From NCBI RefSeq assembly GCF_900111585.1, contig NZ_FOHI01000007.1, positions 62,001 to 126,000 on the forward strand: a DNA stretch of 64,000 bases, read 5' to 3'. Each line of letters opens with the position of its first letter. Position 1 is the first letter of the stretch. The translations under genes and the position numbers were made by a program. The stretch comes from Nitrosospira multiformis. Its GTDB lineage: Bacteria; Pseudomonadota; Gammaproteobacteria; Burkholderiales; Nitrosomonadaceae. Shown piece after piece: positions 1-64,000 of this stretch. The notes under the pieces were generated by a model. That model made no database searches and had not been told where the DNA came from. It saw only the letters and a list, made by a program, of their open reading frames with translations.

Positions 1-476
1 TGAGTTTCTACCGCGATGTCAGTACTGTTCTTGATACTGTCATCCCCTGCCAACGCAGCCTTGACCTTGGTAGTGATGATAGTGTCATCGATCTTTTCGC
101 CAACCGAGGCTTCGCCTCCTTTTACCATCATTTCATTGTCGACGTTTTTGACGCCTTCAATACCCTTCGCAATTGCAACCGCCTTATCAATCTGCTCCTG
201 GCTATCCACGTACCCGCTGAGTTGAACTTCCCCTTTGCGAGTCTCCACCTTGATATCCAGGCCCTTGACGTAATCGTCCGCCAGAAGCGCGGTTTTTACT
301 TTAGTGGTAATCGCGGTATCGTCGATCTCGGTGCCAATCGTCGTTGGAGCTGTTTGAGCCTCCGACTTCGGCTCCCCAGGGGCAGGGGCTTTCTCCTCTT
401 TCTTTCCGCAACCCGCGAGGGCAAGTGCACTGATGAGCGCAATGGTCAGAACAAGCGATTTATTTTGAATACTCAT
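1..476 (-). CDS. BON-domain lipoprotein, 3' end outside window
   Basis: The reading frame starts at the ATG complementary to 474-476 and runs off the left edge, leaving 158 codons visible. It begins with a lipoprotein signal: a hydrophobic stretch, then a LALAGC lipobox (Cys about residue 23), then a charged, Pro-rich linker. Two BON-type repeats follow (about residues 47-110 and from about 117), each opening with a similar segment of the form IDDTxITTKVKxAL. BON domains are thought to bind phospholipid or envelope surfaces, and OsmY-like members respond to osmotic stress. The protein is therefore probably anchored in a membrane facing the periplasm. The stop codon and any third repeat lie outside the window. 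Confidence 0.85.
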   Translation of the reverse strand, partial: MSIQNKSLVLTIALISALALAGCGKKEEKAPAPGEPKSEAQTAPTTIGTEIDDTAITTKVKTALLADDYVKGLDIKVETRKGEVQLSGYVDSQEQIDKAVAIAKGIEGVKNVDNEMMVKGGEASVGEKIDDTIITTKVKAALAGDDSIKNSTDIAVET

Positions 477-952
477 GCTGTTTTTCTCCCGACTAGATTT
501 GAATTAAGGGTCGCCAATGACTCGCAGCTAAAGGCCAATTCATGCCCTGCTCCACACCGGCTTAGTTTCTGATCCTGCGATTCAATCATCCCGCGCTATC
601 GCTTATTGCTCAGTGCGCTGGCGCACATAAATTGGAAAAAGGCAATTAGCCGTATTTCGACGAATACTATAAGTCGCTGGTGCAAAACGTATAGTTGTGC
701 AAAAACCTGCTCTTGCTCACAGCCGCCTTCCCGCTCAAGGAAGCTGAGGAGCTGAAGGTGGCTGAAGCAAAAAGCAGTCAGCAGCAAAGAAAAAAGGTGA
801 GAACCCGGGAAGAATTTTTATTTCGATGAAGCCACGGATTTGAAAGAGGGGGGAATTGCAGTCGGAAAGATAGCAGGAATTATTTGTAGAAGATTGTGGT
901 AGGCATGAATGTCAGTTTTCTGGAAACACTGCCACCCTGACAGGGTGCAATT
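477..952. other. Intergenic stretch without a convincing gene
   Basis: This stretch separates the BON lipoprotein gene from the sulfate-binding-protein gene, both on the minus strand. Short open frames exist, for example a 63-codon one at 596-787, but none has a recognisable protein, a ribosome-binding site or a membrane or signal pattern. The only structured element I see is the small hairpin at 933-947. The promoter of the BON gene should lie in the left part. Confidence 0.5.
933..947 (-). terminator. Hairpin just after the sulfate-binding-protein gene
   Basis: CACCCT and AGGGTG form a perfect 6-bp stem with a 3-nt loop. It starts about 6 nt after the stop codon of the minus-strand gene at 953-1969. 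No run of U follows on the minus strand, so an intrinsic terminator is possible but weak. It could instead protect the 3' end of the mRNA. Confidence 0.35.
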
Positions 953-1969
953 TCAGTGAAACACGCTTGAATGCGTTTGAATTCGGTCAAAAATGCCGCC
1001 GTCCGCAAAATGGATGTTTCGAGCCTCCTTCCAGCCACCAAACATGTCATCGACGGTAAACAATTCGAGGGATGGAAATTGCATCGAATACTTGGCGGCT
1101 ATCCTCTCATCACGCGGGCGATAATAGTGTCTGGCTGCTATTTCCTGTGCTTTCAGTGTGTAGAGATAATCGATGTAAGCCTTGGTCACTTCACGCGTTC
1201 CATTCCGCGAAGCAACATCACTTACTATACTCACAGCAGGTTCGGCCAGGATGGAGAGGGAGGGGGTAACGATCTCAAATTTGTCTCCCCCATGCTCTTT
1301 GACGATCAGGTGGGCTTCATTCTCCCAAATCGGGAGCACATCCCCTCTGCCGCGTTCGACGAAAGTCGTTACTGAACCATGCGTTCCGGTTTCCAGAGTC
1401 TTTACGTTGCCAAATATTTTTTTTATGAATTCAATCGCTGTTACGTCACTTCCTCCACCCTGCCTGAGCGCATACCCCCAGGCAGCCAAGTAACTCCAGC
1501 GCGCATCCCCCGAAGTCTTTGGATTGGAAGTTACAATCTCGATACCCGGGTTCGCAAGATCATTCCAATCCCGCACCTTCTTCGGATTGCCATTGCGCAC
1601 CAGAAAGACAATGGTTGAGGTATATGGTGGCTTTTGTGGTAAGGATTTTTGCCAGTCAGGTAACGAAAATTTACTGGCTTTTTGCAGTATCTCCGGATCA
1701 TAGGACAGAGCCAGTGACATGACATCAAGTCCATCTATATTCGCCCCGAGAGGTATACCTGGCTTGCTTTCCGCATGCCGGATCGTAACCTCCACATCGG
1801 TTCGCGTTTTCCAGTGCTTGATAAACGCCTTGTTGAAATCATCAAACATTTTGTGACTTGCATCGGAACTGTAGTCCGTGGACATGCTATGCAGGGCGGC
1901 AATTGCTGCACTGAAGCTGAGCAGAATTGCCAGAATCGCAAAAACCAGCCGGAAGTGATATGAACGCAT
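953..1969 (-). CDS. Sulfate/thiosulfate-type ABC transporter substrate-binding protein
   Basis: A 338-residue periplasmic binding protein of the Sbp/CysP family. Residues 1-25 form a Sec signal peptide. The mature part has the family features: a STDYSSDASHKMFDDFN-like start (a more usual start is SYDxTRELY), an LDVMSLALSYD segment, the block around NPKTSGDARWSYLAAWGYAL that contributes oxyanion-binding residues, and the late RPRDERIAAKY stretch. It would capture sulfate, thiosulfate or a related oxyanion for an ABC importer. No permease or ATPase gene is next to it, so it is an orphan here. cysN at the other end of the window is the only other sulfur gene and is 60 kb away. The start is supported by the well-formed signal peptide. 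Confidence 0.85.
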   Translation of the reverse strand: MRSYHFRLVFAILAILLSFSAAIAALHSMSTDYSSDASHKMFDDFNKAFIKHWKTRTDVEVTIRHAESKPGIPLGANIDGLDVMSLALSYDPEILQKASKFSLPDWQKSLPQKPPYTSTIVFLVRNGNPKKVRDWNDLANPGIEIVTSNPKTSGDARWSYLAAWGYALRQGGGSDVTAIEFIKKIFGNVKTLETGTHGSVTTFVERGRGDVLPIWENEAHLIVKEHGGDKFEIVTPSLSILAEPAVSIVSDVASRNGTREVTKAYIDYLYTLKAQEIAARHYYRPRDERIAAKYSMQFPSLELFTVDDMFGGWKEARNIHFADGGIFDRIQTHSSVFH

Positions 1970-2219
1970 CTTTTTTCCTCCTGGGTATTGATACCGGGAA
2001 ATCTACCATCGGTTTATTTCAACAGCATTGCATGGAAATGAAGAAATAGGGCGGGTTGCCGTTCTTTTAGAAAAGCGGGAGGGAAGCCGCTTGCTATATC
2101 CCCCTCGGCTCGGTACAGGGGTCTGTAAATAAATCGCGCTAGGGAGTCCAGGCGTATAAAATTAAAACAGGCGATTGATGCAATAGGTAATTGGCGGGCA
2201 ATTGCAGCGGGATGGATTC

Positions 2220-4313
2220 ATGAACATCAGAAACTTTATCAGTTTTTCCAATGTCACCCTCGCACTCCTGCTTGCGGCGATCGGTGCGCTCGTCTTTCAT
2301 TCGATGGGTATCCGCGAGGAGATCAACATCGCGGAACGGCACCGATTCCAGGCGCTGCTGCTCGGGGATGAGCTGCTTCATACCTCCAACGACCTCACAC
2401 GTATGGCACGTACCTATGTCGTCACCGGCGACCCGGTCTACAAGCGGTATTTCAACGAGATACTGGATATTCGCAACGGACTACATCCACGCCCGTTGAA
2501 TTATTCCCCGACATACTGGGACCTGATGATGGCGGGAAAGACTCCCGTCGTCAGGCAAGGGCGTGCCGTTCCTTTGCTGGAGAGGTTCCAGCAAGAAGGC
2601 CTGAACAATGAGGAATATGGCTTGCTGCAAGAATCGCTGGAACGCTCCAACAGGCTGGTCAAACTTGAGCAACGCGCCTTTGCCGCAATGGAAGGCTTAT
2701 ACGACGACGGCGAAGGCAATTTTACCGTGCGCGGCAAACCTGATCGTGATCTGGCGATAAGGCTCCTGTTCAGCGAACACTATATTGCGGAAAAAGCCGC
2801 CATCATGGAGCCGATTCAGGCATTCATGGACTTATTCGGTGAACGCATGCAAACCCAATCAAATCTCGGGCTGGCGCGACTCGAGCGCCAGATCATCTTC
2901 GAGATGGCGCTTATCTTCGTTGCCCTTGTGGCCACCATGGGCATCATTTTTTATACCCGGTTCAACATACTACGGCCGTTGGCCGATCTCGGCCGTCAGG
3001 TCACGGGAGTCACCCGGGGCATTCTTCCCAGCCGCTATGGGAAAGCGACGAGTAATGAGGTTGCCAAGCTCGGCGAAGCATTAGCCCTGGTAGATGCGGA
3101 AAAACGACAGCTTCTCGAGAATGAACGAATCGCCCGAAATGAAGCTGAGCACGCAAGCCGTCTCAAGGACGAGTTTCTGGCAACCCTTTCTCATGAATTG
3201 AGAACCCCGTTAAACGCAATCCTGGGATGGTCCCAACTCGTCCTGAGTGGAAACCTTAAAAAAGAGGATATCCACAGAGGACTGGAAACGATCGAGCGAA
3301 ATGCGCGTGTCCAGAACAAGCTGATTGAAGATCTCCTCGATATGAGCAGCATCATCTCCGGAAAAGTCAGACTGGATATGCGTCGGCAGGATATCGCCAA
3401 CTTGGTCGAGACAGCGGTCGAATCAGTAAAGCCGACAGCGCAGGCCAAAGGAGTCATTCTGCAAAAAACGCTGGGCAAAAAAGTTGATTCCATCATGGGA
3501 GATTCCAACCGGCTCCAGCAGATACTCTGGAATCTGCTCTCCAATTCGATAAAATTTACGCCCAAAGGCGGGAAAATAGAAGTTACAGTAGAACAGCGGA
3601 ACTTGTTCCTCGAAATCAGGATAAGCGACTCCGGGTTGGGAATCACTTCCGAATTCATGCCCTATGTCTTTGACCGTTTCCGGCAGGGAGACGCTTCGCT
3701 TACGCGGCAGTACGGCGGACTCGGTCTTGGTCTCGCCATTGTGAAGCAACTGGTGGAGCTTCACGGTGGAACGGTGCGTGCAGAAAGTCCGGGTGAGGGA
3801 CAAGGGTCATCCTTTATCGTCAACCTGCCGATCGCTCCTCCTGCTCCCGAGACAAAAAGCGAACCACTCCCGTCACAGGAATGCATCGAACCGCAGTCAT
3901 TGTTCAAGGGATTGAAAGTGCTGGTTGTCGATGATGAACTGGATGCGCGCGAACTTATCAGGCGGATTCTGACGCAACAGGAAGCAAGCGTGATTACGGC
4001 TGCACGTGCGGCAGATGGTCTGGAACTCTTAAAGACCGAGAAGCCGGATATCGTTATCAGCGATATCAGCATGCCCGAAAAAAACGGGTATCAGTTCATC
4101 GCCGAGGTGAGAAGTCTTTCGGCAGAAAATGGGGGAACAATCCCGGCTATCGCCCTCACGGCATTCGCCCATCCGGAGGACAGGGCCAAAATGATGAGCG
4201 CAGGCTACCAGAAACACCTGCCCAAACCTGTCGATTCCATTGCATTGATTACAGCCATCAATAACCTGATCGGCTCAAAAAAGCTGACCCATACAAGCAC
4301 TAACGCTACCTGA
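2220..4313 (+). CDS. Hybrid sensor histidine kinase with C-terminal receiver domain
   Basis: Membrane-bound hybrid kinase of about 697 residues. A first transmembrane helix (about residues 9-30) is followed by a roughly 200-residue periplasmic sensor region rich in helices. A second helix (about 228-248) leads to a HAMP-like linker and a coiled segment. The HisKA box contains SHELRTPLNAILGW with the phospho-His near residue 324. The HATPase domain shows an N box (LWNLLSNSIKFT) and G boxes (DSGLGI, GGLGLGLAI). A receiver domain from about residue 563 has VVDDE, a phospho-Asp near 614 (VISDISMP) and the K of HLPKPVD. The lack of an HPt domain or output domain suggests a partner elsewhere. A TTG at 2202 would add six residues; I prefer the ATG at 2220 because the hydrophobic segment follows directly. 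It is divergent from the sulfate-binding gene. Confidence 0.9.
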   Translation: MNIRNFISFSNVTLALLLAAIGALVFHSMGIREEINIAERHRFQALLLGDELLHTSNDLTRMARTYVVTGDPVYKRYFNEILDIRNGLHPRPLNYSPTYWDLMMAGKTPVVRQGRAVPLLERFQQEGLNNEEYGLLQESLERSNRLVKLEQRAFAAMEGLYDDGEGNFTVRGKPDRDLAIRLLFSEHYIAEKAAIMEPIQAFMDLFGERMQTQSNLGLARLERQIIFEMALIFVALVATMGIIFYTRFNILRPLADLGRQVTGVTRGILPSRYGKATSNEVAKLGEALALVDAEKRQLLENERIARNEAEHASRLKDEFLATLSHELRTPLNAILGWSQLVLSGNLKKEDIHRGLETIERNARVQNKLIEDLLDMSSIISGKVRLDMRRQDIANLVETAVESVKPTAQAKGVILQKTLGKKVDSIMGDSNRLQQILWNLLSNSIKFTPKGGKIEVTVEQRNLFLEIRISDSGLGITSEFMPYVFDRFRQGDASLTRQYGGLGLGLAIVKQLVELHGGTVRAESPGEGQGSSFIVNLPIAPPAPETKSEPLPSQECIEPQSLFKGLKVLVVDDELDARELIRRILTQQEASVITAARAADGLELLKTEKPDIVISDISMPEKNGYQFIAEVRSLSAENGGTIPAIALTAFAHPEDRAKMMSAGYQKHLPKPVDSIALITAINNLIGSKKLTHTSTNAT

Positions 4314-4532
4314 CCAACCGTATCTTCAGGTGCCGCAACAATATCACTTTGTCATCCCAGCGTCTCAAGATTTCCCTCCACGAACGTATTCTCCCCCGCT
4401 GCGCATCTTAGGTTGCCAGGTTTCCGGCACCCTTTCCATATTTATATTTATTCACGTCATATCTCCTCATAGCATTGCTTCTTACGGTCCAATCCGTGCT
4501 CCCCGTTCAACCATTCGATCAGGAAACTGCGA

Positions 4533-4556
4533 CATATTGCCGCATGCGACAATATG
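4533..4556. promoter_or_regulatory. 24-bp near-perfect palindrome, candidate operator
   Basis: Arms CATATTG and CAATATG flank a CGCATGCG core, so 11 of 12 positions pair; the one mismatch is C4540 against A4549. It lies about 125 bp upstream of the exported-protein gene at 4682, in the 368-bp gap after the hybrid kinase. The symmetry suits a dimeric regulator. No family is assigned and expression evidence is lacking. Confidence 0.4.
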
Positions 4557-4595
4557 CCACATTGATTTGTCGGTATGAATAATAAATACTCCTTA

Positions 4596-4627
4596 ATATC
4601 GGTATTTAAGTATAAATATGCCGATAT
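4596..4627. promoter_or_regulatory. AT-rich inverted repeat upstream of exported-protein gene
   Basis: ATATCGG-TATTTA and TAAATA-TG-CCGATAT form 13-bp arms with a 2-nt bulge around a 4-nt centre. It sits 55-86 bp upstream of the ATG at 4682, where an operator would overlap a promoter. Together with the palindrome at 4533-4556 it makes this the most structured regulatory region in the window. Confidence 0.4.
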
Positions 4628-4681
4628 GTTAAAAATACGGAAAAACACATACCTTCAATAGACAATCAACGAGGGATTAAT

Positions 4682-5380
4682 ATGAAAATAGCATTCAGGT
4701 ATCTGCCCGCTGTCACCGCCACTGTCACCGCCATCATCTCGCTGCCCGCTATGGCTCATGTGGGTTATACGGATCGCAATTTCGGCACTTTCGATAATAC
4801 CTATAGCACGACAACATTGTCCGATCAGGCGGTTACAGGTAATTACGGCTGGATCGATGGAACTGACTCCGATAATGGCGATAGCCACAAACTGCGCCCA
4901 TACCGTTTTACCCTTGCTGAGGAAACGAACATTACACTCACGTTTGAACAGGCAACTTCCCAGGTGACTGACCATTTGGGGAATATCTCGACGTCCCGGT
5001 TGGGCCTGAAACCTGGTTTCTCTCTCTATGAAGGCTTGGCGCACCTGGCCCCGGTGAAGGCAGATTATGATTCTGCCGAAATATCGATTGCCAACCGTGA
5101 CCCCGGTACAGAGGGATCATTCAAAGCTTTGGCGGATTGGTCGATCGGTAACGACCCGGGCGATTTGAACGGAACTTCCATCCCGGCGAGCCTGAGCTTC
5201 TTCAAGTATATCGGTCATGCCTATGATGGTACCGGCTTCGGCTCCGATGGTACGCCCGACGGCAGGGTTTCGCACACATTCATGAATCTCAAGCCCGGCG
5301 ACTACTCCGTGTTCGTCGGTGGCACGGACTATTTTGCCCAGGAAGCCAGCAACCCCGACCTCTCAACAAAATTATCTTAA
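4682..5380 (+). CDS. Exported PEP-CTERM-type protein lacking its C-terminal anchor
   Basis: A 232-residue exported protein with a strong ribosome-binding site (GAGGG, 6-nt spacer) and a signal peptide ending near AMA-H (residue 26). The mature part resembles a family of PEP-CTERM proteins I know from betaproteobacteria: an HVGYTDRNFGTF start, GDSHKLRPYRFTL, a GLAHLAP block, and the closing KPGDYSVFVGGTDYFAQ segment. In that family a short beta strand, a PEP motif, a hydrophobic helix and an Arg cluster follow. Here the frame stops at DLSTKLS, and no frame of the next 120 bp supplies the missing tail. The protein is therefore probably truncated and secreted or lost. The IS copy starts 120 bp downstream. 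Role unknown. Confidence 0.7.
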   Translation: MKIAFRYLPAVTATVTAIISLPAMAHVGYTDRNFGTFDNTYSTTTLSDQAVTGNYGWIDGTDSDNGDSHKLRPYRFTLAEETNITLTFEQATSQVTDHLGNISTSRLGLKPGFSLYEGLAHLAPVKADYDSAEISIANRDPGTEGSFKALADWSIGNDPGDLNGTSIPASLSFFKYIGHAYDGTGFGSDGTPDGRVSHTFMNLKPGDYSVFVGGTDYFAQEASNPDLSTKLS

Positions 5381-5502
5381 GTGAGTTCTTGCTGGGAAAA
5401 CACGGATATTAGCTTGAGGAGGAAGGTTAATCATGCCTGATTGAAGTAAGCCTCAATAAGCTCTTAGTTTTTCAGGTACCTTATGAGATCCTTTCTTTTT
5501 TA

Positions 5503-5521
5503 GGCTCAGGACTAATTAATT
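5503..5521 (+). repeat. Left terminal inverted repeat of the IS
   Basis: GGCTCAGGACTAATTAATT pairs with the reverse complement of 6313-6331 except at two positions. It marks the left boundary of the insertion. Confidence 0.85.
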
Positions 5522-5574
5522 TCATGATTCACGAATAGGATCAAATGTGATTCACTTATGGCGGAGGTGCTGCC

Positions 5575-6318
5575 ATGTGGGATTTGTTTTACCTGTCGGA
5601 AACACAGTTCAACCGTATAAAACCTTATTTTCCCTTGTCCCATGGAGTTCTCCGTATTAACGATCTGCGAGTGATCAGCGGGATCATGTACGTGATCCGC
5701 AATGGTCTGCAACGGAAGAATGCCCCGCACCAGACACTGTATAACCGTTTCGTGCGTTGGAGCCGACTGGGCGTGTTCAACCGCATCTTTGCGGAACTGG
5801 CCGGTAAAGAGGAGAAGGCCGAGCAGCTGATGATCGACGCCACGCATCTGAAGGCCCACCGTACGGCAGCCAGCCTGCTAAAAAAGGGGATGTTCCCCGC
5901 CGTATCGGTCGCCCGAAGGGCGGCCTGAACTCAAAGCTTCATGTGGTCTGCAACGCTCAGGGCAAGCCTGTGGCCATGTTTCTGTCCGAAGGGCAGATGA
6001 GCGATTTACAAGGGGGCACGCGTGCTGCTGCCGTCATTGCCCAAAGCCAAAACCCTGATTGCAGACCGCGGCTATGACGCCGGCTGGTTCCGGACAGCGT
6101 TGTGGGCCAAAGGCATAACGCCCTGCATACCGGCAAAAAGGAATCGCAAAATCCAGATCAAGTACGACAAGACCCTCTACAGGCAAAGGCACAGGATCGA
6201 GAACATGTTCAGGCGGCTCAAGGACTGGCGCAGGAGCGCCATGCGTTACGACCGCTGCGCCCATACCTTCTTCTCTGCCATCTGCATTGCCGCAACCGTC
6301 ATCTTCTATCTCAATTAA
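5575..6318 (+). pseudogene. IS5-family transposase with programmed and disabling frameshifts
   Basis: The first frame (5575-5928) has a good ribosome-binding site (GGAGG), the N-terminal IS5 domain, and the first catalytic Asp in LMIDATHLKAHR. At 5880-5886 it reaches A-AAA-AAG, a classic -1 slippery heptamer. The -1 frame continues with GDVPRRIGRPKGGLNSKLH, as expected for the family's fused OrfAB. A run of five G at 6012-6016, where four would keep the frame, then throws that frame off. The rest of the catalytic domain (ADRGYDAGWF with the second Asp, HRIENMF with the Glu) is read in the original frame up to 6318. A -1 shift alone thus cannot give a complete DDE enzyme. This copy is probably inactive unless a compensating slip occurs. 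Confidence 0.85.
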
Positions 6319-6331
6319 TGAGTCCTGAACC
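6313..6331 (-). repeat. Right terminal inverted repeat of the IS
   Basis: AATTAATGAGTCCTGAACC is the partner of the left repeat. It ends directly before the TA at 6332-6333. Confidence 0.85.
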
Positions 6332-6544
6332 TAGGTGAATATGAAAGGATGAGGGGCGTTAAAATCACCCACCATCAATCATTCTCAGCATGATTGCGAC
6401 CTTACATTTACGAGAGAGTGCTGTCTCATCTTCGCGCCAAGGTCACGTAACATTAGCTGAACTTCCTTGTCTGACCTGATTACTTCCCGCGTTTTACCCC
6501 CTTGCAATTGACGCTTGGTAAAACGCTAATCGTGTTATCACCTC

Positions 6545-6751
6545 TTACGGGGGTTCTGCACGTCTTTGATTGAGAGCCTTTTCGATTTTTTGATCCGTCT
6601 TATACTGGCTCAATGCGTACACTGCCCAAATCGTCGCAGGAATCCAACCGATAAGCGTTATTTGCAGAAGCAAACAGATAACGCCCGTAATGGGCCGACC
6701 GATTGTAAAGAAGGTTAGCCAAGGGAGGAACAAAGCAATAATCAAACGCAT
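6545..6751 (-). CDS. YqaE/Pmp3-family small membrane protein
   Basis: A 68-residue protein made almost entirely of two hydrophobic helices (about residues 2-24 and 27-50) and a short charged tail. The pattern of an N-terminal LPW, a central ITGVICLLLQITLIGWIPATIWAVYAL-type segment and a short polar end is characteristic of the YqaE/Pmp3 (UPF0057) proteolipids. These affect membrane potential and salt or cold tolerance in yeast and plants; in bacteria the role is mostly inferred. It stands alone on the minus strand, with a GAAAGG-type ribosome-binding site before the ATG. Confidence 0.85.
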   Translation of the reverse strand: MRLIIALFLPWLTFFTIGRPITGVICLLLQITLIGWIPATIWAVYALSQYKTDQKIEKALNQRRAEPP

Positions 6752-6967
6752 ACGCAGCCTTTCAGGGGGTTGTTAATGACTATTATTGCCCATCCTGCCA
6801 AAAGATAAATTGACCGGGCGCTTGCATGGATAAATGGTTGATTACGGTTGCCGACAAACCGTTTCTCGGTATCGTGGGATGCGAGACAATACCCCCACGG
6901 GCCAACCATGTCCAAGGCAGTCACTCCGGGGTAGAGGAGAAATGCAATTTGCAAGGGTACCTTTCTT

Positions 6968-7005
6968 ATCCTGGATAAGCCCAATCATCCTGGATACGCC
7001 TAATC
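6968..7005. repeat. Two tandem 19-bp repeats
   Basis: ATCCTGGATAAGCCCAATC at 6968-6986 is followed directly by ATCCTGGATACGCCTAATC at 6987-7005, differing at two positions. The pair lies in the roughly 300-bp gap between the YqaE and DUF1840 genes, which otherwise holds nothing I recognise. It may be an iterated protein-binding site or simple duplication. Confidence 0.6.
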
Positions 7006-7059
7006 CGCCGCGTCGCGCGCCTCCTGATTATCTTCTGCGAGGGATTTGTTCAGTCCTTC

Positions 7060-7374
7060 CTAGGTCTTATCCCACATCACGTCGCAGTGCTTCCGGGCTG
7101 CTGCGGAGAGCAATTCAATCAGTGGTAATGCCCGATACTTCAGGCTGACACTCTGGTCGTCAGCCTGGTCGGTATTGTCTCGCGGCTTCTGTTCCTCGTC
7201 CGCTCTTTTCGCCTCGACGGCATGCTTCAGGCGATCAAGCGCTGCAGGCACTTCATCCGCTACCATCGCACTGGGTACGGTCCCGCTATGCCCCATCATC
7301 TTCAGCAACTGTTTTGCAATGTCACCGAACATGATGATGTCAGCATGGGCAGAAGTCTTGAATGTTACCAGCAT
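7060..7374 (-). CDS. DUF1840 family protein
   Basis: A 104-residue protein whose start (MLVTFKTSAHADIIMF) and the following GDIAKQLLKMMGHSG segment match the DUF1840 family, in which proteins open with an M-x-x-F-K-S/T-x-A-x-x-D-I-I-M pattern. The middle (residues 40-80) is charged and probably helical. The C-terminal third contains ALPLIELLSAAARKHCDVMWD. These proteins are small, probably cytoplasmic and without known function. The gene starts 51 bp after the end of the GDSL hydrolase gene on the same strand and could be its downstream partner. The ribosome-binding site is weak. Confidence 0.75.
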   Translation of the reverse strand: MLVTFKTSAHADIIMFGDIAKQLLKMMGHSGTVPSAMVADEVPAALDRLKHAVEAKRADEEQKPRDNTDQADDQSVSLKYRALPLIELLSAAARKHCDVMWDKT

Positions 7375-7425
7375 AGGGATGGAAATATCATGGAAACCGT
7401 TTCAGGCAATATCATCACCTCTATA

Positions 7426-8457
7426 TCACTTCGACACTTGCACTTGTACCTGCCGCCGCGCTGGCATGGTTTTTTGTCTCCTGCTTGCTGTGGAGGCAAG
7501 CACCAGCAGGCCAAGCATGAACATAAAGATCGCTGCTGGTTCCGGCACTGCAGCGGCGAAAGCTGCACCGAGAATCGCATCGGCGTTAGTGGTGGGATGA
7601 AAATCATCCCAGAAGAGACGTACCTCGGGATTGTCGCATGTAATCCCCAGCAGAGTGAAACACGGATTGGTCACATCGGTGAGTCCATAATTGACCGGAT
7701 TCTGCACGACATCATTCAATAACGCGAAGGTGTCGAAGCGGTGGATGTTTACCCCTGGAAAAGTTCCGTCGAGACTTCCAAGTTGGCTCGCCAATTCCGT
7801 ATTGAACACTACGGAATAGTCGTGCGCCAGCGACACTTCGCCATCCATCCTGGCGGAAGGGGTAAGACCGAGATCAGGCAGGTTTGGCACAAGAAAATTC
7901 CGCGCTCCCGCCGCTGCAAGCACATTCACGTAACTTCCTATGTTTCGGGCGGCCTGAACGGGAGAGTCGTGGATAAGATAATCATTGCTCCCGCCCCATA
8001 CGAAGTACAAGGCATTTGGATCTGCTGCTCCCCCTGAGTTACTCAGGTAGAGATTCACCTCCTGTTGCATACCCGGCAAGTTCAATATGCCTGTTGGATC
8101 AGCATCATTACCGATGTTGTGGTTACCTGAAGTAGCACCAGCGACGGCATACCCCTGAAAATTAGCGGTATTTACTCCGGCGGGAAAGAGGTTTTTCGCC
8201 AGATACTCCGAGGCGACGGGTCCATTGGAGAAGCGGCCTCCATCATATGACGGCCCAAGTTGTGATGGCAGGCAGGGATGCAAAGGATCGCAATTACCGC
8301 CGAGCTCTTTGTAAAGACTGGTGACGGCGGAAGAATTGTCTCCCACATCGGACAGGCTGTCCCCGAATACGATAAGACTGCTGAGAGGGGAGGCAGCATT
8401 GGCGCTTCCGCCAGAGAGCAACACGACAAGCGCGACAACTGTTGTTGATATTTTCAT
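7426..8457 (-). CDS. SGNH/GDSL hydrolase with PEP-CTERM anchor
   Basis: A 343-residue exported esterase or lipase-like enzyme with an AGGAGG ribosome-binding site. A signal peptide (residues 1-21) is followed by block I of the GDSL family, IVFGDSLSD, with the nucleophile Ser near residue 33. Block III (WGGSNDYL, about 155-162) and block V (DDFHPT with catalytic Asp and His, about 286-291) are present. The end carries a PEP-CTERM signal: VPEPA, a hydrophobic helix and an Arg pair. An unusually long 15-residue basic, Gln/Val-rich tail follows. PEP-CTERM proteins are thought to be processed by an exosortase and attached to the cell surface or extracellular matrix. Substrate unknown. Confidence 0.9.
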   Translation of the reverse strand: MKISTTVVALVVLLSGGSANAASPLSSLIVFGDSLSDVGDNSSAVTSLYKELGGNCDPLHPCLPSQLGPSYDGGRFSNGPVASEYLAKNLFPAGVNTANFQGYAVAGATSGNHNIGNDADPTGILNLPGMQQEVNLYLSNSGGAADPNALYFVWGGSNDYLIHDSPVQAARNIGSYVNVLAAAGARNFLVPNLPDLGLTPSARMDGEVSLAHDYSVVFNTELASQLGSLDGTFPGVNIHRFDTFALLNDVVQNPVNYGLTDVTNPCFTLLGITCDNPEVRLFWDDFHPTTNADAILGAAFAAAVPEPAAIFMFMLGLLVLASTASRRQKTMPARRQVQVQVSK

Positions 8458-8593
8458 TGTCAGTCCTCCTTGGCTCAGAAATCGTTTTTTTAAGGGAGCA
8501 CCTAGACAGCGGGATGGTTTTCAGGACCGGCTTCTCTTTGCGAATATCATCGATCCTTTTCCCTTGCCCCCGCTTCTCCATCATAGTCCCGGG

Positions 8594-8908
8594 CTAATCG
8601 CGCGGGCTTATCAAATACCCCACAAGGATACCCACCGCAATCGCCAGCCCGACCGTCTGCCATGCATTCTCATGTACGTATTCATCAGTAGCACGTGCGG
8701 CGACTCTTGATTTATCCACCACCACATCCTCAAAATTACGTAAATATTCCTTGGCTACACTCAGGTTCTGGTTAAGCTTGTCCCGCACCATTTGCGCCTT
8801 TCCTTCCCCCTCGTTGCTTACAAGCTTCATTAATTCTTCTGTATCAGCAATAACCGAACGGAAATCTTTGATGAGTTTTTCTTTGCTTCCCCTACCGGCT
8901 CTAACCAT
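8594..8908 (-). CDS. DUF883 (ElaB/YqjD-type) inner-membrane protein
   Basis: A 104-residue protein with a perfect AGGAGG ribosome-binding site. Residues 1-80 form a long amphipathic helix region with Lys and Glu repeats (KEKLIKDFRSVIADTEELMKL). The last 25 residues form one transmembrane helix containing the GILVGYLISPRD ending typical of ElaB/YqjD/DUF883. These proteins are C-tail-anchored in the inner membrane, and some E. coli members bind ribosomes in stationary phase. The gene is single and shares its strand with the GDSL hydrolase gene, which starts 137 bp away. Confidence 0.88.
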   Translation of the reverse strand: MVRAGRGSKEKLIKDFRSVIADTEELMKLVSNEGEGKAQMVRDKLNQNLSVAKEYLRNFEDVVVDKSRVAARATDEYVHENAWQTVGLAIAVGILVGYLISPRD

Positions 8909-9104
8909 TACAACCTCCTATGAGCTATGAATAGAATAAATCAAATCGAACATTCCTTATCTCGTGCACGAGCATAACTAATTTTTTCTTTTTTCAAAGC
9001 AAATGTCTGTCTGGCACCGCACATACGCCTGTGTAAATGGACAGGTAATCTCTTCCAAAGAATAAAGGAAAAATTTTATCGGACCGGCGAATAGTGAGGA
9101 ACAC

Positions 9105-9704
9105 ATGTCACATATTCTTACTCCCACGCAAAACCTTTCTCACAGGCAAAATCTTTTATTAGCGGCTCTCCCCCAAAAGGATTATGAGCGTTTGCAACCT
9201 TCCCTTGAACTTGTCGCACTATCACAAGGCTGGTCGGTCTATGAAAACGGGGGCGAACTGGACCTGGTGTATTTCCCTACCAGCAGCGTCATCTCCCTGC
9301 TTACTGTTTCCGATAAAGGAGAGACGGTAAAAATTGCCGCTATCGGCAAGGAAGGAGTATTCGGTATTTCCATGCTGATGGGGAGAAAGATCGCGCCGAC
9401 TCAAGCTCTGGTGGCAACCGCGGGCTACGCCTATCGTCTCAGTGCCGCGAGCCTGAGAAGCGAGTTTGAGTTGGGAAGCCCTCTGCGTTATCTACTCCAG
9501 CGCTATACTCACGCCCTGACAAGCGGGTTTATCCACTCCCCCATGCCTGGGGCTCATCCGTCAACAAGACGAGTCACGCCAACGAAAGCGCCCTCTACTC
9601 CGGCTGCCGGGGTTTCCCCACGCATATTTACACATTCCCCTCCTGACGAGCCCCCTTGTCGGCTTCCGTCTCGTTCCGCTCACGCTCCTGGTCATTCCCT
9701 ATAA
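9105..9704 (+). pseudogene. Crp/Fnr-type regulator truncated before its HTH domain
   Basis: Residues 1-138 form a cyclic-nucleotide-binding-type sensor domain closely similar in layout to the intact protein at 19261-19980 (LLAALP start, VYFPTS, EGxxGIS, the LLQRYTHAL helix). At about position 9519 the similarity ends. The remaining 60 residues are a Pro/Ser/Arg-rich low-complexity sequence with no helix-turn-helix. The intact paralogue continues here with the dimerisation helix and DNA-binding domain. I read this as a deletion or recombination product, so it is unlikely to bind DNA. The ribosome-binding site (GAGGAA) is still good, so a sensor-only fragment could be made. Confidence 0.7.
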
Positions 9705-9858
9705 CCTGGGCTTGAGCAAGATTGGGCTCCCCTGGAAAGGGAGCTCGACCTCGCTCAACCAGATCTACCACCTTACTACTTACTACTATGCAAGGAGTAA
9801 AGCGTGGCATAAATCGATAATCCAGAGGCGACTTAGTACATATTCAACTGCTCCGGGC

Positions 9859-12800
9859 TCATTGTTTGAGCGTATCGCGAGAGCGGCTCACCCGCACTTC
9901 TACATTGTGAGGCGCCCTGTCATCGACAAGGCTGAGAGTCAGCTCGCGCTGCTCGGCACCGTCTACGATAACGACCTCCTTATCCGGATCGATCGCTGCC
10001 TGATTAACAATGATCGGATAGACGGTTTCTCCATAGCGGTATTTCACCGTAAAACTGGCCCAGTCTTCCGGGAGGCAGGGATTGAAATGAAGTTTCGCCC
10101 CTTCCCTTGTAAGACCCAGCATTGTTTCCAGCATCAGGCGGTACAACCAGCCGGCGGAACCTGTGTACCACGACCATCCACCCCGGCCCGTATGAGGAAG
10201 CACCGCATAAACATCGGCTGAGACGACATAGGGCTCGGTCTTGTAGACCGATACAGCCTGTGAGGATCGCCCGTGATTTACTGGATTGATCATGGAAAGC
10301 AGTTCCCATGCCCGCTTATGATCCCGCAGGACTGCAAAGGCCATTGTTGCCCATATCGCTGCGTGCGTATATTGCCCCCCGTTCTCCCGCACGCCCGGCA
10401 CATAACCCTTGATATAACCCGGATCGAGGTCGGAGTGATCGAAAGGAGGATCGAGAAGCTGAATCAGGCGAGCATCCCTCCGGACAAGTTGTTCATCTAC
10501 CGCTTGCATCGCCTTCCGCTGCCGCTCGGGAGAGCCTCCGCGGGATAAAACCGACCAGCTTTGCGCAATCGAGTCGATGCGGCATTCGGTATTGCTGGAA
10601 GAACCCAGTGGAGACCCATCGTCGAAATAGGCGCGGAGATACCACTTTCCATCCCAGCCATGCTGTTCGATATTCTTGCCCAGCTTGTCTGCTTCCTTCT
10701 TGCATCGTTCGGCAAAGGCCGCGTCACCGTGCCCGGCAGCGAGGCTGGAAAATTGAATGAGAATGTCATACAGGAAAAATCCGAGCCAGATGCTTTCGCC
10801 CCGGCCATGAAAACCGACGAGATTCATCCCATCGTTCCAGTCCCCTGTGCCCATCAAAGGAAGGCCATGTTCCCCAAACCGCAACCCATGCATGATGGCG
10901 CGAACGCAATGGTCATACAGACTGGATACCTGCGCGGAATGAGCAGGCAAATCGTAGTATGATTCCTCGTCTGAAGCGACAGGGCGGCCTTCAAGAAAGG
11001 ACACTGTCTCATTCAGTACTCCGGTATCCCCGGTCGCAACGACATAGTGACAAGCAACCAGCGGCAGCCAGAGGTAATCATCCGAGCAGCGGCTTCTGAT
11101 ACCGCGTCCCACCGGAGGATGCCACCAGTGCTGAACATCCCCTTCGATAAACTGGCGAGCCGCAGCTCGCAACAAGTGCTCGCGTACCAGAGCGGGTTCG
11201 ACGTGAACCAGCGCCATCACATCCTGCAATTGATCGCGGAATCCAAAAGCACCTCCGGATTGGTAATATCCGCTGCGCCCCCACAGACGGCAGGCAATTA
11301 CCTGATACAGCAGCCAGCCATTGACCATCACGTTGACGGATGGATCAGAGGTTTCCACCTGCACACCCCCGAGCGTTCGATCCCAGTAGCGGCGCACCTT
11401 TTCAAGTTCATCATGTGCCACTTGTAGTCCGCGCATCCTTTGGACGGTTTCCAGCGCATCTTCACGGTGAAGTCCCGCACCCAGGCGAAAAACAACCTCG
11501 CGCGTCGCGCCCGCAGGCAAATCAAAAGGAACACGGATAGCGCCGCAGGGATCCAGTCCTGCTCCTACCCGACCCGAAAGATCCTGAGCAACCATACCTG
11601 CGGGATTTCGCATTCTTCCATTGCGGCCGATAAATTCCGTCCGGTCGCCCGTCATACTTTGCGTTCTGTCATCGACATCGAAAAACGCTACCCGGCTTGA
11701 AAACTCGTTATTGTAGGGATTGCGCGCAAGCAGCACCCCGCTTGCCGGATCGATCTCCGTGACCACATGCATTCGCGTCTTCTCGGGAAGGTCCCCCAAC
11801 ACCCACTCCACGTACCCTGTTGCGGAAAGTCTCCGGGGTCGTCCGGAATCATTGCGAATCCGCAATACAACGAACTTGACCGGAACGTCACGAGCAACAT
11901 AAATCCAGAGTTCGGAAAAAACACCCTTTCCTGCATGTTCGAATACGCTGTAGCCGAATCCGTGGCGGGTAACGTAGGAAGCGGCTCCAGGACTCGGAAG
12001 GGGAGCAGGCGACCAGAAATCCCCGCTTTCTTCGTCCCGCAGATAGTAGGCCTCTCCACTGGAATCGCAGACCGGGTCGTTATGCCACGGAGTCAGCCGG
12101 TATTCATGGGCATTCTCACACCAGGTATAAACGTTTCCGCTTTCGGAGATAACCGTACCGAATTGCGAATTCGCCAGAATATTTGACCAGGGAACCGGCG
12201 TTCTCCGATCCTGCCCGACAGTGATGACGTATTCGCGCGCGTCGGAAGCAAAACCACCAAAACCATTATCAAACAATAGATTCCGTTGCGGTAATACCCC
12301 GGTTTCTTCGGAGTTGGAGCGCCGCGCGGGTTTCAGGGGATGTGGCCGCAGCGGAAGATCGGCCGGAAGACGGCTCGTCAACTGTTCGACCAGTTTCCCA
12401 TTCGTATCGAGAATAATCACGCGCGCCACCGCCTGCATCAGGATCCGGTCTTCCGGAGCAATTTGCTCCCCACGTCGGATGAAAATACCGCCTGGCCGAT
12501 CGAGCACATGGGCTTCCGCACTGCCGGCCAGAAGCCCCATGATGTGATCATGCAGTTGCTGGCGATAACTTGAGTGATCCTCGTTCCAGATGACCAGATC
12601 GACCGCCATCCCTTTCACGCGCCAGTAAGCATGAGCCTGCACCAGCTGGCGTACCAGGTCGATATTGGCCATATCGGTGATTTGCAGCAACACAATAGGG
12701 AGGTCGCCGGAAATGGCATAACCCCATAAACCCGATTGCCCCTGCCGATTCTTGCTCAGCAGCGCCTCGTCGGCACGCAGATAAGGACTTGCATACAGAA

Positions 12801-15800
12801 TGGAACCCGCCATTCGCCCGAACAGCTGTGCATCGGTTTCAGTCGCATTGAGTTGGCGCAGGACAACGAGGCTATGAGTCCAGGCGAGATCGAAAACTCG
12901 ATTTTTCAGATGCTGGTCCTGGTATTTTTCTACCAGATGCATGACCGCGTGACGTGAATCTCCCGCACCCGTGACAATATCCACGATTGCCGACTCCCCC
13001 GGCTCGAGCATCATCCGCTTGCGGATGGCAACGACGGGGTCGAGCACTGAACCCGAACTGCCGGACAGCGGTCCCCCTTCCATCATTGCCGCCGGCGCAG
13101 ACACATCGCTTCCCCGTCCGATGAATGCCATGCGATTGGTCTCATAAGAAGCCGCTTCAGAAGTGATCCCATCCACCGTCATCAAGTGGAACATCCATGG
13201 TACCGGGTCGCTTTGGGAACGAGGACGCCTGCTGCATAAAATGGCGTGGCGGTCCGCCAATATTTCCGTTTGCACGAAGAGATTGCCGAAGGCTGGCGCC
13301 TGAGCATCGGCAATCGCGGGCGCCAGCACGACCTCGGCATAAGACGTGACCTCGATTTCCCGCCGCGTCCATGCGCGATTGGTGATGCGAATCCGCCGCA
13401 GTTCGATATCATCCTCGGGCGATACGGTAATCTCGGTATGGGTATCGAAATCCAGATCCCGCCGGCGGAACTCGACCCTTCCTTCAGAAAAAACCACTCC
13501 GTAACGCTTTGGCTCTTTCAGCACGGGCTGATAGGTACTCGACCAGAACTCACCGCTTGCAACGTCGCGCAAATAACAGAAATTCCCCCAGTAGTCGCAG
13601 GTTCCATCTTCCCGCCAACGCGTAATGGCCATATCCTTCCAGCGGCTGCTTCCCGCTCCGCTGTTGGTCACCATGACATGATACCGGCCATTGGAGAGAA
13701 GCTGCACCTCCGGAATGGGCGTGTTGGCGGTTGAAAGCAGCCGGATCGGCATTTCCGGAAGTTCCTTGATAACCCGCACATCGGGGAGCTCAGCGATGGG
13801 AGAACGTATGATAGTGGCTTTGGGAATTCTCTCCTGCAGCAGGAGCATGGTTGCCTGGAATATGGGCTCGGAATCGAACCGCCGCTGCATGGGCCGGTCA
13901 AGCAGCAGGTATGCAAGCGAAAGAAAACTCATTCCCTGATGGTGAGCCATGAATGAGCGCACGATCGCGGACGTCTCGCCCCGGCGCAGTCGCGAAGGCG
14001 TGTAATCCAGCGCTTCGTAAAAGCCGAATTTTCCCATCATACCCAGAGCGGTCAGCTCCTCCAGATTACGGCAGGCAGCTTCCGGTGCAACTATCAATGC
14101 CAGAGCGGATGCATAAGGTGCAATGACCAGGTCTTCTCCCAAGCCGCGTTTGAGGCCCAGGCCAGGCACCCCGAATGCCCGATACTGATAATTGAACTGA
14201 ACGTCTACAGCGTTGTAACCGGATTCCGAAATACCCCAAGGCACGCCCCGCTCCCGTCCATAGGCAATCTGTCTGTTGACAGCCGCCTTGCAGGTCTGGT
14301 CAAGAAGCGTGTTCTCAAAGGTGGGCATTACCAGCAACGGCATGAGGTATTCGAACATCGAACCGCTCCAGGAGAGCAGAGCAGTCTCCCCATCATGGGC
14401 TGTAAGCATTCGTCCCAGCGCAAACCAGCTTTCCTGCGGCAACTGGCCCTGTGCAATCGCGACAAAATTGGTAAATCGCGCCTCCGAGGCCAGCAGGTCA
14501 TAGTAGCTGGCGTCCCGTCGCTGCTCACCCACGTTGTACCCGATCGCAAGCTGCCGCTGCGCGGGGTTGAACAGGAAGCCGTACTCCATTTTCGCCATTT
14601 CTCCCGCCTGAAAGACCAGGCGTTCGAGAACAGCCAGATGTTCACGCGCTGCCTCGCCACCCTGGTTTGCAAGTTGTCGCAAAGAGGAGATCTCGGCGGG
14701 CGTATCGGGGTCCTCCTGGGCGGCAGACGGTATGAGACCGGCAAGTTCAGTTAGGGCGAGCTCACATTGCCGATTTAATGCCCTCGCCCACTCAAGCGCT
14801 TCCTGTCCGGTTGAAGCACGTCGTGCTTTCTCGATCTCTTGCACGATTTCCCTGGAAAGTGCAACCAGTCGATCAAGTTCGGCATGCAGGCTGAAAGGTG
14901 CGTGCGGAGAGTTTTCCCTTACGAGCATCAGCGCCTTGCCGAATTGTGATAAAGGAGCACTGGCAGCCTCAGAACCAGGAGTTCTCTCGAGAATCTGCAG
15001 AGTATCGGCAAGCGCCGGAAATAACTCTTCATGGACGACCGGCATATCCGCTATTGCCATTAACGCGACACGCAATGTCAATAGATGGCCTGCAAGATTA
15101 CCGCTGTCCACGCTCGATACGTAACGTGTCAAGGGAGTTTTTGTCTGCGTATCGTACCAATTGTAAAAATGGCCGGCATGGCGTTCCAGGGTTTCCATCG
15201 ATTCGAGCGTATTTCTGGTCCTCTCGATGAGTTGCAACGGGCCAATATAGCCGAAGTCATAGGCAGTCACATTTGCAAGCAGCGCCAATCCCATGTTGGT
15301 TGGCGATGTTCTGTGTGCGACAGTCGGTACGGGGTGCTCCTGAAAATTATCAGGGGGCAGCCAGTTACTCTCAGGACCGACGAAAGTTTCGAAGAAATAC
15401 CACGTACGGCGCGAAGTCTGTCGTAAAAAGTGGATTTGTCCCTTGCTTAACTCAGTGCTGCGCAGCGGAAGAGGCTGACTTATCCACCAGGCAATAAAGG
15501 GCGCTACCGCCCACAAAAGCAGTATGGGCAAGGCCGGAATCAGCGCCACGGGAGAAGCGACTATCATTCCCGCGCCTGCTGCTACCGCGGTCGCTGGCGC
15601 TATCCACATCGACCTGAAGGAAGTGCCGAGGCCGCCCCATCTATTCGTCGAATCATATTCGCGTTCCGCAAGATGGGAAGGAGTCCATTCAAGAAGCCGG
15701 CGGTGCGTGAGGAGGAGTCGCACATGAGTGCGCAGTATCGCATCGAGGCTGACATAAGCCTCGTACGGGAGACAGACCAGCCCAAACAGGTTTTGTGCGA

Positions 15801-18561
15801 AATGCCGTCCGCCAGTGCGCAGCGTAGTGACGATATGAGAGCGCAGAGGCGCGTCGGCCTGTCTTTTCAGCAGATCGGAGGTCATGGTAATGGCGCTCGG
15901 AATAATGACCGTGCCGATTACAACCAGTGTCCAGAACCACGCGTTGTCGAGCGCCAGCCAACCCACCAGCAGAAGCAGCAGCAGGGCTACCGGCACAAGA
16001 CTGCGCCGGAGGTTATCCATCAGCTTCCATCTCGACAAGATGGACAACGGGTTTGGCTGATTACTTCCGCCGGGACCCGGAACCCGGGCGAGCAACCAGC
16101 TCGCCAGTTGCCAATCCCCCCGTATCCAGCGGTGGCGACGGCCTACGTCCGCGCTGTAACGGGATGGAAATTGCTCATACAACTGTACGTCGCTCAACAG
16201 GCCGGCGCGAGCGTAGCAGCCTTCCAGGAGGTCATGGCTTAAAATCCTGTTGTCGGGAAAACGTCGGCAGACCGATTGCTCGAACGCATCCACGTCGTAG
16301 ATCCCTTTTCCGATAAAAGAGCCTTCGTAGAATAAATCCTGGTATACGTCCGAAACGACCCGGGTATAGGGATCGATGCCTGCTTCACCGCCAAATAGCC
16401 ATGCATACCGGGATCGGTTGGTGCTCGATAATGTCACCGCCACCCGGGGCTGCAGAATGCCATAGCCTTCCGTTACCACAGCGTTCCTGCTGGTCCTCTT
16501 GAGACGTGGCCGATTCAGGGGGTGGGCCATCGCTCCGACAAACTGATGGACGATCTCCCGCGGCAATTGGGTATCGGTATCGAGGGTGATGACGTACTTG
16601 ATACTGACAAGCAAATCCGTATTGCCCATTACCACGGAAAATGCCTCCCTCCCCTCGCCACGCAGGAGCGTATTCAAGTCCGCCAGTTTTCCGCGCTTGC
16701 GCTCATGACCCATCCACACCCCTTCTTGCGGGTTCCAGCGGCGAGGGCGGTGGAACAAAAAAAACCGTGTTTCCTGTTTCTGCGCTGACGCTTCCGGAGC
16801 GCCATTCATGCCACCGCTCATGTTACCTGCAATATGGCCCGCATACTTTCGATTGAGATCCTCGATCCCCGTGCGGGCGGTTCTCAATAAGGAATCATCT
16901 TCGGGAAGCGTTTCCTGATTCGCATCCATGAAGTCGGTGAGCAAGCCGAAATAGACATTCTCGTCCTGATTTGCCAAAAACCGGACTTCAAGCGCCTCCA
17001 CCAAGGCCGCGACTTCCGATTCCCGCGACAGCATGGTTGGAACCACGACCAGCGTTTGAAATGTGGAGGGAATGCCGTTGGAGAAATCCATGCGCGGCAG
17101 CAGATGAGGTTTCACCAGAAAAGGACTTGCCCAGTTGACCAGGGCGACAGCCAACTGACTCATCGCAAACAGCGCGAGCATGCCAACAAAACCTAACAGC
17201 CATCCACTTGCACCATCCTCGAGCGCTTCGACCAGCAGGGCACTCGTCAGACCCAGCGTGACTAATGCGATGCTACTGAGATACCAGAAAAGCGGGTATT
17301 TGCGGGTGGCACGCCAGAATTGCTCATGCAGCGACCAGCGGGCCTTTATCGCTTCCTCAAGATCAGCGAGACCATCGCCTGTCAGGTAAAATCCGACATG
17401 CTCCTTAACGTTCTCCTCGGCAGTACTTGTCGCTGGCTTACGCGCCAAGCGAAGCGCTGCCCGGGCCACATCCACTTCCGACAGAGGGCTTGCCTTGGCC
17501 AATCGCTCCACCACATGCCGGTAGTGGTCGCGGCTGGCGAAATCCATCTCCGGATAGATTCCACTTGGGTCTTCCCGGAGAGTCTGTTCCACAACGCTGG
17601 TAGTTTCGACGAATTCGCGCCAGTCTATGGCGCCCAGACTCCGCAAGCTGTTGATACTGTTTGAGATGGAAACCTGATCGGCAGCTTGCTGCTGATTTCC
17701 CAGTTGCACCAGTTGGTCGATCGTCTGGTTTGATTCTGCCAGTCGCTGCTCGATCCAGGTCAACGGGAGCACCAGGGCCGGTCCCTGCCCCTGCAATCGG
17801 CGCACCAGTTCCGAAATGAACGGGGTTGTCATGGGGGGATTCGATCGCGCCATATCTGCAATGACGAGAACGAGACTTTTCGGATCTTTTGCCGCCACCC
17901 GGATGATTTCATCGGCCCACGTATCGGCGAGATTGCGGTCTGCTCGGCCCGCTGCCACATGCACGCCGACACGGCGGAGATTTTCGATCAGCGATAGCCG
18001 CAGCATGATCGGTATCGCCCATAGTTCGCCCAGTTGCAGATTGACGACCGACTGGTACGCGGTTACGAAGCGCCTGAGGCTCTCTGTATCCACCCTGCCG
18101 TCCCCGTGCGATATGGCCTGCAATGCTATATCGTATACGCGGGGGAGATTGGCGGATGTGCCCTTGGCAAGGAGGGGTAATTCGCGGCTATAGCTTTTGG
18201 GAAGGTGACGTTTGGCAAGGCGAATCTGTTCCTCTATGAGGTAAAAGTTGTCGTAGAGCCACTCCCCCGCCGGAGTGAGCAACTTATCCGCCATGACTGC
18301 CTCGGTCAGCACACGGCAGATATTGAATAACGTTGCCTCATTCTCATCCAGCCTGGCCAATAACTGATCGGTGCCGCGCGCTGACGATAACTCGTGTGAA
18401 GCCGCCAGTATGCCACCGTAAAGCTCCATCTGATCCGCACCAAACAGTTCGGACCGCAGGGGAAGTTCTTCACTCAGTGGAATACGCGGCTTTCCGATAT
18501 TGCGAAGCCGCGCGGTAACCGGCCTCAAAAGCTCAGAAACAGGGGTGCCTTTAGCGTTCAA
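9859..18561 (-). CDS. Cyclic beta-1,2-glucan synthase-like protein (NdvB/ChvB family)
   Basis: A 2900-residue multi-domain membrane enzyme. In order: an N-terminal soluble region to about 410; membrane helices near 415-485; a GT84-type glycosyltransferase domain with a DTDTQLPRE motif near 663 and an RHRWIRGDWQ motif further on; several more helices (about 860-1060); a glucoamylase-like domain (GISESGYNAVD near 1443, MAHHQGMSF near 1540); and two GH94-like beta-sandwich repeats, each with YLRDxxSGxFWS. A phosphorylase-type catalytic (alpha/alpha)6 domain follows, with GTGDWNDGMN near 2577. NdvB/ChvB builds cyclic beta-1,2-glucan from UDP-glucose, elongating at the GT84 domain and trimming chain length at GH94. 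The product here is inferred. No export gene (NdvA/ChvA type) is adjacent. The length is within the family's usual 2700-2900. Confidence 0.88.
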   Translation of the reverse strand: MNAKGTPVSELLRPVTARLRNIGKPRIPLSEELPLRSELFGADQMELYGGILAASHELSSARGTDQLLARLDENEATLFNICRVLTEAVMADKLLTPAGEWLYDNFYLIEEQIRLAKRHLPKSYSRELPLLAKGTSANLPRVYDIALQAISHGDGRVDTESLRRFVTAYQSVVNLQLGELWAIPIMLRLSLIENLRRVGVHVAAGRADRNLADTWADEIIRVAAKDPKSLVLVIADMARSNPPMTTPFISELVRRLQGQGPALVLPLTWIEQRLAESNQTIDQLVQLGNQQQAADQVSISNSINSLRSLGAIDWREFVETTSVVEQTLREDPSGIYPEMDFASRDHYRHVVERLAKASPLSEVDVARAALRLARKPATSTAEENVKEHVGFYLTGDGLADLEEAIKARWSLHEQFWRATRKYPLFWYLSSIALVTLGLTSALLVEALEDGASGWLLGFVGMLALFAMSQLAVALVNWASPFLVKPHLLPRMDFSNGIPSTFQTLVVVPTMLSRESEVAALVEALEVRFLANQDENVYFGLLTDFMDANQETLPEDDSLLRTARTGIEDLNRKYAGHIAGNMSGGMNGAPEASAQKQETRFFLFHRPRRWNPQEGVWMGHERKRGKLADLNTLLRGEGREAFSVVMGNTDLLVSIKYVITLDTDTQLPREIVHQFVGAMAHPLNRPRLKRTSRNAVVTEGYGILQPRVAVTLSSTNRSRYAWLFGGEAGIDPYTRVVSDVYQDLFYEGSFIGKGIYDVDAFEQSVCRRFPDNRILSHDLLEGCYARAGLLSDVQLYEQFPSRYSADVGRRHRWIRGDWQLASWLLARVPGPGGSNQPNPLSILSRWKLMDNLRRSLVPVALLLLLLVGWLALDNAWFWTLVVIGTVIIPSAITMTSDLLKRQADAPLRSHIVTTLRTGGRHFAQNLFGLVCLPYEAYVSLDAILRTHVRLLLTHRRLLEWTPSHLAEREYDSTNRWGGLGTSFRSMWIAPATAVAAGAGMIVASPVALIPALPILLLWAVAPFIAWWISQPLPLRSTELSKGQIHFLRQTSRRTWYFFETFVGPESNWLPPDNFQEHPVPTVAHRTSPTNMGLALLANVTAYDFGYIGPLQLIERTRNTLESMETLERHAGHFYNWYDTQTKTPLTRYVSSVDSGNLAGHLLTLRVALMAIADMPVVHEELFPALADTLQILERTPGSEAASAPLSQFGKALMLVRENSPHAPFSLHAELDRLVALSREIVQEIEKARRASTGQEALEWARALNRQCELALTELAGLIPSAAQEDPDTPAEISSLRQLANQGGEAAREHLAVLERLVFQAGEMAKMEYGFLFNPAQRQLAIGYNVGEQRRDASYYDLLASEARFTNFVAIAQGQLPQESWFALGRMLTAHDGETALLSWSGSMFEYLMPLLVMPTFENTLLDQTCKAAVNRQIAYGRERGVPWGISESGYNAVDVQFNYQYRAFGVPGLGLKRGLGEDLVIAPYASALALIVAPEAACRNLEELTALGMMGKFGFYEALDYTPSRLRRGETSAIVRSFMAHHQGMSFLSLAYLLLDRPMQRRFDSEPIFQATMLLLQERIPKATIIRSPIAELPDVRVIKELPEMPIRLLSTANTPIPEVQLLSNGRYHVMVTNSGAGSSRWKDMAITRWREDGTCDYWGNFCYLRDVASGEFWSSTYQPVLKEPKRYGVVFSEGRVEFRRRDLDFDTHTEITVSPEDDIELRRIRITNRAWTRREIEVTSYAEVVLAPAIADAQAPAFGNLFVQTEILADRHAILCSRRPRSQSDPVPWMFHLMTVDGITSEAASYETNRMAFIGRGSDVSAPAAMMEGGPLSGSSGSVLDPVVAIRKRMMLEPGESAIVDIVTGAGDSRHAVMHLVEKYQDQHLKNRVFDLAWTHSLVVLRQLNATETDAQLFGRMAGSILYASPYLRADEALLSKNRQGQSGLWGYAISGDLPIVLLQITDMANIDLVRQLVQAHAYWRVKGMAVDLVIWNEDHSSYRQQLHDHIMGLLAGSAEAHVLDRPGGIFIRRGEQIAPEDRILMQAVARVIILDTNGKLVEQLTSRLPADLPLRPHPLKPARRSNSEETGVLPQRNLLFDNGFGGFASDAREYVITVGQDRRTPVPWSNILANSQFGTVISESGNVYTWCENAHEYRLTPWHNDPVCDSSGEAYYLRDEESGDFWSPAPLPSPGAASYVTRHGFGYSVFEHAGKGVFSELWIYVARDVPVKFVVLRIRNDSGRPRRLSATGYVEWVLGDLPEKTRMHVVTEIDPASGVLLARNPYNNEFSSRVAFFDVDDRTQSMTGDRTEFIGRNGRMRNPAGMVAQDLSGRVGAGLDPCGAIRVPFDLPAGATREVVFRLGAGLHREDALETVQRMRGLQVAHDELEKVRRYWDRTLGGVQVETSDPSVNVMVNGWLLYQVIACRLWGRSGYYQSGGAFGFRDQLQDVMALVHVEPALVREHLLRAAARQFIEGDVQHWWHPPVGRGIRSRCSDDYLWLPLVACHYVVATGDTGVLNETVSFLEGRPVASDEESYYDLPAHSAQVSSLYDHCVRAIMHGLRFGEHGLPLMGTGDWNDGMNLVGFHGRGESIWLGFFLYDILIQFSSLAAGHGDAAFAERCKKEADKLGKNIEQHGWDGKWYLRAYFDDGSPLGSSSNTECRIDSIAQSWSVLSRGGSPERQRKAMQAVDEQLVRRDARLIQLLDPPFDHSDLDPGYIKGYVPGVRENGGQYTHAAIWATMAFAVLRDHKRAWELLSMINPVNHGRSSQAVSVYKTEPYVVSADVYAVLPHTGRGGWSWYTGSAGWLYRLMLETMLGLTREGAKLHFNPCLPEDWASFTVKYRYGETVYPIIVNQAAIDPDKEVVIVDGAEQRELTLSLVDDRAPHNVEVRVSRSRDTLKQ

Positions 18562-19260
18562 TTCGGATGTTCTCCAGGCTGTGTCCGGTCAGCAGCGAAA
18601 TTAAAATCGCCTCCCCTTCGAATAGAAAGGCTGCGCACATGACATTCTGCTCCCGTCCTTTCTTTGGATACCGGAAGTTCATGCCCCAGACCTCCTGGAG
18701 TTGACAGCTCTTTCCGGAACCCGCACGGTTAAAAGAAAAGCGAAAGAGCGATTCTGGAAATATTGTCTGACACCTGCTTTGCAGGGCGCCTTCACTAGAG
18801 CCTGTTACCCGGCTGGAGCGGTCCCGCATGAAATTTTTACCGGAATTTCAGGGAACATCGTTACAATTTTCCAGTCCCACGTCCTCTTGTCTTGCAATTC
18901 TCTCCGGATATCGGGTCGATGTATAAAGAAACCGGCTTGAACGATGCAAACGTCTTTCGACGCAGATCACAGCCGTCTTTGCAGGCATTTTTCAGGCAGG
19001 AAAATGATAAACGGATAACTCATCCGTAGTATGTACGCTAGCGCACAATATGGCAGCCGGTAAGATGGAATACTGCAAAACCTCACCGCGCGCATCAGGG
19101 TCTCCTGGAAAGAAATGCTATCATAGTTCTGAACGGATACCTTGCAGCCGCAAACCTGTGAAATTCGCCTGTGAAATCCTTTAATGTATTTGCATTTCTT
19201 TCAGCATGCCGAGGCCACACTCGACTTCATGAGACTTTCTCTCTTCTACTCTACTAGTGG
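18562..19260. other. 700-bp gap between glucan synthase and Crp-type regulator
   Basis: This gap lies between divergent genes and should contain both promoters. A 92-codon minus-strand frame at 18551-18829 overlaps the glucan-synthase start by 11 bp, but its product has no recognisable feature. I see no repeat, RNA or strong hairpin. Confidence 0.45.
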
Positions 19261-19980
19261 ATGCAAAATCACCCGCCACAGTTCAACCAAAACCACCTTC
19301 TAGCCGCTCTACCCCCGGCAGAGCTTGAACGTCTGAAATCCCATCTGGAACTGGTTCATATGCCGCTTGGCGACGTGCTGTGCGAATCCGGGGGACGCCT
19401 TTCCTACGTCTATTTTCCTACGTCAGCCATCATTTCCCTACACTATATTCTGGAAAATGGTTCATCGTCAGAAGTTGCTGGGGTAGGGAATGAGGGTATG
19501 CTGGGCATTTCGTTGTTCATGGGCGGCGAGAACACGCCTACCTGGGCAACGGTTCAGACGGCTGGCTACTGTTACCGTCTGAAGGGTCCTCTCCTGCTGC
19601 AGGAGTTCAATCAGGGAGGCCCGCTGCAGCGCGTATTGCTGCGCTATACCCAGGCGCTCATAACACAGATATCACAAACCGCGGTATGCAATAGGCATCA
19701 CACGATCGAGCAGCAGTTGTGCCGGTGGTTGCTCCTGACACTCGATCGATTGAACTCCCAGGAACTGGTCATGACTCAGGAACTCATCGCCAGTATGCTT
19801 GGGGTGCGCCGTGAGGGCATTACCGAGGCTGCCGGGAAGTTGCAGCAAGCCGAAATCATTCGCTACCGCCGAGGACATATTACCGTCCTCAACCGCGCGG
19901 GGCTGCAGGAACACGTCTGCGAGTGCTATGACGTCGTCAAGAAGGAGTTTGATCGCCTGTTTCGCGACGTACGAAAATAG
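19261..19980 (+). CDS. Crp/Fnr-family transcriptional regulator
   Basis: A 239-residue regulator. Residues 10-125 are the cNMP-binding-type beta-roll (CESGGRLSYVYFPTSAIISL, GNEGMLGISLF). The long dimerisation helix lies at about 125-165, and a Crp-type winged helix at about 168-210 (MTQELIASMLGVRREGITEAAGKLQ is the recognition part). The effector is unknown because the Arg/Ser phosphate-cassette residues of true cAMP receptors are not evident. No FNR-type Cys cluster is present. This subfamily is common in soil proteobacteria. The protein is the intact relative of the truncated copy at 9105, and the two lie on either side of the glucan synthase gene. The ribosome-binding site is weak. Confidence 0.88.
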   Translation: MQNHPPQFNQNHLLAALPPAELERLKSHLELVHMPLGDVLCESGGRLSYVYFPTSAIISLHYILENGSSSEVAGVGNEGMLGISLFMGGENTPTWATVQTAGYCYRLKGPLLLQEFNQGGPLQRVLLRYTQALITQISQTAVCNRHHTIEQQLCRWLLLTLDRLNSQELVMTQELIASMLGVRREGITEAAGKLQQAEIIRYRRGHITVLNRAGLQEHVCECYDVVKKEFDRLFRDVRK

Positions 19981-20070
19981 CAGACAAGTGCTTCCTGCCC
20001 GGTCCCCTGAGTGTTCACTTCCCGTTCGCCCTGAGCCCTTCGTCTCCCTTCACCCCCCAACTCGTTCTTT

Positions 20071-20104
20071 CCGTTCGCGCTGAGCGTATCGAAGGCGCGA
20101 ACGG
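20071..20104. repeat. REP-like hairpin, copy 1
   Basis: CCGTTCGCGC and GCGCGAACGG form a perfect 10-bp stem around a 14-nt loop containing TGAGCGTATCGAAG. The TTCG..CTGAGC..TCGAAGG pattern resembles widespread proteobacterial intergenic repeats. A related degenerate copy lies at 31361-31394. It follows the Crp-type gene and could act as a terminator as well. Confidence 0.6.
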
Positions 20105-20417
20105 TGCTCAGAATAGAGCTGTCAAAAGTCTACGGACAGACGTCGATTCTGTTCCGTTTCAACCCGACCTTTAAGTTATTTTTCATAAATAGGATGGGAA
20201 GAAGGTTCGAATGGAGTTTCTCTGCCCGGTGAATGATATTGTCGGGCAGAGCCGATCTACCGGATTCCTCTCGTCTCCAAGCGGCTAGCCAACCCCCTCT
20301 CAATACCGCGCACTCCTTCTGCGCTCACCCAGTGTGCGCTGACGTACCGAACCGTTGTATGGGCAGAAGTATCATGATCATCTTCTTCTGCTTTGGGGTC
20401 AGAAACCCGTCTTGGCC

Positions 20418-22409
20418 ATGAGAGTGCGTACCAAGCAAATATTATCGATCTCCGGCGTTGCATTGCTGCTGCTTGTCATAGCATTCGTCCTATGGTTCGA
20501 CTGGAATATGCTAAAACCATATATTGAACGGCAGGTTACGGAGAAGACGGGCCGTGAATTTACAATTCGCGGCGATCTCGATGTAAACCTTTCGCTCAAT
20601 CCCCTCGTCAGCGTTGAAGGACTTTCGCTTGCGAATGCCGAGTGGGGGACCGAACAACCCATGGTTGCCGTGGATAAGGTTGCTGTGCGAATCAGTCTAT
20701 GGGACCTCCTGTCCGGCGACATCGTGTTGCCCGAGCTATCCATCACGCGGCCCCGGGTACTCCTGGAAAAAAGCATGGATGGAAAGCGAAATTGGGATCT
20801 GAAAAAAGAAGAAAAAAAGATGGAACTGCCTCGAATTGGCCAATTCACCTTGGATCAGGGAAAAGTCCTCTTCCGCGATCCGAAGACCAAGACAGATATA
20901 GCAGCCGATATATTCACGGATCCAGCGGTGGATGCCAGAGAATTGCCCCTTCATGTGGCAGCGGAAGGTAAATTTACCGATCTGAAATTCACAGCGCGAG
21001 CGCAAGGCGGCAAGATAATGTCGCTTGCGGATAAGGGTGTTCCCTATCCGATCAAAGCGAGTGCCGAGGTCGGAACAACGCGCGCAAGTGCGGACGGAAC
21101 CATCAAAGGGCTGGCCGAGATGGCGGAAGTGGACCTGAAGCTGGACTTACACGGGGAGGATTTATCTGCACTCTACCCCGTAACCGGCATCGTTATTTTC
21201 CCCTCCCCCCCGTACCACATTTCCGGAAGGGTATTGCACCACGATACCGAGTGGTCCATGAAGGGACTTTCTGGAAAGGTGGGCAACAGCGATCTTGGCG
21301 GCGACATCCTGTTCGAAACGGGTGGCGAACGTCCCCTTCTTCGAGGCGACCTGGTATCGAAAGTTCTCGACCTCAGTGATTTAAAAGGTTTTATCGGGGC
21401 GCGGCGCGGTCCGCAACCACAGGACACCCCAGCGGAAAAACAGAAAAAGAAAGCTTCGGCGAAGGCCCAGAAAGGTCGAATTCTGCCGGATAAAGAGTTT
21501 GGAGTAGAAGGTCTTCAGGCGATGGACGCCGACGTAAAGTTCACTGGAGAATCGATCCGCAACAAGGAACTGCCGGTGAAGCATCTCGTAAGCCACTTGA
21601 AAATAGACAACGGGCTTCTGACCCTCGACCCAGTCAATTTTGCGGTAGCAGGTGGGAATATCATTTCGAATATCACTATCAATACGCGCCCGGAGGTGCC
21701 CAAGGGAGAAATCAAAATTGCAGTCAAACGCCTGCAACTGCCGAAGCTCTTTCCCAAGATGGAAATCACAAAGAGTAGCGCAGGTCTGATCGGCGGCGCA
21801 ATGGACATTAAAAGTCACGGCAAGTCCGTCGGTGCGTTGCTGGCTTCGGCCAACGGCGACTTTGGGCTGATCATGTCGGGCGGCCAGATCAGCAACCTAT
21901 TGCTGGAGGTGATCGGACTTGATGCGGGCGAGATCATCAAATTTTTGTTTGCGGGAGACAAAAACGTGCCGGTACGATGCGGCGTTATCGATTTCGGCAT
22001 CAAGAAAGGCATCATGAGCAGCAAAGCTTTTGTCATTGACACAACCGATACCAAAATTGTCGGTGAAGGTCAGATAAGCTTGGTGGAAGAAACCATCCAC
22101 ATGAAAGTGTCACCCCAGCCCAAGGATGTCAGTATCCTGACCCTTCGCACTCCTGTGCATATAGGGGGTACTTTCAAGGATCCCACAATCCTCCCCGACA
22201 AGATGCTGGCCATACGCGCAGGAGCAGCCGTCGTGCTGGGAGTTCTTGCGACACCTTTAGCAGCACTCATCCCAACCATTGAAACCGGACTGGCCGAGGA
22301 TGCCAATTGCAGGGCGTTGATTGCTTCAGTGGAAACGGCGGTGAAGCGCGCAGCTGGGACCAAAGAGAAGAAAGGCGAGGATCATCCCAAGGCTTCCAGA
22401 TCAAAGTAA
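20418..22409 (+). CDS. AsmA-family envelope protein
   Basis: A 663-residue protein with a single N-terminal transmembrane helix (about 8-28), followed by the typical AsmA start (WFDWNMLKPYIERQVTEKTGREFTIRGDL). It continues with long beta-rich segments of alternating hydrophobic residues, and a C-terminal AsmA_2-type region around SNLLLEVIGLDAGEIIKFL and the later GGTFKDP motif. AsmA-like proteins are periplasm-spanning bridge-like proteins implicated in lipid transport to the outer membrane. The open frame extends to a TTG at 20355, but I choose the ATG at 20418 because it places the basic MRVRTK segment directly before the helix. A Lys/Glu-rich tail ends the protein. Confidence 0.85.
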   Translation: MRVRTKQILSISGVALLLLVIAFVLWFDWNMLKPYIERQVTEKTGREFTIRGDLDVNLSLNPLVSVEGLSLANAEWGTEQPMVAVDKVAVRISLWDLLSGDIVLPELSITRPRVLLEKSMDGKRNWDLKKEEKKMELPRIGQFTLDQGKVLFRDPKTKTDIAADIFTDPAVDARELPLHVAAEGKFTDLKFTARAQGGKIMSLADKGVPYPIKASAEVGTTRASADGTIKGLAEMAEVDLKLDLHGEDLSALYPVTGIVIFPSPPYHISGRVLHHDTEWSMKGLSGKVGNSDLGGDILFETGGERPLLRGDLVSKVLDLSDLKGFIGARRGPQPQDTPAEKQKKKASAKAQKGRILPDKEFGVEGLQAMDADVKFTGESIRNKELPVKHLVSHLKIDNGLLTLDPVNFAVAGGNIISNITINTRPEVPKGEIKIAVKRLQLPKLFPKMEITKSSAGLIGGAMDIKSHGKSVGALLASANGDFGLIMSGGQISNLLLEVIGLDAGEIIKFLFAGDKNVPVRCGVIDFGIKKGIMSSKAFVIDTTDTKIVGEGQISLVEETIHMKVSPQPKDVSILTLRTPVHIGGTFKDPTILPDKMLAIRAGAAVVLGVLATPLAALIPTIETGLAEDANCRALIASVETAVKRAAGTKEKKGEDHPKASRSK

Positions 22410-22655
22410 TACGAAGGAATATTCTGAGATGGCTGCCTCCCCTGCTTATCTTACTCACTTCCCACTCAGGAGCGCACTTTCAGGTCTTGGTGTGCAAGCG
22501 AACGGAGTAAAAATCACAACTGCAGAAAATTGACTGTTTTCTGCGAAATGACAAGCAATGGTAAGAAAATGCTTCAATAACCTGGTCTTGTCTGTTACTC
22601 ATCAACCAGATTATCGAAAAGAACCACAAATCGCCCAACAATCGGGGTAGACAAC

Positions 22656-23576
22656 ATGCCTGGATACGGGCTTAACCAGATCAGCGAGAGAGCCATGACC
22701 AATGAGACGGAGAAATACGAGAAAAAAGGCAATGACATTCCAAAGCAGCAGCAACCACGCCAACCCGGGCTGCAAACTGAAATGCACCCTCAACCCGATT
22801 CGACAATGGAAGAATACCGCGGCAGCGGCAAACTGGAGTCAAAAATTGCGATCATTACCGGGGGAGATAGTGGCATTGGACGATCTATCGCCATTGCTTT
22901 CGCAAAGGAAGGGGCGGATATTACAATCGTATATCTCGACGAGCATGAAGATGCTCAACGCACCAAAGAAGAAGTCGAGAAATGTGGAAGAAAATGCCTT
23001 TTAATAGCGGGCGACGTGGGAGACGAAAAATTCTGCGCCGAGGTAGTGGAAAAAACGATTTCCACATTTCATCATGTCGAAATACTTGTGAATAACTCGG
23101 CCGAGCAGCATGTTCAGGAAAGTATTCTCGATATCGATAGCGCGCAGCTTGAAAAAACCTTCCGCACGAACATATTTTCAATGTTCCATATGGTAAAAGC
23201 GGTGCTCCCGCATCTGAAAAAAGGAGGGCGCATCATCAACACCACCTCTGTCACCGCCTACAAGGGAAATCCTCACCTGGTTGATTACTCTGCAACCAAA
23301 GGCGCAATTGTCGCGTTTACCCGATCCCTGTCTCTCCAGCTAATCGAGCAGGGAATACACGTAAATGCGGTTGCTCCCGGTCCAATATGGACTCCGCTGA
23401 TACCTGCCACTTTTCCTCCGGATAAAGTCGGCGATTTTGGAAAGAACGTCCCAATGAAACGCCCTGGACAGCCTAATGAAGTTGCTCCTTGTTATGTCTT
23501 TCTGGCCTCTCAGGACTGCTCCTACATGTCCGGACAGGTGCTGCATCCCAATGGCGGCAATATTGTAAGCGGCTAG
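22656..23576 (+). CDS. SDR-family oxidoreductase
   Basis: A 306-residue short-chain dehydrogenase of the YghA/YhdF-like group, with a hydrophilic 60-residue N-terminal extension rich in Gln and Pro. The NAD(P)-binding motif TGGDSGIG lies at 68-75, the NNSAEQ motif replaces the usual NNAG, and the catalytic YSATK lies near 212 with the supporting Ser in NTTSVTAY. The closing GGNIVSG resembles the usual GG-ending. This group is often stress-induced and is annotated as a glucose- or aldehyde-dehydrogenase-like enzyme; the substrate is not known. An alternative start at 22695 (MTNETEKY) would drop 13 residues. Confidence 0.9.
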   Translation: MPGYGLNQISERAMTNETEKYEKKGNDIPKQQQPRQPGLQTEMHPQPDSTMEEYRGSGKLESKIAIITGGDSGIGRSIAIAFAKEGADITIVYLDEHEDAQRTKEEVEKCGRKCLLIAGDVGDEKFCAEVVEKTISTFHHVEILVNNSAEQHVQESILDIDSAQLEKTFRTNIFSMFHMVKAVLPHLKKGGRIINTTSVTAYKGNPHLVDYSATKGAIVAFTRSLSLQLIEQGIHVNAVAPGPIWTPLIPATFPPDKVGDFGKNVPMKRPGQPNEVAPCYVFLASQDCSYMSGQVLHPNGGNIVSG

Positions 23577-23687
23577 AAAATAACGCCGAAACGTGGGAAG
23601 TTTCTCCTGATATGATAGGCGTCGCAGGAATAGTACTACTCAACAGGATATATAAATTCCGTCTCGAGATGGAAGGGAGGAGCCAAG

Positions 23688-24182
23688 ATGTTCAATTTAG
23701 GGTCGATGTTCAACCTGGGCCCCTCCGAGCCAGTAGTGGGCAAGGCGAGTATTCTTCTTGAATGTCCGGCCAGACAGGCGTTCAAATTTATCGGTGAAAA
23801 TCTCTTTTTGAACTACCCCAGATGGTCGCCAGAGGTTAAGGAACTCGAGCAAATCACCAATGGTCCGGTCTGCCTCGGAACTATCGCACGGCAGGTGCGT
23901 GTTGATCAGGGACATCGTTCGGAATCAAAGTTCAGGATTACGATTTATGAGCCCGATTGCCGTCTGGCATTCGCGGGTATCTCCGACCCCTTTCGCTGCA
24001 TCTACGAGTTGCAGGAAGAGCATCATGCAGGCTCAACCAGGCTTTTTTTTAAGTTCGAATTGCTCGAGATCCAGATGATAATGCGGCCATTCGAGCCAAT
24101 GATCAGGACCGCGGTGCAGGATGGCGCGGAAAGAACGGTACAAAATATAAAGCACCTGGTGGAAAGTGAACCAAGCGCATGA
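23688..24182 (+). CDS. SRPBCC-fold (polyketide cyclase/dehydrase-like) protein
   Basis: A 164-residue cytoplasmic protein with a strong GGAGG ribosome-binding site. After a short N-terminal segment it shows the START/SRPBCC pattern: a first strand (GKASILLECPARQAFKFI), an NYPRWSPEVKEL helix-loop, alternating strands (GTIARQVRVDQGHRSESKFRITIYEP) and a long C-terminal helix (IRTAVQDGAERTVQNIKHLVE). Such proteins bind hydrophobic ligands in a cavity; no ligand can be named. It lies 112 bp after the SDR gene and 68 bp before the methyltransferase gene on the same strand, so the three may be co-transcribed. Confidence 0.8.
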   Translation: MFNLGSMFNLGPSEPVVGKASILLECPARQAFKFIGENLFLNYPRWSPEVKELEQITNGPVCLGTIARQVRVDQGHRSESKFRITIYEPDCRLAFAGISDPFRCIYELQEEHHAGSTRLFFKFELLEIQMIMRPFEPMIRTAVQDGAERTVQNIKHLVESEPSA

Positions 24183-24250
24183 GCTAACGTGTCTCCATCA
24201 TTCCCGTTCAACGATCCCGGTAAATGATCCCCAGTCCCGAGGAACCTGCA

Positions 24251-25285
24251 ATGACCCAAGATTCCATGAACACACCCACGAAGCAGATAGAAGACGACCG
24301 ACCCCTCTGGGATGTCGTGCTTGGAGTCTATGGCTACCCTGCATTACTGCTGGCGCACAAGCTGAAAATCTTTCCCCTGCTTGCCGATAAGCCTTTGTCG
24401 CTCACCGCTATATGCGGCAAGTTGAATATCAAGGCACGACCCACGGAAGCCATTTTAACCACTGCAACCGCGGCTGGTTTCTTATCCTTTCAGGACGGGC
24501 GCTACTCCCTCACACCAATTGCAGAGCACTATCTGCTGGAGACGAGCCCGAACTATTTCGGCTATTTGTGGGATCTGATGATAGACGACGATCAAGTACA
24601 CTCATTTGCCAGCCTGAAAAAAGCAATCCTCTCGGACAGTCCCCAGGTCTACGGAGGAGCAGGTATATATCAATCTCCTGAGGAACAGGCTGAGCAAGTG
24701 CGGAAGTTTACCCGTGGCATGTACAGTTTCAGTATTACCTCGGCATTCTATTGGCCGGGTATCCTTGATCTGTCCAACTACCGGACAATGCTCGATATCG
24801 GAGGCAGTTCAGGCGCTCATTCGATTGGAGCCGTATCAAAATGGTCGGAGTTGCAGGCCATCGTTTTCGATTTTCCACTCGTCTGCGAGATCGCCCAGGA
24901 ATTCATTGCCCGCCATGGTCTGCAGGACCGTATTCGAACACAGGAAGGAAACATGTGGAGCGACACCCTGCCTGCCGCAGATTTGCACTTTTATTCCACG
25001 GTCTACAACGACTGGCCTCCCGAAAAATGTAATTTCCTTACTGCTAAAAGCTTCAACAGTCTTCCTTCCGGGGGCCGCATCATCATCCATGGTATGCTTT
25101 ACAACGATGAAAAAACTGGACCGTTTGCGGCCGCTGCCTTCAGCATGCTGATGATGGGATGGACGGAAGGCAGATCATATTCTGGCAGGGAGCTTTCAAC
25201 AATGCTGGCGGAAGCGGGATTTCAGGACATCGAAGTGCATCGGGCCTTCGGTTACTATAGCCTGGTTACAGGAGTGAAGTCCTGA
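24251..25285 (+). CDS. SAM-dependent O-methyltransferase-like protein
   Basis: A 344-residue enzyme. Residues 15-100 are the dimerisation/winged-helix domain of plant-type O-methyltransferases (LWDVVLGVYGYPALLLAHKLKIFPLL, then a short ARPTEAILTTATAAGFL helix). The Rossmann-type catalytic domain has motif I LDIGGSSGAHS near residue 180, an acidic post-I segment (IVFDFP) and later DLHFYSTVYNDWP, where the family usually has a His base region. It would methylate a hydroxyl or similar group on an unknown small molecule. The ATG at 24251 is preceded by GAGGAA and is preferred to one 27 bp upstream. It converges with ligD. Confidence 0.82.
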   Translation: MTQDSMNTPTKQIEDDRPLWDVVLGVYGYPALLLAHKLKIFPLLADKPLSLTAICGKLNIKARPTEAILTTATAAGFLSFQDGRYSLTPIAEHYLLETSPNYFGYLWDLMIDDDQVHSFASLKKAILSDSPQVYGGAGIYQSPEEQAEQVRKFTRGMYSFSITSAFYWPGILDLSNYRTMLDIGGSSGAHSIGAVSKWSELQAIVFDFPLVCEIAQEFIARHGLQDRIRTQEGNMWSDTLPAADLHFYSTVYNDWPPEKCNFLTAKSFNSLPSGGRIIIHGMLYNDEKTGPFAAAAFSMLMMGWTEGRSYSGRELSTMLAEAGFQDIEVHRAFGYYSLVTGVKS

Positions 25286-25306
25286 GATTTGTTCTGATAG
25301 CGCCTT

Positions 25307-27859
25307 TCATGCCTTAGGCGAAGGGCTGAATCCCAGCTTTTTCATGGCAGGAACTATCGATTGATTCGTCTCTGCGTAGTCGGCCCAGGGGTCATTACCC
25401 TTATCCAGGCGTTCATGAATATTGGAGGCAGACCAGCGAGTACTGCTTTTCAACGAGGATAGTTCTTCCCACGCCAACGGTACAGAAACACCCAATCCAG
25501 GCCGTGCGCGTACTGACCAGGCGGATACGGTGGTGGCTCCGAACCCATTGCGCAGGTAATCGATGAAGATCTTTCCCACCCGGTTGCGCGGCCCGCTTTT
25601 TGCGGTGAAACGTGTCGGAATGGTTTTAGCCAGATGCTGTACGATGCCCTGAGAGAAACCTTTCACCGTATCCCAATCGCGCAGCCTCCTGATCGGCACG
25701 ATGATATGCAAACCTTTGCCCCCACTCGTTTTCAGGAAAGATTTCAACCCCAGTTCCCTGAGAAAGACATTGACGAGCTGCGCCGACTCCTGGATGAGGG
25801 CCCATTCGACTCCGCTGCCGGGGTCCAGGTCGAACGTGATTCTGTCAGGCTTGCCAATGACATTCTTGGTGGCGTTCCACGTATGGAACTCGATCACGTT
25901 CATCTGCGCTGCGGAAAGAAGGCCTTCAGCGGTTGAAACTTCGAGCAACGGAGGGTGGTCAGGGTCGAGCGAGGGATCAAGCTGCTCAACCCCCGGCATG
26001 TTCTCTTTCTCCCAATGCTTCTGAAAAAAGAGTTCGCCCGATACCCCCTCGGGAGCGCGCACGAGCGAGACCGGCCGCTGCGCGAGATGGGGCAGCATCA
26101 AAGGCGCTACCAGCGAGTAGTAGCGTATGAGATCGATCTTTGTAAACCCGGTGGAGGGGTCAATCACCCGGTCCGGGTTCGTCACTTTCAGGGTTTTTGG
26201 AATGGCGCTTGCAGGCGCCGACTCCGCGGCAGGATGCACGGGCTTCTCGCGAACAATGACATTCGCCTTTTTGTCCGATCTCAAACCGTGGAATACCGAG
26301 TGGCGAATGTGACCCCCTTGCGTCCATTCACCGAAGGAGACTTCTGCGATAAGCCGGGGTTCGACCCAATGCGCGTTTTTATCGATGCCACTCGCTTTCA
26401 CAAAAGGGTTATCCGTCGAAGCAATTCTGTCCAACTTTGCCCTGAGGTCCTGCAGCGTCTTATCGCTGAATCCCGCGCCCACATTTCCCGCATATCTGAG
26501 TTTTCGGTCTTCATCATAAAAGCCGAGCAGCAAAGATCCGATACCCTTTCGCGTACCTTTGGGATCTGTATATCCGCCGATAACGAATTCCTGGCGGTTT
26601 TTACATTTAAGTTTTATCCAGTCCTGAGATCGGCGCGAGACATAAACAGAGGTTTTACGTTTGCCGATCACCCCTTCCAGTCCAAGTCGGCAGGCGGAAT
26701 CGAGAATTTTTGCTGGAGAGGCCTCGAAAACGTCGCTGAAGCGTATTTCATCGGGGGAGTGTGCCTCAACCAGTTTTTGCAGTAACGCGCGGCGTTCGAC
26801 AAGGGAAGCGTCCCGCAAATCATACCCATCATAGAAGGGCACATCGAAGAGATAATAAATGATGCGCTCGGTACGCGCGCTATCGAAGGCATTCTGCAAC
26901 GACTGGAAATCGGGAATGCCATGTGCATCCAGCACCGCAATTTCCCCATCGAGCCACCCCGACTTCAATCTCATCTTCCCTATTGCTTTTACCAGATGCG
27001 GGAGCTTACGGGACCAGTCATTTCCGTTTCGCGTTATGAGGCGAACTTCTCCTCCCTCTATTCTGCTCAACATCCGATACCCGTCAAACTTGATTTCGTA
27101 AATCCACTCTTCCGGATCCAAAGGGGGTTCGTCCACAAGTGTGGCGAGCTCCGGCGTCAATGTGTGCGGAAGATCGGCCTTGCGCGCATTGTCCGGCAAG
27201 GCCGTTTTCGTTCCCTTTCGCGATATCGAACTGCTTTTGGGTGATCCGCTTCCCAATGTTGCGGAAGCCTTGGAAGGCTCTGGCAGGTCGAGTTCGGCCA
27301 CACTGTCCGGCATTTCGTCCACCACGCTATACTCCCGCGATGAACGCACATATTCATCCTTTTCTTTTATCAGCAGCCAGGGTTCCTGCTTTTTGTTTTC
27401 CTCCTTTCTCATGCGCACCAGAGTCCAGTGCCCTTTCAGCTTGAGCCCGCGCAGCTCGAATTTCAGCTTGCCGTCACGATACCCCTTGTGCGGATCTTCG
27501 AGAGGAAGCCAGGTTCCCTTATCCCAAATAATGACTTTACCAGCGCCATACTGAGCTGAGGGTATCTCGCCCTCAAAACTGTTATAGGAAATGGGATGGG
27601 CTTCGACGTGGACCGCCATGCGTTTGTCGTTAGGGTCGAAACTGGGGCCTTTGGGGACAGCCCAGCTCTTCATCGTTCCTTCCAGTTCCAGTCTGAAGTC
27701 GTAGTGCAGACGCGTTGCCCAGTGCTTCTGGACAACAAACGACAAAGCCTTAGCAGTGCTCTTGAGGGCTGCCTTGCCGCTGGCAGCGCCGCTCGGCTCA
27801 GGTGTTATCGAGAAATCACGTTTGGCACGATAAGTTTTAAGCGAGTCATCATTTCTCAT
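25307..27859 (-). CDS. ligD: Multifunctional DNA ligase D (bacterial NHEJ)
   Basis: An 850-residue enzyme with three modules in the order phosphoesterase, ligase, polymerase. The PE domain (about 28-190) shows HWATRLHYDFRLELEG. The ligase domain has the nucleotidyl-lysine motif EIKFDGYR near 255, motif III and IV segments (WLDGEIAVLD, GLEGVIGKR) and motif V-like WIKLKCK, followed by an OB fold. The polymerase/primase domain (about 545-845) has PVSLVRAPEG, a DLDP metal-binding pair near 690 and KTSGGKGLHI. LigD ends-processes and seals double-strand breaks with Ku. It starts 15 bp after the ku stop and is clearly co-transcribed. Confidence 0.95.
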   Translation of the reverse strand: MRNDDSLKTYRAKRDFSITPEPSGAASGKAALKSTAKALSFVVQKHWATRLHYDFRLELEGTMKSWAVPKGPSFDPNDKRMAVHVEAHPISYNSFEGEIPSAQYGAGKVIIWDKGTWLPLEDPHKGYRDGKLKFELRGLKLKGHWTLVRMRKEENKKQEPWLLIKEKDEYVRSSREYSVVDEMPDSVAELDLPEPSKASATLGSGSPKSSSISRKGTKTALPDNARKADLPHTLTPELATLVDEPPLDPEEWIYEIKFDGYRMLSRIEGGEVRLITRNGNDWSRKLPHLVKAIGKMRLKSGWLDGEIAVLDAHGIPDFQSLQNAFDSARTERIIYYLFDVPFYDGYDLRDASLVERRALLQKLVEAHSPDEIRFSDVFEASPAKILDSACRLGLEGVIGKRKTSVYVSRRSQDWIKLKCKNRQEFVIGGYTDPKGTRKGIGSLLLGFYDEDRKLRYAGNVGAGFSDKTLQDLRAKLDRIASTDNPFVKASGIDKNAHWVEPRLIAEVSFGEWTQGGHIRHSVFHGLRSDKKANVIVREKPVHPAAESAPASAIPKTLKVTNPDRVIDPSTGFTKIDLIRYYSLVAPLMLPHLAQRPVSLVRAPEGVSGELFFQKHWEKENMPGVEQLDPSLDPDHPPLLEVSTAEGLLSAAQMNVIEFHTWNATKNVIGKPDRITFDLDPGSGVEWALIQESAQLVNVFLRELGLKSFLKTSGGKGLHIIVPIRRLRDWDTVKGFSQGIVQHLAKTIPTRFTAKSGPRNRVGKIFIDYLRNGFGATTVSAWSVRARPGLGVSVPLAWEELSSLKSSTRWSASNIHERLDKGNDPWADYAETNQSIVPAMKKLGFSPSPKA

Positions 27860-27874
27860 TCTATGGAATCTGCC

Positions 27875-28789
27875 TTATACCGCCCGGCGCTTGTGCGCAC
27901 CGCGGGCAGGTGCAGATGAGGCAGTCGTCGATTTGGCGGGCTTTCTGACAGGTCTGCGGTCACGGTCTTCGTTGTCTGTGCGTTTCTTCAGGCTTCGCTG
28001 GAGCAATTCAGTGAGATCGAGTATTTGCGCACCCCCACGCTGTAACTCGACTTCTTCCGGCTGTGCCACGGTTTGTATATCACCCGTTTCAACTTTCTCG
28101 TTCACGAGTTTCATGATTTCGTCCTTAAACGAATCATGAAATTCATCCGGGTCCCATTTGCCGCTCATGTCCATCACCAACTGCTCAGCCATTTTCAATT
28201 CTTTATCGGTAATGCCGGCCTCCTTGGCCCCCTCGGCCGGAAAACTCAGATTTTCCGAGGCGCGGATTTCATCCCCCCAGCGCAATAGATTAAGAACCAA
28301 TGCGCGGCCGGACGGAATAAGAGCAGCAAGATGCTGCTTTGTTTGAATAATCACTCGGGCAATGCCGACGCGCTCGGTCCTGGACAGGGTCTCGCGCAAA
28401 AGCGCATAAACTTTTTCGCCTTTATTGGCGGGTGTGACATAGTAGGGACGCTCCAGATAGATGAAGGGAATATCAGTTGCCGGCACGAACATTTCGATCG
28501 CGATCGTCTGCGTGGCCTTGGGATAAGCGGCGGCAATCTCCTCCTGGCTCAAAATCACGTAATGACCATCCTCGTACTCGATTCCCTTGACGATATCTTC
28601 CTTATCGATCTCTTTCCCGGTCCTCTTGTTGATACGTTTATAGCCGACAGGATCCATACTGCGCTTGTCCAGCCAGTCGAAATTCAAACCCTGCTCCGTC
28701 GTTGCGGTATGAAGGGCCACGGGAATATGCACCAGCCCAAAACTGATGGCGCCCTTCCATAAAGCCCGGGTTGAAGCAGATGCAACCAT
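27875..28789 (-). CDS. ku: Ku-type DNA end-binding protein
   Basis: A 304-residue bacterial Ku homologue. The start (RALWKGAISFGLVHIPVALHTATT) and the core segments YKRINKRTGKEI, VKGIEYEDGHYV and MFVPATDIPFIYLERPYYVTP are diagnostic. The last 45 residues form a Lys/Arg-rich tail (RRPVRKPAKS...HKRRAV), of the type that modulates DNA sliding and recruits ligase in other species. The homodimer threads onto broken DNA ends and recruits LigD, whose gene follows after 15 bp. No Shine-Dalgarno is obvious. The 350-bp gap upstream may hold the operon promoter. Confidence 0.95.
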   Translation of the reverse strand: MVASASTRALWKGAISFGLVHIPVALHTATTEQGLNFDWLDKRSMDPVGYKRINKRTGKEIDKEDIVKGIEYEDGHYVILSQEEIAAAYPKATQTIAIEMFVPATDIPFIYLERPYYVTPANKGEKVYALLRETLSRTERVGIARVIIQTKQHLAALIPSGRALVLNLLRWGDEIRASENLSFPAEGAKEAGITDKELKMAEQLVMDMSGKWDPDEFHDSFKDEIMKLVNEKVETGDIQTVAQPEEVELQRGGAQILDLTELLQRSLKKRTDNEDRDRRPVRKPAKSTTASSAPARGAHKRRAV

Positions 28790-29140
28790 GATTGATTCGG
28801 AGAAGTGAATTCCTTTTCAGGAGTAAATATCGAAATACAAATCATGCTCTTCCCTCCTCCGCTTGTATGTGCGATTGCGCACCCTGGAAGATACAAGCCT
28901 TTTCCACTCTGCCACTCTGATTTGTGTTCTTTCGAACGGAACTGCAGGTCTATGGATGAGATGATCGGTTCAAAGTGAAACTGGACGCGGAGCCTTGATC
29001 GCGGGGGCGAAAAAGAGGTGTCGGGCAGCCTACGCGAGGCCATGCATGCCTTTAACGCTTTTTATGCATTGAATTTAACATAACACATAATCTACATATA
29101 TCGGCTGGAGCACAGCTTGTTTTCAGGAGAACGGAGGGAT
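28790..29140. other. Divergent gap upstream of ku
   Basis: A 350-bp gap between the minus-strand ku gene and the plus-strand small membrane protein. The right part (about 29050-29105) is AT-rich and could carry promoters in both directions. I see no gene, RNA or repeat. Confidence 0.4.
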
Positions 29141-29368
29141 ATGGATTACTTCAATTTACTACAGTGGCCTGCCATGGTGATCAATATTCTTTCGGTCTGG
29201 CTTCTGACCTACCAGGCCAAGCGGATGCGTCACACCGGTTTTCTGTTTTCCCTCCTCAGCAATGTGTTATGGGTAATCTGGGGATGGCACGTCGAAGCAT
29301 TCGCGGTTCTCGGTCTCCAGTTGGCCCTGGCAACAATCAATATCCGCGGAGCTCGAAAGACCGACTGA
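29141..29368 (+). CDS. Small hydrophobic membrane protein, unknown function
   Basis: A 75-residue protein with a near-perfect ribosome-binding site (GGAGGG) placed for the ATG at 29141; the open frame also runs 24 bp further upstream. It has three hydrophobic stretches (about 8-22, 32-46 and 50-64) with Trp-rich turns (LSNVLWVIWGWHVEAF). The short helices and the NVLWxxWG pattern faintly recall PnuC- or SemiSWEET-type half transporters, but I cannot assign a family. It stands alone on the plus strand, between ku and the ABC exporter. Confidence 0.65.
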   Translation: MDYFNLLQWPAMVINILSVWLLTYQAKRMRHTGFLFSLLSNVLWVIWGWHVEAFAVLGLQLALATINIRGARKTD

Positions 29369-29539
29369 ATAATCCGGAACAAGCGCACAGGCTCATCCTG
29401 TTCGCAATTCCGCCCGATTCGTTGCTTCAGAATACGTAACCCACTTTTCCCCATGGAATTCCTCGTTAATGGAAGGGTTTTTTCAAGACCGTGTCCGTAA
29501 TTTAGGTTATGATAACTCCGTAGTCTGCAGACCCAACTT

Positions 29540-31303
29540 ATGCGAACTCTCTTTGCCTATTGCATGCTTTCCCCGAGGCGTACTGCGTACGTCCTGGTTG
29601 CACTTCTAGCGGCAGGCATTGCAGAAGGCTTAAGCCTCACTGCCCTCCTTCCACTCCTTTCGATCGCTGTCGGCGATTCCGCCAGTTCGGACATGGGTCG
29701 GCACATCGCCGAAGTTCTCCAGAACATCGGGATTTCTCCCACCATAGGCGCCATGCTGCTGATCATCGTGGGAGGAATGATCCTCAAAAGCCTCATATTA
29801 TTGATGGCGAACAGGCAGGTCGGTTATGCGGTCGCGCATGTGGCCACCGTCCTCCGCCTCGAACTGATCGATGCGCTGCTTGCCAGCCGCTGGCAGTATT
29901 ACCTGCGCCAGCCGATGGGTTCGCTTGCCAATTCCGTCGCCACTGAAGCATACCGGGCAGCCAATGGCTTTGAGCACAGCGTCACTGTACTCGCACTGGC
30001 CGTACAGGTTGTTGTCTACGGAACCGTAGCCATGTTTGTTTCATGGGAGGCTACCCTTACTTCCATTCTGGTGGGCATCATCATGATGCAGGTGCTGCAC
30101 CAGTTGATTCGTGCGACACGCAAGGCGGGAACCAGGCAGACCCATCTGCTGCGAAACCTGCTGACGTATCTTTCGGATGTGCTCGTTTCGGTAAAATCGC
30201 TCAAGGCCATGGCGAGAGACAATGTAGCCGAAGCGATCCTGCACGACCAGACCCAGCAACTGGAAAAGGCCACCCGGCGGGAAATCATCGCGCGCGAAGC
30301 CCTGATGGCGCTGCAGGAGCCTATCCTCGCCACATTGATGGCAATCGGCCTTTATCTGGCTCTGGAAATATGGGGACTCTCGTTGCCCTCGGTGATGGTG
30401 ATGGTTTTTCTTCTGACCCGGCTCCTCAGTTTGCTCAACAAGACGCAGAGGAAATACCAGAATCTGATGGCGCAGGAAAGCGCCTACTGGGCCTTGCGTA
30501 CCGCTGTCGCAGAAGCGCGTGCCGCAGCGGAAAGAACATCAGGCACGCGCGAACCGACGCTTGAAAAGGGCATCAGCCTGCGTCACGTCAATTTCGATTA
30601 CGACACCAGGCCGATTTTTCAGGACCTGAATCTCGAAATCCAGGTCAGGTCGTTCACCACCATAGCCGGCCCGTCGGGGGTCGGCAAAAGCACCATGCTG
30701 GATCTCCTGTGCGGCCTGGCAGACCCCAAGTCAGGCGAAATCCTCGTGGATGGCGTGCCCATGCGCGACATCAATCCACGTGCCTGGCGCCGCATGATCG
30801 GATATGTCGCCCAGGAGAACGTCCTGCTACACGACAGTATTCTCAATAATATTCTCGTCGGCGCACCTGAACTGACTGAAGCGGATGCGGAAAGAGCACT
30901 GCGCCAGGCTGGCGCTTGGGAGTTCGTCAGTGGATTGCCGGATGGTCTCTATACCATTGTCGGCGAGCGTGGCGGCCTGTTATCCGGGGGACAGCGCCAA
31001 CGTATTGCCATTGCCCGGGCACTGGCTCACCGCCCGCTCTTTCTGGTACTGGATGAACCGACGAGTGCGCTCGATCCGGAAAGTGAACGACTTGTCTGTG
31101 AAACCCTGCGAAACCTCACACAGGAACTCACGGTTGTTGCCGTCTCCCACCAACCAGCGCTGATCAGCGCAGCGGATGTGATTTTTGCGCTTTCCAAAGG
31201 AAAAGCGGAACGGGTGCAGCCGGCGGAGGCAGCTCGTTACGCACCCGCGGAGCGGGATACTTCCTCCTTGTCTCACAGGGAAGCGGTTTTCGTTTCCCGT
31301 TAA
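29540..31303 (+). CDS. ABC exporter, fused membrane and ATP-binding domains
   Basis: A 587-residue half-transporter. An N-terminal type-I exporter membrane domain (about 1-310, six helices) is followed by an ATPase with Walker A GPSGVGKST near 377, Q-loop YVAQEN, signature LSGGQRQRIAIARAL near 481, Walker B LFLVLDEPTSALD near 500-507 and an H-loop His in SHQ. It should work as a homodimer exporting a lipid-linked sugar, peptide or lipid. The nearby FkbM and RgpF-like genes point to surface glycans, but they lie on the opposite strand. The ribosome-binding site is weak. Confidence 0.9.
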   Translation: MRTLFAYCMLSPRRTAYVLVALLAAGIAEGLSLTALLPLLSIAVGDSASSDMGRHIAEVLQNIGISPTIGAMLLIIVGGMILKSLILLMANRQVGYAVAHVATVLRLELIDALLASRWQYYLRQPMGSLANSVATEAYRAANGFEHSVTVLALAVQVVVYGTVAMFVSWEATLTSILVGIIMMQVLHQLIRATRKAGTRQTHLLRNLLTYLSDVLVSVKSLKAMARDNVAEAILHDQTQQLEKATRREIIAREALMALQEPILATLMAIGLYLALEIWGLSLPSVMVMVFLLTRLLSLLNKTQRKYQNLMAQESAYWALRTAVAEARAAAERTSGTREPTLEKGISLRHVNFDYDTRPIFQDLNLEIQVRSFTTIAGPSGVGKSTMLDLLCGLADPKSGEILVDGVPMRDINPRAWRRMIGYVAQENVLLHDSILNNILVGAPELTEADAERALRQAGAWEFVSGLPDGLYTIVGERGGLLSGGQRQRIAIARALAHRPLFLVLDEPTSALDPESERLVCETLRNLTQELTVVAVSHQPALISAADVIFALSKGKAERVQPAEAARYAPAERDTSSLSHREAVFVSR

Positions 31304-31360
31304 GCGGTCAACGAGTGCCTGCCTGAGCTTTCGTCTCCGCTCTCCCTGATCCCGAATCGT

Positions 31361-31394
31361 CGAAGGATCGAAGGCGCGAGCAGTACTCAGGATA
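31361..31394. repeat. REP-like sequence, degenerate copy 2
   Basis: CGAAGGATCGAAGGCGCGAG followed by CAGTACTCAGGATA matches the right half of the element at 20071-20104 and its flank with a few changes. It lies in the gap after the ABC exporter. The perfect stem of copy 1 is not kept. Confidence 0.45.
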
Positions 31395-31456
31395 AGCTCC
31401 TCCGGCAGTCTCAGGACAGGTGTATCGGCGATTCGGCAAAGAGGAGATGATCAATC

Positions 31457-32224
31457 CTATTTCGCGAACACGAAGCAGGTTTCACCCCAATTCCTGGTGG
31501 TTTTGAATCTGACTTTCAAACCCGCCTGCTCCATCAGCGCTACCGCTTCCTGCTGCTCCTCGATTGTCCCCAGCTCGACGATGACGGATCTCAGTGCCGG
31601 ATTCCTGAGCACATTCCCCGCACCCCGGATGATAGCCATTTCGATGCCATCCACATCGATCTTGATGTAGTTGGGATAGGGAAATCCCCATTTTGAGCAT
31701 AAGTCGTCGAGTGTCACGCCGAACATGCCCTGAATATGCGCGGCGGGTTTTTTCATATTCTTCAAATCTTCTTTTCCGAACTGGGAGCGATTTCCACCGC
31801 CTATGAATTTGGGAATATAAAGTTTCGAAAAGCCTTCCTCTCCGGAAACAGCCACGCAATAGGAGGTAATATTTTTCTCGAGCTTGTTGAGGTAAATGTT
31901 TTTATTCAATAAATAATAATTGGCGCACTGGGGCTCGAACGAATATATATGGATGTCCTTCCCGTATTTCTTTGCTGGATACAGGGAATACTGGCCGATA
32001 TTCGCTCCCAGATCGAAGAAGCAGGAATCCGGTTCAAAACCGTCAAGCCAGTCCAAGGTATCGGGTTCTTTTATTGAATACGTTTTTGCCCGCTGGAGCG
32101 TCCGAAAATTGTCCACCGCGATGCGTATGGATTGACCTTTGACATTGACTTTAGTGTAACCACCCTTCAATCCGTAAAGCGCTACAGCGCATCCGGATAA
32201 TACATCCATGAAAAATGAAGACAT
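31457..32224 (-). CDS. FkbM-family methyltransferase
   Basis: A 255-residue SAM-dependent methyltransferase. The SAM-binding motif FFDLGANIGQYS lies near 68-79, with SFEPQ as the acidic post-I motif. The FkbM signature YIKIDVDGIEMAIIRGAGNVL appears near 190-210. FkbM proteins methylate sugars, lipids or polyketides and are frequent in polysaccharide gene clusters. The RgpF-like gene lies 265 bp upstream on the same strand and the ABC exporter faces it, so the target is probably a cell-surface glycan. The ribosome-binding site is poor and a second Met lies at residue 6. Confidence 0.88.
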   Translation of the reverse strand: MSSFFMDVLSGCAVALYGLKGGYTKVNVKGQSIRIAVDNFRTLQRAKTYSIKEPDTLDWLDGFEPDSCFFDLGANIGQYSLYPAKKYGKDIHIYSFEPQCANYYLLNKNIYLNKLEKNITSYCVAVSGEEGFSKLYIPKFIGGGNRSQFGKEDLKNMKKPAAHIQGMFGVTLDDLCSKWGFPYPNYIKIDVDGIEMAIIRGAGNVLRNPALRSVIVELGTIEEQQEAVALMEQAGLKVRFKTTRNWGETCFVFAK

Positions 32225-32420
32225 CTATGCTGACCGTAACTTTATGAGTAGAGGTGAAAACAGAAAACAGTGGAAGGGCGAAGGATATCCGGTTTATGGT
32301 CCCGCAGCCCAGATATTTTTGCTGCAATTCCGGGTGCGGATCATCAACAGGGTGAGCGGCCTCGCCTACAGTTTGCTCAATCGTCACACCAGCGGAAGCG
32401 GAAAATCCATATGCGAGGGT

Positions 32421-32456
32421 TCTGGATTCCTTCTTTCGAGGCTTTCAAGGGAATGA
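32421..32456. repeat. Degenerate REP-like hairpin sequence
   Basis: CTGGATTCC followed by TTCGAGGC and later AGGGAATGACG resembles the common proteobacterial intergenic repeat built on TGGATTCCC and GGGAATGAC arms. The arms are imperfect. It sits between the RgpF-like gene and the FkbM gene. Confidence 0.35.
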
Positions 32457-32489
32457 CGAAGGGAAATCGTTGTCGAGCAGAATCGTGTC

Positions 32490-33467
32490 TTATCCGCGAG
32501 GGGACATCCAGTCGTTGAGAATTTCTGTCTCGTAGGAAGAGCCCGCCTCCGCGAGGCCCGCTGAAACTTCCCCCAGGCTCACACCTCTTCTTGTCAGCAC
32601 GCTTTTTTTGAGGAACGGGAATCCAAACTCGGTAATAAGCGGCTTCCACAGGTGAAAGGTCGATTCGACCCATTGCAGCGGCCTTTGATGGTAATCAGTT
32701 GGAGCAAGAACCTGTCCCAGACTGTAGAGCGCTGCAAGACGAAAGCGCCGGCTGAGGAAGCGGGAAAAACCAACTTCATATCTGCGAACGATGGCCGGCT
32801 TGAATTCCAGCACCTCGATTTCCGCGAAGAAGCGAAGAAATTCATCGGAGGACACGGCTTTTTTCTTGCAGTAGAGGAAATAGGACTGAAGGTGGGGATA
32901 AAAACGAAAAGAATCCGTCATTCCCACGATTTCAGCCTCGCTGCCTTCGAGTCTGGCGATGATATTATCGATGCTGAAAAGCGGACCGAGAACGCTGTCG
33001 TTGGCTAACAGAAGACCGCTGTGCTCGCGATATTCGGGATATTTTTCCAGAGCCGTTTTCCACCCATAGAAATCGTATCCTTTGTTCTCACGGTTTATTA
33101 TTGCGATACAGCATCGAGACAGTTTTTCCAGATCGCTTCCAGAAATCATGCTGCTTGAACTGATGAATACGATATCGAAGCCGGCCAGCATCAGAGCATT
33201 GAGGTAGTAATACACGTTCTCCCTGACAATGCTATCTTTGTCGAAGCTGCAAAAAAGGCAAACGGGACGATCATAACGGGGAGAGATGGCCTTTTCATAC
33301 AACCTCACCAGCGGCCTTTCATTTGCCTTCTCTCGTTTAAGCAGGTAGAAGGATAAATCACGGGCATACTTCAAGTCTTTGACTACGCCCTTCGCCGCCC
33401 ATTTTATGGGTAAAGCGCGGTTGGGTTTGCGGCGCAATTCAGACAGGTCCTCAGGCGGGATTTTCAT
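32490..33467 (-). CDS. RgpF-like (rhamnan synthesis F) protein
   Basis: A 325-residue protein matching the RgpF family of streptococcal and proteobacterial polysaccharide loci: an N-terminal FCSFDKDSIVRENVYYYLNALMLAGFDIVFIS segment, INRENKGYDFYGWKTAL, LLLANDSVLGPLF and IVGMTDSFRFYPHLQSYFL. RgpF acts in assembly of rhamnose-rich glycans, probably as a glycosyltransferase. The sugar here is unknown. A GTG at 33473 is an alternative start. The ATG at 33467 overlaps the TGA of the ligase remnant in an ATGA arrangement, with AGG just upstream. Confidence 0.82.
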   Translation of the reverse strand: MKIPPEDLSELRRKPNRALPIKWAAKGVVKDLKYARDLSFYLLKREKANERPLVRLYEKAISPRYDRPVCLFCSFDKDSIVRENVYYYLNALMLAGFDIVFISSSSMISGSDLEKLSRCCIAIINRENKGYDFYGWKTALEKYPEYREHSGLLLANDSVLGPLFSIDNIIARLEGSEAEIVGMTDSFRFYPHLQSYFLYCKKKAVSSDEFLRFFAEIEVLEFKPAIVRRYEVGFSRFLSRRFRLAALYSLGQVLAPTDYHQRPLQWVESTFHLWKPLITEFGFPFLKKSVLTRRGVSLGEVSAGLAEAGSSYETEILNDWMSPRG

Positions 33468-33658
33468 GACCACCTGTGCCCCAGCATGACAGTCAACGTA
33501 TTCAGGATATCAGCTTCGCTCGTTTTTTTGTCATCAAGAATCTGCAGCATACGGGGAAAGCGCAGCGCAACACCTGCTTCATGCCGTGTCGATGGTATAC
33601 GGATCGATCTTCGATTTCCACCAGACACCAGGTTCTTGATGCGACCCATGCCATATTG
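33464..33658 (-). pseudogene. C-terminal remnant of an ATP-dependent DNA ligase
   Basis: The 64-codon open frame ends with TRHEAGVALRFPRM followed by ILDDKKTSEADILNTLTVML. This is the closing segment of stand-alone ATP-dependent DNA ligases, where R-H-x-S/A-G-V/L-A-L-R-F-P-R is followed by a DKP..EADTL helix. Just upstream, a different frame reads LVEIED, matching the preceding strand of such ligases, so at least one frameshift has occurred. The rest of the enzyme is absent because the terminator and YbhB gene begin within 60 bp. It is not a piece of the LigD in this window, which ends in a polymerase domain. Its stop overlaps the RgpF-like start. Confidence 0.7.
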
Positions 33659-33709
33659 CGCATTTATCCCCTTGAGTGTACAGAACCGCGCTGGATGAAC
33701 CGGAATCTA

Positions 33710-33742
33710 AAAAAGAAAAAAAGCAATAGCAGCCTATTGCTT
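33710..33742 (-). terminator. Intrinsic terminator of the stress-gene cluster
   Basis: On the minus strand AAGCAATAG and CTATTGCTT form a perfect 9-bp stem with a 4-nt loop. A run of seven T, a C and six more T follow at once. The stop codon of the YbhB-like gene lies inside the left arm. Confidence 0.88.
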
Positions 33743-34207
33743 CTGATACAGCCCCACGAGTTCCGATTGCGCGATGACATGTCCCTTCATCTCCTGCTCG
33801 AGGATTGCCTTGGTGGGATGTTTCAGATCCGGAAGCATGATATCCAGTGCGTAGAGTTTATGAAAGTATCGATGCTTACCGATAGGGGGGCAGGGTCCGC
33901 CATACCCTGTGCGCTGCCAGTCATTGAGCCCGCCAAGCGTTCCAATGGGAAGATCGGCTTCCGCCACTCCCTCAGGTAAACCTTGAGCCGCAGGAGGAAT
34001 GTTATATAGCACCCAGTGTACCCAGGTCAGCTTGGGAGCGGCAGGATCGGGCGCATCCGGATCGTCCACAATCAAAACCAGGCTTTTCGCATTTTCCGGT
34101 ATGTTGTCCCAGAACAGCTCGGGTGAATTATCATGTCCCTGACAGGTATGACGAATAGGAATCTCTCCGTGATTCGCAAAGGATGAGGATGTTATTGTCA
34201 TAGACAT
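33734..34207 (-). CDS. YbhB/YbcL-type Raf-kinase-inhibitor-like (PEBP) protein
   Basis: A 157-residue PEBP-fold protein. It shows the bacterial signatures: DNSPELFWDNIPENAKSLVLIVDDPDAPDP (ligand pocket, D-P-D-A-P), WVHWVLYNIP, GLNDWQRTGYGGPCPP and HRYFHKLYALD. The role in bacteria is uncertain; binding of anionic ligands is assumed. The chosen ATG has AGGAGG eight bases upstream and begins MSMTITSSSF like cytoplasmic YbhB. The frame stays open to an ATG at 34381 that overlaps the Hsp20 stop (ATGA); that longer form would add a signal-peptide-like segment. The gene ends in a clear terminator and closes the Hsp20-CBS cluster. Confidence 0.85.
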   Translation of the reverse strand: MSMTITSSSFANHGEIPIRHTCQGHDNSPELFWDNIPENAKSLVLIVDDPDAPDPAAPKLTWVHWVLYNIPPAAQGLPEGVAEADLPIGTLGGLNDWQRTGYGGPCPPIGKHRYFHKLYALDIMLPDLKHPTKAILEQEMKGHVIAQSELVGLYQKQ

Positions 34208-34377
34208 GCGAGACGCCTCCTTCTTTGGTTTTCTTTCCTTCTGGCTCAAGAGAATGTCCGGCTCAGTCGCTACGGAGATCGAAGCTGCCAGCATAGTCGT
34301 CATTACGCCTGCGAGCAGGCGGATAAGCATAATTTTCGGTAGGGCGCGTCGGCGCTGAAAAGGAAAATGCCACCTTA

Positions 34378-34890
34378 TCATGATATGGAAATGAATCTTC
34401 TCTTTTCAACATTCAGCTTGGGGAGACGCACGGTCAGCACGCCGTTCTTGTAGTCCGCTTCCGCTTTGTCTTCATTCACCTCGACCGGTAACGGCAAGGT
34501 TCGTTGAAAAACGCCGTAAGCACGTTCCATGACATGATACTTGCTATCATTTGTATCGCGCTCAAAGCGTTTTTCCCCTCTCAGAGAAAGCGTCTTGCCC
34601 TCTATGCTGATCTCAAAGTCTTTTTTTTCCATGCCAGGCACTTCTATCCGTACCACGATTTCCCTGTCCGTTTCTTCCATATCCCCTGCCAGAATACTCC
34701 AGTGAGGAAAAGCTGGCGTGCTGGCAGCGGACGCTTGCCCTTTGTCTTCCTCACCCTTGCGGTGTACAAAGTGCGTAAGGGCATCGCTACCATGGTGGAC
34801 GAGTTCACGCCAGCCATCTGAAATGTGATCCCATGTCCGACTGAGTCTTCGGCTGATATTTTCACTTGCATTCTTCACGGAATCCATCAT
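34378..34890 (-). CDS. Hsp20/alpha-crystallin small heat-shock protein (1)
   Basis: A 170-residue small heat-shock protein. The alpha-crystallin domain (about 72-168) has EIVVRIEVPGMEKKDFEISIEGKTLSLRGEK and closes with NGVLTVRLPKLN. The N-terminal 70 residues hold a Trp-rich helix (TWDHISDGWRELVHHG). The ATG at 34890 follows GGAAGGAG with ideal spacing, so I reject 26 further upstream codons. These oligomeric holdases bind unfolding proteins. The gene directly precedes the YbhB-like gene and follows the CBS protein gene. The C-terminal IxI motif is present as ISIS-like residues. Confidence 0.92.
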   Translation of the reverse strand: MMDSVKNASENISRRLSRTWDHISDGWRELVHHGSDALTHFVHRKGEEDKGQASAASTPAFPHWSILAGDMEETDREIVVRIEVPGMEKKDFEISIEGKTLSLRGEKRFERDTNDSKYHVMERAYGVFQRTLPLPVEVNEDKAEADYKNGVLTVRLPKLNVEKRRFISIS

Positions 34891-34988
34891 GATCGTGCTC
34901 CTTCCGATTATGGGAAAAGCCGGTAATGACCGGCTGGTCGAAAACTCCGTTCGCGTATTTCCAGTCACCCCTTGATCCCGTTGGTCCT

Positions 34989-35438
34989 TTAATGCCGTTG
35001 TCTTGCTTCCCTCTGCCGTTGATAACTTGTCAGCCGGGAAGTCGCCAGCAGTTCTTCCGATAGCAGTTCCAGCAAGTCATCGAGCGTAAGAATACCCACC
35101 AGGGCGCCATTCTCGCCCACTACCGGCAAGCGCCGTACCGTCTTGCTGCGCATGTATTGAATTGCCTCGAATACCCCCACGCTTTCTTTCACGGTGACGA
35201 GTTCCTGCTCCATGATGTCGCCCACGGTGATGACAGCAGCATCCAACTCGGTTGCCATGACTTCCACCACGAGGTCGCGATCGGTGACAATTCCAACGGG
35301 AATATTGAGGCCGTCCCGCTCTTCGATAACGACCACGTCGCCCACATGGTGCTGACGCATGAGTTTGGCTGCCTCCCCAATCGTCTCATCCCGCTTCACG
35401 AATACAGTATCACGGTTACAAATTTCACCTACAGGCAT
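34989..35438 (-). CDS. Paired CBS-domain protein
   Basis: A 149-residue protein that is essentially two CBS domains: residues 1-60 (MPVGEICNRDTVFVKRDETIGEAAKLMRQ, GIVTDRDLVVEV) and 70-130 (VGDIMEQELVTV, MRSKTVRRLPVV, LVGILTLDDLLELL). Such modules bind adenine nucleotides in the cleft between domains and sense energy state, and a stand-alone pair may regulate a partner. The ATG at 35438 has GGAGG upstream, so the 60 preceding open codons are not used. It lies between two Hsp20 genes on the same strand. Confidence 0.88.
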   Translation of the reverse strand: MPVGEICNRDTVFVKRDETIGEAAKLMRQHHVGDVVVIEERDGLNIPVGIVTDRDLVVEVMATELDAAVITVGDIMEQELVTVKESVGVFEAIQYMRSKTVRRLPVVGENGALVGILTLDDLLELLSEELLATSRLTSYQRQREARQRH

Positions 35439-35544
35439 CCTGCCCTCCACTTTGATCACACTCTCATTGTAGGGACGATGAGGTATGTTGCAATTGGGAA
35501 CACGTATCGGGGTTTGTCCCAAAACGCTACCCCCAAAGTTTTTT

Positions 35545-36045
35545 CTAACGCGCCCAGTGCACGCGCAACAAATACTCTTCCGGGTTATAGTGAAATTCCA
35601 GATCGCCCTGATACGCATCGTGTACGGCTTCGCCGATGCCTCTCGCCAGGTGGATATCAGTGGTCGTCACCAAGGTTCCCCCATCTTTTTCTTCAACGGC
35701 CATAATGCGATTGAAGGGATGCTCGACCTTTTCACGCTTTTCCACATTGTGCACGATGTGCATGATTTCATTGCGATGAGCGATATAGAACTCGCCGCTC
35801 AGGGTAATGAAGCCGGCGGGGAAATCATCCCGGATACGCTGACAGGCCGCACACATTTCCTGATGGGCGCCTGCGGGCGCTTCGCCCCATTGCCAGCGTC
35901 CCTCATGGAATACAGCCCCGCAACTGGGACAGACAGTGGGTTCAGACAGTTTGTGCCGTGCTCTGTAAGGATCGTGAATACGCTCCTTGAAGAGCTTGTC
36001 ATGTCGGGAAATCTGGCGAAAACCGACAAATGGAGAGTGTGTCAT
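35545..36045 (-). CDS. BCAM0308-type zinc-ribbon protein
   Basis: A 166-residue cytoplasmic protein with two CxxC pairs (VCPSCGAVF near 38-46, MCAACQRI near 63-70) that would form a zinc ribbon. A beta-rich region follows, with IAHRNEIMHIVHNVEKREKVEHPFNRIMAVEE and an LVTTTDIHLARGIGEAVHDAYQGDLEFHY segment. This matches the BCAM0308 family of proteobacterial proteins, often next to stress genes and distantly like NMD3-type ribosome-associated zinc proteins. Function unknown. The ribosome-binding site GGAG has good spacing. It sits between the second Hsp20 gene and the CBS gene. Confidence 0.82.
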   Translation of the reverse strand: MTHSPFVGFRQISRHDKLFKERIHDPYRARHKLSEPTVCPSCGAVFHEGRWQWGEAPAGAHQEMCAACQRIRDDFPAGFITLSGEFYIAHRNEIMHIVHNVEKREKVEHPFNRIMAVEEKDGGTLVTTTDIHLARGIGEAVHDAYQGDLEFHYNPEEYLLRVHWAR

Positions 36046-36108
36046 AGTGGAGCTCCGGTTATGTGGAGCAGAACGATCAGTCTGATGACCCGAAGAGCGC
36101 TGCTCGGA

Positions 36109-36558
36109 TTATTTCACCTCGATACGTTTGGCGGTTTTTCCCTCCTTCTTCGGCAACGTCAGTACCAATGTGCCGTTTTCATATTTTGCCTCGGCCTTGG
36201 CCTCATCCACTTCGCTTCCCAGGGTGAAACTCCTGTAGCTCGATCCCTGATGGCATTCCCGGCAAATTACCCTCTCGCCTTCTTTTTCCTCTTTTTCCTG
36301 CTTTGTCTCGCAGCTGATGGAAACGCGGTTGCCCTCTACCTGAACCTTGACATCCTCCTTTTTTACTCCAGGTATGTCTGCACGAACCGTATAGGCGTTG
36401 TCATTTTCGGTAAGATCGATCCTGATCTGAGGGGTGGTTTCCATATCCATTGAGAATGGACGCATTCCCCAATTCTTGAACCAGTCATCCAGATTGTAAA
36501 ACGGGTCATAGCGCATGATGTCGCCCATAAGAGGCGAACGACGAGCAATATTTGCCAT
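36109..36558 (-). CDS. Hsp20/alpha-crystallin small heat-shock protein (2)
   Basis: A 149-residue small heat-shock protein. The alpha-crystallin domain runs from about 45 to 140 (AYTVRADIPGVKKEDVKVQVEGNRVSI through NGTLVLTLPKKEG), and a final RIEVK carries the C-terminal anchor. Near residue 98 it has a CREC pair (VICRECHQGSSYRSF) that could respond to oxidation or bind metal; the first Hsp20 lacks it. The ATG at 36558 follows AAGGAG at good spacing, so the seven upstream codons are left out. It is the first gene of the stress cluster that ends at 33734. Confidence 0.92.
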   Translation of the reverse strand: MANIARRSPLMGDIMRYDPFYNLDDWFKNWGMRPFSMDMETTPQIRIDLTENDNAYTVRADIPGVKKEDVKVQVEGNRVSISCETKQEKEEKEGERVICRECHQGSSYRSFTLGSEVDEAKAEAKYENGTLVLTLPKKEGKTAKRIEVK

Positions 36559-36704
36559 GGTTTTCTCCTTTCGAATCAAATGAATGCGAATTAAATGAAC
36601 GACCTTTTCTACCCTTGTTGCCTCATTTCTGTCTCACTCGACCCTGCCAGCATTACGCATTACATGCCTTGAATCCTTTGCCTGAATCTCTGCATCTCCT
36701 GCTG

Positions 36705-37022
36705 TCAAAAATTTCTGCCCGAATAAGGCGTTCCATCCGATTCCGGATCCGGGTCCGACCAGTCCTGTGTTTCCCCATAGCCATAGCCGGTGCCGCCGCG
36801 CCGCTCGACCTGGTAATAAGTGGCGGTAGAAATCACTTGATGACCTTTCCTCCGTTCCTGCCTGTATGGTCCATAAGACCCGGTTGCTGCCGGGCTGTCG
36901 GTAATCTCTTTTTCTGTATTCTCGATCGGATTTTCGATCCCGCTCTCGTTGATCCTTGCGTTGCCTCTGTCAGATGATGTGCTCAAGATTTTCCCTCTGG
37001 AACTGTTGATCGGTTGCGCCAC
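36705..37022 (-). CDS. Hypothetical hydrophilic protein, uncertain
   Basis: A 105-codon frame with a GTG start, no hydrophobic segment and no family I recognise. The sequence is rich in Ser, Asn, Glu, Gly and Tyr (for example GTGYGYGETQDW) and probably disordered. The composition does not look like a random shadow frame, because nothing overlaps it, but the ribosome-binding site is weak. It lies between the Hsp20 gene and the Kazal-type gene on the same strand. Confidence 0.35.
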   Translation of the reverse strand: MAQPINSSRGKILSTSSDRGNARINESGIENPIENTEKEITDSPAATGSYGPYRQERRKGHQVISTATYYQVERRGGTGYGYGETQDWSDPDPESDGTPYSGRNF

Positions 37023-37143
37023 TGCACCGCTGTGACTGTGCCACTGTGATTAAGCGGCTTAGCTCTTCTAACGGCCGGACCTTCCGATTTTTAACACCTG
37101 ATCGAGGAATCGCTCTGTACGTTGTCTAACATTCGGGTGACAA

Positions 37144-37193
37144 ACTCTGGATAAGCTGTCCGCCACGAGTAACAAGACCTGCTTATCCAGAGT
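37144..37193. repeat. Perfect 13-bp inverted repeat
   Basis: ACTCTGGATAAGC at 37144-37156 and GCTTATCCAGAGT at 37181-37193 are exact inverse copies around a 24-nt loop. No T-run follows on either strand, so it is not a standard terminator. It lies about 45 bp past the end of the Kazal-type gene. It may be a mini-transposon relic or a 3'-end mRNA structure. Confidence 0.7.
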
Positions 37194-37235
37194 AGTCATA
37201 AGGCTTCTAAAGAATAACCTGTATTCCCGTTGCTG

Positions 37236-38027
37236 CTATCTTTTACCCTTGCAGATTCCCGGACAGTCCGCGCCGCCCCGTGTGGGATCGCAATCATCCC
37301 TGGGATCATCCACGCAGGCCTGGCCTTCAGGACAGGGTATCCCGGCTATCCCGCCGCAGGCTTGCGACTCAGACTTCTTGCACTCCCCCTCATGTTCGAC
37401 GGAAACACCGGCAGCTGCTGCCGTGCATGAGTTGCTGTAAGTCTTGCCGTCACATCCGCAAACAGGCTTGAAGATTTGCGGACAAATGGTGGGCTTGGTC
37501 TTGCATTGACCTTGCGCGTCCGGCATCTTGCATTTGGCCCCAAAGTCGCAATACTGGTTTGCATCGGGGCAACGTGTTCCAGCGATACCCCCGCAAACAG
37601 CTCCGCCTCCTCCGCCTTCAATAGGTTTGCACTGATCGGTGAGCTCCACATTGAGGAATGTTCCCGCCCTGGGACGAATATCACGCAGACGCTTGACGAA
37701 TGCTTTGAACTCTCCCGGCTTCGAGCTGAAACCTGCTTCCGCGCAGGCGTTCAATCCCCCCTCTATCGGAATAGGCCCCCCTGCTCTTGGACTATAAACA
37801 GCGAAAGTGTCCACCGTCTCTTCGCTGATAGCCTTCCCCACCGTCTTTCGTACGGATTTCAGCGCGCCGCTGTCCAGCGCCCCTCCGGTACTGCCGAGGT
37901 TGATGTTCACGGCACGGTTTGCAGCATCTCCACCGGCTCCCCTATCTTCACTCTGCTGCGCAAAAACCGGGGTTGTGCCAAATAGGGCTGCTCCGACCAG
38001 AAACGCAACATAGCTCAATTTCTTCAT
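37236..38027 (-). CDS. Secreted Cys-rich protein with Kazal-type inhibitor domain
   Basis: A 263-residue exported protein with a GGAGGAAG ribosome-binding site and a signal peptide ending near VFAQQ (residue 23). The middle (30-140) contains one Cys pair and no repeat I can name. The C-terminal half is Cys-rich: GGIAGTRCPDANQYCDFGAKC, then a Kazal domain (CPQIFKPVCGCDGKTYSNSC...GVSVEHEGEC, about 185-222), then a second CGGIAGIPCPEGQACVDDP block. Kazal domains inhibit serine proteases, and the G-x-x-C-P-E/D-x-x-C blocks are often found next to them in bacterial proteins. Target proteases are unknown. An upstream ATG five codons earlier is less likely. Confidence 0.82.
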   Translation of the reverse strand: MKKLSYVAFLVGAALFGTTPVFAQQSEDRGAGGDAANRAVNINLGSTGGALDSGALKSVRKTVGKAISEETVDTFAVYSPRAGGPIPIEGGLNACAEAGFSSKPGEFKAFVKRLRDIRPRAGTFLNVELTDQCKPIEGGGGGAVCGGIAGTRCPDANQYCDFGAKCKMPDAQGQCKTKPTICPQIFKPVCGCDGKTYSNSCTAAAAGVSVEHEGECKKSESQACGGIAGIPCPEGQACVDDPRDDCDPTRGGADCPGICKGKR

Positions 38028-38143
38028 CGCTTCCTCCATCAACAGGTAGTGTGGTTACATCATTTGCCCTTTCCCTTTTGATGATGTCTACGTTTTGTAT
38101 TTTTTATCCAGATCACGGTCAACTCGATAAGAGCGCGATAGTC

Positions 38144-39973
38144 TCATCCCCGGATATGATTCCTCCGTCGGCGCGCCATCACACCCATCAAACCCAGTCC
38201 GGCAAGAAACAAAGCATATTGCTCCGGTTCGGGAACTGCGGTGACTTGTAGCGTGACGTCATGCTCGTGGTAAATGACGTTGAAGTTCACGCCGGCACCG
38301 AACCCATGCGTGGTAACATCCGCGAACGTTGAATTTGCCAGTCGCTCATCGAAAGTAGCCACTACGAAGGTATCGCCGACGACGGGCGCATACCCGAGAT
38401 TCCACACCCCGATATCGCCACCCAATGTCACATCATCGGTAACCGTCAGCTGGTCGAAGCTGCTCAAGCTGGCGAGTTCAAAGTTGACTACTCCGCTTGC
38501 TGCCTGATGCAGATCACCGTCTATAGTAAGATGACCGATACCGCCCCCAGGATTGATTGCACCGCTATTGGATAAACCCAGCGTGGGTGTGATAACTGTA
38601 CCGTTGCCTTGTATAATCCCCGCGTTAACGAAACAATCCGCCCCTCCACAGGAGGACTGAAAGGTTGCACCGGCGCTGATATTTACCGTGCCAGCGTTAT
38701 TCATGGCGTGGGCTACATTGAACACACCCCCCTGCACATTCACCGTGCCCGTGTTATTGAATCCCACGCCTCCGCCAATGTTGGTAACGGTATTGGTCTG
38801 CTTGTTGTAAGTCCCGCTGTTGTTGAACGTCCCAGTGCCCGTCATCTGATCATTAAAGGCGTTGGTGTCCGTATAGGTCCCGGTGTTGTTGAAGGTGCCG
38901 TTGTTGAAGAAGAGATCGTTGGCCCCGTTGCCCGTATTGCCGCTCCAGGTAGTGGTGCCAGCATTCACTGTCCGCCCGCCCGAAATAACCTTGGCGCCGT
39001 TGCCGCTTAGCTCCAGTGTGCTGTTAAAGGTCGTGGTCGCCCCACCCGTAATGGAACCCCCCGTCCAGGTAGCAGCACCGCCAATGGGTGTGCTGGTACC
39101 CGCCAATGCTCCGCCTGAAAGCAGAAATTTCGAAGTGTGGCTGCCTCCATTGAGGTTAGCCGTGCCTCCACTTATCTCAAAGGTACCACTACCGCTGGTT
39201 GTTACACTGTTCAGATTATGGGTACCGAAGTTGAGATCAAGGGTTGCACCATTAGCAATGGCAAAACTGCCGCTGTGAGTACCACTCCCTTGCAGGTGCA
39301 GAGTCCCCGCATTGACATTCACCATTCCCGTGTTATTGAACCCCACACCCCCGCCAATGTTGGTAACGGTATTGGTCTGCTTGTTGTAAGTCCCGCTGTT
39401 GTTGAACGTCCCAGTGCCCGTCATCTGATCATTAAAGGCGTTGGTGTCCGTATAGGTCCCGGTGTTGTTGAAGGTGCCGTTGTTGAAGAAGAGATCGTTG
39501 GCCCCGTTGCCCGTATTGCCGCTCCAGGTAGTGGTGCCAGCATTCACCGTGCGTCCACCTGAAATAACCTTGGCGCCGTTGCCGCTTAACTCCAGTGTGC
39601 TGTTAAAGGTCGTGGTCGCCCCACCCGTAATGGAACCCCCCGTCCAGGTACTCAAACCGCTGAGCGTAAGATTACCTGTACCTCCAAGGGCGCCTCCTGA
39701 TAAATCAAGACTCGTTATCGACGTGTTGAACGACAAAGTAGAGTTCCCGCTGTCGATAATTGCCTTATCACCGCTGCCCGGCACACCCGTGGGCGACCAG
39801 TTCGTATCGACTCCAAACTCTCCCGTGCCACCAAACCATGTGCGATCAACAGCAAAAGCGGGCTGAATAACGCCGGATGCAGCCATTGCTGCTATGATCG
39901 GCAGTATCTGAAAAACGTTGCGACTCACGGACTCAATTTTTATACCCTGATGATTATTCTTCGTATTTTTCAT
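38144..39973 (-). CDS. Repeat-rich exported protein with PEP-CTERM anchor
   Basis: A 609-residue Gly/Asn/Thr-rich surface protein with a GGAGGAGG ribosome-binding site. A long signal peptide ends near AFA-V (residue 42). The mature part consists of short beta-strand repeats rich in NNTGTY and GGxxxGG turns, as in autotransporter-type beta-helices. A block of about 112 residues (from TWTGGSITGG to GVGFNNTG) occurs twice, almost identical at the DNA level. The end is a textbook PEP-CTERM: VPEPEQYALFLAGLGLMG followed by MARRRR. It is probably exported, processed by an exosortase and surface-attached. No autotransporter barrel is present. Confidence 0.88.
   Translation of the reverse strand: MKNTKNNHQGIKIESVSRNVFQILPIIAAMAASGVIQPAFAVDRTWFGGTGEFGVDTNWSPTGVPGSGDKAIIDSGNSTLSFNTSITSLDLSGGALGGTGNLTLSGLSTWTGGSITGGATTTFNSTLELSGNGAKVISGGRTVNAGTTTWSGNTGNGANDLFFNNGTFNNTGTYTDTNAFNDQMTGTGTFNNSGTYNKQTNTVTNIGGGVGFNNTGMVNVNAGTLHLQGSGTHSGSFAIANGATLDLNFGTHNLNSVTTSGSGTFEISGGTANLNGGSHTSKFLLSGGALAGTSTPIGGAATWTGGSITGGATTTFNSTLELSGNGAKVISGGRTVNAGTTTWSGNTGNGANDLFFNNGTFNNTGTYTDTNAFNDQMTGTGTFNNSGTYNKQTNTVTNIGGGVGFNNTGTVNVQGGVFNVAHAMNNAGTVNISAGATFQSSCGGADCFVNAGIIQGNGTVITPTLGLSNSGAINPGGGIGHLTIDGDLHQAASGVVNFELASLSSFDQLTVTDDVTLGGDIGVWNLGYAPVVGDTFVVATFDERLANSTFADVTTHGFGAGVNFNVIYHEHDVTLQVTAVPEPEQYALFLAGLGLMGVMARRRRNHIRG
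38736..39071 (-). repeat. Internal direct repeat, copy B of PEP-CTERM gene
   Basis: About 336 bp almost identical to 39315-39650, with an offset of 579 bp (193 codons), so the frame is kept. Most differences lie near the edges. Confidence 0.85.
39315..39650 (-). repeat. Internal direct repeat, copy A of PEP-CTERM gene
   Basis: Partner of 38736-39071. The two copies are separated by about 243 bp of non-duplicated sequence that encodes LQGSGTHSG through STPIGG. Confidence 0.85.
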
Positions 39974-40620
39974 TTTATGCCTCCTCCGAGTTCATTTGAT
40001 TTTTGTCTGTTCACGGCTTCTTTTTATCTACAAGGGCAACATTTTTAAAATAGACCGCATTTTTCAAAAAGCAAGAAAATCGAGGCATTGAGTATTAATT
40101 CATACGGAAGATAGCGGAGGCGGATTTCAGGTAGCTGGAATCAGAGCGTTCGGTCAGATAGGAACATCGCCAACTATTCGCCGACAGGATGAACATGCCA
40201 GAATTCAAGGCAAAGCCGGTCCTACTCACGTATTGACCCCTTCCCGTGTTTCTCAGGCGGAATTTCGGTGATGGATTGTAGAGAAAGGACGGGTTGAGGC
40301 AGCAGGTATAAGGAGGAAAGCGTGATTGGGAATATGATTCCGGGAAGGAAAGGGTGCATCTCACCAATCCTCCAATAAGCCCCAAGTCCTTCCCATTTGG
40401 ACCAATAGGACTATATCTTCTGCGGTGGAAAGTTGCGTCTGGCGTTTTGTAGCCGAAAGGCTCGTTCGAGCAGAACGCCATGCTTCAATCTTCCCCTGCC
40501 TTCTCACAAACGTTGAGCGAGAGGAACGAATGTTAGCAGTGAGAAGAAATCAGGTATCCCAGTGGGGAATACCTGAATCAACTCCTGAATCAACTCCTCC
40601 TGCCGGGGTAATAGTCCCCC
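39974..40620. other. Gap with no supported gene
   Basis: This stretch lies upstream of the repeat-rich PEP-CTERM gene. The part next to that gene is AT-rich and probably carries its promoter. A 128-codon minus-strand frame at 40095-40481 has no recognisable feature and no ribosome-binding site. The short direct repeat CAACTCCTGAAT lies near 40578-40592. Confidence 0.4.
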
Positions 40621-40736
40621 TCAGCCCAATCCCGCAAAAAACATGAGGTACTGGTGCGCCTCAGGTACGGCAGTTACCTGTAGTGTGACGTCGTGCTCGT
40701 TATAGATAACGTCAAAGTTTACGGCCGAGCTGAACT
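40621..40736 (-). pseudogene. Remnant of a second PEP-CTERM gene
   Basis: The minus strand reads SSAVNFDVIYNEHDVTLQVTAVPEA, then HQYLMFFAGLG and a stop. This matches the last part of the intact gene at 38144-39973 (VNFNVIYHEHDVTLQVTAVPEPEQYALFLAGLG). A stop lies directly upstream, and the terminal helix and Arg cluster are cut short by a TGA. It is the decayed 3' end of a paralogue. Confidence 0.8.
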
Positions 40737-40772
40737 AGAACGATTTTGTATCCGAATTTCTAACGCAGGACA

Positions 40773-41843
40773 CTAGGGAATCGGAGATACAGGAAATACC
40801 CCTAAGAACACGCCAGGGACATTAATTCCAAAATCACCCTTGTAGAAATCTATCTCTTGAAGGCTAGGTTGGCATCCCATTTGGAGAAACGAGCCTTTTA
40901 CCCCGACCACGAAAATGAGGGTATAGCCAGCGGGAAGATAGAATTGACCATTATCAAACAGTGTAGACTGATCATTTAGATATCCATGATTGGCAGCCCC
41001 TAAAAAATCGAACGGGCCAGTTTCTGCGCAATGATCATATTGATCAGAAGTCTGGCTGACTGTATTAGCAAGGTTACTGATAAGATAGCCTTCTGAATTT
41101 TGATGCAGATCGAAATTAGGCGGCGGAATGAAATACCTGAGGCTTGAGGAATAGGTGACGCATTCCTTATTAGAATGAAAGGGATCCCATCCCGAGTATA
41201 CAAAACACGTCCCATTTGGTTGCACAAATGTGACCACATTTACGTAAACATCTACGTTAGCGGTCCAGTGGAAATAGAAATCCGCAGTAAATTCAGCATA
41301 ACCAGGAATGCAGAATCGGGGTCCGAGATGGAATGGTGTATCACTGTACATATAAGCTTTTATAAAATTATGATTATTAGCAGGTGGATCACTCTTTATA
41401 TCAATCTCAAAATCATCAGATCTTTGGCTGACGGGGGGATTTAAGACAATAGCGTCTGCTACATCTAATGTAATTAGGAGCTGAGCTTTAGCAAAAATTC
41501 CTAAATGGGAGAGTATTCCTTGGCTTTGGCGATTGAGCTGATCATATTGCTGGGCGATAGTGTTAGATTGATCGATGAACGACTGCTTCTTTTTGTTAAA
41601 GATTGCTCGCATTTCATTGGCATTGCGCTCACTACATTGCTCTATTTCAATTTGGTCGATTCCGGCTACTGCGAGCATTTGTCCAAGAAGATTCTGACAA
41701 TCAGCACTGACAGCTGAGGATTGCTCATGCTGTCTGTTTTTTTCGATAACTGATGGACGGGAATGTGCTGTATTTACCGCCTTGATAGCTGCATCCAATA
41801 TATCTTTTTCAAGGGGAGAAACTTTTCCCATTTCATTTTTCAT
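40773..41843 (-). CDS. AT-rich orphan protein of unknown function
   Basis: A 356-residue protein that I do not recognise. It has no signal peptide or membrane segment. Residues 1-115 are charged and helical (LEKDILDAAIKAVNTAH, FIDQSNTIAQQYDQLN). From about 130 the sequence turns beta-rich with many aromatic and Asn residues (AEFTADFYFHWTANVDVYVNVVTF), suggesting a jelly-roll-like domain, and it ends with GVFLGVFPVSPIP. The DNA is visibly richer in A and T than its neighbours and the gene sits next to a decayed PEP-CTERM gene, both hinting at acquisition by transfer. A Gly-poor, Asn-rich composition is odd for this genome. Confidence 0.7.
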   Translation of the reverse strand: MKNEMGKVSPLEKDILDAAIKAVNTAHSRPSVIEKNRQHEQSSAVSADCQNLLGQMLAVAGIDQIEIEQCSERNANEMRAIFNKKKQSFIDQSNTIAQQYDQLNRQSQGILSHLGIFAKAQLLITLDVADAIVLNPPVSQRSDDFEIDIKSDPPANNHNFIKAYMYSDTPFHLGPRFCIPGYAEFTADFYFHWTANVDVYVNVVTFVQPNGTCFVYSGWDPFHSNKECVTYSSSLRYFIPPPNFDLHQNSEGYLISNLANTVSQTSDQYDHCAETGPFDFLGAANHGYLNDQSTLFDNGQFYLPAGYTLIFVVGVKGSFLQMGCQPSLQEIDFYKGDFGINVPGVFLGVFPVSPIP

Positions 41844-41938
41844 TTTCGAATCTCCGTTCAGTAGATATGTGGCATATCCAGACGGCGGTGCGCTTCGCTT
41901 CCTGCATCGCCACCTTGAGAATCGAGAAACGCGGTCTC

Positions 41939-43312
41939 CTACAAGCCTGAAGGATAAGTCTCATCCATTTCACCAGCCCGGCGATGGACGAATGCGGGCA
42001 ACGGTTGTAGCGCTTCCGTCTTGTCGATATGAATCATAAAATCGAATTGCCGCGGGAGACAGGCATAGAAGTAATGACTCATCCTCTCGGTTTCAGGGCG
42101 GTAGATCACCCCGATAGCCCGTTGCAGCCGCTCCTCCCGCAGGAACTCCATGGCTTCGCCGTCGGTGGTGAGATCGAAAAAGAAACGTTTCCTGGAGAGT
42201 TGCGAAAAAATTTCTTCGTAACTGCCTGCAAGCGGTTCGCGAACGGTTTTCGTTTCGGCGGGTCCGTCCCAATCAGTTGCCGCAGTCACGCTGCCTCGGC
42301 TCGTCGAAAATCCGATGCGGAATGACTTATCCCGATATTTCTCGGTAACGAGCTGGCCGATGTTGAATTCGCCGCGCCGTCCCATCTCGGTGGCCGCCGC
42401 ATTGCCCAGATGAGAATTGTGGGCCCAGACAATGATGCGCGCTTCCCGCTTCAGTTGGTCTTCCAAATGGCTGGCGAGCTTTTCGAGCGTCTCGAACATG
42501 TGCCGGTCTCTCAGGTTCCATGTATTGGGCCTTCCCCTGAACATAGCGCGATAATACTCCTCCGCATTTTTTACCAGCTCAGCATTCTGCTGCACCGAAA
42601 AATATTCATTTCCGGCAAAAACGCCATCCTTTTCAACGTAAAGCCGTCCTTTTCGCTGAAGCTGCATGAGCTGTGCGATCACTTCCTGCTCGCACGAATC
42701 CCACCGCCCGGACGCAATGGCATAACCATACGCCTGCGGATTTTCGATGAATTGGCCAAAGCAACCGTAGCGCGCCCGGGCGGCGCTAGCTTCTTCCGGA
42801 TCGACCTTATCCAGATATGCCAGCACTGCCCGCATCGAGGTTGTCATACTGTATAAATCGAGTCCATAAAACCCCACCGGTTCCTGTTGCTCGCGCTTTT
42901 GTCTCCCCGTCTCCTGGTTATAGTTGCGCAACCATGTGATGAAAGCGAATACTTCGGTATTCCTCCACATCCACGTGGGAAACCGTTCGAAATTGGATAA
43001 GGCTGCATCCGCATCCTTGTCTTCCGATCGGTCGGCAACAAAACGGTTAACCCGATAGGCATCCGGCCAATCCGCCTCGACCGCAACAGCGTCGAATCCG
43101 TCCTCGACAATGAGGTGTTGAGTAATTTCAGCACGCAGGCGATAAAATTCGGCTGTACCGTGGCTCGCTTCACCGATCAGGACAAACTTTTTTCCCTGCA
43201 CATGCTCGCGTACCGCGCGTATCAACTCATGCCCAGCACTGTATTCCGCAACAGTATGCGCGTCCTGCTCCAGCACATCGATCAAATGGTAATCAAAATC
43301 GATATTAGCCAT
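41939..43312 (-). CDS. Erythromycin esterase-like hydrolase
   Basis: A 457-residue member of the erythromycin-esterase family (EreA/EreB-like fold) with an AAGGAGG ribosome-binding site. The signature FVLIGEASHGTAEFYRLRAEIT (catalytic His of the GExxHG-type motif) lies near 42-63, EADWPDAYRVNRFV near 79-92 and WAHNSHLGNA near 290. The substrate of chromosomal members is usually unknown, and macrolide hydrolysis should not be assumed. It ends a same-strand set with the phosphoribosyltransferase (80 bp upstream) and the alpha/beta hydrolase. In other bacteria the esterase-like domain and the phosphoribosyltransferase are found side by side or fused, which suggests a shared pathway. Confidence 0.9.
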   Translation of the reverse strand: MANIDFDYHLIDVLEQDAHTVAEYSAGHELIRAVREHVQGKKFVLIGEASHGTAEFYRLRAEITQHLIVEDGFDAVAVEADWPDAYRVNRFVADRSEDKDADAALSNFERFPTWMWRNTEVFAFITWLRNYNQETGRQKREQQEPVGFYGLDLYSMTTSMRAVLAYLDKVDPEEASAARARYGCFGQFIENPQAYGYAIASGRWDSCEQEVIAQLMQLQRKGRLYVEKDGVFAGNEYFSVQQNAELVKNAEEYYRAMFRGRPNTWNLRDRHMFETLEKLASHLEDQLKREARIIVWAHNSHLGNAAATEMGRRGEFNIGQLVTEKYRDKSFRIGFSTSRGSVTAATDWDGPAETKTVREPLAGSYEEIFSQLSRKRFFFDLTTDGEAMEFLREERLQRAIGVIYRPETERMSHYFYACLPRQFDFMIHIDKTEALQPLPAFVHRRAGEMDETYPSGL

Positions 43313-43392
43313 AATGAAATCCTCCTTGATCCTCAGGCGACGGAATCCTGTAATTCCCTCAGTCTCCCTTAAGTTCCTCCTTGAGTCTCCCC

Positions 43393-44082
43393 TTAAGTCG
43401 CTCTCTTTAGAGTTTCGGTTGTTCGCCGAGGGGTTGTTTCCTGCTCCAGGAGCGCCAGTACCTCCTCATCCGGAGTTTGCATGAAATTGTCATACCATTG
43501 CCCTACCCCGAAAAAAGGTTCGGGTGTATACAGGCACACGAGATCGTCCGCCTCCTGGCGGATTTTTCGACATGCCGATGTTGTGCCGACGGGTACAGCC
43601 ACAACAATTCTTGCAGCGCCGGCGTCGCGTAAAGAAACAATGGCAGCGCGCACGGTCGCACCTGTAGCCAGACCGTCATCGACGAGAATGATTGTTTTCC
43701 CCTGAATGTCCGGGGCAGGCATGCCTCTGCGATAAAGCTTGTTGCGTCGCTCCAGCTCAATCCGCTCCCTGGCTATGACAGCATCGATGGAAGCCTCATC
43801 GATATTCAGAAGCTTGATGATTTCCTTGTTGAGTACAAGAGTATCTGCCCCTGCCATCGCTCCCATCGCCAGTTCCTCCTGGCCCGGCACACCCAGTTTC
43901 CGTACAAGCCATATATCCAGCGGTACGGCCAGCGTCCGCGCAATCTCGTAGGCAACAGGTACCCCGCCGCGTGGAAGCGCCAGAACAAGGACGTCGGTTC
44001 TTCCCGCATAGACCGACAACACTTCCCCCAGCATCCTCCCTGCTTCGGCTCTGTCTGCGAAATGATATACGGCGCCCGGCAT
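43393..44082 (-). CDS. Phosphoribosyltransferase-fold protein
   Basis: A 229-residue protein of the PRPP-binding fold. ALPRGGVPVAYEIA (about 35-48) matches the PPi-binding loop region, and IILVDDGLATGAT near 129-141 is the PRPP-binding motif. A later GVGQWYDNF segment is typical of this COG1926-like group. The substrate base is unknown. It starts 15 bp downstream of the alpha/beta hydrolase gene and 80 bp upstream of the esterase-like gene. No good ribosome-binding site is visible, consistent with translation coupled to the upstream gene. Confidence 0.9.
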   Translation of the reverse strand: MPGAVYHFADRAEAGRMLGEVLSVYAGRTDVLVLALPRGGVPVAYEIARTLAVPLDIWLVRKLGVPGQEELAMGAMAGADTLVLNKEIIKLLNIDEASIDAVIARERIELERRNKLYRRGMPAPDIQGKTIILVDDGLATGATVRAAIVSLRDAGAARIVVAVPVGTTSACRKIRQEADDLVCLYTPEPFFGVGQWYDNFMQTPDEEVLALLEQETTPRRTTETLKRAT

Positions 44083-44097
44083 GGCTTTATTGCCGAT

Positions 44098-44763
44098 CTA
44101 GCAATGGTTCTGAAACCATTCGGCGGCAAGACCGGCGACTGTTTCCAGCGTTCCCGGTTCTTCAAACAGGTGAGTGGCGTTCGGCACGATTTCCAGTTTC
44201 GATTCGGTATTGAGGCGGGCAAGCGCTTCCTTGTTCAGCTCCAGAACCTGCGGGTCGTTTTCCCCCACGATGAGAAGTACAGGGGCTACGACCTCCGGTA
44301 AATAAGCACCCGCGAGATCGGGACGTCCGCCTCGTGAAACCACGGCCATGATATTTTCCGGACGCTGCGCCGCTGCAATCAGCGCTGCCCCAGCGCCGGT
44401 GCTTGCGCCAAACCAGCCTATTTTCAAATCTGTCGTCTGCGACTCCTGCTGAAGCCAGGCAGCGATATCGATCAACCTGTCCGCGAGCATTGGAATATCG
44501 AACCGCAAATGCCGCGTGCGCATGTCAGTGACTTCCTCCTCTTCAGTCAGGAGATCGGCAAGGAGAGTGGCGAAGTTATATGCGTTCAACATTTCCGCTA
44601 CATAGCGATTGCGAATGCTGTGCCGGCTGCTGCCGCTGCCATGAGCGAAGACAATAATGGCCCGCGCGTGGGGCGGCATCGTCAGATCAGCATTCAGCAC
44701 GACTCCGCTTGCCGGGATGCGAACAGCCCGGGCTTCAGAAACGTCATCATACAAGGAGTTCAT
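44098..44763 (-). CDS. Dienelactone-hydrolase-like alpha/beta hydrolase
   Basis: A 221-residue cytoplasmic alpha/beta hydrolase. The oxyanion-hole region IIVFAHGSGSSRHS lies near 37-50, the nucleophile elbow GWFGASTGAGAAL near 115-127 (GxSxG), the acid residue in GENDPQ near 170 and the His in NATHLFEEPG near 197. It belongs to the group often paired with phosphoribosyltransferases. An ATG three codons upstream is possible, but AGGG fits better before 44763. It is the first gene of the probable three-gene operon with the phosphoribosyltransferase and the esterase-like gene. Confidence 0.88.
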   Translation of the reverse strand: MNSLYDDVSEARAVRIPASGVVLNADLTMPPHARAIIVFAHGSGSSRHSIRNRYVAEMLNAYNFATLLADLLTEEEEVTDMRTRHLRFDIPMLADRLIDIAAWLQQESQTTDLKIGWFGASTGAGAALIAAAQRPENIMAVVSRGGRPDLAGAYLPEVVAPVLLIVGENDPQVLELNKEALARLNTESKLEIVPNATHLFEEPGTLETVAGLAAEWFQNHC

Positions 44764-45038
44764 AGCGCACATCCCTAGTGATTAAACGCAGATACCCATT
44801 AACAAAAGCAAAAGGAGCAATGCGACAAAACGATCTGGTTATCCAAATAGTATTTACGACGTTGGCTTCCTTTTCCGTTCGTTGCCGAACATAGCGAGTC
44901 CCCAGATATTTCACCAAACCAGCTGAGAATTATAGAAAGCGATAGCAACAAAGAAAGTACGGAAATATTTGTGGCAGCAGCTATGATTTGGAGTAACCGA
45001 TATTCGCCGCACAATCGACAGAAAGGGAAGCGACTCGA

Positions 45039-46595
45039 ATGAAAACGGTCTATCGGATTTATCCGGCAGTAGGAATTGCGCGTATAGGAAACAGCGAGAG
45101 CGCATATTTTTTTGGTCCCGAATCTCCCGAAATCGTTCCCCCTGGACCCTATCGCGACAATTCCGGAAAAATAAAGCCGCAGGCAGCCCGATTCCGGATT
45201 TATAAATTCATCCGGGATGATTTCGGCAAGGAAACCATCGACAGCGAGATCGTTGCGAATGAAAAAACAACGATTACATGGAGTGTACACCTCGTTAATC
45301 GCAAAGCAGCCGGAGGAAATTTTCCTCCGGGCGGTCCCGGAGGTTCGGCGCGGAATCCAGGATATGATCGAGCGGGACTGGTCGTGGATGCCACGTTGCG
45401 ATCGATATCGGGAAAGAGCAAATCCCCTGCCCCGTTGAACGGAGAAATAGATTTCATAAGGAATGGCAGCGTCGAAGGCAGTGCAAAAATCGATCTCGGG
45501 CAGCTGCTCACCGATGAGAACGGACGGCTGATTGTCATCGGCGGCCCAGGCAAGTCAGGCTCTCCCCTGGGCAGGGGATTGAACAGTTTTGCCAACAACG
45601 ATGGCTGGTACGATGGCGTTTCCGACGGGCCGGTGAATGCCGTGGTGGAGGTCGAGGGAGAAGCGCCCCTCACTGCCGAAGAAGGCGCCTGGATTGTCGT
45701 CGCTCCGCCTTCCTACGCGCCAGGCATCGAAAACGTAACCACCTGGTACGATCAGGCGGTCAATGTTGCCTCCAGAAACTTCTCTCCTCTCCTGATAAAA
45801 AATGTACCGTCGTTCACCCGCCATATCTACCCGATACTGAAGCGCGTGGTCATGATTCACTGGGTAGTCGAGGAGAGAAATCGACATCACGGGGATGCCG
45901 GCAATTTTCTGAATCCGGCTCGATTGAGCAAACTCGCGGACAAGACCGAGAATGGAAGGTCGGCGCGCGAGACGGTCTTAAACTGGCTGACGAAACCCAA
46001 CACGCATGTTGATCCCAATACCCCGCCGCGCCAGACGCCACCCAGCATGCCTAAAGTGAACAGCGGATTGGATCCGGATAACCCGGAGCGAGGAGAATAT
46101 ACCGCGCTCACGGAATATCAGTATGCGCTCATGGAAAAATGGGCGCAAGGTGATTTCGAAGCGGACTGGACGGGCGAACCGACACCGGTTGCTTTCGACG
46201 AATTGCCATTGAATCAGCAGCCGGACACTTTAACCCGCGCTGCCCTGGAAGGATGCATCGGGGCGCCGTTCTTTCCCGGGATCGAAGTCACGTACGTGAT
46301 CGCGCAAGCAGGAACTTACCAGGCGCCTTTTCGAATCAGGCAGACTCTTCCTCCGGGTTTTCTGACGGAACGCATGGCGTTACCCTGGCAGGCGGATTTT
46401 CTGGCTTGCGGAGAGCTGTGGTGGCCGGCTCAACGCCCTGTGGATGTCATCACCGCCTCCGGGCTGCGACCATTTTCCCGGGGCATAGAGGACTATGTTG
46501 ACATGGTCCGGTGGTGGACCGAACTGGGCTTTATAGTGAAGAAAGGCGACCAATATGTCGAGGATGAGCGCAGACCCATCGCGGGTCAGACCTGA
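45039..46595 (+). CDS. LodA/GoxA-like quinoprotein oxidase
   Basis: A 518-residue protein similar to LodA-type amino-acid oxidases: an N-terminal IYPAVGIARIGNSES motif, GGPGGSARNPGYDRAGL, GNSxxx-like turns, PSYAPGIENVTTWYDQ, and the C-terminal WQADFLACGELWWPAQRP block. In LodA a Cys and a Trp form a cysteine tryptophylquinone cofactor, made only with the help of the flavoprotein LodB. Here Cys about 457 in DFLAC is the likely cofactor Cys and the Trp partner lies downstream, but I cannot fix which one. No LodB-like gene lies in the neighbouring sequence. The protein is at the short end of the family. The ribosome-binding site is GGGAAG. Confidence 0.8.
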   Translation: MKTVYRIYPAVGIARIGNSESAYFFGPESPEIVPPGPYRDNSGKIKPQAARFRIYKFIRDDFGKETIDSEIVANEKTTITWSVHLVNRKAAGGNFPPGGPGGSARNPGYDRAGLVVDATLRSISGKSKSPAPLNGEIDFIRNGSVEGSAKIDLGQLLTDENGRLIVIGGPGKSGSPLGRGLNSFANNDGWYDGVSDGPVNAVVEVEGEAPLTAEEGAWIVVAPPSYAPGIENVTTWYDQAVNVASRNFSPLLIKNVPSFTRHIYPILKRVVMIHWVVEERNRHHGDAGNFLNPARLSKLADKTENGRSARETVLNWLTKPNTHVDPNTPPRQTPPSMPKVNSGLDPDNPERGEYTALTEYQYALMEKWAQGDFEADWTGEPTPVAFDELPLNQQPDTLTRAALEGCIGAPFFPGIEVTYVIAQAGTYQAPFRIRQTLPPGFLTERMALPWQADFLACGELWWPAQRPVDVITASGLRPFSRGIEDYVDMVRWWTELGFIVKKGDQYVEDERRPIAGQT

Positions 46596-46664
46596 TCCGG
46601 CCAGGAAGGGAAAAAGGAGGACCGCCAGTAGAATCTGTACCGCTTAGTCCAGTCCTTCCTTTTC

Positions 46665-48026
46665 TCAAACCTGCGCTTGCTTGAAGACAGATGGATCGAG
46701 CTGGTATCGTTGCAGCAGCTTGTAGAACTCCGTGCGATTGCGCTTGGCGAGGCGTGCTGCCTGGGTAACGTTTCCTCCCGTGATTTTAAGTACGCGCACC
46801 AGATAATCCCGTTCAAAACTTCTGCGCGCATCCTCGAAAGACACGAGTTGCTCTTCTTCCCGGTGCATCGCATCGTAGACCAGCACTGGTGAAATAAGGG
46901 GTGCAGTACTCAATGCAACGCATCTCTCGACGACGTTCATGAGTTGGCGCACATTGCCGGGCCAGGATGCGGCCACCAGTGTTTCCATTGCCTCGGGAGA
47001 AAAACCGTTGATATTTTTCTGGTATTTCTCTGAAAACGTGCTGAGGAAGTAATTTATCAGTAAAGGAATATCTTCGCGCCTCTGCGCCAGAATCGGGATG
47101 GTAAGTGACACCACGTCCAGCCTGTAATACAGATCTTCCCGGAATGTTCCAGCAGCGATTTCTGTTTTCAGATCGCGGTGGGTGGCCGAAATAATACGCA
47201 CATCCACCGGGATAGATTGCGCCGACCCAACCGGGCGCACCTGCCTTTCCTGCAGTACACGCAACAGCTTGACCTGAAGCAAGACCGGCATATCGCCGAT
47301 TTCGTCGAGGAAGAGAGTGCCCCCCTCAGCCAGCTGGAATAAACCCTTATGATCCCTGACAGCCCCGGTGAATGCCCCTTTGACATGCCCAAACAACTCG
47401 GATTCCAGCAACTGTTCCGGAATGGCCGCGCAATTGATGGCGACAAACGGATGGTCGGAGCGTTTGGATGCATCATGTATGGCGTGGGCGAACAGCTCCT
47501 TGCCCACCCCGCTTTCTCCATAGATCAGCACGCTGGCGTCACCTTCCGCAACCAGTCCCGCCCGGGTAAGAAGATCCTCCATGACAGCGCTCTGGGTGAT
47601 GATATTCTTGCGCCACGGTGCCTGCGACAGTTCTTTCTGCGATCCAGCGCCCGGAACGAACTTGAGCGCCTGACTGATATTGGCCAGCAACGTCTTGCTG
47701 TCAAAAGGTTTGGCAAGATAGCCGAATACCCCTCGCTGGACAGCCGTGACAGCATCGGGAATCGTCCCGTGCGCCGTGAGTATGATTACCGGCAAGGTTG
47801 GCAAGGAGCGATGGATTTGTTCAAATAATGCCATGCCGTCCATGCCGCTCATCTGCATATCGCTGATGACCAGTTGCGGACGGGACACATCCAGATAGTT
47901 CAGAGCCGCCTCTGCGCTTGGGACTGCGTCCACCTTGTACCCCGCCGCAGTAAGGCGCATGGTCAGGAGCTCAAGCAGATCAGTATCGTCGTCAACGATC
48001 AGAATTTTGGGTTTTGCATCGGACAT
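46665..48026 (-). CDS. Sigma-54-dependent response regulator (GlrR/QseF type)
   Basis: A 453-residue NtrC-class activator. The receiver domain (1-120) has phospho-Asp 56 in VISDMQM. The AAA+ domain (about 140-380) has Walker A GESGVGKE at 170-177, the sigma-54-contacting GAFTGA loop at 217-222 and Walker B FLDEIGD near 239-245. The C-terminal FIS-type helix-turn-helix lies near 420-445 (GNVTQAARLAKRNRTEFYKLL). The order kinase, lipoprotein and regulator is that of the enterobacterial glrK-qseG-glrR (qseE-qseG-qseF) operon, so I infer envelope-stress or related control through sigma-54. The gene ends convergent with the LodA-like gene. Confidence 0.92.
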   Translation of the reverse strand: MSDAKPKILIVDDDTDLLELLTMRLTAAGYKVDAVPSAEAALNYLDVSRPQLVISDMQMSGMDGMALFEQIHRSLPTLPVIILTAHGTIPDAVTAVQRGVFGYLAKPFDSKTLLANISQALKFVPGAGSQKELSQAPWRKNIITQSAVMEDLLTRAGLVAEGDASVLIYGESGVGKELFAHAIHDASKRSDHPFVAINCAAIPEQLLESELFGHVKGAFTGAVRDHKGLFQLAEGGTLFLDEIGDMPVLLQVKLLRVLQERQVRPVGSAQSIPVDVRIISATHRDLKTEIAAGTFREDLYYRLDVVSLTIPILAQRREDIPLLINYFLSTFSEKYQKNINGFSPEAMETLVAASWPGNVRQLMNVVERCVALSTAPLISPVLVYDAMHREEEQLVSFEDARRSFERDYLVRVLKITGGNVTQAARLAKRNRTEFYKLLQRYQLDPSVFKQAQV

Positions 48027-48040
48027 GATTTTACGTTTCT

Positions 48041-48583
48041 TTACAATTCCTTAAGCAGATTCTTTTCCATGCTTTTTATGGCATCGATCTGACTCTGCAG
48101 GGTTTCTACACGCTTCTGCTCATCTTTCAGTTTCTGCGAAAGTTCCTCGATGCTGTGACTCAGCCGTTGTTGCTCCGCAAGCAAGCCGGCCAGCAGGTTT
48201 TTGAAACTCTGCAAATTATTTGCCGATTTCGAGTCCTTCGGCCATTCGTTGAGCAGATGCATTGCAGAGGTAACGTCTCGAAAGGACGTATTCGGCAGGA
48301 TGAGAAGCAATACCAGACGGGCGCGGTTGGTATCGCTTTTGTTCCGCATGAAGCTCTGTTTCGCCTTGTCGTATACCCGGCTCACCTCCGCCGGCGACTG
48401 CTTGCGGATGGAATCATAAAACTCCATCATATCATCCATCTGCCCCGTCACAACCAGTTCGGTCGGCGGTGACTCGACAGCCCGCGGGCTTTCAACGCTT
48501 TCAATGGCTACGCACGCGGTCAGAAACATCAACGCCGCTACCGACGGAACCAGCCATTCTCGTATGCGCAGCATGCTCCTCAT
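48041..48583 (-). CDS. QseG-like lipoprotein between kinase and regulator
   Basis: A 180-residue lipoprotein. The hydrophobic N-terminus ends in an LTAC lipobox with Cys 24. Residues 50-110 are helical (QMDDMMEFYDSIRKQSPAEVSRVYDKAKQSF) and 125-175 form a coiled coil (LAEQQRLSHSIEELSQKLKDEQKR). It overlaps the kinase stop by 4 bp (ATGA) and precedes the response regulator by 14 bp. In E. coli the gene in this position is qseG, whose product helps the kinase. Sequence likeness to QseG is modest, so the name rests on position, lipobox and coiled coil. Confidence 0.78.
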   Translation of the reverse strand: MRSMLRIREWLVPSVAALMFLTACVAIESVESPRAVESPPTELVVTGQMDDMMEFYDSIRKQSPAEVSRVYDKAKQSFMRNKSDTNRARLVLLLILPNTSFRDVTSAMHLLNEWPKDSKSANNLQSFKNLLAGLLAEQQRLSHSIEELSQKLKDEQKRVETLQSQIDAIKSMEKNLLKEL

Positions 48584-50136
48584 GCCGATCCCTCAGGCAC
48601 ATCGTGAACGGGGAGAGTGAGCCGGAAGTGGGCGCCGCGGTCAGCCAGCGGTACAAGCTCGATGTTCCCGCCATGCGCAAGCGCGTACTCCCGAGCGATC
48701 GACAATCCCAGACCCGTTCCCCTCACGTGGCTGTCGAGCACTCTCCGCCCCTGATAGAACGGTTCGAATACTTTCTCCCGATCGGCATCATCCACTCCGG
48801 GTCCAGCGTCCACTATATCCAGTTGTGCAATCCCTGCTGTCTCACTTGTCCAGATGCGGATGCATCCTCCCCTGGGTGAGAATTTCACGGCGTTCGATAA
48901 AAGATTGTCCACAATCACTTTGACTTTTTGCGGTTCACACTCCAGCATCACTTCCGGACAAGACAAATCCATTCGCAGGCCTTTGTTAATAATGATGAGA
49001 TTCTGATCGTGCAATACCGCGTCCAGAATCTTCTTCAAACTCACCTCCTGTTTCACCAGTGCGGCTTTCTCGGTCTGAAGGGCGCTATAGCTCAGCAAGT
49101 CCTCGATGCGCCGCTGTAACTGGAGGCTATTGCTGTGAAGAATGCTGGCAACGCGCTGCTGCTCTTCCGTCAGCTTGCCAGCCACCCCTTCCACAAGCAA
49201 ATCCGCCCCTTCCCGCATGGCTGTCAGCGGAGTCTTAAGTTCGTGAGAAACATGCTGCAGAAACCGCGTCTTCTGTTCTTCAAGCTTTAGCAGGCGCTGC
49301 CTCATCCAGTCCAGTCTTTCACCAAAATAAACCAGGTCCTGAGGGCCATCCACCCGAATCGCCTTATGCAGCTTCCCCTGCCCCATGCTGCGAATGGCCT
49401 CTTCAATCTGGCGGATCGGGCGGGCGATCCGGAAGGAAAAAAAGAAGGCGAGCAATATGGCAAATGGAATCAGTGCAAGCAGTTGCCAGCCAACGGTAAA
49501 GCGCGCGGATCCCGCCATATCCTGCATTTCGTCCACCTCGCGCTCTATGAGGGCGTACCCGAGCGAGAAAAAGAAGCGTGCGGAATCCCGCAGATGACCG
49601 AAGTTGCCGATCAGTTTACGCAACTCTTCCGGTGATTCCTTAACGGCTGAAATTTCCTCGAAAATAGCAGCTTCCTCTGATTTCAGCTGTCCCAGCAATC
49701 GTCTCTGCTCGTCGCTGAGAGAGAGCTCGTCAAGGCCTGCAGCGATTTTCTCGAATCCGGCATGCCCGCGGAAATAACCCTCTAGCAGGGCAGTATCACC
49801 CAGAATGTGAGTCTGGCGCACCGCCCGCTCCATATTCGCGATTTCATCCGCAAGAGCGCGGCTGCTGTGCGCAATCTCCGCCGCCTGATATACAGCTTTC
49901 CGGCTCTGATTTGCCAACCGGTCAATGGAAAAAGCGCTATTGATGAGCGCCACGATCAGTGGCAAGCCGACCAGAGCAAAACCCAGCAGAATGAGTTTGA
50001 CAAAGGATTTGGGCTTACGCCGCAGTCTTACCCATGAACCGCTTACGCTATCCTGTCTTCCGGCTTCCACGGGGGCAATCATTTCTCTTCTTTGGTTCCT
50101 TTGAGGAATCGAAGCAATTTTGTTGGCATGCCTCAT
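48580..50136 (-). CDS. Sensor histidine kinase (GlrK/QseE type)
   Basis: A 518-residue membrane kinase. One transmembrane helix lies near 47-67 (LILLGFALVGLPLIVALI) and a second near 218-238 (LLALIPFAILLAFFFSFRI), with a helical periplasmic domain between. HAMP follows (RIARPIRQIEEAIRSMGQGKL). The HisKA box VSHELKTPLTAMREG has the phospho-His near 299. The HATPase has VDNLLSNAVKFSP, DAGPGV and GTGLGLSIA. The ATG at 50136 has AGGA upstream; the open frame continues to 50325, where it would overlap the secreted Cys-rich gene. It overlaps the lipoprotein gene by 4 bp, which shows translational coupling. Confidence 0.9.
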   Translation of the reverse strand: MRHANKIASIPQRNQRREMIAPVEAGRQDSVSGSWVRLRRKPKSFVKLILLGFALVGLPLIVALINSAFSIDRLANQSRKAVYQAAEIAHSSRALADEIANMERAVRQTHILGDTALLEGYFRGHAGFEKIAAGLDELSLSDEQRRLLGQLKSEEAAIFEEISAVKESPEELRKLIGNFGHLRDSARFFFSLGYALIEREVDEMQDMAGSARFTVGWQLLALIPFAILLAFFFSFRIARPIRQIEEAIRSMGQGKLHKAIRVDGPQDLVYFGERLDWMRQRLLKLEEQKTRFLQHVSHELKTPLTAMREGADLLVEGVAGKLTEEQQRVASILHSNSLQLQRRIEDLLSYSALQTEKAALVKQEVSLKKILDAVLHDQNLIIINKGLRMDLSCPEVMLECEPQKVKVIVDNLLSNAVKFSPRGGCIRIWTSETAGIAQLDIVDAGPGVDDADREKVFEPFYQGRRVLDSHVRGTGLGLSIAREYALAHGGNIELVPLADRGAHFRLTLPVHDVPEGSA

Positions 50137-50272
50137 ACTGATCCTGCCACTCAGGCTTGGAAACCCCTTGTGGTAGTTCAAACGATCGGAAGTGCCGGGA
50201 TTCGGCAAGCGCTGATGCAGGATGCTTACTGGTTCTATCCAGTACGTCGGGGCATTCGGCCTTTTCTGATTT

Positions 50273-50686
50273 CTATTTTTTCGTCCGGGACGAATTCGCT
50301 GTGGCACTGGAGGCGCCGGGAGCAAGATAAGGCTTGCAATAATGCTTGGAAGGAAACTCCTTGTTCCGCCGTGAATTCATGACAACGTCACCACCATTTC
50401 TTACACATTCCATGATCGATTTATCCAGGCTCGCGTAATGCTCGTCCGGGTCGGTATTTGCAGAAACCAGCGGCACTTTTTCCCTGATCTTGCGACAGGC
50501 ATCCGGTTCGTCCTGCATCGCAGGAGCATTTTTTGAAGGTGGTAACGGACACAACCGGCAGGGATTTCCAGGGCAAAGGCATCCGGAACATTCGGCTTCC
50601 GCAGCAATGGCGGCGGTGGTTCCTGCCAAGGCAGCGGGAATAAGGCAGGCAATTATCCTTAACGCGTTGATTAACCTGAAATTCAT
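50273..50686 (-). CDS. Small secreted Cys-rich protein, unknown
   Basis: A 137-residue protein with a GGAAAG ribosome-binding site and a clear signal peptide (residues 1-28, ending AAIAA-E). The mature protein starts with a Cys cluster (ECSGCLCPGNPCRLCPLPP, about 31-50) with five Cys in 15 residues. Three further Cys lie in CRKIREKV, MECVRNGG and YCKPYL. It may bind metal or form disulfides in the periplasm. The last 20 residues are Ser/Ala-rich. I do not recognise a family. It lies 136 bp upstream of the kinase gene on the same strand. Confidence 0.65.
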   Translation of the reverse strand: MNFRLINALRIIACLIPAALAGTTAAIAAEAECSGCLCPGNPCRLCPLPPSKNAPAMQDEPDACRKIREKVPLVSANTDPDEHYASLDKSIMECVRNGGDVVMNSRRNKEFPSKHYCKPYLAPGASSATANSSRTKK

Positions 50687-50813
50687 TATCGCTTTCCGTA
50701 CATGGTTAGGATATCACAAATTGATTCGCGAGTTTCCCCGGCTCCAGCTCCAGGGCGCATCCCTTTCATGCGCGCAAACCGCATCAACGGATGCCGACTT
50801 TGAAGAGGATATG

Positions 50814-51179
50814 TTACAACAACTTCGTTACATTCTCCGGCGGACGGCACAGCACCGCCTGATTGCCTCTTACAACGATGGGACGCTGAATCAGATCCGG
50901 GTTCTCCACCATGATTTTCATCAATTCCTCATCGGATAACTGCCCTGCCTGGTGCCGCTCGACAAGCTTGAGGTCGTGTGCGAGCGATTCCTCGCGACGC
51001 AATACATCCATTATCGGAATACCAAGCTTGTCAATCAGTTCGCGCAGCCGTTCAACGGTCAGCCGTGCGTCATAATAGTTGACTGCATCGAACTCTTCCC
51101 CGCTTTCTTTCAGCAGAGCGAGCGTAGCCCGGCATTTGCTGCATGTCGGTTTCTGATAAATGGTGATCTTGTCGGTCAT
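50814..51179 (-). CDS. ArsC/Spx-family protein (arsenate reductase-like)
   Basis: A 121-residue thioredoxin-fold protein with an AAGGAG ribosome-binding site. The active-site region KPTCSKCRATLALLKE starts at residue 10 and has a CxxC pair, with Arg directly after. The late NPDLIQRPIVVRG segment carries the Arg that ArsC proteins use to bind oxyanion, and GNQAVLCRPPENV closes the domain. Glutaredoxin-coupled arsenate reductases have one Cys in this motif (NxxCxxSR), so the CxxC form and the unlinked location make a general ArsC/YffB-like oxidoreductase as likely as a true arsenate reductase. No ars genes are adjacent. Confidence 0.82.
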   Translation of the reverse strand: MTDKITIYQKPTCSKCRATLALLKESGEEFDAVNYYDARLTVERLRELIDKLGIPIMDVLRREESLAHDLKLVERHQAGQLSDEELMKIMVENPDLIQRPIVVRGNQAVLCRPPENVTKLL

Positions 51180-51261
51180 TGAATTCTCCTTCCTATCTCC
51201 CGGAACCTCGACCGGGATGTAATTCGCCCTGCGAAACGATGAAAATGCATTCAGGTCAAAC

Positions 51262-53052
51262 CTAAGTCGAACCTTGAGGCCGCTTTATCTGTTCGTGTGC
51301 CGGATGCTCGGCATTCCTATCGGTTTGGGGGAAGTTCGCCAGCACATGCCGGACCATGCTGAACGCAAGTTCGTGTTCCCCGAGAAACACCATTCCTCCG
51401 CTTTCCTTTCTCAGTAGCGCTGCCTCTTCTTCGTTATGCGTACGCACAATAATCCCGACTGATGGGTTAAGTATACGTGCAGTTTCGATCATTCGGCGAG
51501 CGCGCAGTGTATCGGGAACCGCGATCACCAGCATCGCAGCCCGCGCGATGTGCGCCTGGATAAGCACTGCGGGCTCCGCCGCGTCTCCAGCGACGGCGTG
51601 AATGCCGCGTTTGCGCAACCCTTCGACGGTCTCCCGATTCTGCTCGGCCACAACCAGGGGAACGCCCTCTTTCGTGAGCGTTTCACCAATGTGTCCGCCT
51701 ACGCGCCCATATCCCACCAGCACGACATGGTTCGTAACATAACTCGATGTAACAGTGGTCGGCAACTCCGCCAGGGGATCGTCCGAACGTTCAAGGATGC
51801 GCGCCACGCCGGAACGGGAACGTATCCATGCCTGCGCCGGTTCAACCAGCTTGAATATCAGCGGATTCAATGTGATCGAGATGAAGGCTGCGGCGAGTAT
51901 GAGACTCTGCGCTTCAACCGGCAGGAGTCCGAGCGACACTCCCAGACCGGCAAGGATAAATGAGAATTCCCCGATCTGCGCGAGGCTGGCTGATACAGTA
52001 AGCGCAGTATTCAAGGGGTAACGGAAGGCGAGTACCAGCAGGAAGGCAGCGAGCGACTTGACAATGATGATGATGGCGAGTGTGGCGACAAGGTGAAGAG
52101 GCTGCTCTATCAGTACATTGGGATCGAACAGCATTCCCACGGAGACAAAAAACAAAACCGAGAACGCGTCCCGAAGCGGCAGCGATTCATGAGCGGCACG
52201 ATGACTGAGATCCGATTCCCTCATGACCATGCCGGCAAAGAACGCGCCCAGCGCGAACGAAACGCCGAAGAGCATGGCCGAGCCATAGGCAATGCCTATC
52301 GCAACAGCGATCACGCTCAGGATGAAGAGTTCGTTGGAGTTGGTGCTCGCAACATACCAAAGCAATCTGGGAAAAACGCGCCTTCCCACCACAAGCATCA
52401 GCGCAATGAAAATAGCCACCTTGCCAAAAGTAAACAGCACCGAGATCAGCAAGCTCAGGCTCGATACGTCCGTCGTGGCACCACTCCCGTCGCTGTGCAA
52501 CCAGTCCGCAAGCGGGGGCAGCAATACAAGAACAAGAACCATCGCCACATCTTCAACGATCAGCCATCCCACTGCAATCGAACCATTGACTGATTTGAGC
52601 AAACCCCGCTGCTCCAGCGCTCTCAGCAATACAACAGTGCTCGCGGTCGAAAGCGACACACCATATACGATACTGATGGCCGGATTCCAGCCCCAAGAAA
52701 GAGCAACAGCGGCACCGAAGGCCGTAGCGACACTAATCTGAACGAGAGCACCAGGCAAAGCGATACGACGCACTGCCAACAGATCCTTGAGCGAGAAATG
52801 CAATCCCACTCCGAACATCAGTAAAATGACACCGATTTCCGCCAGTTGACCTGAAAGCTCCATATCGGCGACGAACCCTGGTGTGTTGGCGCTCATGATG
52901 ACGCCTGCGGTCAGATAGCCCACCAGGACGGGCAACTTCAGCCGGTTGGCGATCACTCCCATCAGCAGGGCAAGGCCGAAGCTGACAGCAATGGTAGTAA
53001 TCAGGGTAAAACTGTGAGGCATTGGATTTGCCGGAGATAGTAAGGAAACCAT
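51262..53052 (-). CDS. Kef/YbaL-type cation:proton antiporter (CPA2)
   Basis: A 596-residue membrane transporter. The first 400 residues form about 12 helices of the CPA2 family (VGYLTAGVIMSANTPGFV, VILLMFGVGLHFSLKDLL, LIVEDVAMVLVLVLLP, FALGAFFAGMVMRESDLSHRAAHESLPLRDAFSVLFF). A cytoplasmic TrkA-N/RCK domain (about 440-560) has the NAD-binding VLVGYGRVGGHIGETL and a GDAAEPAVL acid residue. It is expected to exchange K+ or Na+ for protons, with nucleotide-gated control. Its layout is closest to E. coli YbaL. The ribosome-binding site is AGGGG. Confidence 0.9.
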   Translation of the reverse strand: MVSLLSPANPMPHSFTLITTIAVSFGLALLMGVIANRLKLPVLVGYLTAGVIMSANTPGFVADMELSGQLAEIGVILLMFGVGLHFSLKDLLAVRRIALPGALVQISVATAFGAAVALSWGWNPAISIVYGVSLSTASTVVLLRALEQRGLLKSVNGSIAVGWLIVEDVAMVLVLVLLPPLADWLHSDGSGATTDVSSLSLLISVLFTFGKVAIFIALMLVVGRRVFPRLLWYVASTNSNELFILSVIAVAIGIAYGSAMLFGVSFALGAFFAGMVMRESDLSHRAAHESLPLRDAFSVLFFVSVGMLFDPNVLIEQPLHLVATLAIIIIVKSLAAFLLVLAFRYPLNTALTVSASLAQIGEFSFILAGLGVSLGLLPVEAQSLILAAAFISITLNPLIFKLVEPAQAWIRSRSGVARILERSDDPLAELPTTVTSSYVTNHVVLVGYGRVGGHIGETLTKEGVPLVVAEQNRETVEGLRKRGIHAVAGDAAEPAVLIQAHIARAAMLVIAVPDTLRARRMIETARILNPSVGIIVRTHNEEEAALLRKESGGMVFLGEHELAFSMVRHVLANFPQTDRNAEHPAHEQIKRPQGST

Positions 53053-53180
53053 GATAAACCCCTTTTTCTGATGGGTTTATCGGGAATTTGCCTGGACAGG
53101 GTCCAAAACTGATACAGGAACGCGATCAGTGGTATGAATGCGGCGTGCGCCGACATGGAAAACGACTTTTTGTTTTATTA

Positions 53181-53475
53181 TTATTGTGAGCGCGTGAAAA
53201 TGCCAGACCCCGAGTAGTGAAGTCTGTCAGGGGCTCGGCTGACCTTAGCCTCTGCGGCGGACCGCGCTTGACCGGCTAGGAGTCCCAACCCGGCAAGCAT
53301 CATGGCCAAGATCTCCATCTCCGGTATCGGAGAACCTTCCCAGCCCATATCATTCATGGCTTCATGATTCATTCCGCAAAATATTTGCCCAGATCAGGGG
53401 TAATGGCAGAGCCTGGCTTGCCAGGAACAACGGGGCGAACAGTATGACGAGAAATGTCGAGTGGATAAATTTCAT
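53181..53475 (-). pseudogene. Split mini PEP-CTERM gene
   Basis: An ATG at 53475 with GGGAGGG upstream encodes a signal peptide (MKFIHSTFLVILFAPLFLAS) and stops after 37 residues at 53362. Beginning 11 bp before that stop, another frame (53372-53181) reads SPIPEMEILAMMLAGLGLLAG followed by basic residues, a PEP-CTERM-like sorting signal. A signal peptide and a sorting signal in two frames with almost nothing between them suggest a collapsed gene whose middle was lost and whose frame was broken. Confidence 0.6.
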
Positions 53476-53511
53476 TTTACCCTCCCGATATTTCCAAGGT
53501 TAGGATTTTGA

Positions 53512-54633
53512 TCAGGCGTTCCCCAGCGCCTGCAAGGGATCGACATATCGCATATCAAATTCCTGCGCAATAGCGGGATAAGTGACCGATCCGCGATGCG
53601 TGTTCATTCCGAATTTCAATGCCGGATTTTTTCTCACCGCATCCACACCTTCATCCGCCAGCTGCACGACATAGATTGCCGTCTGAATACTAAGCGCGAA
53701 GGTACTGGTACGAGGAACGGCGCTCGGCATGTTCGCGACACAATAATGCACCACCCCGTCGATCTCATAGGTTGGATTGCTATGGGTAGTAGGTCGGCTT
53801 GTTTCAATGCATCCCCCCTGATCCACCGCCACATCGACGATGACCGATCCTCTTCGCATTTTCGGCAACATATCCGCCCTTACCAGCCAGGGGGTTCGTC
53901 CCCCCGGGATCAAAACCGCACCGATGACAAGATCGGCGTTGTAGACCGCTTCCTCGATATTGTATTCATCGCTGAAGCGCGTCTGCAATTGCCCGCGATA
54001 TATGTCATCCAGGTATTTCAGACGGTCGTGGCTCACATCCAGCACGGTGACCTGAGCGCCACATCCCGCAGCCACGCGGGCAGCGTTCGTTCCCACGATG
54101 CCCGCACCGAGAATGGCCACGTTGGCCGCGGCCACGCCAGGAACACCGCCCATCAACACGCCTCGTCCCCCTTGTGTTTTTTGCAGATAGGTCGCACCGA
54201 TTTGAGTAGCCATGCGTCCCGCCACCTCGCTCATGGGCGCCAGCAGTGGCAATTTCCCATCTGCGGTCTGCACCGTTTCGTAAGCCACAGCCGTAACGCC
54301 ACTCGCGAGCAAAGCCTCGACAAGAGGGCGGTCCGAGGCCAGATGAAGATAAGTGAAAAGCATCATGTCCCGATGCAGGTAAGCGTATTCTGCAGGAGTC
54401 GGTTCCTTGACCTTGACCACGAGCTGTGCTGCCCACGCATCTTCCGCCCGGGGGACAACCGTAGCCCCTGCCAAGCGATATTCATCGTCCGAAAGAAAAC
54501 TGCCTTCTCCCGCTCCGCTTTGCACTAGTACGCGGTGACCACGCCGCGTCAATGCTTTGACGTTGCTTGGAGTCATGCCGACTCTGTTTTCATGGTCTTT
54601 CGTTTCTTTGGGCAATCCGATCAGCATGGGCAT
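53512..54633 (-). CDS. ald: Alanine dehydrogenase
   Basis: A 373-residue enzyme that interconverts L-alanine and pyruvate plus ammonia using NAD. It begins MLIGLPKETKDHENRVGMTP. The catalytic Lys in VVKVKEP and the His in TYLHLA fall at family positions 74 and 95 if counted from the second Met. The NAD-binding ILGAGIVGTNAARVAAG lies near 174-190, and a VGAVLIPG-type region and SNPTYEIDGVVHYCVANMPSAVPRTST follow. The length is typical. It stands alone; neighbours give no pathway hint. In an ammonia oxidiser it could assimilate ammonia, but that depends on the unproven host guess. Start 54633 or two codons later; ribosome-binding site weak. Confidence 0.95.
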   Translation of the reverse strand: MPMLIGLPKETKDHENRVGMTPSNVKALTRRGHRVLVQSGAGEGSFLSDDEYRLAGATVVPRAEDAWAAQLVVKVKEPTPAEYAYLHRDMMLFTYLHLASDRPLVEALLASGVTAVAYETVQTADGKLPLLAPMSEVAGRMATQIGATYLQKTQGGRGVLMGGVPGVAAANVAILGAGIVGTNAARVAAGCGAQVTVLDVSHDRLKYLDDIYRGQLQTRFSDEYNIEEAVYNADLVIGAVLIPGGRTPWLVRADMLPKMRRGSVIVDVAVDQGGCIETSRPTTHSNPTYEIDGVVHYCVANMPSAVPRTSTFALSIQTAIYVVQLADEGVDAVRKNPALKFGMNTHRGSVTYPAIAQEFDMRYVDPLQALGNA

Positions 54634-55031
54634 ATATAACTGGGGTAACTGGGAAATGAGGAAAACGTTTTTTGTGTATGACTGAGTCTGGAAAAGTTAG
54701 CAGGGACAGCGCGCAAATGTTGCTGGAAAGCCGCCTCTCATCTTCCTTTCAAGTATACAACCGACGTGAAATCACTCGAAAAAAATATTCGACCGGCGCC
54801 GCAACCGGTAAGAACTAGCCCGAATACTTCACCGGATCACGGGATAATGGGGTGAAGTGTTTTGGGAGTAGATTTGCGTTCCCGCGCCAAGCCAATAGTC
54901 GGGCCTATTGACACGAAGCGAGGGCGCGAAGATGCCCCAAAACACCGTCAGTGCCCGTGAAGGCCGATGATATAGACCGGATTTCAGCCTTGGTTGATCA
55001 GATATCGTGTTCATACCGCTTTCTACAATTG
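54634..55031. other. Gap holding a large hairpin element
   Basis: The gap separates alanine dehydrogenase from the dienelactone hydrolase gene, both on the minus strand. I find no credible gene; a 61-codon frame at 54829-55014 is unsupported. The notable content is the nested inverted repeat at 54857-54945. Confidence 0.5.
54857..54945. repeat. Nested inverted repeats, about 89 bp
   Basis: Outer arms GTGTTTTGGG (54857-54866) and CCCAAAACAC (54936-54945) are perfect inverse copies. Inside them CGCGCC pairs with GGCGCG, and CAATAG pairs with CTATTG around TCGGGC. The whole could fold into one long imperfect hairpin, as do mobile palindromic elements and some structured RNAs. No poly-T tail is seen. 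Confidence 0.6.
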
Positions 55032-55817
55032 TCAGGCCGGTTGGGTGAAATATCCGGACTGGTGAGAACCGAGCAATTGTTTGCGCAAGTGCTGAAGCAC
55101 AACTTCACGGGTATCGACTCCACCTTTGAGAGCTGTCGGATAATCCAGCGTGAGAGTGGAATGCGCTTTCCCCGGCACCGTAACAGAGTGAAAGCGCGGA
55201 ACAGGTGACTCTGGAGCAGGCTGAAGTGAGGCTTCCAGCCGCTTGAATCGGCTCGCGGAACAAAGCGCATCGTCCTCGAAACGGAGTCCGAGTAACGACA
55301 TCGTATCCCTGCGGCCGGACGCGAAGGACAGCGCTTCGGGTTCGACATCGAGCCCTTCGGGCTGACAGAGCGGCAAACTCGGCTGTGCGGCGACGGGTGC
55401 GAGGAGTGATGCCTCGAGCATCATGGCCAAAACGAATCCGCCCGTGTAACACATGCCAATAGCGCCCACGCCGGGACCACCGCACTCGGCATGTATTTTT
55501 CGGCACAAAGTCCGAAGCGGTATGGTGATAGTGCTCGATTTACCGGCCGCAAGTGTGTTGAATTCCTTCCGTATGCATACGAAAGGCGCTTTCAGCAGGC
55601 CCAGCGCCACAGACTGGAGGGGCCTGCCGAACAGAAGTGGCATGACGACGTGAAATCCTCGATCTGCCAGCCATTCCGCAAACTCGACAGTCTCCGAAGT
55701 AAGGCCCGGCAGTTCGTGCAGGAGGATAACGCCGTACCCTCCACCTTTCCGGAAAATCGGGAATGTATAACCGTCCGCAGCGAACAGTTCTTCCGAAAAA
55801 CCCTTGATTGCGCTCAC
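55032..55817 (-). CDS. Dienelactone hydrolase-family protein
   Basis: A 261-residue alpha/beta hydrolase. The oxyanion region GVILLHELPGLTSET lies near 29-43. The nucleophile elbow is GMCYTGGF near 120-127 with Cys, as in dienelactone hydrolases. The acid residue is near RFEDDALC, and the His is in GKAHSTLTLDYP. The substrate is unknown. The start lies 48 bp after pntB on the same strand, so it may be a downstream gene of the pnt operon, although no functional link is obvious. Confidence 0.85.
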   Translation of the reverse strand: MSAIKGFSEELFAADGYTFPIFRKGGGYGVILLHELPGLTSETVEFAEWLADRGFHVVMPLLFGRPLQSVALGLLKAPFVCIRKEFNTLAAGKSSTITIPLRTLCRKIHAECGGPGVGAIGMCYTGGFVLAMMLEASLLAPVAAQPSLPLCQPEGLDVEPEALSFASGRRDTMSLLGLRFEDDALCSASRFKRLEASLQPAPESPVPRFHSVTVPGKAHSTLTLDYPTALKGGVDTREVVLQHLRKQLLGSHQSGYFTQPA

Positions 55818-55865
55818 TGCGTCATTACATCCGGCATCATCCGATGCTGCTGGCGATGTTCGCCG

Positions 55866-57245
55866 TTATAAGGCCTTGACCATGTCTTCGACGACCTTCT
55901 TGGCATCCCCGAATATCATCATGGTCTTGTCCATGTAGAAGAGATCGTTGTCCAGCCCGGCATAACCCGCAGCCATGCTGCGTTTGACCACCATTACCGT
56001 ACGCGCTTTATACGCATCCAGAATGGGCATGCCGTAGATCGGACTACCCGGCACATTTGCAGCTGGATTCACCACGTCGTTTGCGCCAAGCACAAGCACC
56101 ACGTCGGTATTGGAAAAATCGCTGTTGATCTCATCCATCTCCAGCACCTGCTCATACGGTATCTCGGCTTCGGCCAGCAGCACGTTCATGTGCCCCGGCA
56201 TGCGCCCTGCAACAGGATGAATGGCAAAACGCACATTCACACCTTTCTTGTGCAGCATTTCCGCCAGTTCCTTCACCGCATGCTGCGCCCTGGCCACGGC
56301 CAACCCGTAGCCCGGCACGATGATGACGCTGTCAGCATTTCCCATGATGAAAGCGGCATCGTCCGCGCTGCCGCTGCGGTAGGTCTTTTGCGTCCCGTCC
56401 CCTACCACGGCGGCTCCCCCCTCACTCCCGAACCCGCCCAGTATGACGGAGAGGAATGGGCGGTTCATCGCCTTGCACATGATATAGGACAGGATCGCGC
56501 CCGAACTCCCCACCAGTGATCCCGCGATGATCAGCATGGGATTGCCAAGTGAGAACCCTATACCGGCCGCTGCCCACCCGGAGTAGGAATTGAGCATGGA
56601 AATGACCACGGGCATGTCAGCGCCGCCAATCGGAATGATGATGAGAAAACCGAGCACAAACGCAATCGCGGTCATGGTGGCGAAGGCAGTCCAGTTCGTG
56701 GTGGCGCTGAAGAAAAACCACAGACCGAATCCAATCATGATAATCGCCATGGCCAGGTTGACCCTATGCTGACCGCCGAAAGTGATGGGTGCGCCACTCA
56801 TCCGGCCTGACAATTTGAGGAAGGCTATCACCGAACCCGACCAGGTCATGGCGCCGATGAATGTACCAAGAAACAGTTCCAGCTTGCTGCCCATCGGCAA
56901 TGTCTCGGGCAAACCAAAGGAAGCGGGATTATTGACAGCGGCGATGGCGATGAATACCGCCGCCAGACCGACGAGGGAGTGCATGAACGCGACCAGTTCC
57001 GGCATCGCGGTCATTTGCACACGCCGCGCCACAACGGCGCCGATGGCGCCTCCCAGCCCGATACAGACGATGATCAACGCCCAGTTCTTGGTGATGGTAA
57101 GCGTGGTAATGACCGCGATTACCATCCCGACGATCCCGAACTGATTCCCGCGTCGGGCGGAGAGCGGCGAGCTTAAACCTTTTAGCGCCAGGATGAAGAA
57201 AACCGAGGCGATAAGATACGCGAGAGCGACCGTATTTGCCGACAT
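55866..57245 (-). CDS. pntB: NAD(P) transhydrogenase subunit beta
   Basis: A 459-residue membrane subunit. The first 250 residues hold about eight helices, including LVAFMHSLVGLAAVFIAIAA with proton-pathway residues. The C-terminal NADP-binding domain III (about 280-459) shows VIIVPGYGLAVARAQHAVKELAEML, FAIHPVAGRMPGHMNVLLAEA and LVLGANDVVNPAA. Together with PntA it uses the proton gradient to reduce NADP with NADH. pntA2 ends 3 bp upstream and pntA1 precedes it. The start is supported by a nearby GGAAG. Confidence 0.95.
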   Translation of the reverse strand: MSANTVALAYLIASVFFILALKGLSSPLSARRGNQFGIVGMVIAVITTLTITKNWALIIVCIGLGGAIGAVVARRVQMTAMPELVAFMHSLVGLAAVFIAIAAVNNPASFGLPETLPMGSKLELFLGTFIGAMTWSGSVIAFLKLSGRMSGAPITFGGQHRVNLAMAIIMIGFGLWFFFSATTNWTAFATMTAIAFVLGFLIIIPIGGADMPVVISMLNSYSGWAAAGIGFSLGNPMLIIAGSLVGSSGAILSYIMCKAMNRPFLSVILGGFGSEGGAAVVGDGTQKTYRSGSADDAAFIMGNADSVIIVPGYGLAVARAQHAVKELAEMLHKKGVNVRFAIHPVAGRMPGHMNVLLAEAEIPYEQVLEMDEINSDFSNTDVVLVLGANDVVNPAANVPGSPIYGMPILDAYKARTVMVVKRSMAAGYAGLDNDLFYMDKTMMIFGDAKKVVEDMVKAL

Positions 57246-57248
57246 TGA

Positions 57249-57554
57249 CTAGCTTCCTTTTTTATCTTTTTTTCTGAACATTTCCAGCATCCGCTGGGTA
57301 ACAAGAAATCCCCCGAATACGTTGATCGCAGCCAGCGTTACCGCGGCAGCCCCCAGCCATACCCCCCAGTCGGTTTCCGCCGGCCCGGCGGCGAGCATGG
57401 CGCCGACGAGAATAATGCCGGAAATCGCGTTGGTCACCGACATCAATGGCGTGTGCAGGGCCGGGGTCACATTCCAGACCACGTGATAACCCACGAACAC
57501 GGCCAGCACGAATACAGTGAGATTAATAATGGTTGGGTCAATTTCACCAATCAT
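57249..57554 (-). CDS. pntA2: NAD(P) transhydrogenase subunit alpha, part 2 (membrane)
   Basis: A 101-residue protein with about three helices: [37 protein letters not shown] and [19 protein letters not shown]. This is the C-terminal membrane part that is fused to PntA in E. coli but split in many alpha- and betaproteobacteria. The conserved [17 protein letters not shown] segment is intact. An AAGGAGCG ribosome-binding site precedes it. It lies between pntA1 and pntB; with them it builds the transhydrogenase. Confidence 0.95.
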
Positions 57555-57659
57555 GATCGCTCCTTCTAATCTGTTAATTTTTTACCAGGACACGAACCGG
57601 GGGAGGAAAAGCAACGGTTAAAGCACAGGCGCTGCTTTTCAGCCCGGGGGCATGTTCCT

Positions 57660-58787
57660 TCAGGTTTTCCCGATGACTTCCCCGTTGGCGCACACCAGGG
57701 TTCCGGCGATGATTTCGTCTTCACGATTTATATTGAGTTCACCCGTCTTTGCATCAAGCATCAGGTTGAGAAAATTCATCAGGTTGCGTGCATACAGGGC
57801 GCTGGAATCCGCGGCTACCAGTCCGGGCAGATTGGCAATGCCGACAAGATGCACGCCATGTTTCACGACGACCTTGTTCAATTCAGACAAGGGACAGTTG
57901 CCACCGGCTTCAACCGCCAGGTCGACAATAACAGAACCCGGTTTCATCGCCTGCACCGTTTCTTCCCGGATCAGCACGGGGGCCGGACGGCCGGGAATCA
58001 GCGCCGTCGTAATAATGATGTCGGCCGCAGCGGCGCGCTGGTGCACCAGTTCGCCTTGGCGCCGTTTGTAATCCTCCGACATTTCGCGCGCGTATCCACC
58101 CGCGGTTTCCGCTTGCGCCTTTTCCTCGTCGCTGAGCGCAACCTCGACAAACTTGGCGCCCAGGCTTTCCACCTGCTCCTTGGCTGCCGGGCGCACATCG
58201 AATGCTTCGATTACCGCCCCCAGCCGTTTGGCGGTCGCAATGGCCTGCAATCCCGCTACCCCCGCGCCCAGAACCAATACTCTCGCCGCCTTTACCGTAC
58301 CGGCCGCTGTCATCAGCATGGGGAAAAATTTCTGGTAGATGTTGGCCGCCATGATCACCGCCTTATATCCGGCGATGTTGGCCTGTGACGACAGCACATC
58401 CATACTCTGGGCGCGCGAAATGCGTGGCAGTTTCTCCATCGAAAAAGCGGTTATGCCGTGAGCGGCGAGCGCCTCGATGCCCTCCGCCTGATGCGGAGAA
58501 AGCAGTCCAACCAATACGGCATCCTTGCGCATCAATGCGAGTTCAGACGCTTCGGGCGCGCGCACCTTGAGCATGATCTGAGATTGGCCATACAGCTCGC
58601 CGGGATCGGTCACAATACTTGCGCCGGCAGCCTGGTATTCCGCGTCCGGTATGCTCGCGCCCGCACCCGCGCCGGACTGTACCAGAACGACATGCAAACC
58701 TTTGGCGGTAAATTTCTTGACCGTCTCCGGCGTGGCGGCAACCCGGGTTTCTCCCCCACGGGTCTCTGCCGGTATTCCTATATGCAT
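57660..58787 (-). CDS. pntA1: NAD(P) transhydrogenase subunit alpha, part 1 (NAD-binding)
   Basis: A 375-residue soluble domain I of the proton-translocating transhydrogenase. It starts MHIGIPAETRGGETRVAATPETV. The NAD-binding fold VLVLGAGVAGLQAIATAKRLGA lies near 167-188 and is followed by the acidic FDVRPA end of strand 2. The mobile loop region near EMSEDYKRRQG and the SELNKVVVKHGVHLVG segment agree with the family. It is split from the membrane part, encoded by pntA2 105 bp downstream. It starts with a GGGAGA ribosome-binding site and is the first gene of the pnt set, 366 bp after the large flavoprotein gene. Confidence 0.95.
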   Translation of the reverse strand: MHIGIPAETRGGETRVAATPETVKKFTAKGLHVVLVQSGAGAGASIPDAEYQAAGASIVTDPGELYGQSQIMLKVRAPEASELALMRKDAVLVGLLSPHQAEGIEALAAHGITAFSMEKLPRISRAQSMDVLSSQANIAGYKAVIMAANIYQKFFPMLMTAAGTVKAARVLVLGAGVAGLQAIATAKRLGAVIEAFDVRPAAKEQVESLGAKFVEVALSDEEKAQAETAGGYAREMSEDYKRRQGELVHQRAAAADIIITTALIPGRPAPVLIREETVQAMKPGSVIVDLAVEAGGNCPLSELNKVVVKHGVHLVGIANLPGLVAADSSALYARNLMNFLNLMLDAKTGELNINREDEIIAGTLVCANGEVIGKT

Positions 58788-59153
58788 GAATATCTCCCTT
58801 TATCTTTCTTGTATGCGCCACGCTCGGTGGCGAGGTGAAAAGCCCCTTGCACCTATCGCACAGCCCTATTCCAACAAAAACCCCGAATTATAAATGAACC
58901 TGGGCACAATGCAGTGCTCGATCAAATGAAAACCGATTCTTTTCTCCAACTTTCCGCCAGTCCTTTCTCTTGTAAGTGGGATCAGCGGACTTGAAAAGAT
59001 CTCAATTGCGCGCTTCTGGTTATAACAATTCATGGAAGTGCAGAAGTGGAGGCGAGCTCTGCCGACAACGTTTTCATCGTCCGGCAGAACCGCCCGCAAT
59101 TGTTTTGATTTGGAAAAGACCGGGATTCCCGTTTTCTGGAAAGGCGATGTTCC
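58788..59153. other. Gap between flavoprotein and transhydrogenase genes
   Basis: A 366-bp gap between same-strand genes. It may hold the pnt promoter. Short open frames present here have no supporting feature. I see no terminator with a clear T-run after the flavoprotein gene. Confidence 0.4.
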
Positions 59154-62100
59154 CTATTTAATGACGGGCTCCGCAGAAACTTCGAGTTCCGGCTGGCTCG
59201 TCTCTTTCAGGCAATGGCTGATCCAGCGGGTGGTCAATTTCTCCTGCACGCTGTTCTGGCGCAAACGCGATGCCAATCCGCTGAAATCGACCTGATCGAG
59301 CGGTTGATCCTGGTTGAAGCACGAAAACACATATGTAATTTCTCCGGTCTTCGGGTCCTTATGGGGTTGCAGGCATTGAGCGCAGATTTCTTTCATCATG
59401 CACTGCATAGGCGAGTTGATGGAGCCGATCGCGAAGTGATCCGTTTTCAGGTAGGGTTTCAACCGGGTATGGCGGGCCGCGCCTACAGCCGCCATCATTC
59501 TGTCGGAACCAATGGCAATGATGCGGTCGGCATCCGCCAGACGGATTTTCTGCGGTCCCAGGGCGCCGCTTCCGTAAGCAGCCATTGCCTCGACGATGTT
59601 TCCTACAAAACTATAATCGCCCGGCCTGGAAGGCGTGAAACCCGGTGCTTCATCGCAGCACCAGATCACCACGTCGGCCGCAGCCTCGATTTCGGCCACC
59701 TTGTAACGGTCGATCAGCTTCTTGTACCCTGCAAAATACAGGATTTTCGATCCCGCAGCCCGTGCCGCAGCACCGATGGAGAACAGCACGGCGTTCCCGA
59801 GCCCGCCACCCACCAATGCCACGGTCTCATCCGGCAGAATTTCTGTAGGCGTGCCGGTCGGGCCCATCAGAACGACAGGATCTCCCGGATTAAGTCTTGC
59901 ACATAAATCCGCGGACCCGCCCATCTCCAGTGCAATGAGAGAAACCAGCCCGCGGGAAACATCCACCGAGGCGCCGGTAAGCGCAATGCCTTCCATCGCA
60001 AGTTTGGTATCGCCTGCTGTTGTGGCAAGCGTTGCAAAATTCTGGAAGCGATAGAATTGGCCCGGATGAAAGCGTTCCACTGCCATCGGCGCATGCACGA
60101 CGACCTCCACGATATTGGGCGTGAGGCGTTCGACTTTGTGCACGGTTGCGCGCAGCCTGCCATTGATCTCTGCAAAAAATAGCCAGGCCGGCTTCGTGGA
60201 AGCGGGTGCCAGGCGTTCAAGCACGTGGCTGACCACGGGATAACCCTGCTTGGCGCTGGACATCGCTTTCACCACATTCCCCGAATAGGACGGATGCAGG
60301 TCGCCGAAGAAGCTGATGAAACGCCCATCCTCGTTACGACTCAGCAGTACGGTGGGATGCTCAGGCTTGGGATTCCCGCGTGCCGGATTTGCCGGATCGC
60401 CGTTTTCATCGCAGGCGGCAAAATAGCGTCCATGGAGCTTGAAATGTTTATCGTCCTCCCGCGCAAGCACCGTATTGGGCTGCGTTCCCGCCGCGACCAG
60501 AACAGCGCGGGCAGGCAATACGGCTTGCCCGGTTTTCTGCCAGGAGCCGGTTTCGTCGAGCGCCTGTACCGCAAAATGCACAGCCTTTGCATGCTCCCAT
60601 CTATCGGTATCCACACGGACGGGAGTGAGCCCTTCGGCAAACCATATACCCTCCTCCATGGCTTTTTCGACTTCTTCATGGTTGAGCGTGTAGGAAGGGC
60701 TGTCGATGAGGCGTTTTCGATAAGCGATCGTCGCGCCTCCCCAGGATTGCAGCAACTCAAGTATTCGCGGGGCGCGTCCTTCCCGTTCCGCTTCCTTGCG
60801 CTCTGCCCGAATGGCGCGGGCATGGCTGAGAAACTCCTCGGCAATTTCTCGTTCTTCCTCATCCCAGGCCCCACGGATCGCTGCTTCGCCCTGGACGGCA
60901 ACAAGAATTTCATAGCGGCGCAGGAACTTGTCCACTTGCACGGGATAGTATGCCAGTGCTTCGGTCGCGGTATCGATGGCTGTCAACCCCCCGCCGATGA
61001 CCACCACCGGCAGGCGCAACTGCATGTTGGCAACCGAGTTGCTCTGAGCCGCGCCGGTCAACTGCAATGCCATCAGGAAATCGGACGCAGCGCGAACTCC
61101 CCGCGCCAGACCATTGGGCAAATCAAGCACGGTAGGACGTCCTGCTCCTGCAGCGAGCGCTACATGATCGAATCCCATGGCGAACGCATCGTCCGCAGTG
61201 AGTGTTCCGCCGAAGCGGACACCGCCAAAAAGCGCAAACTCTTCCCGCCGCTCCAGAAGCAGGCGGATCAGCTTGAGAAAGTTCTTGTCCCAGCGGACAG
61301 TGATGCCGTATTCCGCAACACCGCCGAAACCGCCAGGCATGCGCTCATCCAGATTCTCTGCCAGCTCATCCGTATTGCGGACGGCCCTGAACGGAACGTG
61401 CTCCCCCTGCTTGTTCACGCCGGAGAGTTCCGGTTCCAGGGGCTCGATCTTGAGACCATCGATTCCAACCACGGTATGACCGTCATTCATCAAATGATGC
61501 GCCAGGGTATATCCCGCTGGCCCCATGCCCACCACCAGCACCTTGCGGCCCGTCGGTGTCTTCGGCACAGGTCGACGCAGATTGAGCGGATTCCAGCGAG
61601 TCAGGAGGCTGTATATCTCGAATCCCCAGGGCAGTTCCAGGACATCCTTGAGGGTACGCGTCTCGGCCTGCGGGATATCGACCGGTTCCTGCTTCTGATA
61701 AATGCAGGATTTCATGCAGTCGTTGCAGATACGATGACCCGTGCCGGCACACATGGGGTTGTCGATGACAATCATCGCGAGGCCGCCTATCGCCACGCCC
61801 TGCGTCTTGAGTTTGTGAAATTCCGAAATGCGCTCTTCCAGAGGACATCCTGTCAGCAGCACGCCAAGCTGGCTTTTCTTGAAGGTAACAGGCTCATCGG
61901 GTGTTTTTTGTTTTTCTTTCATCCCCTTGGAACAGGAATCCTTCCCCTGTTCATGGCACCAGATGCAGTAATTCGCCTCATCCAGGGCTCCCACCAGATC
62001 GGTTCCCCGGTCGGTGAGGGAAAATCCTTCCCGGCGGCGTATATGATGAAGCTTGTGAATTGTATAACCTGCCGACGTGTCCGTTTCCGTTGACAATAGA

Positions 62101-62747
62101 TGCAGGAAATCGAGCTTGGCGGGGGCCTTGAACAATACGCCAGTTGCATTGCGCTTCCGTCCGGCAGGAGTCTTCAACGCCCAGGCGGCATACAGCAAGG
62201 CATCCTTGAGGCGATCTTCATTCGCGCTCTCGTCCAGCAGCCACTCCGTCACTTTTGTTGCAAAAACCAGCTCTGAGAAAGGAGTGCCGAATTCGGCCGC
62301 CAGTTTTGCTTCCAGTGCAACGCCATCCACTGCGGCAGCATCCGCCTCACTGACCTTGTTCATGGCGCGCCGCTGGACGAACAGCCTCTTGCAGGAATAA
62401 AGGGGTGCGAGCTGATGATGACGTGCCGCAAGCGCTCCGGCTTCTTTCTCTATGCCGAATAGCTTGGCAATGAAATCCTCCATCCAGGGCGCGACTTCAA
62501 TCAGCAGTGCAGCTTCTTCCTTGCGATCGAGATGATCGGGTTGGATTCGCGCATGCTCCAGACGAACACGTAGTCCCGGCTCTCCTTCATCGAGAAAACC
62601 AAGGAATGCCTGATCCAGTCTCACCAGCCCTTCCCGACGATACAGGTCGGCAAAAGCCATGCCAAACCCCAGCGCCGGAGATGGAACGTCAGATGCCTGT
62701 GCCGGGTGAAGCGCCGATTGTAAACTTGTCATGATAAAGTCATTCAA
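59154..62747 (-). CDS. Fused GltD-like and PyrK-like flavoprotein (NfnAB-like)
   Basis: A 1197-residue cytoplasmic redox protein. Residues 1-250 form a domain I do not recognise. Cys-rich segments follow (CIWCHEQGKDSC near 264, CPLEE, then CAGTGHRICNDCMKSC near 335), like the iron-sulfur region of GltD-type small subunits. A two-dinucleotide-fold reductase comes next, with VLVVGMGPAGYTLAHHL near 402 (FAD) and VVVIGGGLTAIDTATEAL near 582 (NADPH). From about 855 a ferredoxin-reductase/PyrK-like module begins (FHPGQFYRFQNF, ALVGGGLGNAVLFSIGAA), ending in a Cys cluster for a [2Fe-2S] centre near 1110-1140. GltD- and PyrK-like modules are the two subunits of NfnAB, the bifurcating NADH-dependent ferredoxin:NADP oxidoreductase. 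The activity here is inferred. The N-terminal extension and fusion are the odd parts. Confidence 0.82.
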   Translation of the reverse strand: MNDFIMTSLQSALHPAQASDVPSPALGFGMAFADLYRREGLVRLDQAFLGFLDEGEPGLRVRLEHARIQPDHLDRKEEAALLIEVAPWMEDFIAKLFGIEKEAGALAARHHQLAPLYSCKRLFVQRRAMNKVSEADAAAVDGVALEAKLAAEFGTPFSELVFATKVTEWLLDESANEDRLKDALLYAAWALKTPAGRKRNATGVLFKAPAKLDFLHLLSTETDTSAGYTIHKLHHIRRREGFSLTDRGTDLVGALDEANYCIWCHEQGKDSCSKGMKEKQKTPDEPVTFKKSQLGVLLTGCPLEERISEFHKLKTQGVAIGGLAMIVIDNPMCAGTGHRICNDCMKSCIYQKQEPVDIPQAETRTLKDVLELPWGFEIYSLLTRWNPLNLRRPVPKTPTGRKVLVVGMGPAGYTLAHHLMNDGHTVVGIDGLKIEPLEPELSGVNKQGEHVPFRAVRNTDELAENLDERMPGGFGGVAEYGITVRWDKNFLKLIRLLLERREEFALFGGVRFGGTLTADDAFAMGFDHVALAAGAGRPTVLDLPNGLARGVRAASDFLMALQLTGAAQSNSVANMQLRLPVVVIGGGLTAIDTATEALAYYPVQVDKFLRRYEILVAVQGEAAIRGAWDEEEREIAEEFLSHARAIRAERKEAEREGRAPRILELLQSWGGATIAYRKRLIDSPSYTLNHEEVEKAMEEGIWFAEGLTPVRVDTDRWEHAKAVHFAVQALDETGSWQKTGQAVLPARAVLVAAGTQPNTVLAREDDKHFKLHGRYFAACDENGDPANPARGNPKPEHPTVLLSRNEDGRFISFFGDLHPSYSGNVVKAMSSAKQGYPVVSHVLERLAPASTKPAWLFFAEINGRLRATVHKVERLTPNIVEVVVHAPMAVERFHPGQFYRFQNFATLATTAGDTKLAMEGIALTGASVDVSRGLVSLIALEMGGSADLCARLNPGDPVVLMGPTGTPTEILPDETVALVGGGLGNAVLFSIGAAARAAGSKILYFAGYKKLIDRYKVAEIEAAADVVIWCCDEAPGFTPSRPGDYSFVGNIVEAMAAYGSGALGPQKIRLADADRIIAIGSDRMMAAVGAARHTRLKPYLKTDHFAIGSINSPMQCMMKEICAQCLQPHKDPKTGEITYVFSCFNQDQPLDQVDFSGLASRLRQNSVQEKLTTRWISHCLKETSQPELEVSAEPVIK

Positions 62748-63004
62748 AAGTTATAAGTGAAATCAAAAAGGGGCAAAAATCATCAGCTATCAAAACTGAT
62801 TACGTACGAAAAGTTTTATATCCCTTTTCAGTTTGTGCTTTTTCCCGCTTTAAAAATACAAAAGCGGCAAGGTCCTGTTCCCCTTATCCGCCCTTATCTC
62901 CCCATACGCCCTGTTGAGCTTTCCGGACTGCGTGTTGCTGCCAGCCCTGCAGCGCTAAAACACCCGCTACTGCTACTACCTGACAGCCCTCGGGCTTATC
63001 GACC

Positions 63005-64000
63005 CTAACCTTTTGAAGGACAGATCATTCCTGCGGCCACGGTATTGTTCGTAACCTCATCAATCACGATGAAGCTGCCGGTGGCGTGGTTACGCTGGTA
63101 TGCATCCCATACCAAAGGTTGATGGACCTTGAGCGATACCCGCGCAATGTCATTCATTTTGAGAATATCAGCGGCTTCATGTTTCAGGGTATTGATATCC
63201 AGTCGATACTCTATGCGGGATATGACGGCTTTTACCAACCGTGTAGAGTGCTTGATCAGGTATTTGCGTCGGGGATCGAGGCTCTGCTCAGACAACCAGC
63301 ACAGCATCGCATCAAATTCTTTTGTAACCTGGGGAAGCTGGGAAATTTTTACCAGCATGTCTCCCCTTGATATATCCAGATGATCTTCAATCGTCAGCGT
63401 TACCGACTGGGGCGCAACCGCATCCTCGACATTTCCTTCATAGGTAACAATCTCCTTGATGCGCGAAGTCAAGCCGGAAGGCAGAACCTGCACCTCCTCA
63501 CCCACACTGATGGAACCGGATTCGATACGGCCCATGTAGCCCCGGAAGTCATGCCATTCCTCCGTTTGCGGGCGGCACACCAATTGCACGGGAAAGCGAA
63601 AATCTTCAAGGTTGATGTCATGGTCAACCGGAACCTTTTCCAGTAAATCCATCAACGTCATGCCTTCGTACCAGCCGAGGTTGTTGCCGCGCTCGACCAC
63701 CATGTCGCCGTTCAGCGCGGACATCGGAATATAGGCGATGTTTTTCAGATTGAGTCCGGCCACGAAACGGTGAAATTCCTGGCAGATTCGTTCAAATACG
63801 TCCCGGGAGTAATCCACCAGATCCATCTTGTTGACCGCCACCACCAGATGAGGAATACCGACGAGGCTGGCGAGGTAGGCATGACGACGGGATTGCGTGA
63901 GCACACCCTTGCGCGCGTCGATCAGGATAATGGCAAGATTGGCGGTGGAAGCGCCGGTCACCATGTTGCGGGTATATTGCTCATGGCCCGGCGTGTCAGC
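63005..64000 (-). CDS. cysN: Sulfate adenylyltransferase subunit 1 (GTPase), 5' end outside window
   Basis: The visible 331 codons begin inside the GTPase domain with ADTPGHEQY (G3 motif DxPGHE) and continue with NKMD (G4) and a translation-factor-like beta-barrel pair. The ending of the EF-Tu-like fold is complete (SFIVIDEVTNNTVAAGMICP). CysN is the GTP-hydrolysing partner of CysD, which activates sulfate with ATP to APS. cysD and the P-loop lie to the right, outside the window. Whether an APS-kinase domain (CysC) is fused can be excluded here because the stop at 63005 follows directly after domain 3. Confidence 0.92.
   Translation of the reverse strand, partial: ADTPGHEQYTRNMVTGASTANLAIILIDARKGVLTQSRRHAYLASLVGIPHLVVAVNKMDLVDYSRDVFERICQEFHRFVAGLNLKNIAYIPMSALNGDMVVERGNNLGWYEGMTLMDLLEKVPVDHDINLEDFRFPVQLVCRPQTEEWHDFRGYMGRIESGSISVGEEVQVLPSGLTSRIKEIVTYEGNVEDAVAPQSVTLTIEDHLDISRGDMLVKISQLPQVTKEFDAMLCWLSEQSLDPRRKYLIKHSTRLVKAVISRIEYRLDINTLKHEAADILKMNDIARVSLKVHQPLVWDAYQRNHATGSFIVIDEVTNNTVAAGMICPSKG

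Follow-up and report, generated by a model that had tools for sequence, protein, structure and literature searches.

A widespread Nfn-like iron-sulfur flavoprotein encoded beside sulfate-assimilation genes in Nitrosospira multiformis: a candidate electron donor to a CysJ-less sulfite reductase

The 64,000-nucleotide stretch of the Nitrosospira multiformis genome analysed here (the window; contig NZ_FOHI01000007.1, positions 62,001 to 126,000) encodes a protein, termed FLV below, that belongs to a widespread, uncharacterised family of Nfn-like iron-sulfur flavoproteins. A tentative reading, which we hold at a little short of even confidence, is that FLV is an NADPH-dependent electron donor, acting directly or via ferredoxin, to the host's CysJ-less sulfite reductase. 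In other hosts, the role of the family is probably more general, that of an NAD(P)H:ferredoxin-type reductase recruited several times by sulfate-assimilation gene blocks. Among the papers listed by literature searches, none describes the function of the family.

The FLV gene occupies 59154..62732 on the minus strand (1192 aa from an ATG). The 1197-residue frame described in an earlier, sequence-only reading is real (59154-62747, minus strand, TTG start at 62747); the shorter gene is the likelier one because many congeners share the ATG five codons into the frame (MTSLQ or alike). Sites resembling terminators or promoters are about as numerous near the gene as in shuffled sequence. The protein begins with a helical domain, as judged from the structure model (residues ~1-235, 62028..62732, minus strand), which has no invariant Cys or His and which had been put down as an unknown domain. 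This description holds: the best match to PDB sequences has an E of 0.27, Pfam leaves the window protein unmatched and gives only one match, at 0.008, in 1 of 30 relatives, and profile and family searches found chance-level matches only, while the domain modelled alone from one sequence reached a pLDDT of 46, too poor for a fold search. There follow, all on the minus strand, a two-[4Fe-4S] domain (residues ~236-390, 61563..62027), a GltD/NfnL-like FAD and NADP module (residues ~391-845, 60198..61562) with R480, Y671-R672-K673 and, near 598-663, a helical insert of ~60 residues, and a PyrK/NfnS-like module (residues ~856-1180, 59193..60167) with the [2Fe-2S] ligands C1111, C1117, C1120 and C1138.

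The claim that both halves of NfnAB are joined in this one chain is borne out by Pfam, NCBIfam, sequence and fold matches. In Pfam, FLV matches Pyr_redox_2 (1.1e-13) and, under its cut-off, Fer4_20. The best NCBIfam match, N-terminal domain included, is to NF005128 / PRK06567, "putative bifunctional glutamate synthase subunit beta/2-polyprenylphenol hydroxylase", a name itself qualified as putative; the score is 761 bits against a curated cut-off of 1072, which is exceeded in 0/210 sampled genomes. NfnL, GltD and NfnS/PyrK chains are all matched by the FLV sequence. The structure model (pLDDT 93) matches NfnL 5jfc_L with a Z of 28.1 (2.1 A over 439 residues), on NfnS 4yry_C with a Z of 14.9 (over 259 residues) and on 5jca_S with a TM of 0.90 by target length; the GltD chains come to within 2 Z of the NfnL score, and the VIA-align rows of fold matches mostly concern residues 229-950. 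Compared with NfnAB, FLV is a single chain with the NfnL part ahead of the NfnS part, has the N-terminal domain and the insert as extras, and shows 23-28% identity over the aligned structure. It can be likened, by the published description, to the Pattern C fused Nfn homologues of Actinobacteria, Alpha- and Gammaproteobacteria, in which the NfnA-like part is C-terminal and which are about 200 residues longer than the clostridial fused Nfn (PMC6405883).

In the host, NIR_SIR-cysH-cysD-cysN-FLV-pntA1A2B form a block on one strand. The cysN gene, for the large subunit of sulfate adenylyltransferase, is cut by the window edge (63005..64000, minus strand; 427 aa in full in L187), with cysD, cysH and the gene for a NIR_SIR protein lying upstream of it, beyond that edge. 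Downstream of FLV are pntA1, encoding the NAD-binding part of transhydrogenase alpha (57660..58787), pntA2, encoding the PNTB_4TM membrane part of alpha (57249..57554), and pntB, encoding transhydrogenase beta (55866..57245), all on the minus strand, as the sequence-only reading had said. The gaps on the two sides of FLV are wide, 272 bases from the end of cysN to the ATG and 366 bases to pntA1, and co-transcription of the block is putative. A divergent gene beside the sulfate-assimilation genes encodes CysB, above its curated cut-off. The NIR_SIR protein (697 aa) falls below all the curated NCBIfam cut-offs shown, and PF01077 takes in nitrite reductases as well as sulfite reductases; the protein is a putative sulfite reductase whose substrate is suggested by its neighbour genes. 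The host genome has no match to CysJ, a single NAD_binding_1 protein (C18, 369 aa) and a single FLV match.

FLV matches were found in 48 of 61 genomes, the host included, a few of these being weak paralogue matches, and at least 564 relatives were confirmed among genome contigs; a search of viral contigs with the single FLV protein found no relative. Linkage was counted over the 169 of 203 matching loci in which an ATG-started frame of 1000-1320 aa ends inside the locus (L055 and L059, which have broken frames, and L175 and L235 are among those left out). A cys gene lies within 6.5 kb of FLV in all 32 intact loci of the ammonia-oxidiser family, and cysN is also near FLV in two family loci with broken frames. 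Altogether, 61/169 loci, corresponding to 52/139 distinct proteins, are cys-linked (several genomes were fetched twice and so appear as two loci), and the nearest cys match of each kind is on the FLV strand in all 61. Outside the ammonia oxidisers, most FLV loci have no cys gene nearby, and linkage is found for 8/94 distinct proteins. The gap from the cysNC stop to the FLV ATG is 2, 3 and 15 bases in L074, L175 and L239, respectively. A NIR_SIR gene occurs within about 6 kb of FLV on the same strand in G123, G365, G456, G465 and G503; such proximity in at least 5 of the 26 sampled genomes that have both compares with about 0.5 expected (P about 1e-4). On a 103-row FLV tree, from which L088-L106 and loci with less than 5 kb upstream were left out, cys linkage requires 7 changes, 5 of them forced by starred branches. 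The sulfate-assimilation block, upstream of FLV on the same strand, had been overlooked by the earlier reading; its linkage to FLV recurs in lineages that lack pnt linkage. CysN- and CysD-like matches also lie near FLV in G476 (L217), a genome with no NIR_SIR match.

Another possible explanation, which we consider rather unlikely for the host protein, is that FLV serves no particular partner, acting as a general NAD(P)H:ferredoxin oxidoreductase, and that its cys and pnt neighbours simply reflect a shared need for reductant. Over the sampled genomes, with FLV called at an E under 1e-20 (G361, at 40 bits, was left out), FLV and NIR_SIR show no co-occurrence (26/48 FLV-positive vs 86/162 FLV-negative genomes, p = 1.0). 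Since NIR_SIR is absent from 22/48 sampled alphaproteobacterial FLV-positive genomes, the donation of electrons to sulfite reductase cannot be the only role of the family, which is in line with a general reductase. Several small genomes without NIR_SIR also lack a NAD_binding_1 protein (no such protein was found in the small FLV-positive genomes G374, G420, G438, G445, G451, G454, G484 and G529), and the FLV neighbours in such genomes resemble, on inspection, unrelated housekeeping genes. What argues against a purely general role is the same-strand cys linkage repeated in separate lineages and the lack of any overall complementarity between FLV and NAD_binding_1 (23/48 vs 94/162, p = 0.25); this difference is not significant, and the idea of complementarity with FNR-type reductases was dropped. 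Fifteen FLV-negative genomes have NIR_SIR and no CysJ-like or NAD_binding_1 match, so something else again can serve such reductases, which tells against an exclusive role for FLV. CysJ is found together with FLV in G030 (719 bits), G173 (513 bits) and G542 (629 bits), and partial CysJ matches occur in the FLV-positive genomes G404 and G198; in G030, CysJ and a CysI-type gene lie about 5-7.5 kb upstream of FLV on the opposite strand. A strict substitution for CysJ across the family is ruled out by the lack of co-occurrence and by the genomes with both proteins.

The cofactor sites and the pnt genes bear on a further explanation, to which we give a low probability, namely that FLV is an Nfn-type electron-bifurcating transhydrogenase that couples NADPH, NAD and ferredoxin and balances redox together with Pnt. 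Both the NfnL and NfnS folds are present. The 12 predicted cluster ligands are all invariant in an alignment of 69 homologues, for which a set of loci was thinned at 74% identity and 68 of them were aligned with the window protein, which stands in for L088. This upholds the earlier claim of at least three Cys clusters in the form of three cluster-binding regions. The ligands of the two-[4Fe-4S] domain are seven Cys plus a Glu, as in NfnAB (C256, C259, C267, C296, C336, C339, C343 and E357; 69/69 rows), their assignment to individual clusters being taken from homologues. R480, also in 69/69 rows, is aligned with residue 201 of 5jca_L (P. furiosus NfnL), the numbering of which runs 14 ahead of that of T. 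maritima; it corresponds to R187 of T. maritima Nfn, the Arg found at N5 in the bifurcating flavin, or b-FAD (PMC6405883). The YR(R/K) motif for NADP is likewise shared with NfnAB. The expectation of NfnAB-like cofactor sites thus holds for the [4Fe-4S] ligands and the b-FAD Arg; it fails at the C-terminal module, where both of the changes found, present in 69/69 rows, count against bifurcation. At the [2Fe-2S] site, PMQCMMKEICAQC stands against DGTGMCGxCR in Nfn: C1111 is aligned with the Asp ligand, one residue is inserted after it, and four Cys replace the Nfn-type set. The a-FAD motif, ERxPxT in Nfn, is EG(I/L)A(L/M)T in the FLV family, with Arg in 0/69 rows, Thr in 66 and Ser in 3. The survey of neighbourhoods for pnt linkage was similarly divided. 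In the ammonia-oxidiser family, pntB is near FLV in 32 of the 34 loci examined; outside it, pnt was near FLV in 0/23 loci of a first survey, some with short flanks, and a later, larger survey found pnt genes near FLV in L139, L142 and L145. The linkage to pnt is conserved but narrower than that to cys. Moreover, G438, G476 and G541 are FLV-positive without PNTB, which is found in 31/35 sampled genomes; these genomes and the 0/23 count rule out an obligate partnership with Pnt. We also know of no evident source of reduced ferredoxin in ammonia oxidisers, which are aerobes, and this counts against a bifurcating transhydrogenase. In sum, FLV is Nfn-like in build; electron bifurcation by it is hypothetical.

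Very improbable, finally, is that FLV is the reductase subunit of some other enzyme, for instance of a glutamate synthase-like enzyme or, as a KorC-like subunit, of a 2-oxoacid:acceptor oxidoreductase: the GltD-like core and the NCBIfam names of glutamate synthase type fit this, but no such gene is prominent among the recurrent neighbour clusters, and E. coli GltD (GGLLTFGIPAFKLEK, against GGVLIYGIPEFRLPK in NfnL) has Lys where FLV has the b-FAD Arg, a comparison that is based on motif register, the automatic alignment having a gap there. FLV also differs from GltD, the small subunit of glutamate synthase, by the addition of the PyrK-like module.

As to known donors of sulfite reductases, CysJ of E. 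coli, the NADPH donor of the assimilatory enzyme, is encoded with cys genes and is of the FMN/FAD diflavin type; FLV has no Pfam or NCBIfam match to this flavodoxin plus FNR architecture. In C. glutamicum, where the genes are described as fpr2-cysIXHDNYZ with no cysJ among them, Fpr2 is the proposed NADPH donor of the assimilatory enzyme and, like FLV, is encoded with cys genes, but its build is of the FprA/adrenodoxin-reductase type (PMC1266029). Another precedent for the role proposed here is DsrL, an NfnB-related Fe-S flavoprotein that serves the sulfite reductase DsrAB with NAD(P)H (PMC7596348). DsrL has a C-terminal two-[4Fe-4S] domain, whereas the C-terminus of FLV is of the FNR/[2Fe-2S] type, and the linkage to dsrAB is absent from FLV, whose neighbours are cys and pnt genes.

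If FLV is indeed the donor to the host's sulfite reductase, this Nitrosospira-type ammonia oxidiser would have, in the place of CysJ, a soluble, NADPH-dependent iron-sulfur flavoprotein made of one chain that passes low-potential electrons to the reductase of its own gene block. The neighbouring Pnt would draw on the proton gradient to make NADPH from NADH, NADPH would reduce the FAD of the GltD/NfnL-like module, and the electrons would leave via the two [4Fe-4S] clusters, either to ferredoxin or directly to the siroheme enzyme; the C-terminal FNR-like [2Fe-2S] module would be a putative second port for a pyridine nucleotide or an acceptor. A more speculative version, which we regard as a long shot, is that assimilatory sulfite reduction is coupled to bifurcation in this aerobe: NADPH from Pnt would be split at the Nfn-type FAD, with one electron taking the [4Fe-4S] branch to sulfite reductase and the other passing by the four-Cys [2Fe-2S] cluster and C-terminal flavin to NAD+.

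Where a bacterium has an assimilatory sulfite reductase but lacks CysJ, the electrons must come from a different donor, which is often unassigned. FLV, encoded repeatedly downstream of sulfate-assimilation genes, is a concrete and testable candidate for this missing donor. If the proposal is true, aerobic ammonia oxidisers would gain a route from Pnt to sulfite, and the precedent of DsrL would be extended from dissimilatory to assimilatory sulfur metabolism.

The genes on the minus strand of the host run in the order NIR_SIR protein (Pfam PF01077, which covers sulfite and nitrite reductases), CysH, CysD, CysN, FLV (the Nfn-like single-chain Fe-S flavoprotein), PntA1, PntA2 and PntB, and a divergent CysB, over its cut-off, heads the cys block. 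FLV lies, as the sequence-only reading had placed it, upstream of pntA1/pntA2/pntB on the same strand, 366 bases from pntA1; 272 bases separate it from cysN, and the counts of terminator- and promoter-like sites around it are near the shuffled level. The 697-aa sulfite reductase (SiR)-like protein (L187:5339-7432, on the host stretch that extends beyond the window edge) has NIR_SIR and NIR_SIR_ferr domains, and its best NCBIfam matches are of the NirA, ferredoxin-nitrite reductase and CysI types, all under their own cut-offs. Pfam leaves a C-terminal stretch of it without a domain at E 1e-5. In some relatives, cysI is followed by a gene for a separate DUF934 protein. The host CysH passes the cut-offs of the thioredoxin-dependent APS reductase and PRK02090 models.

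The 1197-residue frame previously described is present at 59154-62747 (-), in a window on contig 16 of the 3.2-Mb genome. The gene probably has 1192 codons from the ATG at 62732, from which residues are numbered here, because the same ATG is common to many congeners. The nearest described family is the NCBIfam model PRK06567, itself under a putative name. The window also contains a LigD (25307-27859, minus strand; phosphoesterase, ligase and primase-polymerase domains) and a GH94-type protein (9859-18561, minus strand; a frame of 2900 aa joining supersandwich and catalytic domains of GH94 to a glucoamylase-like one), which we take to be of the cyclic glucan synthase type.

An AlphaFold2 model of FLV from 69 sequences (pLDDT 93.3, pTM 0.92) recovers both of the modules proposed earlier, matched separately, one to NfnL and the other to NfnS structures. 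For the predicted GltD-like, NfnL-type module, the best solved match is NfnL 5jfc_L (Z 28.1, 2.1 A, 439 residues), and the model also matches Xfn 5vj7_A (Z 27.5) and GltD (7mfm_I, 27.1; 2vdc_G, 26.5); since the GltD chains are less than 2 Z from NfnL, fold alone cannot tell NfnL from GltD. The predicted PyrK-like module matches NfnS 5jca_S (TM 0.90, target length) and 4yry_C (Z 14.9, 259 residues). The supposed uncharacterised N-terminal domain of some 250 aa corresponds to residues 1 to about 235, which are helical in the model; searches with these residues identified no family, and no invariant Cys or His occurs in them among 69 homologues.

In residues 236-390, C256, C259, C267, C296, C336, C339, C343 and E357 are identical in 69/69 homologues; most of these residues have a [4Fe-4S] ligand of NfnL opposite them in the alignment and sit within the GltD-aligned stretch. 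C1111, C1117, C1120 and C1138, in the NfnS/PyrK-like module (residues 856-1180, minus strand), are kept in all 69 as well. The expected three or more Cys clusters would be two predicted [4Fe-4S] ligand sets and one predicted [2Fe-2S] set, all 69/69. In the FAD/NADP module (residues 391-845, minus strand), R480, present in 69/69, has as its aligned counterpart residue 201 of P. furiosus NfnL, which is T. maritima R187 after a 14-residue offset, an arginine that PMC6405883 describes at N5 of the bifurcating flavin. E. coli GltD instead has Lys there by motif register, the automatic alignment being gapped at this position. Y671 (69/69), R672 (67/69) and residue 673 (R or K, 68/69) are the counterpart of the YRR site, which PMC7596348 ties to NADP(H).

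The NfnL side of FLV is complete. On the NfnS side, C1111 takes the alignment position of the Asp ligand, so that a Cys replaces the Asp to which PMC6405883 ascribes the high potential of the NfnA [2Fe-2S]. The a-FAD Arg is also gone, the motif being ERxPxT in Nfn and EGIALT in FLV. R895 and T919, each in 66/69 homologues, might help hold a flavin. With a complete NfnL side, yet with Asp changed to Cys and the a-FAD Arg lost, FLV may or may not carry out Nfn-type electron bifurcation.

Within the Nitrosomonadaceae, FLV was matched in 35/36 other genomes, the sole miss being G034 (92% complete). The anticipated linkage to pnt holds in the family, with pntB near FLV in 32/34 fetched loci, but none of the 23 non-family loci of the same survey has pnt, a few of them having very short flanks (L024 and L071, among others). 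Both genomes of the family loci without a nearby pntB (L058, L060) have PNTB elsewhere. cysN is near FLV in 32/34 family loci, the exceptions, L057 and L060, having other cys genes, and with a wider query set every intact family locus (32/32) has one or more cys genes inside a 6.5-kb radius. Two genomes of the family (1.3 and 1.8 Mb; L059 in G025, L055 in G028) have one in-frame TAA in the FLV frame; G034 (1.3 Mb) has neither an FLV nor a PNTB match. Part of Nitrosomonas (L057, L060, L114, L115, L118, L143) has inserts between the cys genes and FLV or directly after FLV, namely a receiver protein, a PvrR-like EAL response regulator and/or a small ORF. G027 has a 613-aa NAD_binding_1 (FNR-type reductase) frame inside its fetched stretch.

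Among all loci, 61/169 (52/139 distinct proteins) are cys-linked, and in all 61, whichever cys gene is considered, its nearest match shares the strand of FLV; outside the ammonia oxidisers, the figure is 8/94 distinct proteins. Several linked loci come from the G123 class, taken to be Alphaproteobacteria, or, in the case of L175, from a record named as such: L074, L175 and L239 show the order cysH-cysD-cysNC-FLV, with stop-to-ATG gaps of 2, 3 and 15 bases, L235 has cysI, cysH, FLV, and L236 has NIR_SIR, cysG-like, FLV. NIR_SIR-type matches lie directly upstream of FLV in L237, L238 and L154, and L241 has a cysG-like match near it. On a FastTree tree of 103 rows, whose long branches leave some small-genome placements unsure, 34 rows are cys-linked, 26 of them in the ammonia-oxidiser clade, and this linkage needs 7 changes (5 forced by starred branches); pnt linkage (22/94 rows) needs 5. 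In L139 (Candidatus Nitrotoga), L142 and L145 (two other beta lineages), FLV is linked to pnt and to no cys genes, so linkage to pnt may there predate linkage to cys. L226, L227 and L222 are highly divergent homologues (32-40% identity) from genomes of 1.3-1.4 Mb in which NIR_SIR has no match; L226 and L227 have in common a downstream block whose genes, on inspection, resemble those of an ABC transporter and of lipid A type.

Co-occurrence was counted in one evenly drawn set of 210 genomes of the G123 class, taken to be Alphaproteobacteria because the tree places its members G068, G505, G198 and G524 with Dongia, Reyranella and Rhodospirillales. FLV is found in 48, NIR_SIR in 112, a CysJ-like protein (E under 1e-40) in 11 and NAD_binding_1 in 117. 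In this set, FLV is independent of NIR_SIR (26/48 FLV-positive vs 86/162 FLV-negative, p = 1.0), CysJ-like (3/48 vs 8/162) and NAD_binding_1 (23/48 vs 94/162, p = 0.25), which is evidence against one exclusive role. Eight FLV-positive genomes (including G123, G365 and G473) have NIR_SIR without NAD_binding_1. Fifteen FLV-negative genomes (e.g., G358, G359, G364) have NIR_SIR and no CysJ-like or NAD_binding_1 match, so some other sulfite/nitrite reductase donor must exist there. FLV and NIR_SIR lie within ~6 kb on one strand in at least 5 of the 26 genomes with both (G123, G365, G456, G465, G503), against a chance expectation of about 0.5 genomes even if each genome had three NIR_SIR loci (P about 1e-4, in a test devised only once the pattern had been noticed). 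Among 29 hand-picked FLV-positive genomes, 28 have NIR_SIR, the remaining one being 70% complete. CysJ is over its cut-off only in G030; G173 reaches 513 bits, G198 has a partial match and further genomes weaker ones. The CysI-type/CysJ pair of G030 (L062) lies ~5-7.5 kb upstream of the FLV-pnt block on the opposite strand, outside the radius or query set of the same-strand cys count. G030 retains FLV and pnt despite this pair, so FLV is there still needed or not yet lost.

The simplest reading of the FLV route is NADPH to FAD to [4Fe-4S] to SiR: by analogy with homologues, NADPH would reduce the FAD, whose electrons would pass to the [4Fe-4S] clusters and from these to SiR, directly or via ferredoxin. 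A close precedent is DsrL, an NfnB-related flavoprotein serving a sulfite reductase; the type of DsrL that uses NADPH is associated with the reduction of sulfite (PMC7596348). In C. glutamicum, fpr2 adjoins cysIXHDNYZ, without cysJ, and its phenotype is described as affecting the lag phase only (PMC1266029). A ferredoxin-dependent SiR has been assayed using ferredoxin and FNR (PMC13188885). FLV is built like a known kind of enzyme, newly arranged, and its candidate role is testable. The adjacent Pnt could be the NADPH source, which would suit an organism that obtains its NADH through reverse electron flow.
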